Below, one piece after another: positions 1 through 48,384 of a stretch of DNA of 48,384 nt. Origin of the DNA: Burkholderiales bacterium (GTDB lineage: Bacteria; Pseudomonadota; Gammaproteobacteria; Burkholderiales; Burkholderiaceae_C); NCBI GenBank assembly GCA_028864885.1, contig JAGWLR010000019.1, forward strand, positions 1 to 48,384, read 5' to 3'. The stretch's first letter is position 1; the number at the start of each line of letters is the position of its first letter. Below the pieces are notes generated by a model that saw only the letters and a program-made list of their open reading frames with translations, did no database searches and was not told the origin of the DNA. The position numbers were made by a program, and so were the translations under genes.

Positions 1-1115
1 GCCTCCACCTTGTTGCCGATGGTATGCGCCAGTGCCATTTCGGCCATGTCCCTCGGGTAGTTCGTTCTCTCCGCCGCCCAGTCACGGAAGGTGGATCTGA
101 AGCCATGAGGGACGCATGGAGCCCCCATTCGACGAATCACCGCAGACAGAGTCATGTCGGACAGTTGGCCACCTCGAGGGGCAAAGAAGACCAGATCAGA
201 ACCAGCGAGGCGCGGCAATGCCTTGAGCAGGTCAACTGCAGCAGTTGACAGGGGGACTCGATGCTCTTTGCCGGCCTTCATGCGCTCGGCAGGCACGATC
301 CAATCACCAGACTCTAGGTCGATCTCTGACCAGGTGGCGCCTCGAACCTCGCCGGAGCGTGCGGCGGTCAGGATGGCGAACTCCAGCGCTCGTGCCCCCA
401 TTCCTTCATGCTTGCGTAGATCGACCATGAACGAGCCGACATCCGACACAGGGAGCGCGTCGTGGTGTGTGACCTTAGCGACTTTTGACGGCTTGGGGAG
501 GAGCTTGTCTAGGTGGCCTTTCCAGCGCGCCGGATTGAGCGTCGTGCGGTAGTTTCGAGCGGTGGCCCAATCCAGAACTGATTCGACACGCCCGCGAACT
601 CGGGTCGCTGTTTCCGTCTTAGTCTTCCAGATTGGCTCCAGCACGGCCAGCACCTGGGGCAGCTCCACGTCACGCACCAAAACGTTCCCGATCTTTGGGT
701 AGACGTACGTTTCAAGCGTCGAGGTCCACTGCTTCTGGTGCTTCTCATTTTTCCAGCCAGCCTTGTGAGCCTCGATGTAGGCCTCGGCGCACTGCTTGAA
801 CGTGAGCATGGCCATTTGGGACGCCTTCAGGGCGCTCTTGGCGGCTCGGGCTTCTTCAATGGGATCAATCCCGGCCCTGATCTTGGTCCTGGCTGCCCGA
901 GCATCTTCTTTGGCTTGGGTGAGGGGAACGTCTGGATAGCCGCCCAGGCCCATGTCTCGCCGTTTGGTGCCGATCGTGACCCGCAGCACCCAAGACCTAC
1001 CGCCAGTGGGCAGAACCTGCAAAGCGAGGCCTGCAACGCCACCAACAAAGTGAAAGCCTGGTTCGGTCAGGTTCTTCACCTCTAGCGCGGTCAGTTCCTT
1101 GGCTTTTTTGGGCAT
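1..1115 (-). CDS. P4-type tyrosine recombinase (island integrase), C-terminus cut by window edge
   Basis: Reading the minus strand from the ATG at 1115 gives an unbroken 371-residue frame that runs off the left edge. It starts MPKKAKELTALEVKNL and has the N-terminal arm-binding domain (DUF4102-like, residues about 5-90) of P4-family integrases, a SAM-like core-binding domain (about 110-200) and a catalytic domain. Visible catalytic residues are Arg258 (in RSGEVRGATW), His337/Arg340 (in PHGFRSTFRDWA) and His364 (in LAHTIGN). The nucleophilic Tyr should lie just beyond the window. These enzymes integrate genomic islands, commonly at tRNA 3' ends. The gene is divergent from its right-hand neighbour, and its 5' end faces a possible att remnant and a terminator (1259-1318). 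Family assignment is firm; which element it mobilises cannot be seen. Confidence 0.93.
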   Translation of the reverse strand, partial: MPKKAKELTALEVKNLTEPGFHFVGGVAGLALQVLPTGGRSWVLRVTIGTKRRDMGLGGYPDVPLTQAKEDARAARTKIRAGIDPIEEARAAKSALKASQMAMLTFKQCAEAYIEAHKAGWKNEKHQKQWTSTLETYVYPKIGNVLVRDVELPQVLAVLEPIWKTKTETATRVRGRVESVLDWATARNYRTTLNPARWKGHLDKLLPKPSKVAKVTHHDALPVSDVGSFMVDLRKHEGMGARALEFAILTAARSGEVRGATWSEIDLESGDWIVPAERMKAGKEHRVPLSTAAVDLLKALPRLAGSDLVFFAPRGGQLSDMTLSAVIRRMGAPCVPHGFRSTFRDWAAERTNYPRDMAEMALAHTIGNKVE

Positions 1116-1258
1116 CGAAGAATCATCCTTCTAACAACCCATCAACATGGGTGCAATTGGATGATATTGGGTGATGCGGTATGAGTCAACTAATCCAGTG
1201 TTTACATAGTAGGAAGGCTCTAAAGTGAGACGGAATGATGCGGCGTGAAGTTATATGT

Positions 1259-1279
1259 GGTCGGACTCCATCTCCGTCA
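1259..1279 (+). other. possible tRNA-Ser 3'-end remnant / attachment-site core
   Basis: The 11 bases CATCTCCGTCA at 1269-1279 differ by one base from a typical tRNA-Ser end (CATCTCCGCCA). They are preceded by GGTCGGACTCC, which resembles a damaged T-arm. No tRNA 5' half lies upstream. A Rho-independent terminator follows within 10 bases, as is usual after a tRNA gene. With the integrase next door, this could be the distal att copy left by island integration. The match is short and may be chance. Confidence 0.28.
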
Positions 1280-1288
1280 AAACAAGAC

Positions 1289-1318
1289 CCCAAACAGTTC
1301 GTCTGCTTGGGTTTTTTT
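1289..1318 (+). terminator. Rho-independent terminator
   Basis: The left arm CCCAAACAG (1289-1297) pairs with CTGCTTGGG (1303-1311): eight pairs and one A-C mismatch, loop TTCGT, followed by seven T (1312-1318). No plus-strand gene lies upstream within the window. It is therefore either the terminator of a tRNA displaced by the island or a protector of the integrase promoter region. Confidence 0.8.
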
Positions 1319-1411
1319 GTATGGCCGGAGGAAAACCTCTGCCCCTGACACATCGGGCTCCGCGTCAGTGATCTCCGAGGCGATTGCAAAGATTTGTTAA
1401 ATGTGCGGTTT

Positions 1412-1426
1412 ACACATTTTATGTGT
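1412..1426. promoter_or_regulatory. inverted repeat ACACAT-TTT-ATGTGT, possible operator
   Basis: A perfect 6-bp inverted repeat with a 3-base spacer lies 68 bp upstream of the GTG at 1494. A partly overlapping pair, AATGTG (1400-1405) and CACATT (1413-1418), adds a second dyad. The placement suits an operator of the small secreted-protein gene, but no regulator can be named. Confidence 0.3.
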
Positions 1427-1493
1427 CGACCCATTTTCTGCTTCAGCGTTGATGACATACCGCCGCAAGGCATTTACCTGGTAGGAGATCAAC

Positions 1494-1829
1494 GTGAACA
1501 AGTCCAAGCTGCTTATTTCTGCTGTCGCCATCGCGCTGACAGGTGCCGTGGCCACCCCATCGTTTGCTGAGGGTGGCAAGTGGGAACGGCGTCATCCTCG
1601 TCGTGATCAAGTCAATGATCGCTTGGCCAACCAAGACAGACGCATCCACAAAGAAGTCAAAGAAGGCGAGTTGAGCAAGGCTCAGGCTGCAGCCTTGCAC
1701 AAGGAAGATCACCAGATTCGTCAAGAGGAACGGGGTATGGCTGCACAAGACGGCGGCCACATCACCAAGCAAGAGCAAAAGACGCTGAACCAGCAGGAGA
1801 ACTCGGTCAGCAAGCAAATCGGCAAGTGA
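1494..1829 (+). CDS. small secreted protein of unknown function
   Basis: A 111-residue protein starting at GTG 1494, with AGGAG about 7 bases upstream. Residues 1-25 are a classical Sec signal peptide (basic MNKSK start, hydrophobic core, PSFA cleavage site before EGGK). The mature part of about 86 residues is highly charged, rich in Q, E, K and R, predicted helical, and contains EEERG/QQEN-like segments with no Cys. Similar short proteins with ITKQEQ and LNQQEN blocks are common hypothetical proteins in Burkholderiales and rhizobia. I know of no function. It is probably periplasmic and monocistronic, with a perfect palindrome following its stop codon. Confidence 0.82.
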   Translation: MNKSKLLISAVAIALTGAVATPSFAEGGKWERRHPRRDQVNDRLANQDRRIHKEVKEGELSKAQAAALHKEDHQIRQEERGMAAQDGGHITKQEQKTLNQQENSVSKQIGK

Positions 1830-1845
1830 GCGAGTCCTTGCTAGG

Positions 1846-1861
1846 TCGCACCGCGGTGCGA
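1846..1861. repeat. perfect 16-bp palindrome after the small secreted-protein gene
   Basis: TCGCACCGCGGTGCGA reads the same on both strands. It could form a 6-bp stem with a CGCG loop 17 bases after the stop codon at 1829. No T-run follows, so a weak terminator, an RNA stabiliser or an operator for the lipoprotein gene at 1922 are all possible. Confidence 0.5.
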
Positions 1862-1921
1862 TGGGTCTCACAGCTTCCCGTGCTCATCCATTAACCAATC
1901 TATACCGACATAGGGTTCATC

Positions 1922-3925
1922 ATGACGAATCAACTTCATCCCTCATCCAATTCAAAGTTCAAGATCTTTTCGTTGACGACAGTCGGTCTTGCTGCGGCAT
2001 TCATGCTCACTGCATGTGGCGGCGGTGGCACCTCGTCAGGTGGCTCTGTCGCCACGGCGCAATCGGCCAGTGTGCCCGTCGTGATCAGCGATGCTTCAAG
2101 TGAAGATTGGGCTTTGATTGGGGTGAAGTTGTTGTCGATCACCTTGACGCCCCAAGGTGGTGGGGCGCCGGTTACCGTCTACACGGCGCCATCTGGCGGT
2201 ACTGCTGTGAACCTCGCGCAGCTCGATCAGTTAGGTGAATTGCTTGGCAATGCATCCATCCCAGAGGGGACATATACCGGAGCAACCATCACCATCAGCG
2301 CGAACCCTGGCGATGTACAGCTCACCGTTTCTGAGGATCCAGAATCGGGCTTTGCAGAGGCAGCTGGAACACCGATTCCATCCAGTCGTATTCAAATTCA
2401 GCACACACAAGGTGCCACAGGGAATCTGACGGTCCCTGTCAAGGTCTCGTTTGACGCCCCTCTGGTGGTGAGCACCATGCAGACGAATGCGCTCAACCTT
2501 GAGTTCGATCTGAGTCACCCTGCTTTCCTCGTGGGTCACGTTCCTGCCACCACACCAACGGCCGCGCCCATTTGGGCGGTGAATTTCAAGGGCCCGGTGA
2601 AACGCAAACATGTGTCTGACATCATTCGTCTGGTTCTGCGTCATGCCTACGGCAGCGTTTCATCGATTTCTTCAGACAACACCAGCATCACGATTGCCAA
2701 GCTGCTGCCCCATCTGCCGATCGCGAGCCCGGAAACGCCGGATGCCACCAATCAAAGCCTCACCTACCTGGCCGATTCAGCCAATGGAACCTTGTTCTTC
2801 GACTTGGATACCCATCAGCGGAGCACGATCAGAGACTTCTCCTCTTTGGCATCAAGTCTGGCAGGTAAGTACGTGCGTGTTGCCGCGCGATATCAAGAGA
2901 ATGGAAGCCTGATTGCCACCCGCATCTACGCCAGCACGAATTTCAACAGCGTATGGTTGAGCCCCGAAGGACACGTCTTGCACGTTGACGCGGCGAACAA
3001 CCGAATTTCGGTCACCGACGAAACCGGGCACCATCATTGGATTACCGTTGCAGACGCCAACGGATCCACTGCAGCCACATCTTTCTATTTCCGTACCCCT
3101 TCGAACGCGTTGAGCGATACCACCCCGATCGGCAGTGGAACGGCTTTCCTGAGCAACATCAAGCGTGGTTTCAAGGTACACGTACAGGTTGCCGATCCAT
3201 TGGCACCAGAGCCTTGGGTTGCACAAAGCATCGACATCGAAACTGCGCCATTCGACGGCAAGATTTCTGCGGCAACCTCGACCGGCTTCACTTACACCCG
3301 CCACTTTGCCTCGTCGTCTGACGATTATGTGCAGCCTTTGACCTTCATCGACAGCAGCACGGCCAATGGCAAAGATCCTTTGACGAACACGGCCATCAGC
3401 GGCTTCAAGTACTGGAACTTCGCGTATCCCACCTTGGTTGACAGTGGCACGTCGGCGATCTCTGATTTTGACGCCGCAGTGACTGGTACGGTGGACTTGG
3501 GCGGATCAGTGGGAGCGGTTTACGCGAACGGGGTCAGCTATGCCAAATGGGGCGATGCAGCCAACCCGAATGGATGGTCCGCACCTTGGACTGTGTTGAC
3601 ACCGACACCGCTTCCGCGCGGAACAGTCACAACGGCATTCTCATCCGCTGGCAACACGTTCCAGATGAGCGTGGTGGGCGGCACCAATCTGGCCACGGTC
3701 GATGTGAGTTCGACGCCGGGTTCTGCGACGCTTGTCTACCAAGTTGATCGGACGAACGGCGTGGTCACCGTGAATCCGGAAGACATCACAACCTCAAGTG
3801 GCATGCAAGCCCTGACTAATGGTCTTGCGCTCAATGCCAAGGTCAATGTTTACGGCGTACCCGAATCCAATGGTCACTTCCGCGCCTATTCGATCACCTA
3901 CTTCACAGGCGTGACGCCAAACTGA
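1922..3925 (+). CDS. DUF4382-type lipoprotein
   Basis: A 667-residue protein from ATG 1922 (AGGG at about 1912 is a weak RBS). Residues 1-32 are a lipoprotein signal with lipobox LTAC and Cys32, followed by a Gly-rich linker. Residues about 50-210 match the DUF4382 pattern (VPVVISDASSEDW, then a beta-rich domain), seen in bacterial surface or periplasmic lipoproteins of unknown role. The remaining 450 residues are beta-rich with short repeated segments reminiscent of DUF5666-like beta-barrel repeats. It is likely anchored to the outer membrane. It stands alone and ends at a strong terminator (3964-4003). Assignment to the lipoprotein class is firm; function is unknown. Confidence 0.85.
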   Translation: MTNQLHPSSNSKFKIFSLTTVGLAAAFMLTACGGGGTSSGGSVATAQSASVPVVISDASSEDWALIGVKLLSITLTPQGGGAPVTVYTAPSGGTAVNLAQLDQLGELLGNASIPEGTYTGATITISANPGDVQLTVSEDPESGFAEAAGTPIPSSRIQIQHTQGATGNLTVPVKVSFDAPLVVSTMQTNALNLEFDLSHPAFLVGHVPATTPTAAPIWAVNFKGPVKRKHVSDIIRLVLRHAYGSVSSISSDNTSITIAKLLPHLPIASPETPDATNQSLTYLADSANGTLFFDLDTHQRSTIRDFSSLASSLAGKYVRVAARYQENGSLIATRIYASTNFNSVWLSPEGHVLHVDAANNRISVTDETGHHHWITVADANGSTAATSFYFRTPSNALSDTTPIGSGTAFLSNIKRGFKVHVQVADPLAPEPWVAQSIDIETAPFDGKISAATSTGFTYTRHFASSSDDYVQPLTFIDSSTANGKDPLTNTAISGFKYWNFAYPTLVDSGTSAISDFDAAVTGTVDLGGSVGAVYANGVSYAKWGDAANPNGWSAPWTVLTPTPLPRGTVTTAFSSAGNTFQMSVVGGTNLATVDVSSTPGSATLVYQVDRTNGVVTVNPEDITTSSGMQALTNGLALNAKVNVYGVPESNGHFRAYSITYFTGVTPN

Positions 3926-3963
3926 TAAGAGACGGGTAGCTGAGTCCGTAGATTGCCAGCAGT

Positions 3964-4003
3964 AAAGCCTCAGGTGGCTGACGCGCCTGAGGCTTTCGCT
4001 TTT
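3964..4003 (+). terminator. Rho-independent terminator after the lipoprotein gene
   Basis: Arms AAAGCCTCAGG (3964-3974) and CCTGAGGCTTT (3986-3996) form a perfect 11-bp stem with an 11-base loop, followed by the T-rich CGCTTTTC. The strong stem and position 39 bases after the stop make this a confident terminator. Confidence 0.88.
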
Positions 4004-4038
4004 CATGGCACTATTTCAACCGTGCCTAAGGGAGGTGA

Positions 4039-4518
4039 ATGGTGGGAATCCTGGGGAAAATGTTCAGGGTGTTCAATGTGGCAGGGCTGTCGCGTGAAGC
4101 CCGCGCTGGCGATCGCCGCCCGCTGCAGCTGCAGATCAACGAGGCCAAACGTCAGCTCGAGGTGGCGCAACAAAGCGGTCACCCAGACCCAGGCTCCATC
4201 CTCGTTCACATCGACCAGATGACGGGCCTGCTGCTGGACCGCAATCAGCAGGCGCAGGATCTTGAGAAAAGGGGGCAGATGGATGCCGCAGTCGCTTTGT
4301 ACGAATCAAACATCGACGACATGTTTGATGGCAGCCTGCCCTATGAACGCCTGATCGACTTTTACACCCAGCAAGGTGCCAAGGAGGACGCTGAGCGCGT
4401 CGCGCGGGCGTGCCTGGTGCATTGCACTTCAGGGGTCAGCGAACAGTTGAGAGCGCGGTGTCTTTCAACGCTTGAGCTTGTACCCGGTCTTGAAGATCCA
4501 ACCCACGATGGCCAATGA
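4039..4518 (+). CDS. hypothetical helical (TPR-like) protein
   Basis: A 159-residue soluble protein with a good RBS (GGAGG at 4031-4035) before ATG 4039. There is no signal peptide or membrane segment. The sequence is strongly helical. Residues about 75-145 ([16 protein letters not shown]..., then [25 protein letters not shown]) look like two tetratricopeptide-type helical hairpins, suggesting protein-protein interaction. Its last 54 bases overlap, tail to tail, the end of the ABC permease on the other strand. Its own terminator is not visible. I do not recognise a named family. Confidence 0.7.
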
Positions 4519-5226
4519 GATCAGCATGAACGCGGCCGTCATGCCCAGGCTTAAGCCCACGGCCACATCTGCCTGCTCGTAAAAGCTCCACCGAAAGCCG
4601 CTGATCAGGTACACCACGGGATTGAACAAGGCGAGGGTCTGCCAGGCCTCGGGCAGCATCTTGATCGAGTAGAAGCTGCCTCCCAGAAAGGTCAGGGGGG
4701 TGACGATCAACAGCGGCACCACCTGCAGCTTTTCAAAGTTGTCTGCCCACAAGCCAATGATGAAGCCCACCAGGCTGAATGTGATCGACGTCAGCACCAG
4801 AAACGACAGCATCCAGATCGGGTGGGCAATCTGCAAAGGGACAAAAAAGCCCGCCGTGGCCAGGATGATGAGGCCCAGGATCAAAGATTTGGTGGCTGCA
4901 GCCCCCACATAACTCAGCACGATTTCGAATGGCGACACCGGGGCCGACAAGAGTTCATAGATCGTGCCCGTGAATTTCGGAAAGTAGATGCCGAACGACG
5001 CATTCGAGATGCTTTGCGTCAACAGTGACAGCATGATCAAGCCCGGCACGATGAAGGCGCCGTAGCTCACCCCGTCCACATGCTGAATACGCGAGCCGAT
5101 GGCCGAGCCGAACACCACGAAGTACAAGGAAGTCGAAATCACCGGCGACACGATGCTTTGCATCAACGTGCGGCGAGTGCGGGCCATTTCGAAGCGGTAG
5201 ATGGCGCGAAGCGCGTGGTAGTTCAT
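4465..5226 (-). CDS. ABC-2 type transporter permease (YadH-like)
   Basis: A 253-residue integral membrane protein with about six predicted TM segments. The family pattern is clear: [18 protein letters not shown] before TM1, a [13 protein letters not shown] segment, and the conserved [10 protein letters not shown]...LPEAWQ...[11 protein letters not shown] motif. It belongs to the ABC-2/YadH class of small exporters with a separate ATPase. Its ATG (5226-5224) overlaps the TGA of the ATPase gene by 4 bases, so the two are translationally coupled and work together. Substrate is unknown; relatives are annotated as multidrug or lipid/polysaccharide exporters. Position near an EPS locus is suggestive only. 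Confidence 0.92.
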
Positions 5227-6149
5227 GCTGGGTCCCTCACCAGGTTGACGAAGATATCTTCAAGCGAACTCTGGGTGGTGTGGATGTCCTTGAATTTCAG
5301 CCCGGCCTGCTGCAATGCACCTAACAAAGCCGTGACGTCAACCTGTTCTTCTTGAGAGTCGTAGGTGTAGGTCAGCGAAGAACCATCGGGGTTCAGCGTC
5401 AAGCCAAAGCCTTGCAGTTCAGCTGGGATAGCTTCGACAGATTGCTGCAACTGCAATGTCAGCTGCTTCTTGCCAAGCTTGCGCATCAGCTCATGCTTTT
5501 CTTCGACCAGGATCAGTTGGCCCTTGTTGATCACCCCGATGCGATCGGCCATCTCTTCGGCTTCTTCGATGTAGTGGGTGGTCAGGATGATGGTCACGCC
5601 GGACTGCTTCAATTGGCGGACCAGATCCCACATGTCCTTGCGCAGGTTCACGTCCACTCCGGCGGTGGGCTCGTCCAGGAACAGGATCTGGGGTTCGTGC
5701 GACAGGGCTTTGGCAATCAACAGCCGCCGCTTCATGCCGCCCGACAACATCATGATCTTGCTGTGTCGCTTGTCCCACAGGGACAAATCTTTCAGGATGC
5801 GCTCCAGGTATGCGGGGTTGGGCGGCTTGCCAAACAGGCCCCGGCTGAACGACACCGTGGACCAAACCGATTCAAACGCATCGGTGGTCAGCTCTTGCGG
5901 CACCAGCCCGATCAGGCTTCGGGCCTGGCGAAAGGCTTGCACCGTGTCATGGCCATCCACCATCACCTTGCCGGCTGAGGCCGTCACGATTCCGCAGATG
6001 ATGCTGATCAGGGTGGTTTTGCCGGCGCCATTGGGCCCCAGCAGGGCCAGGATTTCGCCACGGCGGATGTCCAGGTTGACGTCCTTGAGGGCTTGAAAGC
6101 CCGATTCGTAGACCTTGGACAGGTTTGAGATCGAGATGATGTTGGGCAT
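5223..6149 (-). CDS. ABC transporter ATP-binding protein (YadG-like)
   Basis: A 308-residue ATPase. Walker [10 protein letters not shown] is at residues 38-46, Q-loop Gln85, signature LSGGMKRR 135-142 and Walker B ILFLDE 155-160, followed by the TTH switch His. A C-terminal domain of about 80 residues is typical of the CcmA/YadG branch. The ATG at 6149 (MPNIIS) is chosen because family members begin there. A GTG at 6164 adds five residues and has AAGAAG just upstream, so it remains possible. It forms a two-gene operon with the permease. No substrate can be inferred from sequence. Confidence 0.93.
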
Positions 6150-6263
6150 GGCGGCACGATACACACTTCTTTACCCACACACCACAGGCGGTTTACCCCG
6201 GCGGCCCAACATGAATTCATCCAAGGGCGCGGAGTGCGCTCTGAGCAACACAGGAGCATCAAC

Positions 6264-6797
6264 ATGCCAAACACATCGCTGTGGAAACGGATCAGTGGTC
6301 AACGTTGGGTGCTGGGGGGGCTGGTGGGTGCCACCGCTCTCTCAGCCGTCCTCGGCTTCAGTGCCTGGGCCGGAGAAGAGGGCGGTCGTCCTGACTGTCC
6401 TCCACCGACCATGGGCATGCCAATGATGGGGCGGGGGCTGGATCGCATGCTGGCACATCTGAATGCCACCGCGCAGCAAAAAGACCAGATTCACCAAATC
6501 ACCCAGGCCGCCGAGCCTGAGCTCAAGACGTTGCGCGACGAAGCCCGAGCGATGCACGACGAAGGTTTGAAGTTGTGGACCGCGCCCAAGCTCGACGCCC
6601 AAGCGGCAGAACAGTTGCGTCAGAAGATGGATGCCCAGCACCAGAAATTGAGCGAGCGCATGCTCAAGCTCATGTTGGATGTCGGGCAGGTGCTGACCCC
6701 CGAGCAACGCGCCCAAATGGCTCAGGACATGGCATCGCATCGCCGGGCCTGGTCGCGTCCTGACCACGCATCGGGGCCTGCCCAGGGTGCCAAATGA
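6264..6797 (+). CDS. Spy/CpxP-family periplasmic protein
   Basis: A 177-residue exported protein. ATG 6264 is preceded by AGGAG (6252-6256). The N-terminal basic stretch and hydrophobic segment (residues about 12-36) end near SAWA, a good Sec cleavage site. The mature protein is rich in Met, His, Gln and Asp near its N-terminus (GMPMMGRG). It contains an LTPEQRAQM segment close to the LTxxQ motif of the Spy/CpxP chaperone-sensor fold and is otherwise helical. It lies 16 bases before a response regulator and sensor kinase, the arrangement of Cpx-type systems in which such a protein restrains the kinase. A metal-binding role (CnrX/ZraP-like) is the main alternative. Confidence 0.85.
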   Translation: MPNTSLWKRISGQRWVLGGLVGATALSAVLGFSAWAGEEGGRPDCPPPTMGMPMMGRGLDRMLAHLNATAQQKDQIHQITQAAEPELKTLRDEARAMHDEGLKLWTAPKLDAQAAEQLRQKMDAQHQKLSERMLKLMLDVGQVLTPEQRAQMAQDMASHRRAWSRPDHASGPAQGAK

Positions 6798-6813
6798 GCT
6801 GGGAGGGCGCAAA

Positions 6814-7539
6814 ATGCAGGACATGAGTGAGCACATCCTTCTGATCGACGACGACATGCGCTTGTCTGCCATGGTGGGCGACTACCTGCGCAGCCATGGC
6901 TATCAGGTCTCCAGTGCCCCCAGCCTGGCCATGGGGCGTGAGATGCTGGCCAGGCAGGCCTGCGATGCCCTCATCCTCGATTTGATGCTGCCCGATGGCG
7001 ATGGACTGGATCTGTGCCGCGAGTTGCGGGCATCGCCCAAGACCAAATCGCTGCCTTTGCTGATGCTCAGCGCCCGTGGCGAGCCAACCGATCGCATCGT
7101 CGGGCTGGAAATCGGTGCCGATGATTACCTGCCCAAACCGTTCGAGCCACGTGAGTTGCTGGCGCGTGTGCGGGCCTTGTTGCGGCGCTCCGGGCCGGTG
7201 GCCGACGATGGCGATGTCTGGCGCTTCGGGCGACTCGAGATCGACAACGGCTTACGTCAGGTGCGCCTGGATGGGCAGCCCTGTGAACTGACCTCCTATC
7301 AGTTCGATTTGTTGGGGGTGCTGGCACAGCACCCGGGGCGTGTGCTCAGCCGCGACCAGATCATGGACCTGCTCAAGGGGCACCCTCTGGAGGCATTTGA
7401 TCGCTCGATTGACGTGCACATCTCGCGCATCCGCGCGGCCATTGAAGATGATCCCAAAGAACCTCGCCGGATTCTGACCGTGCGGGGCGTGGGGTACGTG
7501 TTCGCCAAGAAACAGGATGCCGATTCGGGCTCTGCATGA
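6814..7539 (+). CDS. OmpR/CpxR-family response regulator
   Basis: A 241-residue regulator. The start at ATG 6814 is chosen for the strong GGGAGGG (6801-6807) at good spacing; ATG 6823 is also possible. The receiver domain (about 5-120) has the acidic pair in LLIDDDM, phospho-acceptor Asp56 in LILDLMLPD, the conserved Ser/Thr (LMLSARGE) and Lys (YLPKPF). The C-terminal winged helix (about 140-235) has the SYQFDLLGVL and DVHISRIRAAIEDDP...GVGYVF motifs that bind DNA. It overlaps the kinase gene by 4 bases (ATGA), so the pair forms one two-component system, probably autoregulating the Spy-like gene upstream. Confidence 0.95.
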   Translation: MQDMSEHILLIDDDMRLSAMVGDYLRSHGYQVSSAPSLAMGREMLARQACDALILDLMLPDGDGLDLCRELRASPKTKSLPLLMLSARGEPTDRIVGLEIGADDYLPKPFEPRELLARVRALLRRSGPVADDGDVWRFGRLEIDNGLRQVRLDGQPCELTSYQFDLLGVLAQHPGRVLSRDQIMDLLKGHPLEAFDRSIDVHISRIRAAIEDDPKEPRRILTVRGVGYVFAKKQDADSGSA

Positions 7540-8924
7540 AGACCCTGGCGTTGCGGATTTACCTGGCGGTCGTGACCGTCTTGCTGATTTTTGCCCTGGT
7601 CACAGGCTGGCTGGCGCAGCGCCACATGGTTCAGGAGCGCACGCAGTTCCAAAGCCAGGCCATTTGGCGCGAGCGCGCCATTGCCTGGGCCGAGTTGCTC
7701 GAAAACAGCCTGCCCTCGGTCGATCAACCGGAAGAGCTGCAAGCGCAGGTCTTTCTTGAGTGGGCCGACCGATTGCGTTTGCCCATGGCGCTGGACAGTG
7801 CGGATGGCCGCCGGCTGGCCACATCCCACGAACTAGAGCAGCGATTGGCTGGTGGCGGTGACTCTTTGGCCAACCTGACCCAGATTCAGTTGAGCGATGG
7901 GCGCGTGCTGTGGGTGTTGCGGCCGGCCTTCATGCGCAGCCATCCTCGCTTCAGTCTGATCCCGCCGCCAGCGGGGCATCGTTCGCCTCTGCCGCCAGGC
8001 GAATCGTTGTTGGGGCCCTTGGCTTGGTTGTTGCCCCCATGGATTGCCCGAGGTGCGCCTGCCTTGATCATGTCGCTGGTGCTCTTGTTCATCGCCGTTG
8101 CGGCCGGGGCATGGCCTGTGGCCAACCGGCTGACACGGCGTTTGCAAGCTTTGCGCAGTGGGGTGGAGGCCTTTGGTTCCGGGCAACTTCAGCACCGGGT
8201 GGCGGTCGAAGGTCGAGACGAAGTGGCCTCGTTGGCCAAGAGCTTCAACGATGCGGCGCAGCGCATTGAAGACCTCGTGACCTCGAATCGCAATCTTTTG
8301 GCCAATGCGAGTCACGAACTGAGGTCGCCGTTAGCGCGGATGAAGATGGCCGTGTCTTTGATGGGCGACATGCCGCCAGCGCGGGCTGCCCAACTCAAGG
8401 AAGAAATTCATCAAGACATCTCAGAACTGGATGCCTTGGTCGAAGAGGTGCTGCTTGCCAGCCGCCTTGATGCCAAGACAGAAATATCTGTTTTGCCCGT
8501 TGATCTACTGGGCATGGCTACGGAAGAGGCCTCCAGGGTGGGGGCAGAGGTGTCGACATTTCCCGATGCGACGGCAATTCAGCCCTATCCGGGGGATGAG
8601 CGTTTGTTGCGTCGAGCCATGCGCAACTTGCTTGAAAACGCGAAGCGCTATGGCGGACCCCATCCGGGCATCGTGCTGACGTTGACAGAGCAACAGGGTT
8701 CGGTGTCCATCAGCGTCAGTGACCGAGGGCCCGGTGTGCCAGTCGATCAACGTGAGCGGATTTTCGAGCCCTTCTATCGTATGCCGGGTCATGCGGAGCA
8801 TGCTGGGGGCGTCGGACTGGGCTTGAGTCTGGTGCGCCAAATTGCCCTGCGTCACAACGGCAGCGTCAAATGCGACTCGCCCCCCGAGGGCGGGGGGCGA
8901 TTCACGATCACCTTGCCGAGGTGA
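7536..8924 (+). CDS. sensor histidine kinase (CpxA/EnvZ-like)
   Basis: A 462-residue membrane kinase, ATG overlapping the regulator's stop. TM1 at about 7-27, a periplasmic sensor region of about 145 residues and TM2 at about 170-192 are followed by a HAMP linker (NRLTRRLQALRSG...). The H-box has His260 in NASHELRSPLARMK. The N-box RNLLENAKRYG, G1 DRGPGVP, F-box IFEPFYR and G2 GVGLGLSLV follow, so the kinase appears complete. The Spy/CpxP-like neighbour suggests it senses envelope or metal stress. Two perfect hairpins lie in its last 17 codons, at the junction with the convergent ugd gene. Confidence 0.95.
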   Translation: MKTLALRIYLAVVTVLLIFALVTGWLAQRHMVQERTQFQSQAIWRERAIAWAELLENSLPSVDQPEELQAQVFLEWADRLRLPMALDSADGRRLATSHELEQRLAGGGDSLANLTQIQLSDGRVLWVLRPAFMRSHPRFSLIPPPAGHRSPLPPGESLLGPLAWLLPPWIARGAPALIMSLVLLFIAVAAGAWPVANRLTRRLQALRSGVEAFGSGQLQHRVAVEGRDEVASLAKSFNDAAQRIEDLVTSNRNLLANASHELRSPLARMKMAVSLMGDMPPARAAQLKEEIHQDISELDALVEEVLLASRLDAKTEISVLPVDLLGMATEEASRVGAEVSTFPDATAIQPYPGDERLLRRAMRNLLENAKRYGGPHPGIVLTLTEQQGSVSISVSDRGPGVPVDQRERIFEPFYRMPGHAEHAGGVGLGLSLVRQIALRHNGSVKCDSPPEGGGRFTITLPR

Positions 8925-8926
8925 TC
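8877..8926. terminator. two perfect hairpins at the convergent kinase/ugd junction
   Basis: Hairpin 1: TCGCCCCCC (8877-8885) pairs with GGGGGGCGA (8892-8900), 9 bp, loop of six. Hairpin 2: GATCACCT (8906-8913) pairs with AGGTGATC (8919-8926), 8 bp, loop of five. Hairpin 2 contains the kinase TGA (8922-8924) and two bases of the ugd stop codon (8925-8927). There is no T-run on either side, so this would be an atypical, possibly bidirectional, terminator or an mRNA 3'-end protector. Confidence 0.5.
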
Positions 8927-10259
8927 AGACGGACTTGACGCCCCGACCAATGGCGTCGTAATCCAATCCAGCGGCCTTGACCAGTCGCGGGTCATACAGA
9001 TTGCGGCCATCGAAAATCACCGGGCTCTTCAAGGTGTTCTTGATGCGCTCGAAATCAGGGCTGCGGAACTCTTTCCACTCGGTCACGATGACCAGCGCAT
9101 CGGCTCCTTCCAGCGCGGCATTCGGGCTGTCAGCATATTTCAGACCAGGCTCGTCGCCAAAGATGCGTTTGGCTTCGGCCATGGCCACTGGGTCATAGGC
9201 CGTGACGGTGGCGCCGCGTTTGAACAACTCGGCCAGAACCACACGACTGGTGGCTTCGCGCATGTCGTCGGTGTTGGGTTTGAAGGCCAGCCCCCACAGG
9301 GCGAAGTGCTTGCCATTCAGATCGTTGCCAAAACGTTGCGTGATCTTGTCAACCAGCACCAGCTTTTGCCGGTCATTGGCCGCTTCAACCGCCTGCAGCA
9401 CCAGCAGATCTTGCCCTTCGCCCGAACCTGTTTTGATCAGCGCCTTCACGTCTTTGGGGAAGCAGCTGCCACCATAGCCGCAACCGGCATACAGGAAATG
9501 GGTCCCGATGCGGGGGTCGGAGCCGATCCCCACACGCACCTGCTCGATGTCGGCGCCCATTTTCTCAGCCAGCAGCGCCAGTTCATTCATGAAGCTGATG
9601 CGGGTGGCCAGCATGGCGTTGGCGGCATATTTGGTCAGTTCGGCGCTGCGCACATCCATGACGATCAGACGCTCATGGTTGCGCTGGAAGGGAGCATACA
9701 GCGCGCGCATCAACAAGATGGCCTGTTCATCGTCTGCGCCCACCACGATGCGGTCCGGGCGCATAAAGTCGTCAACGGCGGCACCTTCTTTGAGGAACTC
9801 GGGGTTGGACACCACGGCGAACCGGGCGTCGCTGCCACGCTTGGCCAACTCGTCAGCCACCGCTGCTCGAACCTTGTCGGCGGTGCCCACGGGCACGGTG
9901 CTCTTGTCGACGATGACCTTGTAGTCGGTCATCAGGCGGCCGATGTTGCGCGCGGCCGCCAGCACATATTGCAAGTCAGCGGAGCCATCTTCATCGGGCG
10001 GAGTGCCCACGGCAATGAACTGGATCGTGCCGTGATCCACCGCCTTGGCCACATCTGTCGTGAACGACAGGCGACCGGCCTTCACATTGCGGGCCACGAC
10101 CACATCCAGGCCGGGTTCGTGGATGGGAATGCCGCCTTCCTCCAGGATGCGGATCTTGTTCGGGTCCACGTCCAGGCACAGCACGTCGTTGCCCATTTCG
10201 GCCAGGCAGGCACCGGTCACCAGGCCCACATAGCCCGTGCCAACCACTGATACTTTCAT
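8925..10259 (-). CDS. ugd: UDP-glucose 6-dehydrogenase
   Basis: A 444-residue cytosolic enzyme that oxidises UDP-glucose to UDP-glucuronate with two NAD+. It has the N-terminal Rossmann fingerprint ([17 protein letters not shown], residues about 5-21), the catalytic Cys266 in [14 protein letters not shown], and the C-terminal UDP-binding domain ([17 protein letters not shown]). Length matches the family. It is convergent with the kinase gene and lies 65 bases ahead of no other minus gene except the pyrophosphorylase ending upstream (stop at 10325), so the two probably share a transcript starting before 11428. UDP-GlcA from it can feed the UDP-glucuronate 4-epimerase at 47128. Confidence 0.96.
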
Positions 10260-10324
10260 TGAAGCCCCAGAAAAATAGAAACTCGATATGGATTTTGACA
10301 GATCGCAGGCTCACTCAAGCCGGC

Positions 10325-11428
10325 TCAGGCACGGGCGTCGCCCCACCTGAGGGTGGTCGATTCGTCGCCTTGGTAAGTCGTCTTGCCTGAGCGATCAACG
10401 CAATAGACCGGCGAGGCCACGACATCTTCAAATTTCGCGCCTTCGCTGAGGCGGGTGTATTCAAACAGCACACTGCGTTTGACCGTGCTGCTTTGGCGCA
10501 GCAGGCTGCCATGGCCGATCCAGGCCGGCCCTTCGATCGTCACGCCAGGTTCAATGCAGGTGCTCGATCCGATGTAAACGGGGCCGGTGATGTGGACCGT
10601 GTCCCAGTCCACGCGGGTGTTCAGCCCCACCCAGACGCCGGGGCGGATCTCACGGCCGGGCATGTCCATCTGGGCAATCTCGCCCTTCAGCACGCGCTGG
10701 CAAACTGCCCAATAGTCGCTGACCCGCCCGATGTCGATCCAGTTGAAGTGTCGGGTCTGGGCATAGAAGGGCAGGTTTTTTTCGACCAGCAGAGGAAAGA
10801 GCTGGCTACCAATGTCGAATTCTTGGCCTGGCGGAATCAAGTCGAATACCTGCGGCTCAAAGATGTAGATGCCTGTGCTGGCCAGATTCGATTTAGCCTC
10901 GGCGGGGGAGGGCTTTTCCTGGAAAGACGTCACCTTGCCCGACTTGTCGGCCACGACGATGCCATAGTTCTTGACCTGATCTTCGGGGACGGGCAGCGTC
11001 ACCACGCTAGCCAGCGCGCCTTTGGTGCGGTGCTCGAATAACGCGGCTTTGATGTCCAAGTCGATGATCGCGTCCCCACACAGCACGATTGTGGTTTCGT
11101 CAAAAAAGCCGCTGAAATCCTGAATGCGCCGCATCCCGCCAGCCGATCCCAAGGGCTTGGGAACGATCTCGCCATGTTCGCGCGCCCCTTCGTAGGCGTA
11201 GCCAATGTTGATCCCCCAACGATGACCGTCACCAAAATAGTTTTCGATCTTCCAATGGTTGAACGCGACGTTGACCATGATGTCTGTCACGCCATAGCGC
11301 GCGAGGTGCTCGATAATGTATTCCATCACCGGCTTGCCCAGGATGGGCACCATGGGTTTAGGCGTTTGTTTGGTCAGAGGGCGCACTCGGGTTCCTTGTC
11401 CCGCCGCCAAGATCATCGCTTTAGCCAT
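10325..11428 (-). CDS. NDP-sugar pyrophosphorylase with left-handed beta-helix tail (copy 1)
   Basis: A 367-residue nucleotidyltransferase. The start at ATG 11428 (MAKAMILAAGQGTR) is set by the family signature; a longer reading to 11512 adds 28 unlikely residues. The GT-A-type domain has AAGQGTRVRPLTKQTPKPM, GSAGGMR and the metal-binding CGDAIIDLD. Residues about 255-340 form hexapeptide-type repeats (VYIGSSTCIEPGVTIEGPAWIG). The family includes mannose-1-phosphate guanylyltransferases and glucose-1-phosphate nucleotidyltransferases, and the nucleotide cannot be decided here. A paralogue of identical length is encoded at 35616-36719. No clear RBS is present; the upstream DNA is AT-rich with TATATT at 11442-11447 (minus strand). 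Confidence 0.9.
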   Translation of the reverse strand: MAKAMILAAGQGTRVRPLTKQTPKPMVPILGKPVMEYIIEHLARYGVTDIMVNVAFNHWKIENYFGDGHRWGINIGYAYEGAREHGEIVPKPLGSAGGMRRIQDFSGFFDETTIVLCGDAIIDLDIKAALFEHRTKGALASVVTLPVPEDQVKNYGIVVADKSGKVTSFQEKPSPAEAKSNLASTGIYIFEPQVFDLIPPGQEFDIGSQLFPLLVEKNLPFYAQTRHFNWIDIGRVSDYWAVCQRVLKGEIAQMDMPGREIRPGVWVGLNTRVDWDTVHITGPVYIGSSTCIEPGVTIEGPAWIGHGSLLRQSSTVKRSVLFEYTRLSEGAKFEDVVASPVYCVDRSGKTTYQGDESTTLRWGDARA

Positions 11429-11508
11429 TTCGCTATACGAAAATATAGTCAAGTATTTGTCCATCATGCAACAGTCAAAGCCGTTTGCGTTTTTCGAGTT
11501 AAGTGTTT

Positions 11509-11523
11509 CCACCTAAATGGTGG
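11509..11523. promoter_or_regulatory. inverted repeat CCACC-TAAAT-GGTGG in divergent promoter region
   Basis: A perfect 5-bp dyad with AT spacer sits between the divergent pyrophosphorylase (starts 11428) and rfbB (starts 11605), 81 and 82 bp from the two starts. The central position suits an operator governing both nucleotide-sugar operons. No factor can be named. Confidence 0.3.
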
Positions 11524-11604
11524 GGCTGGGCAACGTATTTGACTCAGACTGCACAACCATTACGCCTGAATTAACCTTTCGGCACCGCAAGAACGAGGCC
11601 TTTC

Positions 11605-12696
11605 ATGATTTTGATTACGGGTGCCGCCGGTTTCATCGGCGGCAATTTTGTTCACCATTGGTTTGAGCGTCTGGCCAGCAAGGGTCGGGCCACAGAATCG
11701 GTGGTGGTCTACGACAAGCTGACTTATGCCGGCAACCCCGCCACCATTGAGGCTCATTTGAAGTCTGGTCGCGCTACCTTGGTGCAGGCTGATGTGGCCG
11801 ATCGTCAAGCTGTCCGTGCGGCGCTGGCGCAATACAAGCCCCGAGCCGTTTTGCACTTTGCCGCTGAAAGCCACGTGGATCGGTCCATCCACGGACCCGA
11901 CGAATTCATTCAGACCAACGTCGTCGGCACCTTCAGCCTGCTCGAAGAGTGCCGTGCTTACTGGTCAGCGATGAGTGAGGCCGATCGGGCAGCGTTCCGG
12001 TTCCTGCATGTGTCGACCGACGAGGTCTATGGTTCCTTGGCCGACACCGATCCGCCCTTTTCTGAAACCACACCCTACGCGCCCAACAGCCCGTACTCGG
12101 CCAGCAAGGCGGGCAGCGACCACTTGGTGCGCGCCTATCACCACACATACGGGTTCCCGACGCTGACCACCAACTGCAGCAACAACTACGGCCCCTATCA
12201 CTTCCCTGAAAAACTCATCCCGCTGATGATCCTCAATGCCCTGGAGGGCAAGCCTTTGCCGGTGTATGGTGATGGCTTGAACATCCGCGATTGGCTGTTT
12301 GTGCGGGATCACTGTGAGGCCATTTGCCAGGTTCTGGAAAAAGGTCGGGTGGGCGAAACCTACAACGTGGGCGGCAAGAACGAGATCCGCAACATCGATG
12401 TGGTCACCACCATCTGCCGCAAGCTGGATGCGCTGCGGCCAAAGGCATCGGGTCGATACGAAGACCAGATCACCTATGTCACTGACCGCCCCGGGCATGA
12501 TCGTCGTTATGCCATCGATCCGACCAAGATTGAGCGTGAGATCGGATGGCAACCTGCTGAGTCGTTTGAATCGGGCATCGACAAGACCGTGCGCTGGTTC
12601 CTGGAGAACACCGAATGGATTGAGACGGTTCGATCTGGAGCCTACCGGGATTGGATGCGCCTGAACTACCAAAGTCGCGAAGGCGGCAGGGCATGA
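11605..12696 (+). CDS. rfbB: dTDP-glucose 4,6-dehydratase
   Basis: A 363-residue extended SDR enzyme, second step of dTDP-L-rhamnose synthesis. The NAD+-binding [11 protein letters not shown] is at residues about 6-16. The active site has Thr138-Asp139-Glu140 (STDEVYGS), which marks the dehydratase, and Tyr164/Lys168 in [22 protein letters not shown] and [11 protein letters not shown] are also family signatures. It is the first gene of the rfbBDAC operon and overlaps rfbD by 4 bases. The ATG at 11605 has only a modest RBS (ACGAGG). Cytosolic. Confidence 0.97.
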
Positions 12697-13580
12697 AGAT
12701 CCTGTTGCTGGGCAAGAACGGACAAGTCGGCTGGGAACTGAGTCGATCCCTGCAAACATTGGGTGAGGTGATCGCGACGGGTTCGTCCGACCTGAATGTG
12801 GCGGATGCTGCCGCGCTCTCGGCTCGGGTGCGAACCCTGAAGCCTGATGTCATTGTCAATGCCGCGGCCTACACCGCTGTCGACAAGGCAGAGTCCGAGT
12901 CAGACCTCGCGCGGGCGATCAATGCCGAAGCGCCTGCCGTGCTGGCGCGAGAGGCCGCTGAGCTTGGCGCATTGCTGGTGCACTACAGCACCGACTATGT
13001 GTTCGACGGATCGGGGAACACGCCCCGAAACGAGCAGGCGGCCACCGGTCCCTTGAGCGTCTATGGTGTCACCAAACTGGCTGGTGAGCAGGCGATTGCA
13101 GCCAGCGCATGCCGGCATCTCATTTTTCGCACCAGTTGGGTCTATGCGGCGCGCGGCGGTAATTTCGCCAAGACGATGCTGCGCCTGGCCTCGGAGCGCG
13201 ATCAACTGAAAGTGGTGGCCGATCAATTTGGTGCCCCCACCGGCGCAGACCTGATCGCCGACGTTACGGCCCACGCGATCCGAAGAACCCTGGATGAGCC
13301 CGCGCGGCAAGGTCTCTATCACCTGGTGGCGGCAGGCGAGACGACCTGGTTTGATTACGCACGATATGTCATCGAATGGGCCCGCACTCAGGGGCGGGCG
13401 ATCAAGGTGGCGCCAGATCAGATCCATGCCATTGCCACCACCGAATTTCCCGTACCCGCCAAGCGGCCGCTCAATTCAAGGCTGGACACACACAAGTTGC
13501 GATCAGCATTTGATGTTCATCTGCCCGCGTGGCAATGGGGCGTTGAGCGCATGCTCGCTGAATACACGAGCCAAGCGTGA
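12693..13580 (+). CDS. rfbD: dTDP-4-dehydrorhamnose reductase
   Basis: A 295-residue SDR reductase making dTDP-L-rhamnose, the last step of the pathway. The start ATG 12693 overlaps the rfbB stop (ATGA). The N-terminus has the NADPH motif [13 protein letters not shown]. The catalytic pair is Tyr124/Lys128 in YGVTKLAGE, with [10 protein letters not shown] and [14 protein letters not shown] as further signatures. Length is normal. Product is cytosolic and acts directly after RfbC. Confidence 0.97.
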
Positions 13581-13597
13581 ATGATCAAGGAACCGAT

Positions 13598-14482
13598 ATG
13601 ACCAAAAGAAAAGGCATCATTTTGGCGGGAGGCTCCGGCACCCGCCTGCATCCAGCCACCCTGGCCATCAGTAAACAGCTGTTGCCTGTGTATGACAAGC
13701 CGATGGTGTACTACCCACTCAGCACGCTTATGCTGGCGGGTATTCGAGACATCCTGCTGATCAGCACGCCTCAGGACACACCACGCTTTCAGGCTCTGCT
13801 GGGCGATGGCAGTCAGTGGGGGGTCAATCTGAGCTACTGCGTTCAACCCAGTCCCGATGGCTTGGCCCAGGCATTCATTCTTGGGCGTGATTTTGTCGGC
13901 AACGATCCCAGCGCGCTGGTTTTGGGTGACAACATTTTCTATGGTCATGCGTTTCAAGACTTGCTCTCCAACGCTGCTGCGCGTGACGACGGGGCCAGTG
14001 TCTTTGCTTATCACGTGCACGACCCCGAGCGCTACGGTGTGGTCGATTTCGATGCGCGACATCGAGCCCTGAGCATTGAAGAAAAGCCCAAGCAGCCCAA
14101 GAGCAACTACGCCGTCACAGGCCTCTATTTCTACGACAATCAGGTCTGTGACATCGCAGCCAGTATTCGGCCCAGCCCACGCGGTGAACTCGAAATCACC
14201 GATGTGAATGCCACCTACCTGAAGCAAGGGCAGTTGAGTGTTGAGATCATGGGTCGTGGCTATGCCTGGCTCGACACCGGTACACATGACAGCCTGCTAG
14301 AGGCGGGGCAGTTCATCGCCACCCTTGAGCGGCGTCAAGGCCTGAAGGTGGCGTGCCTTGAAGAGGTCGCATACCGTTGGGGCTGGATCACCGCCGAGCA
14401 GGTCGAGAAGATGGCGCAGCCGATGCTCAAGAATGGCTACGGGCAATACCTGCTCAAGGTCATCAACGAAAAGATTTACTGA
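13598..14482 (+). CDS. rfbA: glucose-1-phosphate thymidylyltransferase
   Basis: A 294-residue enzyme that joins glucose-1-phosphate and dTTP, the first step to dTDP-L-rhamnose. ATG 13598 ([19 protein letters not shown]) has AAGGA 7-8 bases upstream and agrees with family starts; a GTG at 13577 would overlap rfbD. Signatures are [23 protein letters not shown], the metal-binding LGDNIFYG, and [15 protein letters not shown]. It is third in the rfb operon, 17 bases after rfbD. Complete and normal in length. Confidence 0.97.
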
Positions 14483-14490
14483 TTGATTCG

Positions 14491-15054
14491 ATGAAACTGA
14501 TTCCCACCCGCATTCCTGATGTTGTTTTGATCGAGCCGGCCGTGTTCGGTGACGATCGCGGCTGGTTCATGGAAAGCTTCAACCAGGCCAAATTTGAAGC
14601 TGAATTGACGCGCCTGGGCTTGCCCGTTCCACGGCCTTTTGTGCAAGACAACCATTCCTGCAGCAAGGCGGGTGTGCTGCGTGGCTTGCACTATCAGCTG
14701 CCGCCGCACCCGCAGGGCAAGCTGGTGCGCGTGGTTCAAGGCGCGGCCTTTGATGTGGCGGTTGACATTCGCAAGGGTTCGCCAACCTTCGGGCAGTGGG
14801 TGGGATATGAGTTGTCCGCCAGTAATCGTCGGCAACTCTGGATTCCGGAAGGGTTCGCGCATGGGTTTCTGGCCTTGCAGGACGACACTCATTTTCTCTA
14901 CAAGACCACGGACGTCTACGCCAAGGATTGCGAGCGCAGCATTCTTTGGTCTGATCCGGCCATCGGTATCGAGTGGCCCTTGACAGGACTGTCGCCCAAT
15001 CTGGCTCCGAAGGATTTGCAGGCGCCTGTCTTGAGTGACGCTGATGCCTTCTGA
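14491..15054 (+). CDS. rfbC: dTDP-4-dehydrorhamnose 3,5-epimerase
   Basis: A 187-residue cupin enzyme, third step to dTDP-L-rhamnose. ATG 14491 lies 8 bases after the rfbA stop. Family signatures are DDRGWFMESFNQAKF, the catalytic-His region FVQDNHSCSKAGVLRGLHYQ, the segment KLVRVVQGAAFDVAVDIRKG, and WIPEGFAHGFLAL. Tyr in TTDVY is the expected second catalytic residue. It ends the rfbBDAC set, which is thus complete, and its last bases overlap the start of the UPF0104 gene by 11 bases. Confidence 0.97.
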   Translation: MKLIPTRIPDVVLIEPAVFGDDRGWFMESFNQAKFEAELTRLGLPVPRPFVQDNHSCSKAGVLRGLHYQLPPHPQGKLVRVVQGAAFDVAVDIRKGSPTFGQWVGYELSASNRRQLWIPEGFAHGFLALQDDTHFLYKTTDVYAKDCERSILWSDPAIGIEWPLTGLSPNLAPKDLQAPVLSDADAF

Positions 15055-15958
15055 TGGGCTCAGTCTGATTCGCAAGTGGGGCACTTACGGCCTGTTTTTC
15101 CTGTTCGCCGGCTGGTGTGTGCTGGCGTTCAAGCACGATATCGTGCAGATTGATCTGAGCACGTTGGCCCACGCTCAAGCGGCCTTGCTTGCGGTGGCGG
15201 GCCTCTCCTTGTTGAACTATGCTTTGCGTGTGGTTCGTTGGCGGATCTACCTCAAGCAGTTGGGCTACCGATTCACGTGGCGCTTCACGGCTCTGAGTTT
15301 CATGGCGGGGTTCGCTTTCACTTTGTCGCCGGGCAAGTTGGGTGAAATCGTGCGCTCTCGCTACTATCTGCCCAAAGGTTTGAGCGTCGGGGCCTTGACC
15401 GGGGCGTTCTTTGTTGAGCGGCTGATGGATCTGCTGGCCATGATTGTGCTGGCCTCGGTGGTGTTGACCGAGTTGCAGCACTATCGGTTTTTCTTTTGGG
15501 TGGCGGTGGCTTTGGTGGTCGGCCTGTTGGCGGTCCTCGCGCTCATTCCATGGGGCAGAGTGAGGCTGTCCTTTGGGCAAGGCCTGATCCACATGCTGGC
15601 CCAGGCTCAGCGCTTCCTCACGCCCAAAATGCTGACCTACGGGTTGCTGATCGGTTTGGTGGCTTGGTTGGCCGAGGCGCTCGGGCTCAAGCTACTGGCT
15701 GACTTGCAGGAGGCTGCGCCTATTGCGGTCACTTCGGCCATCGGCATCTATGCGTTGTCGATCATTGTCGGTGCGCTGTCGTTCTTGCCCGGCGGCTTGG
15801 GGAGTACCGAAGCCGTCATGTCGGCCTTGTTGGTGACGCATGGCATGAGCGCGCCCCAAGCCATCCTGACGACGCTCGTGTGTCGTCTGTTGACCTTGTG
15901 GTTTGCCGTGGCGATCGGTTGGTTGTGCGTCTGGCAACTGCGGCGCCATGCCAATTGA
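15044..15958 (+). CDS. UPF0104 / LPG-synthase-TM-like membrane protein, possible lipid-linked sugar flippase
   Basis: A 304-residue polytopic membrane protein with about eight predicted TM segments. It matches the UPF0104 (lysylphosphatidylglycerol synthase TM-region-like) pattern: LRVVRWRIYLKQLG, FTLSPGKLGEIVRSRYY, ALTGAFFVERLMDLLAM and FLPGGLGSTEAVMSALLV. The soluble lysyl-transfer domain of MprF is absent. Stand-alone members are found in glycan loci and are suspected flippases or regulators; no reaction is established here. It is fused in transcription to the DPA-type genes downstream (start of the next gene directly follows its stop), so moving polyprenyl-P-arabinose across the membrane is an attractive inference. 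ATG 15044 preferred over GTG 15035. Confidence 0.85.
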   Translation: MPSDGLSLIRKWGTYGLFFLFAGWCVLAFKHDIVQIDLSTLAHAQAALLAVAGLSLLNYALRVVRWRIYLKQLGYRFTWRFTALSFMAGFAFTLSPGKLGEIVRSRYYLPKGLSVGALTGAFFVERLMDLLAMIVLASVVLTELQHYRFFFWVAVALVVGLLAVLALIPWGRVRLSFGQGLIHMLAQAQRFLTPKMLTYGLLIGLVAWLAEALGLKLLADLQEAAPIAVTSAIGIYALSIIVGALSFLPGGLGSTEAVMSALLVTHGMSAPQAILTTLVCRLLTLWFAVAIGWLCVWQLRRHAN

Positions 15959-17401
15959 ATGAATGTTGAATGGGACATGTCTGACAAGACCCCGATTTGT
16001 GTGGACCTTGATGGATCTCTGATTCACAGCGATCTGCTGCTCGAGTCCTTTTTGTTGTTGCTCAAGCGCAATCCCATTTACCTTTTGCTGGTTCCCCTCT
16101 GGCTGTTGCGAGGCAAAGCGGTTCTCAAGGCCGAGATTGCCAAGCGTGTTGACCTCAATGCGGCTGTGTTGCCCTACACCCAAGCCTTTGTGGTGTGGTT
16201 GCGTGAACAGCTCGCGCTGGGGCATCCAATCTGGTTGTGCACTGCTTCTGATCAACGATTAGCGCAAGGCGTAGCTGACCATCTGCAGTGTTTCGATGGG
16301 GTTCTGGCCAGCGACGGCGTGACCAACCTGTCCGGGCGGCGCAAGGCGCAAGCCCTGGTCGATCGCTTCGGTGAAAAAGGCTTTATTTACTGTGGCAATC
16401 ACTCGGTCGATCTGGCCGTGTGGTCCCACGCGCGACAAGCCGTGGTCGTCAATGCCTCGCCTGCATTGGCTGAGCGCGCGGCTCAGGTGGCGCCTGTCTC
16501 GGTATCGTTTCCTTCTGCGGGTGCCGGTTTCAAGCTGTGGCTCAAGGCCCTGCGCGTTCACCAATGGGCCAAGAACGCCTTGATCTTCGTTCCGGTTGCA
16601 GCTGCCCATAAGCTCGCAGACGTTTCTGCGGTATCGCATGCTTTGATCGCGTTCGTCGCGTTCAGCCTTTGTGCCTCGTCGGTTTATCTGCTCAACGATC
16701 TGCTCGACCTGGAGTCCGATCGGGCACATCACAGCAAATGTCATCGACCTTTCGCGTCGGGGCGGCTGAGCCTTCTGCATGGCTTGTTGCTGGCACCCTT
16801 GCTGCTGATGATGGCCTTAGTATTGAGTGTGGCGTGGGTCTCCTTGCCTTTCGTTGGCGTTTTGCTGGCCTACTACGTCGTCACCCTGGCTTACAGCTTT
16901 GGGCTCAAGCGCATCGTGATGATTGATGTTCTTACGCTGGCAGGCTTGTACACCGTGCGTATTGTGGCGGGGGCTGCTGCCACCAGCATCCCCTTGTCGT
17001 TCTGGTTGCTGATGTTCTCGATCTTCATCTTCCTGAGCCTGGCAATCGTCAAGCGCTACGCCGAGTTGTATGTCATGCGAGAGAAGGGCAAGCTGTCAGC
17101 TTTCGGCCGCGGCTACCGTGTGGAGGATCTGAGCCTGCTTCAAAACCTCGGCAGCGCATCCGGCTATCTGAGCATTCTGGTGTTGGCCCTCTATGTCAAT
17201 TCGCCTGAGATCAGCGTCATGTATCACCATCCCAAAATCGTGTGGTTGCTGGTGCCGGTGATGCTGTATTGGGTCAGCCGGATTTGGGTTGAAACTCACC
17301 GCGGCAACATGCACGATGATCCGCTGGTTTATGCCTTGAAGGATCGCGTTAGTTTGCTGACAGGCGTGGTTGCAGCGGTGGTGCTGTGGCTGGCCATGTG
17401 A
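15959..17401 (+). CDS. HAD phosphatase-UbiA prenyltransferase fusion (polyprenyl-phosphate phosphoribosyltransferase type)
   Basis: A 480-residue two-domain protein. Residues about 10-190 are a HAD-type phosphatase with nucleophile motif DLDGS (Asp16, Asp18), the TAS motif II and later acidic residues. Residues about 200-480 are a UbiA-family membrane domain of about eight TMs with the first Asp motif NDLLDLESD (246-254, Mg2+/phosphate site), HRPFASGRL, and the second motif YSFGLKRIVMIDVLTLAG. This second part resembles decaprenyl-phosphate 5-phosphoribosyltransferase (mycobacterial UbiA, Rv3806c; rhizobial NoeC). In mycobacteria the phosphate is then removed by a separate phosphatase; here a phosphatase is fused. 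The next two genes complete the route. Start may be ATG 15959 or 15977. Confidence 0.9.
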   Translation: MNVEWDMSDKTPICVDLDGSLIHSDLLLESFLLLLKRNPIYLLLVPLWLLRGKAVLKAEIAKRVDLNAAVLPYTQAFVVWLREQLALGHPIWLCTASDQRLAQGVADHLQCFDGVLASDGVTNLSGRRKAQALVDRFGEKGFIYCGNHSVDLAVWSHARQAVVVNASPALAERAAQVAPVSVSFPSAGAGFKLWLKALRVHQWAKNALIFVPVAAAHKLADVSAVSHALIAFVAFSLCASSVYLLNDLLDLESDRAHHSKCHRPFASGRLSLLHGLLLAPLLLMMALVLSVAWVSLPFVGVLLAYYVVTLAYSFGLKRIVMIDVLTLAGLYTVRIVAGAAATSIPLSFWLLMFSIFIFLSLAIVKRYAELYVMREKGKLSAFGRGYRVEDLSLLQNLGSASGYLSILVLALYVNSPEISVMYHHPKIVWLLVPVMLYWVSRIWVETHRGNMHDDPLVYALKDRVSLLTGVVAAVVLWLAM

Positions 17402-17413
17402 TGAGGTATCGTG

Positions 17414-18772
17414 ATGCCCTCGAAGACCCAGCACATCACCTCATGGGGCCGGGCCCATCGCGCCGAACATCAGGTGCAGGATCTCGTCGACCGGCATCGT
17501 CCCTGGTTGCCCAGTGAGGGCGATAACGGTTCGCCAGGTTCGTCGTGGTTGCCTTTTGGCAATGGCCGCAGCTATGGCGACAGCAACCTGAATCCTGGCG
17601 CGGGCTTGCTTCGCACCACCCGGCTCGACCGATTCATCAATTTTGATCCTGCCACCGGCGTGTTGCGCTGTGAGGCTGGCGTGCTGCTGTCTGACATCCT
17701 TCGTCTCGTCGTGCCCCAAGGCTGGTTTCTGGCGGTCACGCCGGGCACCCAATTCGTGACGGTGGGTGGGGCGATCGCCAACGATGTGCACGGCAAGAAT
17801 CATCACGTCGCCGGCTCTTTCGGTAACCACGTGCGGCAGTTTGAATTGCTTCGCTCTGATGGGAGCCGACGCCTTTGTTCTCCGCTGGACCATACCGATT
17901 GGTTCCAGGCCACGATCGGTGGCTTGGGCTTGACCGGCTTGATCACCTGGGCTGAGATCCAGTTGCGCCGGATTGCCAACCCCTGGATGGATTCGGAGAC
18001 TGTGCGGTTTCGAAGCGTCGACGAGTTCTTCGAACTCAGCGCAGCATCTGAAGCCAGTCACGAGTACACCGTGTCGTGGATTGATTGCGCGTTTGCAGGC
18101 CGACGCCTGGGGCGCGGGTTGTTCAATCGGGCCAACCACGCCCCCGCGATTTGTCAGCCTCAGTGGCTCGATCGCGATTTATCCGCAGGTGTGGTCGAGC
18201 ACACGCGAACGGTGCCGTTTACACCCCCCGTCTCGCTGATCAACCAAGCATCCTTGAAGGCATTCAACACCCTGTACTACCACCGTCAGCGTGGCGATGC
18301 ACGGCGCGAGTTGCAGCACTACCGCCCGTTCTTTTATCCACTCGATGCCTTGCTGCAATGGAACCGCATCTACGGGCCGCGTGGGTTTTATCAATACCAG
18401 TGTGTGGTCCCGCCCAAGGCGGCCCTGCAAGCCACCAAACGCCTGCTTGAGATCATTGCGGCCAGTGGTCAAGGCTCGTTTCTGGCGGTGCTCAAGCAGT
18501 TTGGCCAGGTGCCTTCGCTCGGCCTGCTGTCCTTTCCTGAGGAGGGCACCACCTTGGCCCTCGACTTCCCGAACCGAGGCGCACGTTTGCATCGCTTGTT
18601 CGACGCGCTGGATCAGGTCGTGCTTGAGCATGGCGGTCGGCTGTACCCAGCGAAAGACGGCCGCATGTCGGCCCCGGTCTTTCAGGCTGGCTACCCGCAG
18701 TGGCGGAACTTTCAATCGTTTGTAGACCCCCGCATCAGCTCCGGCTTTTGGCGCAGGGTGATGGAGGCTTGA
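17414..18772 (+). CDS. DprE1-like FAD-dependent polyprenylphosphoryl-ribose 2'-oxidase
   Basis: A 452-residue FAD enzyme of the vanillyl-alcohol-oxidase fold. The FAD-binding half has FGNGRSYGDSNLNPG and VTPGTQFVTVGGAIANDVHG, followed by KNHHVAGSFGNHVRQFELL, nearly the DprE1 pattern. The substrate half has WNRIYGPRGFYQYQ and GGRLYPAKDGRM, also conserved in DprE1. The known reaction is oxidation of polyprenylphosphoryl-beta-D-ribose at C2, the first half of epimerisation to D-arabinose. Its start ATG 17414 is 12 bases after the UbiA-fusion stop, and its stop touches the DprE2-like ATG. Membrane-associated, cytoplasmic or periplasmic face not decided. Function inferred from family plus the gene trio. 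Confidence 0.9.
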   Translation: MPSKTQHITSWGRAHRAEHQVQDLVDRHRPWLPSEGDNGSPGSSWLPFGNGRSYGDSNLNPGAGLLRTTRLDRFINFDPATGVLRCEAGVLLSDILRLVVPQGWFLAVTPGTQFVTVGGAIANDVHGKNHHVAGSFGNHVRQFELLRSDGSRRLCSPLDHTDWFQATIGGLGLTGLITWAEIQLRRIANPWMDSETVRFRSVDEFFELSAASEASHEYTVSWIDCAFAGRRLGRGLFNRANHAPAICQPQWLDRDLSAGVVEHTRTVPFTPPVSLINQASLKAFNTLYYHRQRGDARRELQHYRPFFYPLDALLQWNRIYGPRGFYQYQCVVPPKAALQATKRLLEIIAASGQGSFLAVLKQFGQVPSLGLLSFPEEGTTLALDFPNRGARLHRLFDALDQVVLEHGGRLYPAKDGRMSAPVFQAGYPQWRNFQSFVDPRISSGFWRRVMEA

Positions 18773-19509
18773 TGAAAAAAATTCTGATCGTCGGGGCTAA
18801 CTCGGCCATTGCACAGGCTTGTGCCAGACGTTGGGTTCAACGCGGCGATGCGGTGTTCCTGGCGGCACGCAGCGCTGACGCATTGAACGCTCAGGTGCAG
18901 GATCTGACGGTGCGAGGTGCCAAGCAAATTGGCTCTCGCGTGTTCGACGCCAACCAGCTGGACGATCATGCCGCTCTGATTCAGGCTGCCAGCGAGGCTT
19001 TGGGTGGCTTGGACGGCATCTTGATTGCGCACGGCACCCTGACGGATCAAGCACGGGCTCAGGCTGATGTGAGCTATGCCTTGTCTGAGATTGCCACCAA
19101 CGGCACATCAGTCATCTCGTTGATGTCGCTGGCGGCCGAGCAGTTCGCCCAACAGGGCCGGGGCAGCATCGCGGTGATTTCTTCGGTGGCGGGTGATCGA
19201 GGCCGGCAAAGCAATTACGTCTACGGCAGTGCCAAAGCGCTGGTGTCGGCGTTTGCCTCCGGATTGCGTCAGCGCATGCACAAATGCGGCGTGTCGGTCT
19301 CGACCATCAAACCTGGATTTGTCGATACCCCCATGACGGCATCTTTCAAGAAGGGCGCGCTGTGGGCCCAGCCGGATCAAGTGGCCAAGGACATTGTCAA
19401 AGCCATGGAGCAAGGCAAGGCCGTGGTGTACACGCCGGGTTTCTGGCGGCTGATCATGCTGATCATCAGGCACATTCCCGAGCGTGTGTTTGTGAAGTTG
19501 ACACTTTGA
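18772..19509 (+). CDS. DprE2-like short-chain reductase
   Basis: A 245-residue classical SDR. It has the NAD(P)H motif VGANSAIAQACARRW at residues about 6-20, the catalytic Ser (ISSVAGDRG) and Tyr-x-x-x-Lys (YGSAK). A C-terminal amphipathic or hydrophobic tail (WRLIMLIIRHIPERVF) is typical of DprE2, which reduces the 2-keto intermediate to polyprenylphosphoryl-beta-D-arabinose. ATG 18772 overlaps the DprE1-like stop by one base (TGATGA), so the two subunits are made together. A hairpin follows the stop, ending this operon. Alone, an SDR could not be assigned; the adjacency and tail support the call. Confidence 0.88.
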   Translation: MKKILIVGANSAIAQACARRWVQRGDAVFLAARSADALNAQVQDLTVRGAKQIGSRVFDANQLDDHAALIQAASEALGGLDGILIAHGTLTDQARAQADVSYALSEIATNGTSVISLMSLAAEQFAQQGRGSIAVISSVAGDRGRQSNYVYGSAKALVSAFASGLRQRMHKCGVSVSTIKPGFVDTPMTASFKKGALWAQPDQVAKDIVKAMEQGKAVVYTPGFWRLIMLIIRHIPERVFVKLTL

Positions 19510-19512
19510 TGA

Positions 19513-19540
19513 CAAGGGGCCGTGCGGCCCCTTGATTCCT
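19513..19540 (+). terminator. hairpin terminator after the DprE2-like gene
   Basis: CAAGGGGCC (19513-19521) and GGCCCCTTG (19526-19534) form a perfect 9-bp stem with a GTGC loop, four bases after the stop. The following ATTCCTTC is only moderately T-rich. It probably ends the rfb/DPA transcript and separates it from the epsF operon. Confidence 0.7.
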
Positions 19541-19637
19541 TCAGATGTGGGGAGTTGCTTAGGCCATTCGGCTCAGACTACGTTTTGTCATACTCGATCC
19601 CTAGACTGGTCGTCGTACTGCAAAACGAGAGTCGTGT

Positions 19638-21065
19638 ATGACGTTCCAGCTCCTCTTTGCCATCGTTCGCGCACGATGGCTTGTGGCTTCTAGCGTGTTT
19701 GCGCTGATCTTTGCGTCGGTCGCAGCCTTCACCTGGCTGATGCCCAAGAACTATACGGCCAACGCTTCGATCATCCTGGACATCAAGGGGCAGGACCCCA
19801 TCGCTGGCTATGTGTCCCCTGCCTTGGCCTCGCCCACCTACCTTATGACGCAGGTGGATGTGGTGACGAGCAATCGCGTGGCCCTCAAGGTGGTGCATCG
19901 CCTGCGTTTGAATGAATCCACGGAAATGCGCCAGAAGTGGCTGCAGGCTACCAAGGGCGTCGGCAGCTTCGAGTCTTGGTTGGCGAACTTGATCAAGGCC
20001 AACCTGGAGGCCCATCCCTCACGAGGGTCGAACGTGATCTATCTGTCGTACCAGGCGACAGACCCAAACTTTGCTGCTGCAGTCGCCAACGGTTTTGTGC
20101 AGGCCTATCTGGATACGACTCTGGAGCTGCGAACAGCGCCAGCCAAGCAGTACAACGATTTCTTTGACGAGAATGCTCGTTCTCTGCGCAGTGCCTTGGA
20201 AAAGGCCCAGGCACGCTTGTCCGCTTATCAGCAACAGCAAGGCTTATTAGTCAACGATGAACGCTTCGACGTTGAGACCGCACGTCTGAACGAATTGTCC
20301 TCGCAATATGTGTTGACGCAGGCAGCGGTGGCGGATTCGGGTAGCCGTCAGGCGGCGGCAGCAGCCCAAGGTGACAAGTCACCTGATGTGCTCAACAACC
20401 CGATCATTGCCGGCCTGAAGACGGATCTGAACCGGCAAGAAGCCGCGCTGGAGCAACTGGCGACCCGTTTGGGTGATCGCCATCCTGCAGTCGTTGAGGC
20501 CAAGAGCGGGATCGACGAACTCAAACGCAAGCTGGAGTTGGAGGTTCGCCGCGTCAGCAGCAGCGTTGGCGTGGGCAACTCGGTGAACGTCAGCCGAGCC
20601 GCTCAGATCAAGCTGGCTTTGGATGAGCAGCGGGCCAAGGTGTTGAAGATGAAGGCTGTTCGTGATGAGGCTGAGATGCTGCAGCGCGATGTGGACAACG
20701 CACAGCGAGCGTATGAAGGGGTGGTGGCCCGCATGAATAGCACCAGTCTGGAAAGCCAAGCGAATCAAGCCAATATCAGTGCGCTGGAGATGGCAACACC
20801 ACCGTCAGTTCCTTCTAGCCCCCGGGTACTCAGCAATTTGGCGCTAGGGATCTTGGTCGGATCCGTGCTCGCCGTTTGCATGGCTCTGTTGATCGAGCGA
20901 TTTGATCCACGCCTGCGTGCGCCGTCCGATGTGGAGCACCTCTTTCAGTTGCCGCAAATCGGCGTCATTCCGGCTTTCCAGCAACGTACGTTTTCCGGGC
21001 GTTGGCTGGATCGCTTGGCCCTTAAACGTCCCACTGTCAAGGCTTTGAGCCACAAGGTCGCATGA
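19638..21065 (+). CDS. epsF: EPS chain-length determinant protein (EpsF, Wzz/PCP type)
   Basis: A 475-residue inner-membrane polysaccharide co-polymerase. TM1 is at about 14-36, then a large periplasmic domain with a long coiled-coil (residues about 175-385, rich in Glu, Gln, Ala and Leu). TM2 is at about 405-428 before a short cytosolic tail with LIERFDPRLR. The pre-TM2 Pro-rich segment (ATPPSVPSSPRV) is the usual Wzz motif. The EpsF subfamily sits beside EpsG and exosortase B, as here. It controls polymer length, probably regulated by the kinase encoded next. First gene of the operon after a 128-base leader; the ATG at 19638 overlaps nothing upstream. Its end overlaps epsG by 4 bases. Confidence 0.93.
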   Translation: MTFQLLFAIVRARWLVASSVFALIFASVAAFTWLMPKNYTANASIILDIKGQDPIAGYVSPALASPTYLMTQVDVVTSNRVALKVVHRLRLNESTEMRQKWLQATKGVGSFESWLANLIKANLEAHPSRGSNVIYLSYQATDPNFAAAVANGFVQAYLDTTLELRTAPAKQYNDFFDENARSLRSALEKAQARLSAYQQQQGLLVNDERFDVETARLNELSSQYVLTQAAVADSGSRQAAAAAQGDKSPDVLNNPIIAGLKTDLNRQEAALEQLATRLGDRHPAVVEAKSGIDELKRKLELEVRRVSSSVGVGNSVNVSRAAQIKLALDEQRAKVLKMKAVRDEAEMLQRDVDNAQRAYEGVVARMNSTSLESQANQANISALEMATPPSVPSSPRVLSNLALGILVGSVLAVCMALLIERFDPRLRAPSDVEHLFQLPQIGVIPAFQQRTFSGRWLDRLALKRPTVKALSHKVA

Positions 21066-21940
21066 TCAACGCCAATCGTAGCTCGGCGGCGGAGGATCCC
21101 GCCACGCAAGACGCCTTTCTTGGCGACATCTTGCAAAAAACCAATGGATTGTCTGTCGCTCAAATCCAGGACACCTTGGCCTATCAGCGTGAACACGGCA
21201 TGCGGTTTGGCGAAGCAGCGGTGGCATTGGGCTTCGCGAAGCCGGACGATGTGGTCTGGGCTCTGGCCCAGCAGTTTCGATATCCCTATGCACCGAAGTC
21301 GCTGGGTACTGAACAAGGCGAGCTGGTCGTCGCCAACGATCCTTTCAACGAAGACGTCGAATCTTTCAGAGATTTGCGTTCGCAGTTGGCGATGGGCGTG
21401 TTTGGCGAAGGACAAGCGCGTCAAGCGTTGGCCATCCTGAGTTCAGATATCGGGGATGGCAAGACATTTGTCGCAGCCAATTTGGCGGTGGCGTTCAGTC
21501 AGCTCCCGGGTCGCACTCTGGTAATCGATGCGAATTTGCGCGAACCCCGCATGCATGAAGTCTTTGGCGTCGAGCAAGACGCCGGCTTGTCTGGCGTGTT
21601 GGCTGGTCGATCGCAGCCCAATGTGATCAAACCCATCGCGCATCTGCCCAATCTGTATCTGATGCCGGCAGGGGTTCTCGCGCCCAACCCTGCCGAGTTG
21701 CTGCAGGGTCCCGCTTTCAGCCTGTTCTTGACTGAACTGCACAGTCGATTCGACTACATCGTGGTCGATACGCCTGCGGCCTCCGTGGGCGCCGATGCAC
21801 GCGTCATCGCGACCCATTGTGGTTCAGCCCTGATCGTGGGGCGAGCCAATCGCAGTCGCCTGATGGGCATGCAGTCTCTTGTCAAATTGCTGAATAAAAG
21901 CAAAGTCAAGATGGCTGGCGTGTTGATGAATCAATTTTGA
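21062..21940 (+). CDS. epsG: EPS chain-length tyrosine kinase (EpsG) with MshEN-like N-terminus
   Basis: A 292-residue cytosolic BY-kinase. The ATP site has Walker A GDGKT (Gly131-Thr135), Walker A' LVIDANLREPRM (Asp156) and Walker B VVDTP (Asp236). The C-terminus ends MAGVLMNQF and lacks the Tyr-rich cluster of Wzc-type kinases. Residues about 17-75 form a separate small domain with GDILQKTNGLSVAQIQDTL and RFGEAAVALGFAKPDDVVWA, resembling the GspE N-terminal (MshEN) fold that can bind cyclic di-GMP. That is my inference; EpsG subfamily members commonly have this extension. It acts with EpsF to set chain length. It overlaps epsF (ATGA) and is followed by xrtB after 5 bases. Confidence 0.93.
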   Translation: MINANRSSAAEDPATQDAFLGDILQKTNGLSVAQIQDTLAYQREHGMRFGEAAVALGFAKPDDVVWALAQQFRYPYAPKSLGTEQGELVVANDPFNEDVESFRDLRSQLAMGVFGEGQARQALAILSSDIGDGKTFVAANLAVAFSQLPGRTLVIDANLREPRMHEVFGVEQDAGLSGVLAGRSQPNVIKPIAHLPNLYLMPAGVLAPNPAELLQGPAFSLFLTELHSRFDYIVVDTPAASVGADARVIATHCGSALIVGRANRSRLMGMQSLVKLLNKSKVKMAGVLMNQF

Positions 21941-21945
21941 CTGTC

Positions 21946-22875
21946 ATGTCTGCACCCGCCGTCGATACCTTGCCCATTGCATCCAAGCGCGGTGATGCAT
22001 GGTTGCCCTTGCCACTGGATGTGGTCGCGCTGGTGCTGGCCCTCATCCTCTTTTATGGGATGACCGTTTTCCGCCTTTTGCAGAATGATTCAGGCGGCTT
22101 GTGGAGCCAGGGCGAGCACAGCCATGGGCCGATCATGTTGACGTTGTCGATGTGGCTTTATGTCACTCGTTGGCGTGAACACACGCGAGAGCACAGCCTG
22201 AACAGTCGCGGTCAAGGGCTGGCCTGGCCTGTGCTGCTCATAGCCCTGATTCTGTTTGTTGCCGGGCGGTCGCTTGGCATCATCTACTTTGAAGTGGGCT
22301 CTTACATCCCCATGATGGCGGCGGTGGCCTTGCTGATGGGGGGACGAGACTTGCTCATGACCTTGAAGTTTCCGATTTTCTTCGCGATCTTCATGGTGCC
22401 TCTTCCCGGCTTCATTCTCGACCCCATCAGTCACTTCGTGAAGTTGAAGATTTCGATGGCGGTGACGGAGTTGCTCTGGCCCCTTGGCTATCCGATCAGC
22501 CATACCGGTGTGGTCATCACGGTCGGGCCTTACCAACTCTTGGTGGCCGATGCCTGCGCCGGGATGCGAACCCTGTTCATGATGGAAGCCATGGGCATCT
22601 TCTATTTGAACGTGATCCGACACAGCTCAGTGATTCGCAATGTTGGGTTGGCGATGCTGATCGTGCCGATTTCGTTTGTGGCCAACATGACCCGTGTGTT
22701 GTTTTTGACCTTGATCACCTATCACTTTGGTGACGAAGCGGGGCAAGGGTTTCTGCATGGCTTTGCAGGCATCGTTTTGTTTGCCACCGCCATGTTCTTG
22801 ATGATGGGCATCGATACCTTGCTGCGGCGCTTCTCCTTCCATTGGGAAAAAAGGCAAAAAGGGAAAGCGACATGA
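21946..22875 (+). CDS. xrtB: exosortase B
   Basis: A 309-residue inner-membrane protein with about eight TM segments, a predicted transpeptidase-like enzyme. The exosortase triad is visible: Cys204 in VADACAGMRTLFM, Arg250 in NMTRVLF and His271 in FLHGFAG. Start ATG 21946 is chosen since the TTG at 21937 would overlap epsG. The XrtB subclass is restricted to EPS loci with EpsI and the EpsF/EpsG pair, as here. Exosortases cleave PEP-CTERM tails of exported proteins, but no protein in this window carries such a tail. Its stop overlaps the EpsI start by 4 bases. Confidence 0.94.
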   Translation: MSAPAVDTLPIASKRGDAWLPLPLDVVALVLALILFYGMTVFRLLQNDSGGLWSQGEHSHGPIMLTLSMWLYVTRWREHTREHSLNSRGQGLAWPVLLIALILFVAGRSLGIIYFEVGSYIPMMAAVALLMGGRDLLMTLKFPIFFAIFMVPLPGFILDPISHFVKLKISMAVTELLWPLGYPISHTGVVITVGPYQLLVADACAGMRTLFMMEAMGIFYLNVIRHSSVIRNVGLAMLIVPISFVANMTRVLFLTLITYHFGDEAGQGFLHGFAGIVLFATAMFLMMGIDTLLRRFSFHWEKRQKGKAT

Positions 22876-23600
22876 AGCTTTCTTCCTACCTTCGGCCCAT
22901 GTCGTTGCGGCCGCTCTACCTGATCTTGTTTGTTGGTCTGATGGCGCTGTCATGGCTTTTGGCCGAGCAACTGCGCCCCCACCGCTACTGGTCCGACGAG
23001 ATCGGCAATCCGCACTATGCAGACCTTCTCCCAGCATCGTTTGGCGACTGGGTCGATTTGCCTGAAGCCTCGGCGGCGGTGGTCAATCCGGTTCAGGCCG
23101 AGATGCTTGACCGCATCTACAGTGAAACGGTGGCGCGCACATATGTCAATCGACGCAGCGGTCGGGTCCTCATGCTGTCGCTCGCTTATGGGCGAGACCA
23201 ATCCACCGACACCCAGTTGCACACGCCTGACATGTGCTACCCCTCACAGGGCTTCCGGGTCGATCAGATGGTGAGAGCACCGCTCTCCACCCCCTGGGGC
23301 GCCATCAAGGCGGTCCGAATGCACGCGGTCATGGGGGAGCGCGTCGAACCGATTACCTATTTCGTTCGCACAGGCAATCGAGTTACCGATGGGTCGCTGG
23401 AGCGAAACCTGACTCGCTTGGGATTGGCCATCCGAGGCTACAAGATGGATGGGCTGCTGTTTCGCGTGTCTGAAGTAACTGAAAATCCAGATGCTTTTGA
23501 GGTGCAATCCCGGTTTATCGACCAACTGTTGGCCACCCTGTCAGCCGAGGATCGCGCCAAATTCATCGGGCAAACCAAGCCGGCGGAGCCCCTTCCATGA
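22872..23600 (+). CDS. epsI: EpsI family protein
   Basis: A 242-residue protein with one N-terminal TM (about 15-35) and a periplasmic domain. The EpsI pattern is present: W/YVNRRSGR...LMLSLAYG, then RDQSTDTQLHTPDMCYPS with its conserved His, Pro and Cys, and later YFVRTGN. EpsI occurs next to, or fused to, exosortases and is thought to assist EPS export; no enzymatic reaction is established. It overlaps xrtB and the wzx gene by 4 bases each, so it is in the middle of a translationally coupled chain. Confidence 0.92.
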   Translation: MKLSSYLRPMSLRPLYLILFVGLMALSWLLAEQLRPHRYWSDEIGNPHYADLLPASFGDWVDLPEASAAVVNPVQAEMLDRIYSETVARTYVNRRSGRVLMLSLAYGRDQSTDTQLHTPDMCYPSQGFRVDQMVRAPLSTPWGAIKAVRMHAVMGERVEPITYFVRTGNRVTDGSLERNLTRLGLAIRGYKMDGLLFRVSEVTENPDAFEVQSRFIDQLLATLSAEDRAKFIGQTKPAEPLP

Positions 23601-24889
23601 CCGGGATGCGAGCCCGAATTGGCGCCGCTTTGGGCGCAGGTGCATTTGGTCAGTTGGTCAGCATGGCCATTCAGGTGGTCTCGTTACCGCTGTTTTTGGG
23701 GGTGTGGACCAAAGAGCAATACGGCACCTGGTTGATGCTGTCGGCCGTGCCAGCCTATTTCTCGATGGCCGATGTGGGGATGGTGGCCGCTGCGGGCAAT
23801 CGCATGACGATGGAGGTGGCACGAGGCGATGTGGCCGCGGCCAATCGTATCTTCCACAGTGCCACGGTGTTCATGCTCTGGGTGTGTGGTGGCATTGCGG
23901 CGTGTGTCACCTTGGTGCTTTTGAGTGGGCGCACGGGGATTGATCCTGACCAAGCCGTGGCCGTCTGGCTGTTGATGGGCACGGTGCTGTTGTCACTGTT
24001 TTCTGGCTTGACCGAGGCTGCGTTCAAGGCAACCGGCAGGTATGCTCAGGGAACGTTCTGGGGAAACGTGCTTCGATTGCTTGAGTGGTCGGGTACCTTG
24101 TTCGCCTTGGCGACGGTGGGCACTTTTCCTGCGGTCGCAGCAGGCGGGTGTGTGGCCAGGGCGTTGGGTACCCTCTGGGTGATCCGCCAGTCCTCTCGTG
24201 ATGCACAGGGGCTGCGATGGGGTGTTGACCAGGCCAATGCCCAGGATGTGCGCGAGATCGTCACCCCCGCCTTGTCTTTCATGGCTTTTCCGTTGGCGAA
24301 TGCGCTGACATTCCAGGGCGGAACCTTGCTGGTCGGGCATTTGCTCGGGCCGGCCTGGGTTGCCATCTTTACGGCAGTACGAACCCTGGCTCGGTTGGCC
24401 GTCCAAACAACGGCCATTCTTGCGCATGCTTTGTGGGCCGAGATTACTGGACTGTATGCGCGCGGGCAGATGGCCGTGCTCCATCAACTCTATCTGCGCT
24501 TCGCCTGGCTGACTGCAGCTGGCTCTGCTGTGCTCAGTTTGGTCTTGTATTTCATTGGGCCTGATTTGCTGCGAATCTGGAGCCACGGGAAGATCCCCTT
24601 CGTCGCCAGTTTGATGGGGGTGTTGCTCGCCTATGCCGCCATTGGTGGCAGCTGGCATGTGCCTCGGGTTGTCTTGATGGCTTGCAACAAACATGTTCGG
24701 TTGGCCCCCTTGTCGGTTCTGGTGTCAGCGCTCTGGCTGGGCTTGGGCTACGCATTGGGCCGGCAGTGGGGCATTGACGGTGTCGCCTGTGCCATGCTGG
24801 TGGCAGAACTGGCCATGCTGCTGATCAGTGTCACGTTGGCTTCCGATCTCTTCAGTCGCCGACAGCAGTCAGGTGCGTACGCATCATGA
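23597..24889 (+). CDS. Wzx-type polysaccharide flippase (copy 1)
   Basis: A 430-residue polytopic membrane protein (about 12 TMs) of the MATE/Wzx superfamily. It begins MRARIGAALGAGAFGQLVSM with the loop FLGVWTKEQYGTWLMLSAVPAYFSMADVGM, a characteristic Wzx start. It would move undecaprenyl-linked repeat units across the inner membrane. Its start overlaps epsI and its end overlaps the next glycosyltransferase by 4 bases. A second Wzx-type gene lies at 39475. RBS is not obvious, which fits translational coupling. Substrate cannot be read from sequence. Confidence 0.9.
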   Translation: MTGMRARIGAALGAGAFGQLVSMAIQVVSLPLFLGVWTKEQYGTWLMLSAVPAYFSMADVGMVAAAGNRMTMEVARGDVAAANRIFHSATVFMLWVCGGIAACVTLVLLSGRTGIDPDQAVAVWLLMGTVLLSLFSGLTEAAFKATGRYAQGTFWGNVLRLLEWSGTLFALATVGTFPAVAAGGCVARALGTLWVIRQSSRDAQGLRWGVDQANAQDVREIVTPALSFMAFPLANALTFQGGTLLVGHLLGPAWVAIFTAVRTLARLAVQTTAILAHALWAEITGLYARGQMAVLHQLYLRFAWLTAAGSAVLSLVLYFIGPDLLRIWSHGKIPFVASLMGVLLAYAAIGGSWHVPRVVLMACNKHVRLAPLSVLVSALWLGLGYALGRQWGIDGVACAMLVAELAMLLISVTLASDLFSRRQQSGAYAS

Positions 24890-26043
24890 AGATCACGCTT
24901 TCAACCATTGGCAAGTTCCATACCTTTGATCTGGCTCGCGAGTTGAACAGCGCGGGCCATTTGCGAGCCATTTTCACCGGCTATCCTGGCTTCAAGCTCA
25001 AAGACGAGAAGCTGCCATCGCACAAAGTGCGCTGCTTTCCGTGGGTCCAGACCCCTTACATGGCGATCAATCGCTGGGGCCTGAGCAATCGCTCGATCAA
25101 CCGGGGCTTGGAGTACCTGGGGAAGTCGATGCTGGATCGACACGTCGCGGCCAACCTCGACGGTACCGATGTCTTTGTTGGCTTGTCTGGATCTAGTCTG
25201 CGAAGTGGGCGGCGCATGCACGCCATGGGCGGCAAATACGTGTGCGATCGTGGCTCGGCTCACATTCGTGTCCAGGATCGCTTGCTGAGAGAAGAGCACG
25301 ACCGGTGGGGCTTGCCCTTCGATGGTATTGACCCCAGAGTGATCGACACGGAATGCGCCGAATATGAAGAGGCTGATTGCATCACCGTGCCCTCTCAATT
25401 CGCTGTGAAATCTTTTCTGGATGCCGGTGTTCCATTTCGGAAATTGCGCTGGCTGCCCTACGGGGTGAATCTGTCTCGGTTCGAACCCACCCGGATGCCT
25501 GAGTCTGATCGGTTCGACATTCTTTTTGTCGGGGCCTTGACCTTACAAAAGGGCATTCCTTATCTGCTTCAGGCATTCAAACAGATTGAGCATCCTCGCA
25601 AGCGTCTGCATCTGGTGGGCAGCGCAGATCAACGGGTGATTGACGCGATGAAGCAAAAGGGCCTGTGGTCAGACCGAATCGCGGTTCATGGCCACATCCC
25701 GCAAACGGAGTTGAAGCACATCATGAGCGCGAGTCATGTGATGGTGCTGCCCAGCGTTCAGGAGGGCTTTGGCATGGTCATGGCACAAGCCATGGCGTGT
25801 GCCTGCCCGGTGATCGCCTCAACCCATACGGGGGGGGCAGACCTGTTTGACGATGGTGTCGAGGGGTATGTGATTCCCGCCCGTGACGCCGACGCACTGG
25901 CACGCCGCCTCCAGTTTATGGCTGACCAACCCGATGTGCGACGCCTGATGAGCCAGCGTGCCTTGCTTCGGGTCAGGCGACTGGGGGGCTGGCGAGACTA
26001 CGGTCTGGGGGCGCAACAGATTTATCGAGAGATCTGGACGTGA
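24886..26043 (+). CDS. glycosyltransferase family 4
   Basis: A 385-residue GT-B enzyme. The N-terminal domain begins MKITLSTIGKFHTFDLAREL. The C-terminal domain shows FVGALTLQKGIPYLLQAF and the donor-site PSVQEGFGMVMAQAMA. In that motif the second Glu of E-x7-E is replaced by Gln (EGFGMVMAQ), an unusual but known variation. It lacks membrane segments and likely acts at the cytosolic face on the lipid-linked repeat unit. Overlaps wzx (start) and the next gene (end). A run of eight G (25830-25837) lies in its C-terminal half. Sugar and linkage are unknown. Confidence 0.9.
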   Translation: MKITLSTIGKFHTFDLARELNSAGHLRAIFTGYPGFKLKDEKLPSHKVRCFPWVQTPYMAINRWGLSNRSINRGLEYLGKSMLDRHVAANLDGTDVFVGLSGSSLRSGRRMHAMGGKYVCDRGSAHIRVQDRLLREEHDRWGLPFDGIDPRVIDTECAEYEEADCITVPSQFAVKSFLDAGVPFRKLRWLPYGVNLSRFEPTRMPESDRFDILFVGALTLQKGIPYLLQAFKQIEHPRKRLHLVGSADQRVIDAMKQKGLWSDRIAVHGHIPQTELKHIMSASHVMVLPSVQEGFGMVMAQAMACACPVIASTHTGGADLFDDGVEGYVIPARDADALARRLQFMADQPDVRRLMSQRALLRVRRLGGWRDYGLGAQQIYREIWT

Positions 26044-27062
26044 AGCCCTTGCGGATTTTGTACATCGGAACCATCAGTGGCACCTGCCTGGATCGGGCTA
26101 ATGCCTATCGCCGATTGGGGCATCAGGTGACGCATCTGGACATGCGAAAGTGGTTGCCAGATTCAGCCTGGATGGACCGCATCACCTGGCGCATTGGCGG
26201 ACACGTGTTCTCACGATGGATGAGCCGGCGCATGGCCGAGCAGATTCAGGGACAAGCCTACGACTTGTGCCATGTCGACAATGGCGAGTGGGTGACGCCA
26301 GATGTCATTGCGATCTTGAAGCAGCACTGTCGGTACGTCATCAACTACAACATCGATGACCCCACTGGGCCGAGAGATCGGGCGCGCTTCAGTGCCTATC
26401 GTCGTGCGGTTCCGCACTATGACTTGCTGTGCGTCGTTCGACAAGAAAATGTCGATGAGTGCAAGCGCTTGGGTGCCAAGCGCGTCATGCGGGTCTGGCG
26501 TTCGGCTGACGAGGTGGCGCATGCTCCACGAGTCCTGTCTGATGAACAGATGCAGCGTTGGCGTTGTGATGTCCTGTTCCTGGGAACCTGGATGCCAGAG
26601 CGCGGGCCGTTCCTGCTTGACTTGCTCAAGCACGGAGTCCCCTTGACCATTCAAGGGGGGCAATGGCACAAAGCCCCAGAGTGGGAATTTCTGAAACCGC
26701 ACTGGCGAGGCGGGCCTATTTCTGGGGAAAGCTACGCCCATGCCATCCAGGCCGCCCAGATCAATCTGGGGCTGCTGTCCAAAGGCAACCGAGATTTGCA
26801 TACCACCCGGTCGATGGAGATCCCATCCCTGGGCGGCCTTCTGTGCGCAGAAAGAACCCCTGAGCACCAACAACTCTATGCCGAAGGCCAAGAGGCCATT
26901 TTTTGGGCCAACACCAAAGAGTGCGCCCAACAGTGCTTCCAACTTTTGCAAGCGCCAGATCGGGCGCAATCCATCGCTCAACAGGGACGGGATCGCTATT
27001 TGAAGAGCGGCTATGGCAACGAGGCTGTGTTGAACTCCATCCTGACAGAGGTGCAACCTTGA
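26040..27062 (+). CDS. CgeB-like glycosyltransferase (group 1)
   Basis: A 340-residue protein starting at GTG 26040, which overlaps the previous TGA. It begins LRILYIGTISGTCLDRANAYRRLG. The middle has NYNIDDPTGPRD, DLLCVVRQENVDEC and LFLGTWMPERG, a pattern of CgeB/COG4641-type glycosyltransferases, and the C-terminal half has NLGLLSKGNRDLHTTRSMEIPSLGGLLCAERTPEH, where the conserved Glu near EIPS would contact the donor. It is soluble and cytosolic. It is coupled to the polymerase gene by overlap. Sugar is unknown; the class call is moderately sure. Confidence 0.85.
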   Translation: MKPLRILYIGTISGTCLDRANAYRRLGHQVTHLDMRKWLPDSAWMDRITWRIGGHVFSRWMSRRMAEQIQGQAYDLCHVDNGEWVTPDVIAILKQHCRYVINYNIDDPTGPRDRARFSAYRRAVPHYDLLCVVRQENVDECKRLGAKRVMRVWRSADEVAHAPRVLSDEQMQRWRCDVLFLGTWMPERGPFLLDLLKHGVPLTIQGGQWHKAPEWEFLKPHWRGGPISGESYAHAIQAAQINLGLLSKGNRDLHTTRSMEIPSLGGLLCAERTPEHQQLYAEGQEAIFWANTKECAQQCFQLLQAPDRAQSIAQQGRDRYLKSGYGNEAVLNSILTEVQP

Positions 27063-28501
27063 GCCGATCTGCCTTGACCATTCGAACCGATGGCAGCTTG
27101 TGGGCGCAAGTGCTGTTGCTGCTGCTGGCTGGTGTCAGCGTTCTGCTGCATTCTGTGCGCGAGGTCTATCTCGTCAACCTTTGTCTCTTGTCGCTTTTGG
27201 GTGGCTGGGGTCTGTTGCAGATCACACGCGATGCCTCGCGTACGACCTTGTGGGACTTGATGTGGATCTCCATCTGCCTTGGCTATGGCTTGGGTTCACT
27301 CAACACTGAGTTGACGTGGGTGCGGCAGACGAGCGACTACGCCTTGCTGACCGCCGCCAGCCCGTTGTACCTCTATCGGACCGTCGGCTGGATGTCTTTG
27401 CTCTGTGCTGGCCTGATGGCAGCCTCGACGCTGGACTCCACGCCGGTTTTCAGCGCCATCAGAATTGAAGCCCGACATCATGCCGTTTGGGCAGGTTTGA
27501 TCCTGGCGGTGGCGATCACGGCCTCCTTGCTGGTTGCCAAAGGATCCATTGGGTACCACCAGGAAATGACAGACGGCGGCGTGAGCATTTCGCCCCTCGC
27601 GGCGTTGACCGTCAGTGCTTTGGTACCCGCTGCGGCTTTGGCCTGCTTTCTGCTGCCTCAAGCCAACGGGCGTGTCAAGACGCTGTTGATCGTGGGCTTC
27701 CTGTTGATTGCGCTGATTCAGTTTTATCAGGGGCGCCGCGTGTTCATTTACACCGTGATCGTGTGCCTCATGTGCTTCAGCGTTGGGCGCTCTAGGTCGG
27801 CATCGTGGTCCTGGCGTCAGGTGTTGACCCTGTTGGTGGCTGCGGCGGCGATCATGGGCGCCAGCAAAGCTTTCTTTGCACTGCGCATGGCCAAGTGGGA
27901 ATTGGGTTCAGCGAAGGACACCGTCGCGCTCATTGAAACAGGATGGGGCATCCTGATGGATGCAAAGCGATCTGGTTTGAACGCCGAACTGGAATCCAAT
28001 CAAAGAAGTCGCACCTTCATCTTGGGATACCCGGCTGAATTGGTGCAGGCCCTTGAAGACCACGAGCCACTATATGGTCAAGTGGTTTTGCTTGATGTCG
28101 CGCTTAACGTGCCGTCGGTGCTGTGGCCAGGCAAGTACAAAGTGCTGTCTTTGGGCGCCGAAGAAGCCATCGCCAATCCACATTTCGGGTTGGAACTGCT
28201 GGACGAAGCCAACAGCATCTTGACCACTGGGCTTTCAGATCTGGGGCTGGCTGGACTGTTTGTTTACCCTCTGGTGCTGATGCTGTCTTATCGCCTCGTT
28301 CTAGCGGCGTCACGGCGCCTGGGTTCAGCGGCCTATTTGATGGTGGCCGCTGCGCTTGTCAATGCCGTGCTGAACGTTGAAGCCGCGACGGCAGACTATT
28401 TCAATGTGCTGCGCAGTGTGGTGTTGATCGCAGGCCTATCCACCGTGGCGTGGCTGGCTTGGCGCTTGCTCAGTGATCCTCATCGGGCTGCGGCCGTATG
28501 A
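27059..28501 (+). CDS. Wzy-like EPS polymerase (O-antigen polymerase type)
   Basis: A 480-residue membrane protein with about 11-12 predicted TM segments. The start is taken as TTG 27059, which overlaps the stop of the previous gene and has AGAGGTG about 6 bases upstream; a longer reading to 26903 lacks a TM-compatible start. A large soluble loop (about residues 290-375; ELESNQRSRTFILGY...) lies in the C-terminal third, as in Wzy polymerases. No named motif is diagnostic, so the call rests on topology, length and position between a GT and the Wzx/EpsF set. It would join repeat units in the periplasm. Confidence 0.78.
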   Translation: MSRSALTIRTDGSLWAQVLLLLLAGVSVLLHSVREVYLVNLCLLSLLGGWGLLQITRDASRTTLWDLMWISICLGYGLGSLNTELTWVRQTSDYALLTAASPLYLYRTVGWMSLLCAGLMAASTLDSTPVFSAIRIEARHHAVWAGLILAVAITASLLVAKGSIGYHQEMTDGGVSISPLAALTVSALVPAAALACFLLPQANGRVKTLLIVGFLLIALIQFYQGRRVFIYTVIVCLMCFSVGRSRSASWSWRQVLTLLVAAAAIMGASKAFFALRMAKWELGSAKDTVALIETGWGILMDAKRSGLNAELESNQRSRTFILGYPAELVQALEDHEPLYGQVVLLDVALNVPSVLWPGKYKVLSLGAEEAIANPHFGLELLDEANSILTTGLSDLGLAGLFVYPLVLMLSYRLVLAASRRLGSAAYLMVAAALVNAVLNVEAATADYFNVLRSVVLIAGLSTVAWLAWRLLSDPHRAAAV

Positions 28502-29655
28502 AGCTCGTATTCTTTTGCCATCCCTCCTTCATGCGTTCGCAAAGCATGCCGCGGTTTGCCAGGATGCTGGGAGAGCGGATGGCTCTCAAAGGGCACGAAG
28601 TCACCTATTGGTCTCCTCAGCCTCGCGCCTTTGGTCGATTTCAAGGCACTCGCTTCGAGAAATGGGCGGGTTACCTTGATCAGTATGTGTTGTTCCCCGC
28701 TTGGGTTCGGCGGCAATTGACTCAAGTCGATCCCCAGACCTTGTTTGTCTTTTGCGATCAGGCCCTGGGGCCTTGGGTGCCTTTGGTCGCCAATCGCCCT
28801 CATGTCGTCCATGCGCATGATTTGCTGGCTTTGCGATCGGCACTGGGTTTGATTCCCCAAAACCCAACCGGTTGGACGGGGCGGATGTACCAGCGCTATA
28901 TCCGACAGGGCTTTCAGCAAGCCCGGCATTTCATTTCAGTCTCCAAACGCACCCAGGATGAATTGGTGCGCTTCGGTCGTGTCAACCCGCAGACCTCTGC
29001 GGTGGTGTACAACGGGCTGAACCACCCTTATCAGCAGGTGCCACGTCACGTGGCCATGCAGCGCTTGCAAGCGGCTGGATTGCCGGCTCAACCAGACGGC
29101 ATGTTGCTTCATGTCGGCGGAGACCAGTGGTACAAAAATACCGCTGGCGTGATTCATCTCTACTCGGCATATGTCGAGCAGTCGGACGACCCTTTGCCGC
29201 TTTGGATGGTGTCCCCACCTCCGCGGCGCGCGGATGTGCGGGCGGCGCTTGCTGAGGTACCTGCCAATGGGCGCGTTCACTTCTTTCAGGGGCTCGACAA
29301 CGAAGCGCTCGAATCGGCCTACTCTGTGGCCCGAGCGTTTCTGTTTCCAAGTTTGGCCGAAGGCTTCGGCTGGCCGATCATCGAAGCGCAGGCGTGTGGG
29401 TGCCCCGTGGTCACCACCAACGATGCCCCCATGAACGAAATTGGCGGGCCGCTGTGCCACTACGCGCCCTTGCCGGCGGCCAAGCAGTGTCTCAAAGACT
29501 GGGCACGGTCTGCATTGCCCTCATTGATGGCGGCTATTCAAGCCTGTGATGCAAGCCGTGAGCAGCGACGCGCCTGGACCGATGCATTTCGGCAGGACGC
29601 CGCCATTGACGCCTACCTACAGGTTTACCGAGAGGTATTGAGCAAGGCGGGTTGA
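28498..29655 (+). CDS. glycosyltransferase family 4
   Basis: A 385-residue GT-B enzyme, ATG overlapping the polymerase stop (ATGA). It begins MKLVFFCHPSFMRSQSMPRFA. The C-terminal domain has LHVGGDQWYKNTAGVIHLY and the E-x7-E motif in EGFGWPIIEAQACGCPVV. It is similar in arrangement to mannosyl/rhamnosyl-type GT4 enzymes, but the donor is not decidable. It closes the coupled operon begun by epsF. Its last 31 bases overlap, tail to tail, the GT2 gene on the minus strand. Confidence 0.9.
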   Translation: MKLVFFCHPSFMRSQSMPRFARMLGERMALKGHEVTYWSPQPRAFGRFQGTRFEKWAGYLDQYVLFPAWVRRQLTQVDPQTLFVFCDQALGPWVPLVANRPHVVHAHDLLALRSALGLIPQNPTGWTGRMYQRYIRQGFQQARHFISVSKRTQDELVRFGRVNPQTSAVVYNGLNHPYQQVPRHVAMQRLQAAGLPAQPDGMLLHVGGDQWYKNTAGVIHLYSAYVEQSDDPLPLWMVSPPPRRADVRAALAEVPANGRVHFFQGLDNEALESAYSVARAFLFPSLAEGFGWPIIEAQACGCPVVTTNDAPMNEIGGPLCHYAPLPAAKQCLKDWARSALPSLMAAIQACDASREQRRAWTDAFRQDAAIDAYLQVYREVLSKAG

Positions 29656-30500
29656 CTAAGCTCTTCCACCTTCAAAACGATCATGTATTCGTAGATGGAT
29701 CGCAGCACCGCAAAAGCGAACCCGGCATGGCCATCTAAAAATCCGCGCTTGCCCACATAAAGGATCAGGAACATCAAGAGGGGGCGCAAGGGCATCCGGT
29801 AGTACAGACCCTTTTGATGCAGGCGCCGCTCATTGCGGTCGGCACTGAACAAGGCTTTACGCCACTGGTAGGTTTGTTTGCCGAGGCTTTGGCTCAGGAT
29901 GTGTTGGGCCTCTAGATTGCTGTACCCATTGTGTTTGGCAAACCAGTGGCTGATCCCTTTACTAAAAGGGAAATGATCAAAGTGCGAATGCAGCTCCAAA
30001 GTCGGGCCATTGACCACCGTGACCGGGTTGATGATCCGATCAAATCGTACTTTCTCGGGCCGAATCAAGCAGATTTTGAAAGGGGTCGGTGTCACATGTT
30101 TGATCCACGTCCCCAAAAAATGATCCCGGCGCTGAATTCGGTAGGCCGCTGCTTCGGATGTGGGGGTGCATTGTTCACACATGTCTCGGAAGAGATCATC
30201 CGTGCATCGCTCGTCGGCATCCAGAATCAAAACCCAGGGGTGACGAAAGTCGATGGTTGAAAGCGCCCAGTTCTTGTGGGCCGATTCATCGCCCCCAAAA
30301 GGGGCTTGCGTGTGGGGATAAGTTCGGCTCCAAACTTGGGCCCCCATTTGTTTAGCAAGGGTCACTGTGTCATCCGTGCTGCCTGAGTCAACGACATGCA
30401 CATCGTTGCACCATGCCACGCTGCGCAAGCACCCAGGCAAATCAGCTGATTCGTTTTTGGTGAAGATCAAGACCGACACGGCCAAAGCATCACAGCTCAC
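29625..30500 (-). CDS. glycosyltransferase family 2 (WaaE-like)
   Basis: A 291-residue GT-A enzyme beginning with SVLIFTKNESADLPGCLRSV. It has the VVDSGSTDDTVTLAKQMGA nucleotide-binding motif and the metal-binding DxD in LILDADER. The C-terminal third is hydrophobic near LRPLLMFLILYVG, suggesting membrane contact, as in the WaaE/KdtX group. That group adds a glucose to LPS core; here an EPS role is equally likely. It is convergent with the preceding GT4 and overlaps the acetyltransferase upstream by 11 bases on the same strand, so they form a two-gene operon. Confidence 0.88.
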   Translation of the reverse strand: MSCDALAVSVLIFTKNESADLPGCLRSVAWCNDVHVVDSGSTDDTVTLAKQMGAQVWSRTYPHTQAPFGGDESAHKNWALSTIDFRHPWVLILDADERCTDDLFRDMCEQCTPTSEAAAYRIQRRDHFLGTWIKHVTPTPFKICLIRPEKVRFDRIINPVTVVNGPTLELHSHFDHFPFSKGISHWFAKHNGYSNLEAQHILSQSLGKQTYQWRKALFSADRNERRLHQKGLYYRMPLRPLLMFLILYVGKRGFLDGHAGFAFAVLRSIYEYMIVLKVEELSQPALLNTSR

Positions 30501-31146
30501 GAACGATCCTTTTTTTGATCATACGGGCTGGGTTGCCCGCGTAAACATGCCATGCGCCGTCTGTTGGACTTCGAGTCATCACAGCACGAGCGCCTACAAC
30601 ACAGCCCTCAGGGATCGACACACCTGGCCCAATGAAAGCTTCAGTGCAGATCCAGGCGTGTGGTGCGATCGAAATGGGGTGCGCCTGCAGTTGAAAGTGG
30701 GGGCTGTTGTAGTCGTGTGTGCCTGCGCACAGATGCGCACCTTGTGAAACCACCGCCTCGCTGCCCACCGTGATCGCGGCCATGTTGTAGAAGTGAACCC
30801 CTGCACCCACTCCCACGCGATCACCGATCTCCAGTTGCCATGGTGCCCAGATGCGGCAATTGGCTTGGATATGACAGTGCTCGCCAATGCGTGCGCCAAA
30901 GCACTTCAAAAGCCAGACGCGCCAGGCGTGAAATGGCCGTGGTGAAGGTCTGAACAACGTCCACCACACAGCAGTCCAGATGGCCCGTGCCGCGCGGTTG
31001 CCCATCGAAAACGAGGGCCCAACTCTTGAATCGACACCTTGCAGGATCACGCCATGCTCCTTTCGGCGTGCATCTTCAGGCCTGGGGGTAACGAGGTGAA
31101 GAAGTTTGAAATAGTCCGAACGGATCATGGGTGTTGCATCGGGCAC
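30490..31146 (-). CDS. WcaF-like hexapeptide acetyltransferase
   Basis: A 218-residue protein of the colanic-acid WcaF/NodL group. Residues about 46-90 (GPSFSMGNRAARAIWTAVW, FRPSPRPFHAWR) are a family signature. From about residue 95 there are hexapeptide repeats (GEHCHIQANCRIWAPWQLEIGDRV) forming a left-handed beta-helix, with the catalytic His in AGTHDYNSPHF. It would O-acetylate a sugar of the EPS from acetyl-CoA. GTG 31146 and ATG 31128 are both possible starts; neither has a strong RBS. It is divergent from the WcaI-like GT. Confidence 0.88.
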   Translation of the reverse strand: MPDATPMIRSDYFKLLHLVTPRPEDARRKEHGVILQGVDSRVGPSFSMGNRAARAIWTAVWWTLFRPSPRPFHAWRVWLLKCFGARIGEHCHIQANCRIWAPWQLEIGDRVGVGAGVHFYNMAAITVGSEAVVSQGAHLCAGTHDYNSPHFQLQAHPISIAPHAWICTEAFIGPGVSIPEGCVVGARAVMTRSPTDGAWHVYAGNPARMIKKRIVREL

Positions 31147-31226
31147 TGATGGCTCGATCGGACTATGCGCGTCGACTTTGTGGCGTTATCTCCGCCCTCA
31201 ATCATCCCTTCCGTTGAGGAGTGGGC

Positions 31227-32480
31227 ATGAAAGTCTTGATCTACAGCGCCAACTATGCGCCCGAGCCTACAGGCATCGGTAAATATTCAGGAGAAATGGC
31301 TGAGTGGTTGGCGGCCAAAGGTCATGAGGTTCGCGTTGTCGCGGCACCGCCTTATTACCCCCAATGGTCGGTCGATCCTCGCTATGCAGGGTGGCGCTAT
31401 CGCCGTGAAAACATGCATGGCGTAGATGTATGGCGGGCGCCCTTGTGGGTGCCGTCTCGTCCAGGCGGCATCAAGCGTGTCGTGCATTTGTTGAGCTTCG
31501 CCCTGACCTCAGCACCGTTGATGCTGCGCCAAGTGTTCTGGGCTCCTGATGTCGTATTGACGATCGCGCCTGCCTTGGCCTGCGCCCCGGTGGGCTGGCT
31601 CACTGCGCGCCTGTGTGGCGCTCAGGCCTGGCTGCATGTGCAGGATTTCGAAGTGGATGTGGCCTTTCAGATGAACCTTCTGAAAGGTCGTCGTTCCAGG
31701 GCCTTGGCGCAATGGGCTGAAAGTCGTCTGTTCAAGATGTTTGACAAGGTGTCAACCATTTCGAACAAGATGGTCGACAAGTTGCTGAAGAAGGGCGTCA
31801 CCTCTGATGCGGTCGAACTCTTTCCAAACTGGGTCGATATCACGGGGGTGCGGCCCTTGTCAGCGGCCAGCACCTATCGCGATGAGCTAGGTCTGTTGCC
31901 TGACCAAAAGGTGATCTTGTTTTCAGGCACCTGGGGTGCCAAGCAAGACCTGCTGCAAATCCCGGCAGTGGCTCAGCAATTGCAGCATCGCCAGGACATC
32001 GTATTCGTGATCTGCGGCGATGGTGTCATGCGCCCCCAAATCGAGGCGGCATGCGTGGGCTTGCCCAACGTGCGCTTGTTACCATTGCAACCCCTTGAGC
32101 GGCTGGGTGACCTGTTGGGATTGGCTGATCTTCACCTGCTGACCCAGAGTGCCGATGCCGAGGATCTGGTCTTGCCATCGAAACTCACCGGCATGTTGGC
32201 CAGCGGCAAGCCCATTGTCGCCACCTGCCGCCCCGATACCGAAATGGGGCAGGTGGTGAGTCGCTGCGGCAAGATTGTCGCGCCGGGCAATGCCCAAGCA
32301 TTGACCGATGTCATCCTGCAATGCGTTGCTGATCCCGTGCAAATGACAGAGTGGGGCGCGCAAGCGCGTGCCTACGCTGAGCACAGCCTGGCAAAAGATT
32401 CGATCTTGCTGCGGTGGTTATTTGCAGCGGAGCAGGCCACTGTGACCCTGCCCGTGGCTGCCAAGCGCGAAACGCCTTGA
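31227..32480 (+). CDS. WcaI/WbuB-like glycosyltransferase (GT4)
   Basis: A 417-residue enzyme. ATG 31227 has GAGGAG at 31216-31221. It begins MKVLIYSANYAPEPTGIGK and continues with the WcaI signature AAPPYYPQWSVDPRY. The C-terminal donor-binding domain has FSGTWGAKQDLLQIP, ICGDGVMRPQIE and LPSKLTGMLASGKPIVATC, where Lys and Glu-like residues of the WcaI type stand in place of E-x7-E. Colanic-acid WcaI transfers fucose in E. coli; here the sugar is unknown. No clear promoter was found in the divergent 80-base gap. It is convergent with DUF1501, separated by 17 bases. Confidence 0.9.
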   Translation: MKVLIYSANYAPEPTGIGKYSGEMAEWLAAKGHEVRVVAAPPYYPQWSVDPRYAGWRYRRENMHGVDVWRAPLWVPSRPGGIKRVVHLLSFALTSAPLMLRQVFWAPDVVLTIAPALACAPVGWLTARLCGAQAWLHVQDFEVDVAFQMNLLKGRRSRALAQWAESRLFKMFDKVSTISNKMVDKLLKKGVTSDAVELFPNWVDITGVRPLSAASTYRDELGLLPDQKVILFSGTWGAKQDLLQIPAVAQQLQHRQDIVFVICGDGVMRPQIEAACVGLPNVRLLPLQPLERLGDLLGLADLHLLTQSADAEDLVLPSKLTGMLASGKPIVATCRPDTEMGQVVSRCGKIVAPGNAQALTDVILQCVADPVQMTEWGAQARAYAEHSLAKDSILLRWLFAAEQATVTLPVAAKRETP

Positions 32481-32497
32481 GGTTCTGAACTTGACCG

Positions 32498-32518
32498 TCA
32501 GGCCTTGAACAGGCCTGA
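32498..32518. terminator. perfect hairpin over the DUF1501 stop codon at a convergent junction
   Basis: TCAGGCCT (32498-32505) and AGGCCTGA (32511-32518) pair over 8 bp, loop TGAAC. The first three bases are the minus-strand stop codon of the DUF1501 gene. There is no T-run on either side. It resembles the hairpin at 8906-8926 in size, loop length and stop-codon overlap. It may be a bidirectional end signal for the two convergent transcripts. Confidence 0.5.
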
Positions 32519-33910
32519 TAACTGTCCTGCCACCCCCAGGTGGTCCCAATCAGGCAGCGTCGCAACCAGCTCGTTGTCAGGGATACCGAACCAAGAGCCC
32601 AAGGCCCGTGCATAGGCCTGCGTAGACAGGCTGGGCAACAGCACACCATTGCTCAATTGATCCGGGCTGTCGGGAAACTCGTTGTCGTGGTGACTCTTCA
32701 TCGCGTACGCGGGAAACCGCCCCAGGACTCTGCCCCCGCGTACCGCTCCGCCCATCACGAAGTGATGCCCGCCCCAGCCGTGGTCTGTACCATCTCCGTT
32801 GCTGGTGAACGTACGACCAAAGTCTGAGGCAGTGAACGTGGTGACTCGGTCAATCAGGTTCAACTCCCCCAGCACCGAGTCGAATGTGCAAAGGGCCTCG
32901 TCAAGTTGCTGCATCAAACGCAGATGGCGTTGGTTCTGTCGATCATGGGTGTCGAATCCATACAGGCTGACGAAGAATAGCTGACGCTTGATGCCAAGCT
33001 CTTTCTGGATGCTTGCCATCCGGGCCACCGTCTGCAATTGCATCGAAAGCGGATTGCTTGGGTTGAAGCTCGAAAATGGGGCTTTGGTTGAGCCGGGTAA
33101 CTTGTCGGCCAGGATGCCTTGGGCATCCATGGCCAGTTGGTTCATGGCACACCAATCTTGGGCCATCACATGCGACAGCGTGCTCGTGCTGAGCAACTCA
33201 TCGAGCACACGCGCTACCTGATCAGAGCCATATACCCGTGGCGTCCCCTTCGGATCAAGCATCGTGCCGATGCGCAGGCTACCCTGCTCAGACAATTGAT
33301 AAGGGCGAACTTGTCGGCCTGTCAACCACACAGTCGAGCTGATCGCCGAAACCGCGGTGAACAGACTATTGGCGTTGCGCTGGGCGATCCGGTCAGCCAA
33401 CAAGCCACCCCAACCCAGAGGCGTACCCTCAGGGCCGAAGCTCAGCCAGGTGCTTTGCTGATCGTTGTGCGAAAACAATTTGGCAGGCAAAGGTGCATCG
33501 GGCTGCGCATACTGTGCTTTGGTCAGATTGCTCCGCATGGGCCCGACGTTCGACACGATCGCCAATCGCCGACTGTCATTGAACAAGCGGCTCAACCCTG
33601 ATAGCCCGGGGTTCAAGGCAAACTGCCGTTCGCCCGATGCGTCCAGCACATCCAGATCGTGCACGCCAGTCGGGTCAAGAGCAATCGAGTCGGGATCCTG
33701 ACGTCGCGTCTGGACATAACTCTTCCATGACGGTGCATCCGTTGCCAGGACGGTGTTGTAGGCGTCGTTGCCGCCATGTAGAAACACGCACACCAAGGCC
33801 TTGTAATCGTCACTGCTCTGCGCCCAGGCGCGGCCGTGCAGGGCGAGGGCGCTCAGTGCGCCCAGGCTGCGAAGAAAGAAACGCCGGTCAGGCAATGGAT
33901 GAGCGGGCAT
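32498..33910 (-). CDS. DUF1501 protein, Tat-exported
   Basis: A 470-residue protein. The N-terminus has a twin-arginine signal (PDRRFFLRSLGALSALAL, Arg9-Arg10) ending near WA. The mature part starts with VCVFLHGGNDAYNT, a hallmark of DUF1501, a sulfatase/alkaline-phosphatase-like superfamily fold. Conserved His/Asp clusters occur later (DFGRTFTSNGDGTDHGWGGHHFVMGG), which is the alpha/beta metal-type active site of that fold. No substrate is known for DUF1501. It lies 3 bases after DUF1800, with which it nearly always pairs. Confidence 0.9.
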   Translation of the reverse strand: MPAHPLPDRRFFLRSLGALSALALHGRAWAQSSDDYKALVCVFLHGGNDAYNTVLATDAPSWKSYVQTRRQDPDSIALDPTGVHDLDVLDASGERQFALNPGLSGLSRLFNDSRRLAIVSNVGPMRSNLTKAQYAQPDAPLPAKLFSHNDQQSTWLSFGPEGTPLGWGGLLADRIAQRNANSLFTAVSAISSTVWLTGRQVRPYQLSEQGSLRIGTMLDPKGTPRVYGSDQVARVLDELLSTSTLSHVMAQDWCAMNQLAMDAQGILADKLPGSTKAPFSSFNPSNPLSMQLQTVARMASIQKELGIKRQLFFVSLYGFDTHDRQNQRHLRLMQQLDEALCTFDSVLGELNLIDRVTTFTASDFGRTFTSNGDGTDHGWGGHHFVMGGAVRGGRVLGRFPAYAMKSHHDNEFPDSPDQLSNGVLLPSLSTQAYARALGSWFGIPDNELVATLPDWDHLGVAGQLSGLFKA

Positions 33911-33913
33911 GGT

Positions 33914-35629
33914 TTACCTTTGAATCAGGTATTCCGGCGATGCCACCGCCAACAACAAGGCAGACCACAATCGGTGGCGACGCATGGCCAAGCGTTCTTT
34001 CTCATCTTCGGGATGAAAATCAATGCTCGTGACTGCTTCCAGAATTTTGGCCCGCAGGCCGGTGCTCATCCATCCATAGAACAGCCTGGCATTGATGACA
34101 TCCATCAGCCGCTCGGGGCTATCGGTCAAAAGAAGAAGCGGATCGTCTGGGTGTTGATTGAACCCGAACTGCACGTCTACTGGCCCAGTCTTTTGATCCA
34201 GACCATTCCAGCCCGCGCCTACCTCGATCAAACCACGCATGAAGTTGACATAGCCTGCGGCACTCACAGCCGTTGCGATTTGCATTTCAGGGTTGACCAA
34301 GCCTGCCTCAGCTGCTGCCGTTCCTGGTGGCACATAACCTGGCCTGAAGAAGTTGAACACCGATGGGCTTTTCATGGGCGACTGCGCCAGACCAAAGCCC
34401 GGGTCATCCGTAGGGCGCATCAGATAGTCGCCGCTCATCGACAAGCCCCCGAAAGCCCGCAACAAGGCGGTCACACGCAGAATCGGCTCTCGTACCTTGC
34501 CAAAGGTCTGGCTGGCCTTCGCGACTCGGCTGTCCCGCGCTTCCGGATCCAGCAAGATGGCTTTCACCGTGGCCCCCAGATTTCCCCCTTGATCTAGAAA
34601 CACTTTGGCGACCCGTGCGACGTACGCTGGGCTGGGGTTGGCCGTAACCAGGCGCTGAATCAACTGCTTGCTGATGAACGGAGCTGTGTTGTGGTGAGAC
34701 GCCAAAGTATCCAGCGCCATTCGCAGGCTCTCTTGAGGATTCGGGCTCGATTGGGCGGCAATGGTGACGCCCAAGAAGTGTTTGGCTGAGGTTGAGTGGT
34801 ATTGCGGATAAGGCACCATCGCCATCACATTGCGATCTTCATACGACCGACCAGTGACACCATTGATGCCTTTCAAGAAACATCCCTCATTGCGTGGCTG
34901 AGGGCAATCCCAGCTGAAACCTGTGAATACCTTCGCCAACTCTGACACGTCACGGGCTTGATAGGTTTCAATGGGTTGTCCTGCCGCGTTCAGCTGCCGC
35001 GTACCATCCGGATTCAGTTCATATAGCCCGATCGAAAACAGCTGCATCACCTCACGGGCAAAGTTTTCGTCAGGTACCCGCCCACTGTCCAAATCTTCCT
35101 TTTCATTGTGAAGATGTGACAGGTAGCAACCCATGGCGGGATGCAGCGCGATGTGTTCCAGCAGCTCTCGGTAACGCGAAAACGCCATCGCATCCAGCAT
35201 GTCCAAATAACTGGCCACGGACCTGGCACCCAGGTTATCGCCGCAGTTGTCGGCCAAAGACACGACAAAAATCTCTGACAAAGCAAAGGCCAGGCGTTGT
35301 CTGAGTTGATCGCCTCCGGTCACGGCCATGCGCCAGAAACTGGCGGTCACTTCATTCGTGGTGGCGTGGCTTTTGAGCGGAACGAGGGCGGCATTGCGCT
35401 GATCCCAATAGGCTTGGTGACCCAATGCCGGCAAAGGCTGGCTCAGTTGGTCGTCGATCCAGGCGCTGTAGCCCATGGCCTTGACCTTGGCGATCTCGGC
35501 AGGGGTAGGCCCAAAGGTGGCCTGGGTCAGAAATCGGGCGGCATCTTGTTCATTGATCGCCTGAGAGAATGCCGGCGCAACCCAAAGGGCTGCTATTGCC
35601 AGCATCAGCCATCGCTCAAGCGCGCGCAT
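33914..35629 (-). CDS. DUF1800 exported protein
   Basis: A 571-residue protein. ATG 35629 (MRALERWLMLAI...) is chosen since it gives a Sec signal peptide ending at FSQA; the reading to 35710 would place 27 charged residues ahead of it and bury the neighbour's stop. DUF1800 signatures are DAARFLTQATFGPTPAEI, FWRMAVTGGDQLRQRLAFALSEIFV, and NENFAREVMQLFSIG (as DENFAREVMQLFSIGLYEL). Helical, periplasmic, function unknown. Its start overlaps the pyrophosphorylase end by 14 bases, and its partner DUF1501 gene follows 3 bases later. Confidence 0.9.
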   Translation of the reverse strand: MRALERWLMLAIAALWVAPAFSQAINEQDAARFLTQATFGPTPAEIAKVKAMGYSAWIDDQLSQPLPALGHQAYWDQRNAALVPLKSHATTNEVTASFWRMAVTGGDQLRQRLAFALSEIFVVSLADNCGDNLGARSVASYLDMLDAMAFSRYRELLEHIALHPAMGCYLSHLHNEKEDLDSGRVPDENFAREVMQLFSIGLYELNPDGTRQLNAAGQPIETYQARDVSELAKVFTGFSWDCPQPRNEGCFLKGINGVTGRSYEDRNVMAMVPYPQYHSTSAKHFLGVTIAAQSSPNPQESLRMALDTLASHHNTAPFISKQLIQRLVTANPSPAYVARVAKVFLDQGGNLGATVKAILLDPEARDSRVAKASQTFGKVREPILRVTALLRAFGGLSMSGDYLMRPTDDPGFGLAQSPMKSPSVFNFFRPGYVPPGTAAAEAGLVNPEMQIATAVSAAGYVNFMRGLIEVGAGWNGLDQKTGPVDVQFGFNQHPDDPLLLLTDSPERLMDVINARLFYGWMSTGLRAKILEAVTSIDFHPEDEKERLAMRRHRLWSALLLAVASPEYLIQR

Positions 35630-36719
35630 CGCCCCAACGCAGCGTTGTGCCTTCTTCACCTTGATAGGTGGTTCGGCCATGGCGATCCACCACATACTGA
35701 GGCGATGCAATCACCTCCCACAGTGTGCTGTTGATGTCCATGCGGGTGTAGTCAAACAACACGCTGCGGACCAGCTTGCTGCCATGGCGCATGCAGCAAC
35801 CATTGCCCAACCAGGCGGGCCCCTCAATCACGGCGCCCTCATCAATCTGACAGCCAGAACCGATGTAAACCGGCCCCTTGATTTGCACGCGATCCCAATC
35901 GACTTTGGTGTTCAGCCCCACCCAAACACCAGGCTTGAGCTCTTTGCCAGGCATGTGCATGTCGGCTATCTCGCCTGCCAGAACCCGTTGCAGAACCGTC
36001 CAATAATCAGTCACCTTACCGATGTCGATCCAATGGAAAGGGCGCTTCTGGGCATAGAAGGGCAGCTTGTGCTCCACCAGCATCGGGAACAACTGGCTAC
36101 CGATATCGAACTCCTTGCCCTTTGGAATCATCTCCAGCACAGTAGGTTCAAACAGGTAGATGCCCGTGCTGGCCAGATTCGACAGCGCTTCTTCTGGCTT
36201 CGGCTTTTCCTGAAAAGATTGAACCAGCCCATCGGCGCTGGCAACCACAATGCCGTAATTCTTGACCTGATCCGTTGGCACTTCCAGGGTGATCACACTG
36301 GCCATGGCCTTCTTAGCGTGGTGTTCATTGATGGCAGCCGTCAGGTCCAGGTCGATGATCGCATCACCACAGATCACCAGGGTGGTTTCATCGAAGAAGC
36401 CGCTGAAGTCCTGAATCTTGCGCATGCCCCCAGCTGAACCCAGGGGCCGAGGAACGATCTCGCCGTGCTCGCGAACGCCCTCATACGAGTAGCCGATCTC
36501 GACACCCCAGCGATGGCCATCCCCGAAATAGTTTTCGATCTTCCAGTGGTGGTAGGCCACGTTGATCATGATCTGCGTGACGCCGTGTCGCGCCAGATGC
36601 TCGATCAGGTATTCAAGAACAGGTTTGCCCAGGATGGGGATCATCGGCTTGGGCATGCCCTTGGTCAACGGGCGAATGCGGGTGCCCTGGCCTGCAGCCA
36701 GAATGAGTGCTTTGGTCAT
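35616..36719 (-). CDS. NDP-sugar pyrophosphorylase with left-handed beta-helix tail (copy 2)
   Basis: A 367-residue enzyme of exactly the same length as the copy at 10325-11428, with most motifs identical: LAAGQGTRIRPLT, MVILGKP-type GKPVLEYLIEHLARHGV, GSAGGMRKIQDFSGFFDET, CGDAIIDLD and the C-terminal TLRWGDARA. ATG 36719 (MTKALIL) is chosen by alignment with copy 1. The two appear to be about three-quarters identical in protein but diverged at third codon positions, so the duplication is old. The nucleotide used is not decidable; GDP-mannose or a glucose nucleotide is most likely. It is in the middle of the minus-strand oxidoreductase operon. Confidence 0.9.
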   Translation of the reverse strand: MTKALILAAGQGTRIRPLTKGMPKPMIPILGKPVLEYLIEHLARHGVTQIMINVAYHHWKIENYFGDGHRWGVEIGYSYEGVREHGEIVPRPLGSAGGMRKIQDFSGFFDETTLVICGDAIIDLDLTAAINEHHAKKAMASVITLEVPTDQVKNYGIVVASADGLVQSFQEKPKPEEALSNLASTGIYLFEPTVLEMIPKGKEFDIGSQLFPMLVEHKLPFYAQKRPFHWIDIGKVTDYWTVLQRVLAGEIADMHMPGKELKPGVWVGLNTKVDWDRVQIKGPVYIGSGCQIDEGAVIEGPAWLGNGCCMRHGSKLVRSVLFDYTRMDINSTLWEVIASPQYVVDRHGRTTYQGEEGTTLRWGDARA

Positions 36720-36839
36720 GGTGGAACGAGCTGAATGGCGCAATTAAGACACGGCCATGTTTCAGGCTGGTGTCAATTCATTGCGATAGGTGCGGGTTCG
36801 GGAAGAAAAGTTCCCACGGGCTATGGCACCCGGTCCGTA

Positions 36840-37052
36840 TCAAACTTCGGTCAAGTAGCTGGCGATCAATCCGGTCGCGGCCAAGCCGATGACGCCTGGA
36901 CCAAACCACATGAAAAACATGACCAGGCCCGAGCACAACCAAAAAATCAATAATCCGATTGCCAGTCCCCATCGTCTTTGAACAGCGGGGATCAACCAAG
37001 GCAAAGCCAACGAGACAGGCGCCAGGATCAGGGCCAATAACCAACGGCTCAT
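36840..37052 (-). CDS. small two-TM membrane protein
   Basis: A 70-residue, very hydrophobic protein with two predicted TM segments (residues about 5-22 and 28-62, possibly three short ones) and a short charged loop (VQRRWG). Its ATG (37052-37050) overlaps the GMC oxidoreductase stop by 4 bases, a firm sign that it is translated. It may be a subunit or stabiliser of the dehydrogenase complex. I do not recognise a family. A 120-base gap with the weak inverted repeat GGGAA-GAAAAG-TTCCC (36800-36815) separates it from the next gene. Confidence 0.7.
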   Translation of the reverse strand: MSRWLLALILAPVSLALPWLIPAVQRRWGLAIGLLIFWLCSGLVMFFMWFGPGVIGLAATGLIASYLTEV

Positions 37053-38623
37053 GTGCTCTTTCCTAGACGGGTCAAATGGTTAGCCAGGCGAATCGCGAAC
37101 GCCATGATGATCATGGTGGGAACCGTATGCCCACCGTTGGTGAAGACCCCGCTGCTTGCAACAAACAGATTGTCGGTGCCGTGCACCTTCAAATCGGGAT
37201 CAACGACCCCATCCTTGGCATTCGCGCTCATTCGGGTCGTGCCGATGTGATGCCGATTCCCCATCACCAAGGTCCGAATCGCTTCTGGGGTCAAAGGCGG
37301 GGCTACGAACGTGCCCATCTTCAGGCGTGTCAACTCTTTGATCAGGTAGCTTTGACCGACCGCATAGGTTTTGTAGTCCAGATCGGTGAACTGCCAGTTC
37401 AAGATGACCTTGCGACACCCCAGTGCATCACGCTGCTGGCTCAGCGTGACCCGAGATTCAGGATTGGGTGCTTGTTCGATGCGGTGATCCAGATCAAACG
37501 CATCAAATTGATCGGGCTGGATGTTCCACCGAGACAGCAGATATTGGTAGGTGCTGGGCAGGTCTCCGACGATACGTCCTAAGGCGCGCAAGGCCTTGGC
37601 ATCAGCCGGCTTCCAAAAGCCTTCTTTGATGTCTTCTGCTGCGAAGTGTGTCTTCTCGTAATCGTAGGCAGGCAGAAAGCGGCAGTAGTAGTCAAGCACG
37701 CGTTCGCGATGCATTACTTCGGGGCTTAGCCCGATGTTCAAGTTGCGGAACACTTGGTGTGCATTACCGCCGTTATAGATGCTCGGAAAGTTCTTATTGG
37801 GAATAAACCGACCCGAAATCATCTTCGGGTGTTCCATGAAGTAGCGACCCACATGGTCGTGCGCGTTGCCGATCCCACCTTTGACGACGTCGTCCGAGTC
37901 GAGCAGCAAGCGCGCATTTTCGATGCCGTGGGCAGCCAGCACATACCACCGTGCTTTGACCTGAAAGGGCTTTTTATCCAGGGCTTGTACCTTCAGGGAT
38001 TCCACCTGTGTGCCTGAGGCATTCATGTTGATGTGGGTGACGTTGGCGTGCAGCAAAACCTGTAGGTTGCGTTGCTGCCGGAGGTTATCGCGCCAATATT
38101 TGCCTTGTCGAACACGCTCTGTGAGTTGATAGACCTGGGTCACCAATTCAGTGGATCGCCTGTCTGGCAAATCATTCAAATTCACCCCTAACTGTTTGGC
38201 CTGGTATTCAAGGGAGAACCCCTCCATCTTGAGTCCCAGGTCATGTGCCGCCTTGGCGATATAGGGGTTCAGATCCTGTTCATTGATCGGCCATGCCGGT
38301 ACGCCCAGTTCGGGGCGCCCTGCAAACGCATTTTGTGTATAGGGGCGACAAAATCCAGCCCAGTGATTCGTTGTGCCGCCAAAGTACCGCAGGCGGCAAG
38401 CAGTCAAATCGTAGTAATTGATCCCACGCACCTCGCCCTGAAAAAGGGCTTGCGTGCGTGCCTCCAGATCCAGATTGCCGGATTCGAGCAGTAGCACATT
38501 CAGGTTCGATTGCGCCAAAGATCGAGCCAACGTGATGCCTGCAGCACCAGCTCCGACGATGCAGATGTCCGTGGTGAGCGGGGTTTCAAACGATTGCGCT
38601 TGCGCGTCGACAAACTCGCTCAT
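37049..38623 (-). CDS. GMC-type FAD-dependent oxidoreductase
   Basis: A 524-residue flavoprotein. ATG 38623 (MSEFVDAQ) overlaps the previous gene's stop. FAD motif DICIVGAGAAGITLARSLA is at about 20-40. The C-terminal GMC region has GNRHHIGTTRMSANAKDGVVDPDLKV split over two motifs, with the catalytic His in HHIGTTRM and the dehydrogenase-type NGGHTVPTMIIMA near the end. No signal peptide is present: this class (gluconate, fructose and sorbitol dehydrogenases) is exported by piggy-backing on a Tat-signal small subunit, and such a subunit is encoded just upstream. Electrons would go to the cytochrome c two genes upstream. The sugar substrate is unknown. Confidence 0.92.
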   Translation of the reverse strand: MSEFVDAQAQSFETPLTTDICIVGAGAAGITLARSLAQSNLNVLLLESGNLDLEARTQALFQGEVRGINYYDLTACRLRYFGGTTNHWAGFCRPYTQNAFAGRPELGVPAWPINEQDLNPYIAKAAHDLGLKMEGFSLEYQAKQLGVNLNDLPDRRSTELVTQVYQLTERVRQGKYWRDNLRQQRNLQVLLHANVTHINMNASGTQVESLKVQALDKKPFQVKARWYVLAAHGIENARLLLDSDDVVKGGIGNAHDHVGRYFMEHPKMISGRFIPNKNFPSIYNGGNAHQVFRNLNIGLSPEVMHRERVLDYYCRFLPAYDYEKTHFAAEDIKEGFWKPADAKALRALGRIVGDLPSTYQYLLSRWNIQPDQFDAFDLDHRIEQAPNPESRVTLSQQRDALGCRKVILNWQFTDLDYKTYAVGQSYLIKELTRLKMGTFVAPPLTPEAIRTLVMGNRHHIGTTRMSANAKDGVVDPDLKVHGTDNLFVASSGVFTNGGHTVPTMIIMAFAIRLANHLTRLGKST

Positions 38624-38988
38624 GTGGCTGACCACTCCATAGAACTCAGCGAGGTCAGGATGCCGATTTGGGTTTCAGTAAACGTGAGGCCTTGCACAAA
38701 GTGAACTCGCTGCACAGCCAGGTCATCGGCATGAAGCAACTTCACCAGGCTCAGCCATTCGTCCGTACTTTGCTGTGCGCCAGTTGAGCGCATGTGCTCA
38801 TTCAGGCGCGTCAGCGCGGCGCGACACACCTGCGCCGGCAAGATAGACGTGACCTTTTCTGCCAGTTGAGACAGGTCGGCTGGCGCTATGTCAGACATGG
38901 CAGATGCCTGCTCAGTCAACAGGCTTGCAGCGGCCGCTCCCAATGTGCCTGCCCAGGAGCGCTGAAGAAACGTTCTGCGCGAGTTCAT
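38620..38988 (-). CDS. Tat-exported small subunit of a GMC dehydrogenase (gluconate 2-dehydrogenase subunit 3-like)
   Basis: A 122-residue protein. MNSRRTFLQRSWAGTLGAAAA is a twin-arginine signal (Arg4-Arg5 with FLQ), cut near ASA. The mature 90 residues are helical with a single Cys in AQVCRAAL. Such gamma subunits escort a folded FAD subunit through the Tat pore. It is shorter than typical family members (about 150-200 residues). It starts 4 bases after the cytochrome stop and overlaps the GMC start by 4 bases (ATGA). The assignment rests on signal, size and neighbours rather than a strong motif. Confidence 0.82.
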   Translation of the reverse strand: MNSRRTFLQRSWAGTLGAAAASLLTEQASAMSDIAPADLSQLAEKVTSILPAQVCRAALTRLNEHMRSTGAQQSTDEWLSLVKLLHADDLAVQRVHFVQGLTFTETQIGILTSLSSMEWSAT

Positions 38989-38992
38989 CTTG

Positions 38993-39409
38993 TCAGCTTT
39001 TGCTATTCAAAAAGGCCACGATGGCGCGAACCTCTTCTGGTGGCCATCCTCGCACAGTCATTTTGGTGCCAGGAGCATAGGCCTGTGGGTTTGACAGGAA
39101 TTGGGTCAGACGCTCTGAGGTCCAGGTGCCTTTGAGTTGCTTGATCGCCAATGAATAAGGGTAATCGGACACATCGCCAACCGGACGCCCAATCAAATCC
39201 ACCAGATGCGGCCCGACAAAGTTGGCCTTCTGATCCAGATAGTGGCAGGCGGTGCAGTTGTCTGATAAGTGCTGTCCACGCAAAACCAAGGCTTCATCAA
39301 ACTGACTGACGCGTTGCTGACTGCGTTGGTAAACCACATTGATCAATACATATGCCGCACACAGACCGAGCGCGCCAAAAAACAGGGGAGTTTTCTTCTG
39401 GCTCATCAA
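38993..39409 (-). CDS. membrane-anchored monohaem cytochrome c
   Basis: A 138-residue protein. A single N-terminal TM (about 8-27) follows a KK-rich start and is probably uncleaved. Haem c is bound by CTACH (Cys52, Cys55, His56) and the distal ligand is the Met in TKMTVRG. The PHLVDLIGRPVG segment is typical of small c-type cytochromes. As first gene of the minus operon (cyt c, Tat subunit, GMC), it is the predicted electron acceptor, feeding a quinone or terminal oxidase. The ATG at 39409 or 39406 is uncertain by one codon. Confidence 0.92.
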   Translation of the reverse strand: MMSQKKTPLFFGALGLCAAYVLINVVYQRSQQRVSQFDEALVLRGQHLSDNCTACHYLDQKANFVGPHLVDLIGRPVGDVSDYPYSLAIKQLKGTWTSERLTQFLSNPQAYAPGTKMTVRGWPPEEVRAIVAFLNSKS

Positions 39410-39474
39410 TTGAGTAGGCGCCTTGAACGTGAAATTAGCGAATCAGTCTAGCAGCTAGGTATCATCCGCTGGCA

Positions 39475-40866
39475 ATGAAAATCGACAAAATTCTAGCCAT
39501 GGCCGCTTACGCGGTCCAAGCATTTGCCACCCTGGGTCTGGTCTTCGTGGTCAGCCGTCTTTTGCCGGGGGGCGAGTATGGCCGCTATTCACTGATTGTG
39601 GCCTCTGCTCAAAGCGTTTCGGTCTTGGCGTTCGAGTGGGTGCGGTTGGCAGCTTCACGCTTTTGCGCCAATTTGGGAAATGAAGACAGCCGGCAGCGCA
39701 AGGACACCATCCAAGCGGCCTTCATGGGTTCAGCGCTGATCCTCTCTGTTCTGGCGGTGTTATCGGCGATCTCAGCGTTCCTGCCAGCTGAGGAAGTTCT
39801 TTTGGGATGGGCCATTGCTTTGCTGATTGGCCTCACTGATCTGTTGCTCGTGTTTCTGCGGGTGCAGGGTAGTTTCAATGAGTTTGCCGTCTTGCAGATG
39901 GTGCGGGCATTTGCTTTGCTGGCATGTTCTATTGCCGGAGCGTACTTCGGGCAGTCGGCCTACCACGCGCTGATGGGGCTCACCTCTGGTTATGTGGCTT
40001 CTCTATTGGTGTACATCGTGGCAGCACCCAAGTGGTGGCGGTGGCGCCCCAAACATGTGCAGATGCCGCTGTTCAAGCAGATGGCTGTTTATGGCCTTTC
40101 GGTTGCGGCCGCATCCAATATTCACCTGCAAGTGCCGTTGTTTATCCGGTGGGTCGGAAAGGCGTTTCTGCCCGCCGATGGCTTTGCAGGACTTTCTTTG
40201 GCCATGGACATCTTGCAGAAGCCGTTTGCCCTGGTGACATCAGCTGTGGGGGGCGTGTTGACCCCGGGGGTCATCGTCGAATTTGAGCAAGGCCAGAATC
40301 CGCGGGCGCCTAAACTTAAACAGATTTACGAAGTCCAGCTTTGGTGCGTACTTTTGCTCTTAGGCGGGGCCATCGCTTTTTTGCCGGATCTCGCTGATCT
40401 GGTCATCAAGCCTCATCTGCGCAATTGGGTTGTGCAGTTTGGCCCGCCAATCGCCATCATTTTTGCTGCGCACACCCTGATTCAAACAACCATTTCAATC
40501 CCTGGGCACCTGCTGCATTGGGGGCGCCGGCTTATTGCCAATGCGGTAGTCGAATTGGCTTGCTTTGGGTTCTTGATGGGAGCCGCCCTTTACGTCGAAG
40601 CAATCAGGCCCTATTTCTGGCTGTGGTTTGGCGTGGTGGCCGTTGTGCTCAGTCTCTTATATGCGTTGCCGTTGGTATTGAAGGTCCCTTGTAGACGGCC
40701 TGTTGAAGCCCTCTACATAGGGGGGGCGACAGCCATTTCTCTGGCGGCGCTGCGCTTGGCTGAGACACACTCTGATTTGAGCTTCATGTTTTTCAAGGCG
40801 CTCGCAGCGCTCGTCTTTTGCGTGGTTGGCCTCGGGTTATATCGGCCCTTCTATCGAAAGCAATGA
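39475..40866 (+). CDS. Wzx-type polysaccharide flippase (copy 2)
   Basis: A 463-residue protein with about 12-14 TM segments and a MATE/Wzx (polysaccharide biosynthesis) pattern: FVVSRLLPGGEYGRYSLIVASAQSV in the first loop, and GFAGLSLAMDILQKPFALVTSAVGG. It is unlike copy 1 (23597) in sequence, so it is not a recent duplicate and may serve a different lipid-linked unit. It is divergent from the cytochrome c, with a 65-base gap, and the GT at 40881 follows after 14 bases. A run of seven G (40720-40726) lies near its C-terminus. Confidence 0.88.
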   Translation: MKIDKILAMAAYAVQAFATLGLVFVVSRLLPGGEYGRYSLIVASAQSVSVLAFEWVRLAASRFCANLGNEDSRQRKDTIQAAFMGSALILSVLAVLSAISAFLPAEEVLLGWAIALLIGLTDLLLVFLRVQGSFNEFAVLQMVRAFALLACSIAGAYFGQSAYHALMGLTSGYVASLLVYIVAAPKWWRWRPKHVQMPLFKQMAVYGLSVAAASNIHLQVPLFIRWVGKAFLPADGFAGLSLAMDILQKPFALVTSAVGGVLTPGVIVEFEQGQNPRAPKLKQIYEVQLWCVLLLLGGAIAFLPDLADLVIKPHLRNWVVQFGPPIAIIFAAHTLIQTTISIPGHLLHWGRRLIANAVVELACFGFLMGAALYVEAIRPYFWLWFGVVAVVLSLLYALPLVLKVPCRRPVEALYIGGATAISLAALRLAETHSDLSFMFFKALAALVFCVVGLGLYRPFYRKQ

Positions 40867-40880
40867 TCAATCGAATGTGA

Positions 40881-42101
40881 ATGAAAAAAGTTCTCTATCT
40901 CGCTGCGGGAAATCCCGTCAAGCCTCGCGTGGGCATGGATCTGGTCGTTCACGAACATATCAAGGAGCTTGCTGGTGACTCGCGTATCGCGCTCAGCGTG
41001 ATAGCCGTGGCGCCTGGCATTGAGGGGCAGCCTGTGCCAGGGGGGCACCTCGTTGGGCAGGCTCAAATACAGTTGTACGTTGGCGATCTGCTAACCGAGC
41101 GAGGTGGCATCAATAGGCTGTACAACAAGCTGAAAATGGTGCTTGGGCAGTCAGTGCCCGTCATGGCCTACTCGTTCCGCTCAGCTTTGGCCGCGGCTGC
41201 CATTCGGAGTTGCATTGAGCAGCAATCGTTTGATGTGATCGTGATCGACCACTACTATGCGTTGGCGAACATTGACTTGAAGCAAGTGGCCGATTCAGGC
41301 GCAAAGTTTGTTTACATATCGCACGATGCTATGTTCCCACACATTGCTGAAATGGCCAGCATGAAGTCAGGTTTAGCAAGTAAAGCCTACTATATGTTGG
41401 AAGCTTGGCGAACCGGCCGCGTCGAACAGCGACTATTTGCAATGGCAGAGAAGGTGGTTCACCTTTCCGAATTTGAACGTGGCGAGGTGAAGTTTGATCA
41501 GCACAAGCACGTTGCGCTTCTGCCCCCTATTTGCTCTTCAGATGCGCTTGCTGCGGCCAGCGCTGTAGTAGACCCGGCTTATACGAATTCAGTGGTTTTC
41601 ATCGGGTCTCCAAACCACCCACCCAACGCCCATGCTTTGCAATGGATCATTGAGCAGTTTGCTCCAGCCTTGCACAAAGCCGCGCCACAACTGCACATCG
41701 CATTGATTGGTGGAGGAACCGATCGTCTCGCTGCTGGCGTACCAAACGTCAAGGGTTATGGCTTCGTCAGCTCGAGCGTTTTGCAAAGCATGCTTGCATC
41801 ATGCGTTTGTTCTATCAGCCCCGTTGTGCGCGGAAGGGGAATCAAAGTCAAAGTGCTTGACGCGATCGCAGCCGGATGCCCAATTTTCGCGACAGATGAA
41901 TCACTAAGAGGATTTGAGCAGTTTGGCCTTGAGGCTATTTTTCGCTTGAGTCAACCCGAGCAACTGGCTAACTCAGTTGCGCGACTTGCAAGTGATGAGA
42001 CGATGAAGGTCGAGGCACGGAGTGCGGTCGCCAAGAGTTGGTCAAACTTCTTGTCAGAGAGAAGTGGTCAACTGGCTGAGTTGGTACACGCGCTTGCCTA
42101 A
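40881..42101 (+). CDS. glycosyltransferase (GT4-like)
   Basis: A 406-residue protein with a GT-B pattern. The N-terminal domain starts MKKVLYLAAGNPVKPRVGMD and has FDVIVIDHYYALANIDLKQV. The C-terminal domain has FIGSPNHPPNAHALQWI, ALIGGGTDRLAAGVPNVKGYGFV and GRGIKVKVLDAIAAGCPIFAT, a donor-site variant where Lys-rich KVKVLD stands where E-x7-E is usual. It overlaps the acyltransferase on the other strand by 4 bases, tail to tail. DNA from here to about 44.8 kb is visibly richer in A and T than the rest, suggesting acquired genes. Confidence 0.85.
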   Translation: MKKVLYLAAGNPVKPRVGMDLVVHEHIKELAGDSRIALSVIAVAPGIEGQPVPGGHLVGQAQIQLYVGDLLTERGGINRLYNKLKMVLGQSVPVMAYSFRSALAAAAIRSCIEQQSFDVIVIDHYYALANIDLKQVADSGAKFVYISHDAMFPHIAEMASMKSGLASKAYYMLEAWRTGRVEQRLFAMAEKVVHLSEFERGEVKFDQHKHVALLPPICSSDALAAASAVVDPAYTNSVVFIGSPNHPPNAHALQWIIEQFAPALHKAAPQLHIALIGGGTDRLAAGVPNVKGYGFVSSSVLQSMLASCVCSISPVVRGRGIKVKVLDAIAAGCPIFATDESLRGFEQFGLEAIFRLSQPEQLANSVARLASDETMKVEARSAVAKSWSNFLSERSGQLAELVHALA

Positions 42102-43222
42102 CGAGCTTTGACAAGAGTTTCCAATCCTTTTTTCCAAAACTCTTTTTTTCGTTCAGTAAACTGGGCCAGTAACAGGACCATGACTACCGTTGCGCCGAGC
42201 GAGGTGTATGCCCATGCTGCGCCGCCTCGCTCTAAAGGGTTGAGGGCCAAAGACATCAACAGCAATGGTTGATGTGCTAAGTACAACGTGAAGGTGGCTC
42301 CCGCCAGCCATTGAATTTGCTTTTTCCACTGCTGGGTCAGAGTGGCAATCCAGGCAAGGCGCGTCGCGAGCACATAGAAGCTGATCAAGTTCAAGCTGAA
42401 CAACAGCCCGATGAAATGGAAATGTAGAACCGTCACAGCGGTTTTCATATCCAGGCCAACGGGCAGAAACATCGACTGAGTTAATGGTGCAGAGTATCGC
42501 CTTGCCAGCAGATAGAGCACAGCAGTTGCCAGGAACGTGCCTATTGCCATGCCTGTTGGCACTTTCGCTAGGTGAGTCGTCTCTGTCGTCAGAAGCTTAT
42601 AGCAACCAACACCGAGAAGCCAAAGTGGAAGATACAAGCAGATCTTCGGCCCGGCGATCAATGCAGCAAGACCAGCCAACGCAATACGTCCCTTGCGACC
42701 TGTGGGCGCAAAAGTGTAAAGACCAAAGATGATGTAATACCAAACCTCGAACCCCAGTGACCAATATGGCTCATTGCTTCCAACCTGAACATGGTCTTGC
42801 CAAAGTTCGTTGGTAAAGGTTGCCATTCGTAGTAGGTCTAGCCAATGCCAATTAGGATTGAAATAGCCTGTATTGAAGCGATGCGCCTCACCTACTCCGA
42901 TAGAGTAGCCCGTATAGGGGGACGAATTTGTTTGATAGCCGATGTAGTCGGCGCAAACCGCGACGACGAGGGCCGATAACGCTACCGAATACATGCGGGA
43001 TGCGCGAGAAATTGCGTAGTCTCTCCCTGATCGTTCCTTCTTGTCTGTGACGAAGGCGATCACGAAACCTGACAGAACGAAAAACACTGCTACCGATGCA
43101 GCGCCGTGTCCCGCCATGGCATGGAAGTGTCCCCCCGTGAAATTGAACGCGTGGCCGAACATGACTAACGCAGCGGCCATCAGGCGAACGGCATCCAGGT
43201 ATACGGATAGAGATGGATTCAC
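42098..43222 (-). CDS. acyltransferase family 3 (OafA/NodX-like), intact
   Basis: A 374-residue membrane protein with about ten TM segments. The family motif R-x10-H is at Arg13-His24 (in VRLMAAALVMFGH), followed by FFVLSGFVIAF and an Arg-rich ISRASRMY segment. These enzymes transfer acetyl or other acyl groups to periplasmic or exported glycans. ATG 43222 is preceded by AACC with no strong RBS. A 24-bp near-palindrome (43308-43331) lies 86 bp upstream and recurs upstream of the next two genes, hinting at shared control. It is intact, unlike its neighbour. Confidence 0.9.
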   Translation of the reverse strand: MNPSLSVYLDAVRLMAAALVMFGHAFNFTGGHFHAMAGHGAASVAVFFVLSGFVIAFVTDKKERSGRDYAISRASRMYSVALSALVVAVCADYIGYQTNSSPYTGYSIGVGEAHRFNTGYFNPNWHWLDLLRMATFTNELWQDHVQVGSNEPYWSLGFEVWYYIIFGLYTFAPTGRKGRIALAGLAALIAGPKICLYLPLWLLGVGCYKLLTTETTHLAKVPTGMAIGTFLATAVLYLLARRYSAPLTQSMFLPVGLDMKTAVTVLHFHFIGLLFSLNLISFYVLATRLAWIATLTQQWKKQIQWLAGATFTLYLAHQPLLLMSLALNPLERGGAAWAYTSLGATVVMVLLLAQFTERKKEFWKKGLETLVKAR

Positions 43223-43307
43223 GGTTGGTTCTAATCAAAACTCGACGCAATGAACAAACAATCTGGCCGTCGAAGATGAACATCCTAAGAAGTTCTTCGT
43301 GTTTGCA

Positions 43308-43331
43308 GAATCCCTGATTCCGGGGAAACCC
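43308..43331. repeat. 24-bp near-palindromic repeat, copy A
   Basis: Starts GAATCCCTGATTC and ends GGGGAAACCC. It matches copy B (44718-44741) at 23 of 24 bases. Its core is close to an inverted repeat of TCCC and GGGA. It lies 86 bp upstream of the intact acyltransferase. A further shared octamer, TGAGGCTC, lies 49 bases from the repeat start here (43357) and 48 in copy B (44766). Confidence 0.85.
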
Positions 43332-43408
43332 TTGTTTTTGTGCTTTGTGTAATCAGTGAGGCTCAGGATCGTAGCGATAGTTCAAATCCATTGGAACGCG
43401 GGGGGAGA

Positions 43409-44549
43409 TCAATTTCGAAATGCTTTTGGATTTGAGTTGTATGCCGTCAGTCGATCGATCGACGCAGCAGTCGATCGTCGAACGATAGGCTCGATTCTGT
43501 TGGCAACCCAAAATGACAAAACGATTGCAGTGGCCAAGCCAATTGACCAGCTCGGGATGGTTGATAGCCCCATCTTTGTTCCCAGGTGTATCACTGCAAA
43601 GCCTACAGTCACATGTAGCAAGTACAGAGGGTAGGTTGCTAGCCCGATCTGGCGGATCAGAAGAATTGCGCGTTTGCTTAGCTTTGCTCTAATCAGTTCA
43701 TTCCACTCAGAAGAAAGCAAAATCAACGAAATTGCCGTAACCCAGATAACGAAAGGTGTCCAACTGCTCACCTGTGTGCCCATGTACTCGGAGGCATGCT
43801 GTGCGATTTTGTTAATTTGAATAAAAAAAAATGGGTGCGCACGCGGTCAGTGCAATGAATTTTTTTGGTAGTGACTTTAGGTGGGTTAATAAAATGCCTA
43901 TTCCGAAATAAATGGCGTATTGGAGAAAGGCTACGTCGAATCTAAAAGTGCCCGCCACTTTTTCTGTCCAGCGCCAGAACAGACCGCCTTGAGGTGCCCA
44001 TGAATAAACGGACCAGAAAATTGTGCTTATCAGACAAAGAGTTACTGCAATCAAAGCGGGAATCTGCCTGTTTCGGCCGATTGCTGTGAGCATGATTCCG
44101 TAGAAGAGGATCTCTACCGGTAGCGTCCAATACGCGCCATCAACCCATGGTCCAACTGGGAAAATGATCGACGATCTTAGCCAGAGAGGGAACCATTGGC
44201 TTGCTTCGCTTTGATGGGATCCGACAACGCAGATCATGCTGATAGCAGTACATACCCATACCCCGGGGTACAAGCGAAGGAAGCGCGATCGGACATAGTC
44301 TTGCCAGGTCTTGCCATCAAGTGATGCTGCGATGACCATGCCCGAGATAACAAAGAAGACCTGTACGCCAATCCATCCATATATTGCTGATGCAAACGCC
44401 AACTGGCGAATAGCGCTGACATCAATGATGGACATTAGAAAGGGTTTGTTTGGGTCGACTAAGTAGAGTGCTCCGAGGTGATAAAACATCACAAAAAGCG
44501 CAGCGCAAAACCGGGCGATGTCTAGTCCAATCAGATGGTTTTTGTTCAA
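43409..44549 (-). pseudogene. acyltransferase family 3, broken by a +1 frameshift in an A9 tract
   Basis: The minus strand has two abutting partial genes. 43812-44549 encodes 245 residues with the OafA-type start (Arg13-x10-His24 in IARFCAALFVMFYH), FFVISGMVIA and RSRFLRLYP, ending ...CAPIFFYSN then stop. 43409-43783 encodes the C-terminal 124 residues with the typical late TM segments. Removing one A from the nine-A run at 43823-43831 (nine T in the sense strand) joins them into one 379-residue frame reading ...PIFFIQINKIAQHASEYMGTQVSSW. Cause: true pseudogene, on/off phase variation, or a read error in the homopolymer. The intact family member next door argues that the function is used here. 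Confidence 0.88.
43823..43831. repeat. A9 homopolymer at the acyltransferase frameshift
   Basis: Nine consecutive A on the plus strand (nine T in the sense of the acyltransferase). A run of eight would restore the frame. It is in a position and of a length where slipped-strand mispairing is frequent, and it is also where sequencing errors cluster. Confidence 0.9.
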
Positions 44550-44717
44550 TGTTTTCTCTCCCGATTAACGCTGCTCGTCTTCAAGGACATCACAACTGCG
44601 AGTTAATTATTTTTGGCGTTGAATCGCATTCGCCCGTTTGAAGGCTGCTGTGGCGAGAGATGTTTGCGAGGGTGCCATTGCAGACATTCGCATAATAAAA
44701 ACTTCATTGATTCTCAT

Positions 44718-44741
44718 GAATCCCTGATTTCGGGGAAACCC
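44718..44741. repeat. 24-bp near-palindromic repeat, copy B
   Basis: Starts GAATCCCTGATTT and ends GGGGAAACCC, one base different from copy A. The core TCCCTGATTTCGGGGA is an inverted repeat with six of eight base pairs matching plus a G-T pair and one mismatch zone. It lies between the broken acyltransferase (starts 44549, divergent side) and the GT4 at 44825 (84 bp downstream). The 275-base gap 44550-44824 otherwise shows nothing recognisable. Confidence 0.85.
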
Positions 44742-44824
44742 GAGAGCTGATGAGGCGTGTGGCGATGAGGCTCGCTACACTTGCCTGCAAATCTTGTGGC
44801 GTGTGAGCACGTCCCTCAATCTCC

Positions 44825-45928
44825 ATGACTGCTGCATTGCGTATCCTCATCAATGGCCGTTTCTTGTCCCGCCCCGTCACAGGAGTCGAACGCTTCGCAA
44901 CCGAAATCCTGCTGGCGCTTGATCGCCTCATTTCGCAGGGCAAGGTTCAACTGCCACCCATCGAGGTACTTCTGCCTTCTGGTGTTCAGCCCAAGGTACG
45001 GTTTGACAACATGCCTTTTCGTTCGGTGGGTCGCAGGCAAGGGCACCTTTGGGAGCAGGTGGATCTTCCGCGTGCATGCTCCGGTGCCTTATTGCTCAAC
45101 TTGTGCAATACGGGCCCCATCATGATGCGCAATCAGGCCACGGTGGTGCACGACGCCGCAGTCTTCGCCGTGCCTCAGGCTTACAGCTTGGGTTTCAAGG
45201 TGGCGTATCGATTGCTGCACACCTGTCTTGCATTGAGGGCGAAGCATTTTTGGACCGTGTCGGAGTTTTCGCGCAAGGAACTGGTGCGCTTTCTACCGCT
45301 GGGGGGCAAGTCGGTTGTGGTGTTGCCCGAGGGGGGGGAGCATGTGCAGCGAGTCCAGGCTGACGAATCGATCCTGGATCGCTGTGGCCTGCGTAGCAGG
45401 CGTTATGTCTTGTCTGTCAGCAGTGCTCAACCGGCCAAAAACTTCGGGTTGTTGGTTCGTGCGCTGGAGGGGCGTGGCGATCCTGGATTTGATGTGGTCG
45501 TTGCCGGTGGCACGAACCCCGCCGTGTTTTCTGGCCAGGACACCGCTTTGCCAAGCTATGTCAAACATGTTGGCTATGTCAGCGATCAGGAGTTGGCAGC
45601 GCTCTACAAGCATGCGGCTTGCTTTGTGTTTCCTTCGCTGTATGAAGGGTTCGGTATTCCTCCATTGGAAGCCATGGCCATGGGGTGCCCTGTGATTGCA
45701 TCGAATGCCGCATCGATTCCTGAAGTGTGTGCAGATGCCGCCAACTACTTTGATCCACATGATCCGGAGGCCCTGTATGTTGCATTAATGGCAGTCATGA
45801 CTGACCCACATTTGAGGGATCGGTTGCGAGCCAACGCCATACGACAGGGACAATACTGGACCTGGACACGAGCCGCGGCGAGTCTTGCGAGTGCATTGAA
45901 TGAAGCGATTGGCGGCCCACACATCTAA
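44825..45928 (+). CDS. glycosyltransferase family 4
   Basis: A 367-residue GT-B enzyme starting [20 protein letters not shown] with [13 protein letters not shown], common in GT4 mannosyltransferases. The C-terminal domain shows [19 protein letters not shown] and the E-x7-E motif in [20 protein letters not shown]. Base composition returns to the GC-rich norm here. A run of eight G at 45331-45338 lies in-frame in the middle of the gene. The stop is 10 bases before the next GT's start. RBS for ATG 44825 is poor (upstream CTCAATCTCC). Donor unknown. Confidence 0.9.
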
Positions 45929-45938
45929 CCCGTATCTG

Positions 45939-47111
45939 ATGACTGCTACTCAAACGACCCAAACCGCCCCGACCACTCGCCCGCGTCGAGTGGCTCTTGT
46001 GCACGACTGGTTGGTCGTTTACGCCGGTGCCGAGAAAGTGCTTGAGCAAATGCTCGAGATCTGGCCCGAAGCTGATGTGTTTGCTCTGGTTGACTTCGTG
46101 CCAGAAAAGGACCGAGCGTTTTTGAAAGGCAAGAAGGTCATCACCACCTTCATCCAAAAGCTGCCTTTTGCTCGCACCAAATACCGTGCCTACTTGCCGG
46201 TTATGCCCTTGGCCATTGAGCAGCTCGACCTCTCTGGGTATGACCTGGTTGTGTCCTCCAGCCACGCTGTAGCGAAGGGGGTGCTCACATCGCCTTCACA
46301 GGTTCATGTCAGTTATGTGCATTCGCCCATTCGCTACGCCTGGGACCTGCAGCATCAATACCTGCGAGAGTCTGGCTTGACCAAGGGGTTCAAGTCATTC
46401 ATGGCGCGCGCCTTGCTGCATTACATCCGTCTGTGGGATTTGCGCACTGCAAATGGCGTAGACGTGATGGTCGCCAACTCAAAGTTTGTGGGCAAGCGCA
46501 TTCGTAAGGTGTATGGGCGCGATGCGGAGGTGGTTTACCCCCCCGTAGACACAACCCATTTCACCCTTCGCCCAGACAAAGAAGAGTTCTACCTGACGGC
46601 CTCTCGCATGGTGCCTTACAAGATGATTCCAGCCATTGTGGAGGCATTTGCACTCATGCCTGACAAGAAGCTGGTCGTCATTGGCGATGGCCCTGAAATG
46701 GCGCGCATTCGTGCGGTAGCTGGATCGAACGTACAGATCCTGGGGCACCAGCCATTTGCCACCCTAAAAGACCATATGCAAAGGGCCAAGGCCTTTGTGT
46801 TTGCCGCCGAAGAAGACTTTGGCATTACGCCTGTTGAGGCGCAAGCCTGCGGAACTCCGGTTATTGCTTACGGTAGAGGTGGCGCGCTGGAAACGGTGCG
46901 TGGGCTTGGCGTGGTCGATGCGCAAGCAACGGGAGCGTTTTTTTACGAGCAAACACCCGAAGCCATTGCGCAAGCGGTTCGGCAGTTCGACGAACAGGCG
47001 CGCTCGATTTCCGCGATCGATTGCCGAGCCAATGCAGAGAAATTCTCCATCGACAACTTCAAGCGCAATTTGTCAGGCCTGGTTGATCGTGCGTTGGCCA
47101 CCCAATACTGA
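45939..47111 (+). CDS. glycosyltransferase family 4 (WbaZ-like)
   Basis: A 390-residue GT-B enzyme. ATG 45939 (MTATQTTQ) is preferred over 45900, which would overlap the previous gene. It contains VALVHDWLVVYAGAEKVLEQ at its start, VHSPIRYAWDL, VANSKFVGKRIRKVYG, and the donor-site EEDFGITPVEAQACGTPVIAYG with the E-x7-E glutamates. The VHDWL...GAEKV start is shared by enzymes of the WbaZ group (mannosyltransferases in O-antigen loci). Ends 16 bases before the epimerase and forms an operon with it. Sugar is inferred weakly. Confidence 0.9.
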   Translation: MTATQTTQTAPTTRPRRVALVHDWLVVYAGAEKVLEQMLEIWPEADVFALVDFVPEKDRAFLKGKKVITTFIQKLPFARTKYRAYLPVMPLAIEQLDLSGYDLVVSSSHAVAKGVLTSPSQVHVSYVHSPIRYAWDLQHQYLRESGLTKGFKSFMARALLHYIRLWDLRTANGVDVMVANSKFVGKRIRKVYGRDAEVVYPPVDTTHFTLRPDKEEFYLTASRMVPYKMIPAIVEAFALMPDKKLVVIGDGPEMARIRAVAGSNVQILGHQPFATLKDHMQRAKAFVFAAEEDFGITPVEAQACGTPVIAYGRGGALETVRGLGVVDAQATGAFFYEQTPEAIAQAVRQFDEQARSISAIDCRANAEKFSIDNFKRNLSGLVDRALATQY

Positions 47112-47127
47112 AATCTGAAAGCATCCC

Positions 47128-48144
47128 ATGAAAATTCTGGTAACCGGAGCGGCTGGCTTCATTGGCATGCACACCACCTTGGCGCTACTGGCTAGGGGCG
47201 ATGAGGTCGTGGGCATCGACAATATGAACGACTACTACGATCCGCAACTCAAGCGTGATCGGCTTGAACATATCAAGCAGCAACAGCCCGCAGCGTCATT
47301 CCGATTCATTGAGGCCGATGTAGCCGATACGGCCGCCATGGCTGCATTGTTCACCGCTGAAAAATTTGATCGCGTGGTGCATCTGGCTGCGCAAGCTGGC
47401 GTGCGTTATTCAATTCAAAATCCCCACGCCTATGCACAATCCAATTTGGTCGGATTTGTGAACATCTTAGAAGGCTGTAGGCACAACGCCGTTCAGCATC
47501 TGGTGTATGCCAGCAGCTCAAGTGTCTATGGCGGCAACGTCAAGATGCCGTTCAGTGAAGATGATTCAGTCGATCATCCAGTGAGCCTGTACGCGGCAAC
47601 CAAGAAAGCCAATGAACTGATGGCGCACACCTATAGCCATCTATACGGACTGCCTACTACCGGCCTTCGCTTCTTTACCGTGTACGGACCTTGGGGGCGG
47701 CCCGATATGGCACCGATGCTGTTTACCAGTGCCATCCTGGCCGGCAAACCCATCAAAGTGTTCAATGAAGGTCGGATGAAACGCGATTTCACCTACATTG
47801 ATGACATCGTCGCAGGAGTGGTGGCTACGCTGGACCGCGTGCCAGAGCCCGATGACGCGTTTGATCGATCAAATCCAACACCAGCTTCGTCGTGGGCACC
47901 GTTTCGAGTGTTCAACATCGGCCACAGTGAGCCGGTGGAGCTGATGTCGTTCATCTCGGCGCTTGAATCAGCCATTGGTGTTACCGCCGCTAAAGAAATG
48001 CTACCCATGCAAAAAGGTGACGTCGAAGCGACGTTTGCAGACACAAAGCGGTTGGAGGCGTGGACCGGTGCGCACCCGGGCGCCTCAGTTGAGCAAGGTG
48101 TGAATGCCTTTGTTGATTGGTATCGCGGTTATTTCAAGCTCTGA
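47128..48144 (+). CDS. UDP-glucuronate 4-epimerase
   Basis: A 338-residue extended SDR enzyme interconverting UDP-GlcA and UDP-GalA. It has [11 protein letters not shown] (residues about 6-16), the GAE-type GIDNMNDYYDPQLKRDRL, STDE-equivalent ASSSSVYGG, the catalytic Tyr and Lys in SLYAATKKANE, and FFTVYGPWGRPDMAP. The NDYYD...LK motif is diagnostic of UDP-glucuronate epimerases over UDP-galactose epimerases. Substrate UDP-GlcA would come from the Ugd encoded at 8925-10259. It is last in this GT operon; no clear terminator was found. Confidence 0.93.
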   Translation: MKILVTGAAGFIGMHTTLALLARGDEVVGIDNMNDYYDPQLKRDRLEHIKQQQPAASFRFIEADVADTAAMAALFTAEKFDRVVHLAAQAGVRYSIQNPHAYAQSNLVGFVNILEGCRHNAVQHLVYASSSSVYGGNVKMPFSEDDSVDHPVSLYAATKKANELMAHTYSHLYGLPTTGLRFFTVYGPWGRPDMAPMLFTSAILAGKPIKVFNEGRMKRDFTYIDDIVAGVVATLDRVPEPDDAFDRSNPTPASSWAPFRVFNIGHSEPVELMSFISALESAIGVTAAKEMLPMQKGDVEATFADTKRLEAWTGAHPGASVEQGVNAFVDWYRGYFKL

Positions 48145-48384
48145 ATTTCAGTGCAATCCGATGAGCTTAGACGCACTTTTATTGCCTGGGCGTAGATAAG
48201 CCACATCTGAGGTTTGCGATAATGGCTTTTGCTTGGGCACCTTTTTGCGTTTGAAACAGAGTGTGACGGTTGGGTTCTTTGTGAACTCTTGACTTGGGTC
48301 TCACTAGTTGCAGCCGTAATCTGAACGCATATGGAAAGTCGCTTGGTGTAGTCCATAGCACCTCGACTTCGATAGAAGGTTAAG
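48145..48384. promoter_or_regulatory. right-edge intergenic DNA with a possible sigma-54-like element
   Basis: No gene could be supported in these 240 bases. The sequence TTGGGCACCTTTTTGCG (48233-48249) has GG and GC ten bases apart, close to the sigma-54 pattern (TGGCAC, then TTGC). The CAC-to-TTGC spacing is one base short of consensus, so the match is poor. Short hairpins are also present near 48141-48175 (CTGAATTTCAG; AAGCTC with GAGCTT). The target gene would lie off the window. Confidence 0.25.

Follow-up and report, generated by a model that had tools for sequence, protein, structure and literature searches.

The four adjacent genes described here very probably form a D-arabinofuranose donor module that includes a flippase of the MprF fold. 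This reading is based on what could be computed, namely the identities of the genes, the conservation of catalytic residues, fold predictions and gene linkage, from which we infer the activities of the proteins, the identity of the sugar, the role and substrate of the flippase, the lipid and the acceptor. In the proposed pathway, the UbiA domain of the first enzyme would take 5-phosphoribose from PRPP and attach it to a polyprenyl phosphate, expected in a Gram-negative bacterium to be undecaprenyl phosphate, and the fused HAD domain would then remove the 5-phosphate. The DprE1-like and DprE2-like proteins would invert C2 by oxidation and subsequent reduction, giving polyprenyl-phosphoryl-D-arabinofuranose; the PF03706 protein may flip this arabinose lipid across the inner membrane to the periplasm, and a GT-C glycosyltransferase encoded elsewhere would transfer the arabinose to a surface glycan. 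Lipid-linked D-arabinose, which an earlier note on this DNA had already put forward as the product, is still the best prediction, supported by the fusion and by the relatives of DprE1 and DprE2. The host genus seems to be Aquabacterium-like, and most of the pathway was described in 2024; the kind of flippase appears to be new for it, adding a further type to MATE, SMR and GtrA.

Organization and genomic context of the module

The three genes singled out in the earlier note, encoding the HAD-UbiA fusion and the DprE1-like and DprE2-like proteins, are present as open reading frames at the coordinates it gave (Table 1). The module they form had been called complete, and this part of the claim does not stand, for a flippase-type gene directly upstream had been missed. 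The start of this gene (15047) is overlapped by the rmlC reading frame (stop at 15054). A promoter scan returned a single promoter-like match, at 11422-11449, which is no more than chance. The DprE2-like gene most likely starts at the ATG at 18772, sharing one base with the stop codon of its DprE1-like neighbour (18770-18772); the query used in the Pfam and NCBIfam scans began one codon upstream.

Table 1. Features of the module and its surroundings in the window (the whole analysed stretch of 48,384 nucleotides).
Feature	Position	Strand	Remarks
rmlB, rmlD, rmlA, rmlC (dTDP-L-rhamnose genes)	11605-15054	+	upstream of module, same probable operon
PF03706 LPG_synthase_TM / TIGR00374 flippase-like protein, 303 aa	15047-15958	+	ORF start also possible at 15035
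Predicted HAD phosphatase + UbiA-type polyprenyl-phosphate phosphoribosyltransferase fusion, 480 aa	15959-17401	+	alternative start 15977
HAD domain, ~residues 11-174: D16, D18 (motif I), K129, D151	15989-16480	+	
UbiA/PRTase domain, residues 195-480	16541-17398	+	R199, K205, N246, D247, D250, D254, K260, R263, Y312, K317, R366, E369
DprE1-like FAD oxidase, 453 aa	17411-18772	+	PDB DprE1 match, NF053785
DprE2-like SDR reductase, 245 aa	18772-19509	+	PDB DprE2 match, NF053786, NF005489
GC-rich hairpin between module and epsF	19513-19534	+	RNA folding
epsF, CpsD-like, exosortase B (XrtB), EpsI-B (start of EPS locus)	19638-23600	+	context, outside module

Downstream, a gap of 128 bases that contains the hairpin separates the module from epsF. 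As RNA, the segment 19505-19545 folds with -20.4 kcal/mol (z -4.48). The hairpin has no strong T run and is absent from the output of the terminator scan, which itself gave no more than chance, and it is a putative terminator at most. The EPS locus that follows is recognizable from its first genes (TIGR03017, 499.4 bits over a cut-off of 422.75; TIGR03113, 294.5 over 275; EpsI-B, 216.2, just under 220), and the earlier note had seen the module as lying inside such an exosortase-type locus. The module is not specific to this setting: among the 37 loci of the genus, some of them on short contigs, 28 have rmlC close by and six have epsF immediately downstream, and the XrtB polysaccharide locus is not its usual neighbour. 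In these and other relatives, genes were called as simple open reading frames in high-GC DNA, and transmembrane segments were counted by hydropathy only.

These distributions bear on the acceptor. That arabinose decorates the XrtB-type exopolysaccharide as a side chain is conceivable and somewhat doubtful: the EPS locus stands directly after the module and encodes several glycosyltransferases and a Wzy-like protein, but the rarity of this arrangement in the genus, the hairpin in the intervening gap and the failure to find a GT-C in the window all speak against it. So does an unfused operon in locus L106, which adjoins LptF/LptG genes and one for an LpxF-like phosphatase, pointing to LPS in that case.

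The HAD-UbiA fusion

On sequence and model evidence, the product of 15959-17401 joins a predicted HAD phosphatase to a phosphoribosyltransferase of the UbiA type. As a whole it scores 664.9 bits against NF006088/PRK08238 of NCBIfam (cut-off 351). Taken alone, the HAD half reaches 24.6 bits with PF12710, just below the Pfam cut-off of 27 (E 4e-5), and the UbiA half scores 155.6 bits against the decaprenyl-phosphate phosphoribosyltransferase model, below its cut-off of 207, compared with 31.6 bits for heme O synthase and 23.9 for 4-hydroxybenzoate octaprenyltransferase. The AlphaFold model (pLDDT 91.6) has the phosphoribosyltransferase of M. tuberculosis (8j8j) as its top Foldseek match, with E 9e-10 and a target TM of 0.84, and its HAD part matches phosphoserine phosphatases. 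The N-terminal domain thus matches HAD, and the C-terminal domain is closest to phosphoribosyltransferases by both profile score and structure, so that two of the three objections foreseen in the earlier note do not apply; UbiA proper, heme O synthase and MenA are excluded as closest kin by the NCBIfam scores, the 8j8j alignment and Foldseek.

Asp16, Asp18 and the NDLLDLESD motif, all noticed previously, are indeed present. D16, K129 and D151 are invariant in 34/34 sequences and D18 is kept in at least 90% of them, and the UbiA-domain residues of Table 1 are likewise invariant in 34 sequences. Residue roles are taken from PMC10994848 for the phosphoribosyltransferase Rv3806c and from PMC11127046 for Citrobacter ORF15. 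In the alignment to the 8j8j chain, the catalytic positions compared with Rv3806c are conserved except for Gln135, which is Thr here; N246, D247, D250, D254, R366 and E369 match N247, D248, D251, D255, R366 and E369 of ORF15, a correspondence drawn by motif and position only, without the ORF15 sequence. Domain scores, conserved residues and the predicted model hence support the suggestion that phosphoribosyl transfer and dephosphorylation are fused in one polypeptide. The architecture is not new: a polyprenyl-phosphate ribofuranose synthase with the same fusion, ORF15, has been assayed before (Kelly et al. 2024, PMC11127046).

The fusion is also widespread, with 94 relatives confirmed and 80 kept for analysis, and it is found in 37 of 42 genomes of the genus. 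This conservation bears on whether the four genes might be a decayed or silent remnant, as could be argued from the unlinked GT-C and from the product not being known; intact reading frames, invariant catalytic residues and the presence of the fusion in most of the genus make this very improbable.

The DprE1-like and DprE2-like proteins and the identity of the sugar

The two partners proposed for the fusion are borne out by their closest PDB relatives. For the first, DprE1 takes all of the top nine places in a PDB sequence search (best E 9.5e-78); for the second, DprE2 is the sole match below 1e-20 (E 4.6e-34). The former scores 375.4 bits against the equivalog NF053785, below its cut-off of 500, and is therefore named DprE1-like. 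The latter reaches 201 bits with NF053786, below the cut-off of 250, and is therefore named DprE2-like; it scores 323.1 bits with NF005489, over a cut-off of 267. We take K418 and Cys387 as marker positions of DprE1. In the PDB alignment, the lysine corresponding to K418 is kept as K415, Cys387 is replaced by Ala and Asn385 by Thr.

Since the equivalog cut-offs are unmet, epimerization to arabinose is not certain, and the end product might instead be a ribofuranose lipid, or one that carries a keto pentose or some other pentose. The first enzyme alone would make a ribofuranose donor, and in 20 of the 80 loci with the fusion no DprE gene is seen, six of these lying on short stretches. Against this, the PDB sequences nearest to the two proteins are those of DprE1 and DprE2, the K418 lysine is retained, and the genes overlap by one base and stand in the same order in most relatives having both. 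We regard a product other than arabinose as improbable.

A candidate flippase of the MprF fold

The protein encoded directly upstream of the fusion matches PF03706 (E 1.8e-35, 123.3 bits over a cut-off of 33.4) and TIGR00374 (62.7 bits over 43.2). A sequence search of the PDB gave no match for it. All five structural matches of its AlphaFold model (pLDDT 89.0) below E 0.001 are MprF (9j8s, 9j8q, 7duw, 9goe and 7f47). It shares the predicted fold of the MprF flippase region and differs from MprF in having no aminoacyl synthase domain and in its proposed cargo, a polyprenyl-phosphate sugar as opposed to lysyl-phosphatidylglycerol.

The gene adjoins the fusion in 34 of the 37 fusion-bearing genomes of the genus. 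In a panel of 150 genomes of the family 11 homologues were found, in 10 genomes, and every one lies beside, or at most about 7 kb from, phosphoribosyltransferase or DprE1/DprE2 genes, including operons without the fusion and operons with DprE1/DprE2 only. Six of the 11 sit in unfused UbiA-flippase-GT-C operons. Among these operons, L106 and L107 are the only ones where NCBIfam puts a name to the UbiA preceding the GT-C and to the HAD protein following it, the remaining UbiA proteins having been identified by custom HMM and BLAST. The UbiA-GT-C operons of G103 and G048 have no PF03706 gene. Both DprE genes are seen in 59 of the 80 fusion loci, and in these PF03706 is the sole flippase type found in 33 and accompanies GtrA in one, three have GtrA, one has SMR and 21 (of which 16 bear the title Myxococcales) lack all three types nearby. 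The HMMs behind these counts and those of the family panel were made from the loci themselves, whereas Pfam on its own recognizes GtrA in just L080 and L049 and SMR in just L069; the counts cover PF03706, GtrA and SMR, with MATE outside them. The pathway therefore does not always come with the PF03706 gene. In six loci of the family panel with the fusion and both DprE genes (L087-L092), the linked flippase is GtrA; L092, like L042, carries PF03706 as well. Deep nodes of the PF03706 tree are weakly supported (35-79% in places), and therefore no branching order is drawn from it.

It seems probable, from gene linkage, that one clade of stand-alone PF03706 proteins of the MprF fold consists of flippases dedicated to polyprenyl-phosphate pentofuranoses, working with fused and unfused phosphoribosyltransferases and with DprE1/DprE2. 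The PF03706 protein might otherwise be a hitchhiking lipid transporter or lipid-modifying protein, the lipid being flipped by one of two Wzx/MATE-like proteins of the window (23597-24889 or 39475-40866) or by an unlinked GtrA or SMR protein. The presence of these two Wzx/MATE-like candidates in the window fits this alternative, as do the loci with GtrA besides PF03706 or without PF03706 and the MATE protein of the characterized system (PMC11127046); both candidates have Pfam scores under the cut-off and neither adjoins the module. It is rendered unlikely by the linkage of all panel homologues to the pathway, and by the co-location of the PF03706 gene in loci of Salinisphaera, Teredinibacter and Parvibaculum, where the sequence examined contains no close homologues of the EPS genes of the window (one EpsF-like match of 23%, in L044).

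The search for a GT-C glycosyltransferase

That the window holds no GT-C had been claimed before and is upheld: none was found with NCBIfam (35 proteins), Pfam (19 proteins), a genome search with PMT_2 or BLAST with the GT-C-like proteins of relatives, searches that a GT-C without a family match could escape. That the nine-TM protein at 27074-28501, which has no NCBIfam match, is a GT-C finds no support; the best of its weak matches, at E 0.0015 and under the cut-off, is to a family of Wzy polymerases.

An orphan GT-C on another contig (G000:C140:22167-23705) is the best candidate for the transferase, with mixed support. Its family occurs in the UbiA-PF03706-GT-C operons of six panel genomes and beside the fusion in six others, and in the window's own genome, searched with G014 as positive control, the phosphoribosyltransferase of the window was the sole match of its kind at E 0.001. 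Over the family panel, GT-C and module are found together in nine genomes, more often than by chance (17 and 20 of 150; p 2.7e-5, uncorrected for kinship), and in six of the nine the GT-C is the one in the same operon, from a separate subfamily 40-45% identical. A strict partnership with the module is rejected within the genus, where the orphan is present in 19/37 genomes with the fusion and 2/5 without it (p 1.0). A GT-C adjacent to the module is seen in 6/18 genomes without the orphan versus 1/19 with it, a weak complementarity (p 0.04, several contigs being short) that becomes p 0.09 when the 409-aa protein of L144 is left out. The GT-C is also present in two genomes, G162 (98% complete) and G178 (71% complete), in which no phosphoribosyltransferase was found. 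The GT-Cs adjoining the module in L016 and L012 gave no match in the window's own genome, in searches run without a positive control.

Comparison with known systems and implications

D-arabinofuranose is best known from mycobacterial cell walls, and the mycobacterial DPA pathway comprises Rv3806c, Rv3807c, DprE1, DprE2 and Rv3789. The module shares with it the phosphoribosyltransferase fold of UbiA type (8j8j) and relatives of DprE1 and DprE2. It differs in its phosphatase, predicted to be the fused HAD domain here and Rv3807c there, in a proposed flippase unlike Rv3789, and in the lipid, expected here to be undecaprenyl phosphate.

The three-component pentofuranose system of Citrobacter youngae O1/O2 consists of the PPPRS ORF15, the MATE flippase ORF14 and the GT136 enzyme ORF12 (PMC11127046). 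Common to both are a UbiA-type phosphoribosyltransferase that carries an N-terminal HAD domain and the residues tested in ORF15, a separate epimerase step and an expected GT-C. The flippase gene here is of the PF03706 kind instead of MATE, the epimerases are DprE1/DprE2-like instead of the SDR epimerase ORF13, and no GT-C was found beside the module; among the published hallmarks of three-component systems, it has the DprE1/DprE2 homologues expected where the pentose is Araf, and no MATE or GT-C was found within it.

D-arabinofuranose had been considered unexpected in the polymer or another surface glycan. There is, however, Gram-negative precedent in the type IV pilins of P. paraeruginosa, and systems bearing DprE1/DprE2 have been listed as further arabinofuranose candidates (PMC11127046). 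Pilin arabinosylation in P. paraeruginosa involves PSPA7_6245-6251 and TfpW, has pilin as acceptor and shares with our module a Gram-negative D-Araf pathway; its GT-C, TfpW, has a gene that lies away from those for the donor, a precedent for an unlinked transferase. The PPPRS of that species has no HAD domain (PMC11127046), in contrast to the fusion found here, the two being compared by published description.

The module predicts D-arabinofuranose in most genomes of the Aquabacterium-like genus. In extracytoplasmic glycosylation, the flipping of lipid-phosphate sugars is a step of which little is understood, and the MprF-fold clade, linked to the pathway in 10/10 panel genomes in which a homologue was found, offers a concrete candidate with relatives of solved structure. 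The window's own genome also encodes another PF03706 protein, distant from the first, whose gene is clustered with those of a GT2 and a GT-C; this suggests a broader role of PF03706 proteins in the handling of lipid-phosphate sugars.

Composition of the module

The earlier note had described a complete module of three genes, and an ORF check bears out the position of each, but the description overlooked the PF03706 gene at the upstream end. The product of this gene matches its family at E 1.8e-35 (Pfam), and its predicted model (pLDDT 89.0) retrieves only MprF structures below E 0.001, with five matches, the next standing at E 0.49. The module is closely packed, with the rmlC stop codon at 15054 at its upstream end and a hairpin at 19505-19545 (-20.4 kcal/mol, z -4.48 in the window) between it and epsF. 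The window is the entire contig C161 of a 3.54 Mb assembly. Most of its nearest named relatives bear the title Aquabacterium, which makes this the probable genus.

Genes of the module and their positions in the window
Feature	Position
Flippase-type gene, PF03706	15047-15958
HAD-UbiA fusion	15959-17401
DprE1-like gene	17411-18772
DprE2-like gene	18772-19509

Both halves of the fusion are what they had been taken for. Phosphoserine phosphatases are among the Foldseek matches for the N-terminal HAD part, and the UbiA half has decaprenyl-phosphate phosphoribosyltransferase as its nearest family in NCBIfam and matches PDB 8j8j at E 2.1e-30. The AlphaFold model of the fusion (pLDDT 91.6, input of 34 sequences) has 8j8j as top Foldseek match, with a target TM of 0.84, and the protein scores 664.9 bits (cut-off 351) against NF006088, an NCBIfam family carrying only the name 'UbiA family prenyltransferase'. 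Across the 34 sequences, D16, K129 and D151 are invariant in the HAD part, as are R199, K205, N246, D247, D250, D254, K260, R263, Y312, K317, R366 and E369 in the UbiA part. In the alignment to 8j8j the first ten of the latter correspond to R22, K28, N73, D74, D77, D81, K87, R90, Y138 and K143 of the mycobacterial Rv3806c, most of which touch PRPP or Mg2+ according to PMC10994848. Invariant Thr309 stands in place of Rv3806c Q135, whereas R366 and E369 occupy the place of R366 and E369 in the Citrobacter youngae fusion ORF15.

The DprE1-like protein has DprE1 as its best PDB match (E 9.5e-78), and the DprE2-like protein has DprE2 (E 4.6e-34) as its sole PDB match below 1e-20; both score below the NCBI equivalog cut-offs (375.4 of 500 and 201 of 250, respectively). 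In the PDB alignment the DprE1-like protein keeps the lysine at the K418 position and has Ala instead of Cys387, the residue targeted by benzothiazinones.

The HAD-UbiA architecture is already known. In Kelly et al. 2024 (PMC11127046), ORF15 converts PRPP to farnesyl-phosphate ribofuranose, its D18A variant gives the 5-phosphate product and a little ribofuranose product, variants at N247, D248, D251 and D255 have undetectable activity in vitro, and candidate Araf-glycan systems hold DprE1/DprE2 homologues. Hence, the central point of the earlier note, a fusion acting with DprE1 and DprE2 for Araf, is largely published. No paper tying the PF03706 family to the pathway was found among the matches listed in a literature search that was thin on subscription journals, which falls short of proof of absence; a flippase of this kind is apparently new to the pathway.

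Linkage of the PF03706 protein to the pathway

Three flippase types (PF03706, GtrA and SMR) were counted at 80 fusion loci, in a range reaching 2.5 kb upstream and 9 kb downstream of the fusion. In 59 loci both DprE genes were seen, and of these 33 carry PF03706 alone, one PF03706 with GtrA, three GtrA and one SMR, with none of the three linked in the searched range in the other 21. Among the 20 loci with no DprE gene seen, six of them short stretches, GtrA occurs in nine, SMR in three and PF03706 in one (L009, where the stretch ends just after the fusion), and seven have none. The remaining locus, L057, is a short stretch with one DprE gene and none of the three types. It follows from these counts that PF03706 is not seen with any locus known to lack DprE genes. 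Seventeen loci with the fusion and both DprE-like genes (L035-L040, L043, L045-L047, L050, L051, L053-L056 and L060) have no PF03706, GtrA or SMR in the stretch searched, which is short in four; 16 are titled as Myxococcaceae genera and L056 as Comamonas. In Candidimonas sp. SYP-B2681 the DprE1-like gene (L042:9416-10710) is split into two overlapping ORFs by a frameshift or sequencing error.

Of the 150 family genomes in the panel, 20 carry the fusion (E 1e-60 or better) and ten carry PF03706 homologues (11 genes, E 1e-10 or better), all 11 linked to the pathway. Two lie within the fused module (G000, G033); six adjoin a stand-alone UbiA phosphoribosyltransferase and a GT-C (G014, G099, G145, G130, G001 and contig 3 of G081); two adjoin DprE1-DprE2 with no fusion alongside and a GT-C-like membrane protein nearby (G056, contig 1 of G081); and that of G119 is separated by about 5 to 7 kb from the fusion and DprE genes of a cluster in which GtrA and a GT-C also occur. 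NCBIfam names the stand-alone UbiA in both loci tested (L106, 246.2 bits; L107, 245.6; cut-off 234), where a HAD-IB phosphatase lies beyond the GT-C, on the opposite side from UbiA. The repeated presence of the PF03706 protein in fused, unfused and split settings is what mainly speaks for its serving the pathway. The clade is diverse, its members being 31-63% identical to the protein of the window. By contrast, the other five panel loci with the fusion and both DprE genes (L087-L091) have GtrA as their linked type, panel fusion loci without DprE genes mostly have SMR, and PF03706 is missing beside the UbiA and GT-C of G103 and G048. The unfused UbiA-PF03706-GT-C-HAD operon at L106:858-8176 adjoins LptF/LptG and an LpxF-like PAP2 phosphatase, neighbours that suggest LPS or lipid A as the acceptor in that genome.

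Candidate transferases

A search of the window found no GT-C, in agreement with the earlier note. Four PMT_2 GT-Cs lie elsewhere in the genome, and one of them (C140:22167-23705) has full-length homology, at 36-40% identity, to fusion-adjacent GT-Cs of other genera (L096, L098, L099, L102, L103) and is 48-55% identical to those of unfused UbiA operons. This orphan is a candidate partner transferase of the module, with mixed support. A precedent for unlinked transferases exists in P. paraeruginosa (PMC12369383), and the sole phosphoribosyltransferase match in the genome lies within the window (the G014 positive control matched). Nonetheless, the orphan, present in 21 of 42 genus genomes, occurs independently of the fusion (19/37 with it vs 2/5), and G162 (98% complete) and G178 (71%) carry it with no phosphoribosyltransferase found. 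By BLAST, no UbiA phosphoribosyltransferase or module-clade PF03706 lies near it in its own genome or in the 13 other genus loci inspected. Its own genome does have a distant PF03706 protein some 8 kb from it.

Other GT-Cs adjoin the module in L129, L134, L137, L139, L142 and probably L144 and L159, which implies that the transferase varies within the genus, and perhaps the acceptor too. Family-less GT-Cs, without a database match, were so labelled by topology and by the N-terminal acidic motifs of GT-Cs. A second PF03706 gene, very distant in its product from that of the window, stands in a row with GT2, PMT_2 GT-C and PAP2 phosphatase genes at C140:27913-32466 (L105:14414-18967), an arrangement resembling a hexose-type three-component system in which the PF03706 protein would be the flippase.

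Surroundings of the module in the genus

Of 42 genus genomes, 37 carry the fusion (loci L086, L128-L162 and the window), with an adjacent PF03706 gene in 34. As for the other three, the L144 stretch ends within the fusion, L133 has less than 1 kb upstream and also shows no DprE genes, and L134 has no PF03706 in about 4 kb upstream. The module had been placed in an exosortase-type locus; rmlC, however, is near in 28/37 loci, as against 6/37 with epsF directly downstream, so the module goes with rhamnose genes rather than with the XrtB locus.

Two nucleotidyltransferase genes with near-identical family profiles (10328-11512 and 35619-36743) flank the polysaccharide region of the window, and in many genus loci a homologue of one or the other is found close to the module. 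The region also holds a DUF1501/DUF1800 pair (32501-35710), with homologues close to the module in several genus loci, and a GMC-type oxidoreductase (37052-38635) weakly similar to pyranose oxidase. Genes for a CpxP/Spy-like protein, a response regulator and a histidine kinase occupy 6234-8924, and in several genus loci the module likewise has homologues of the two-component genes nearby.
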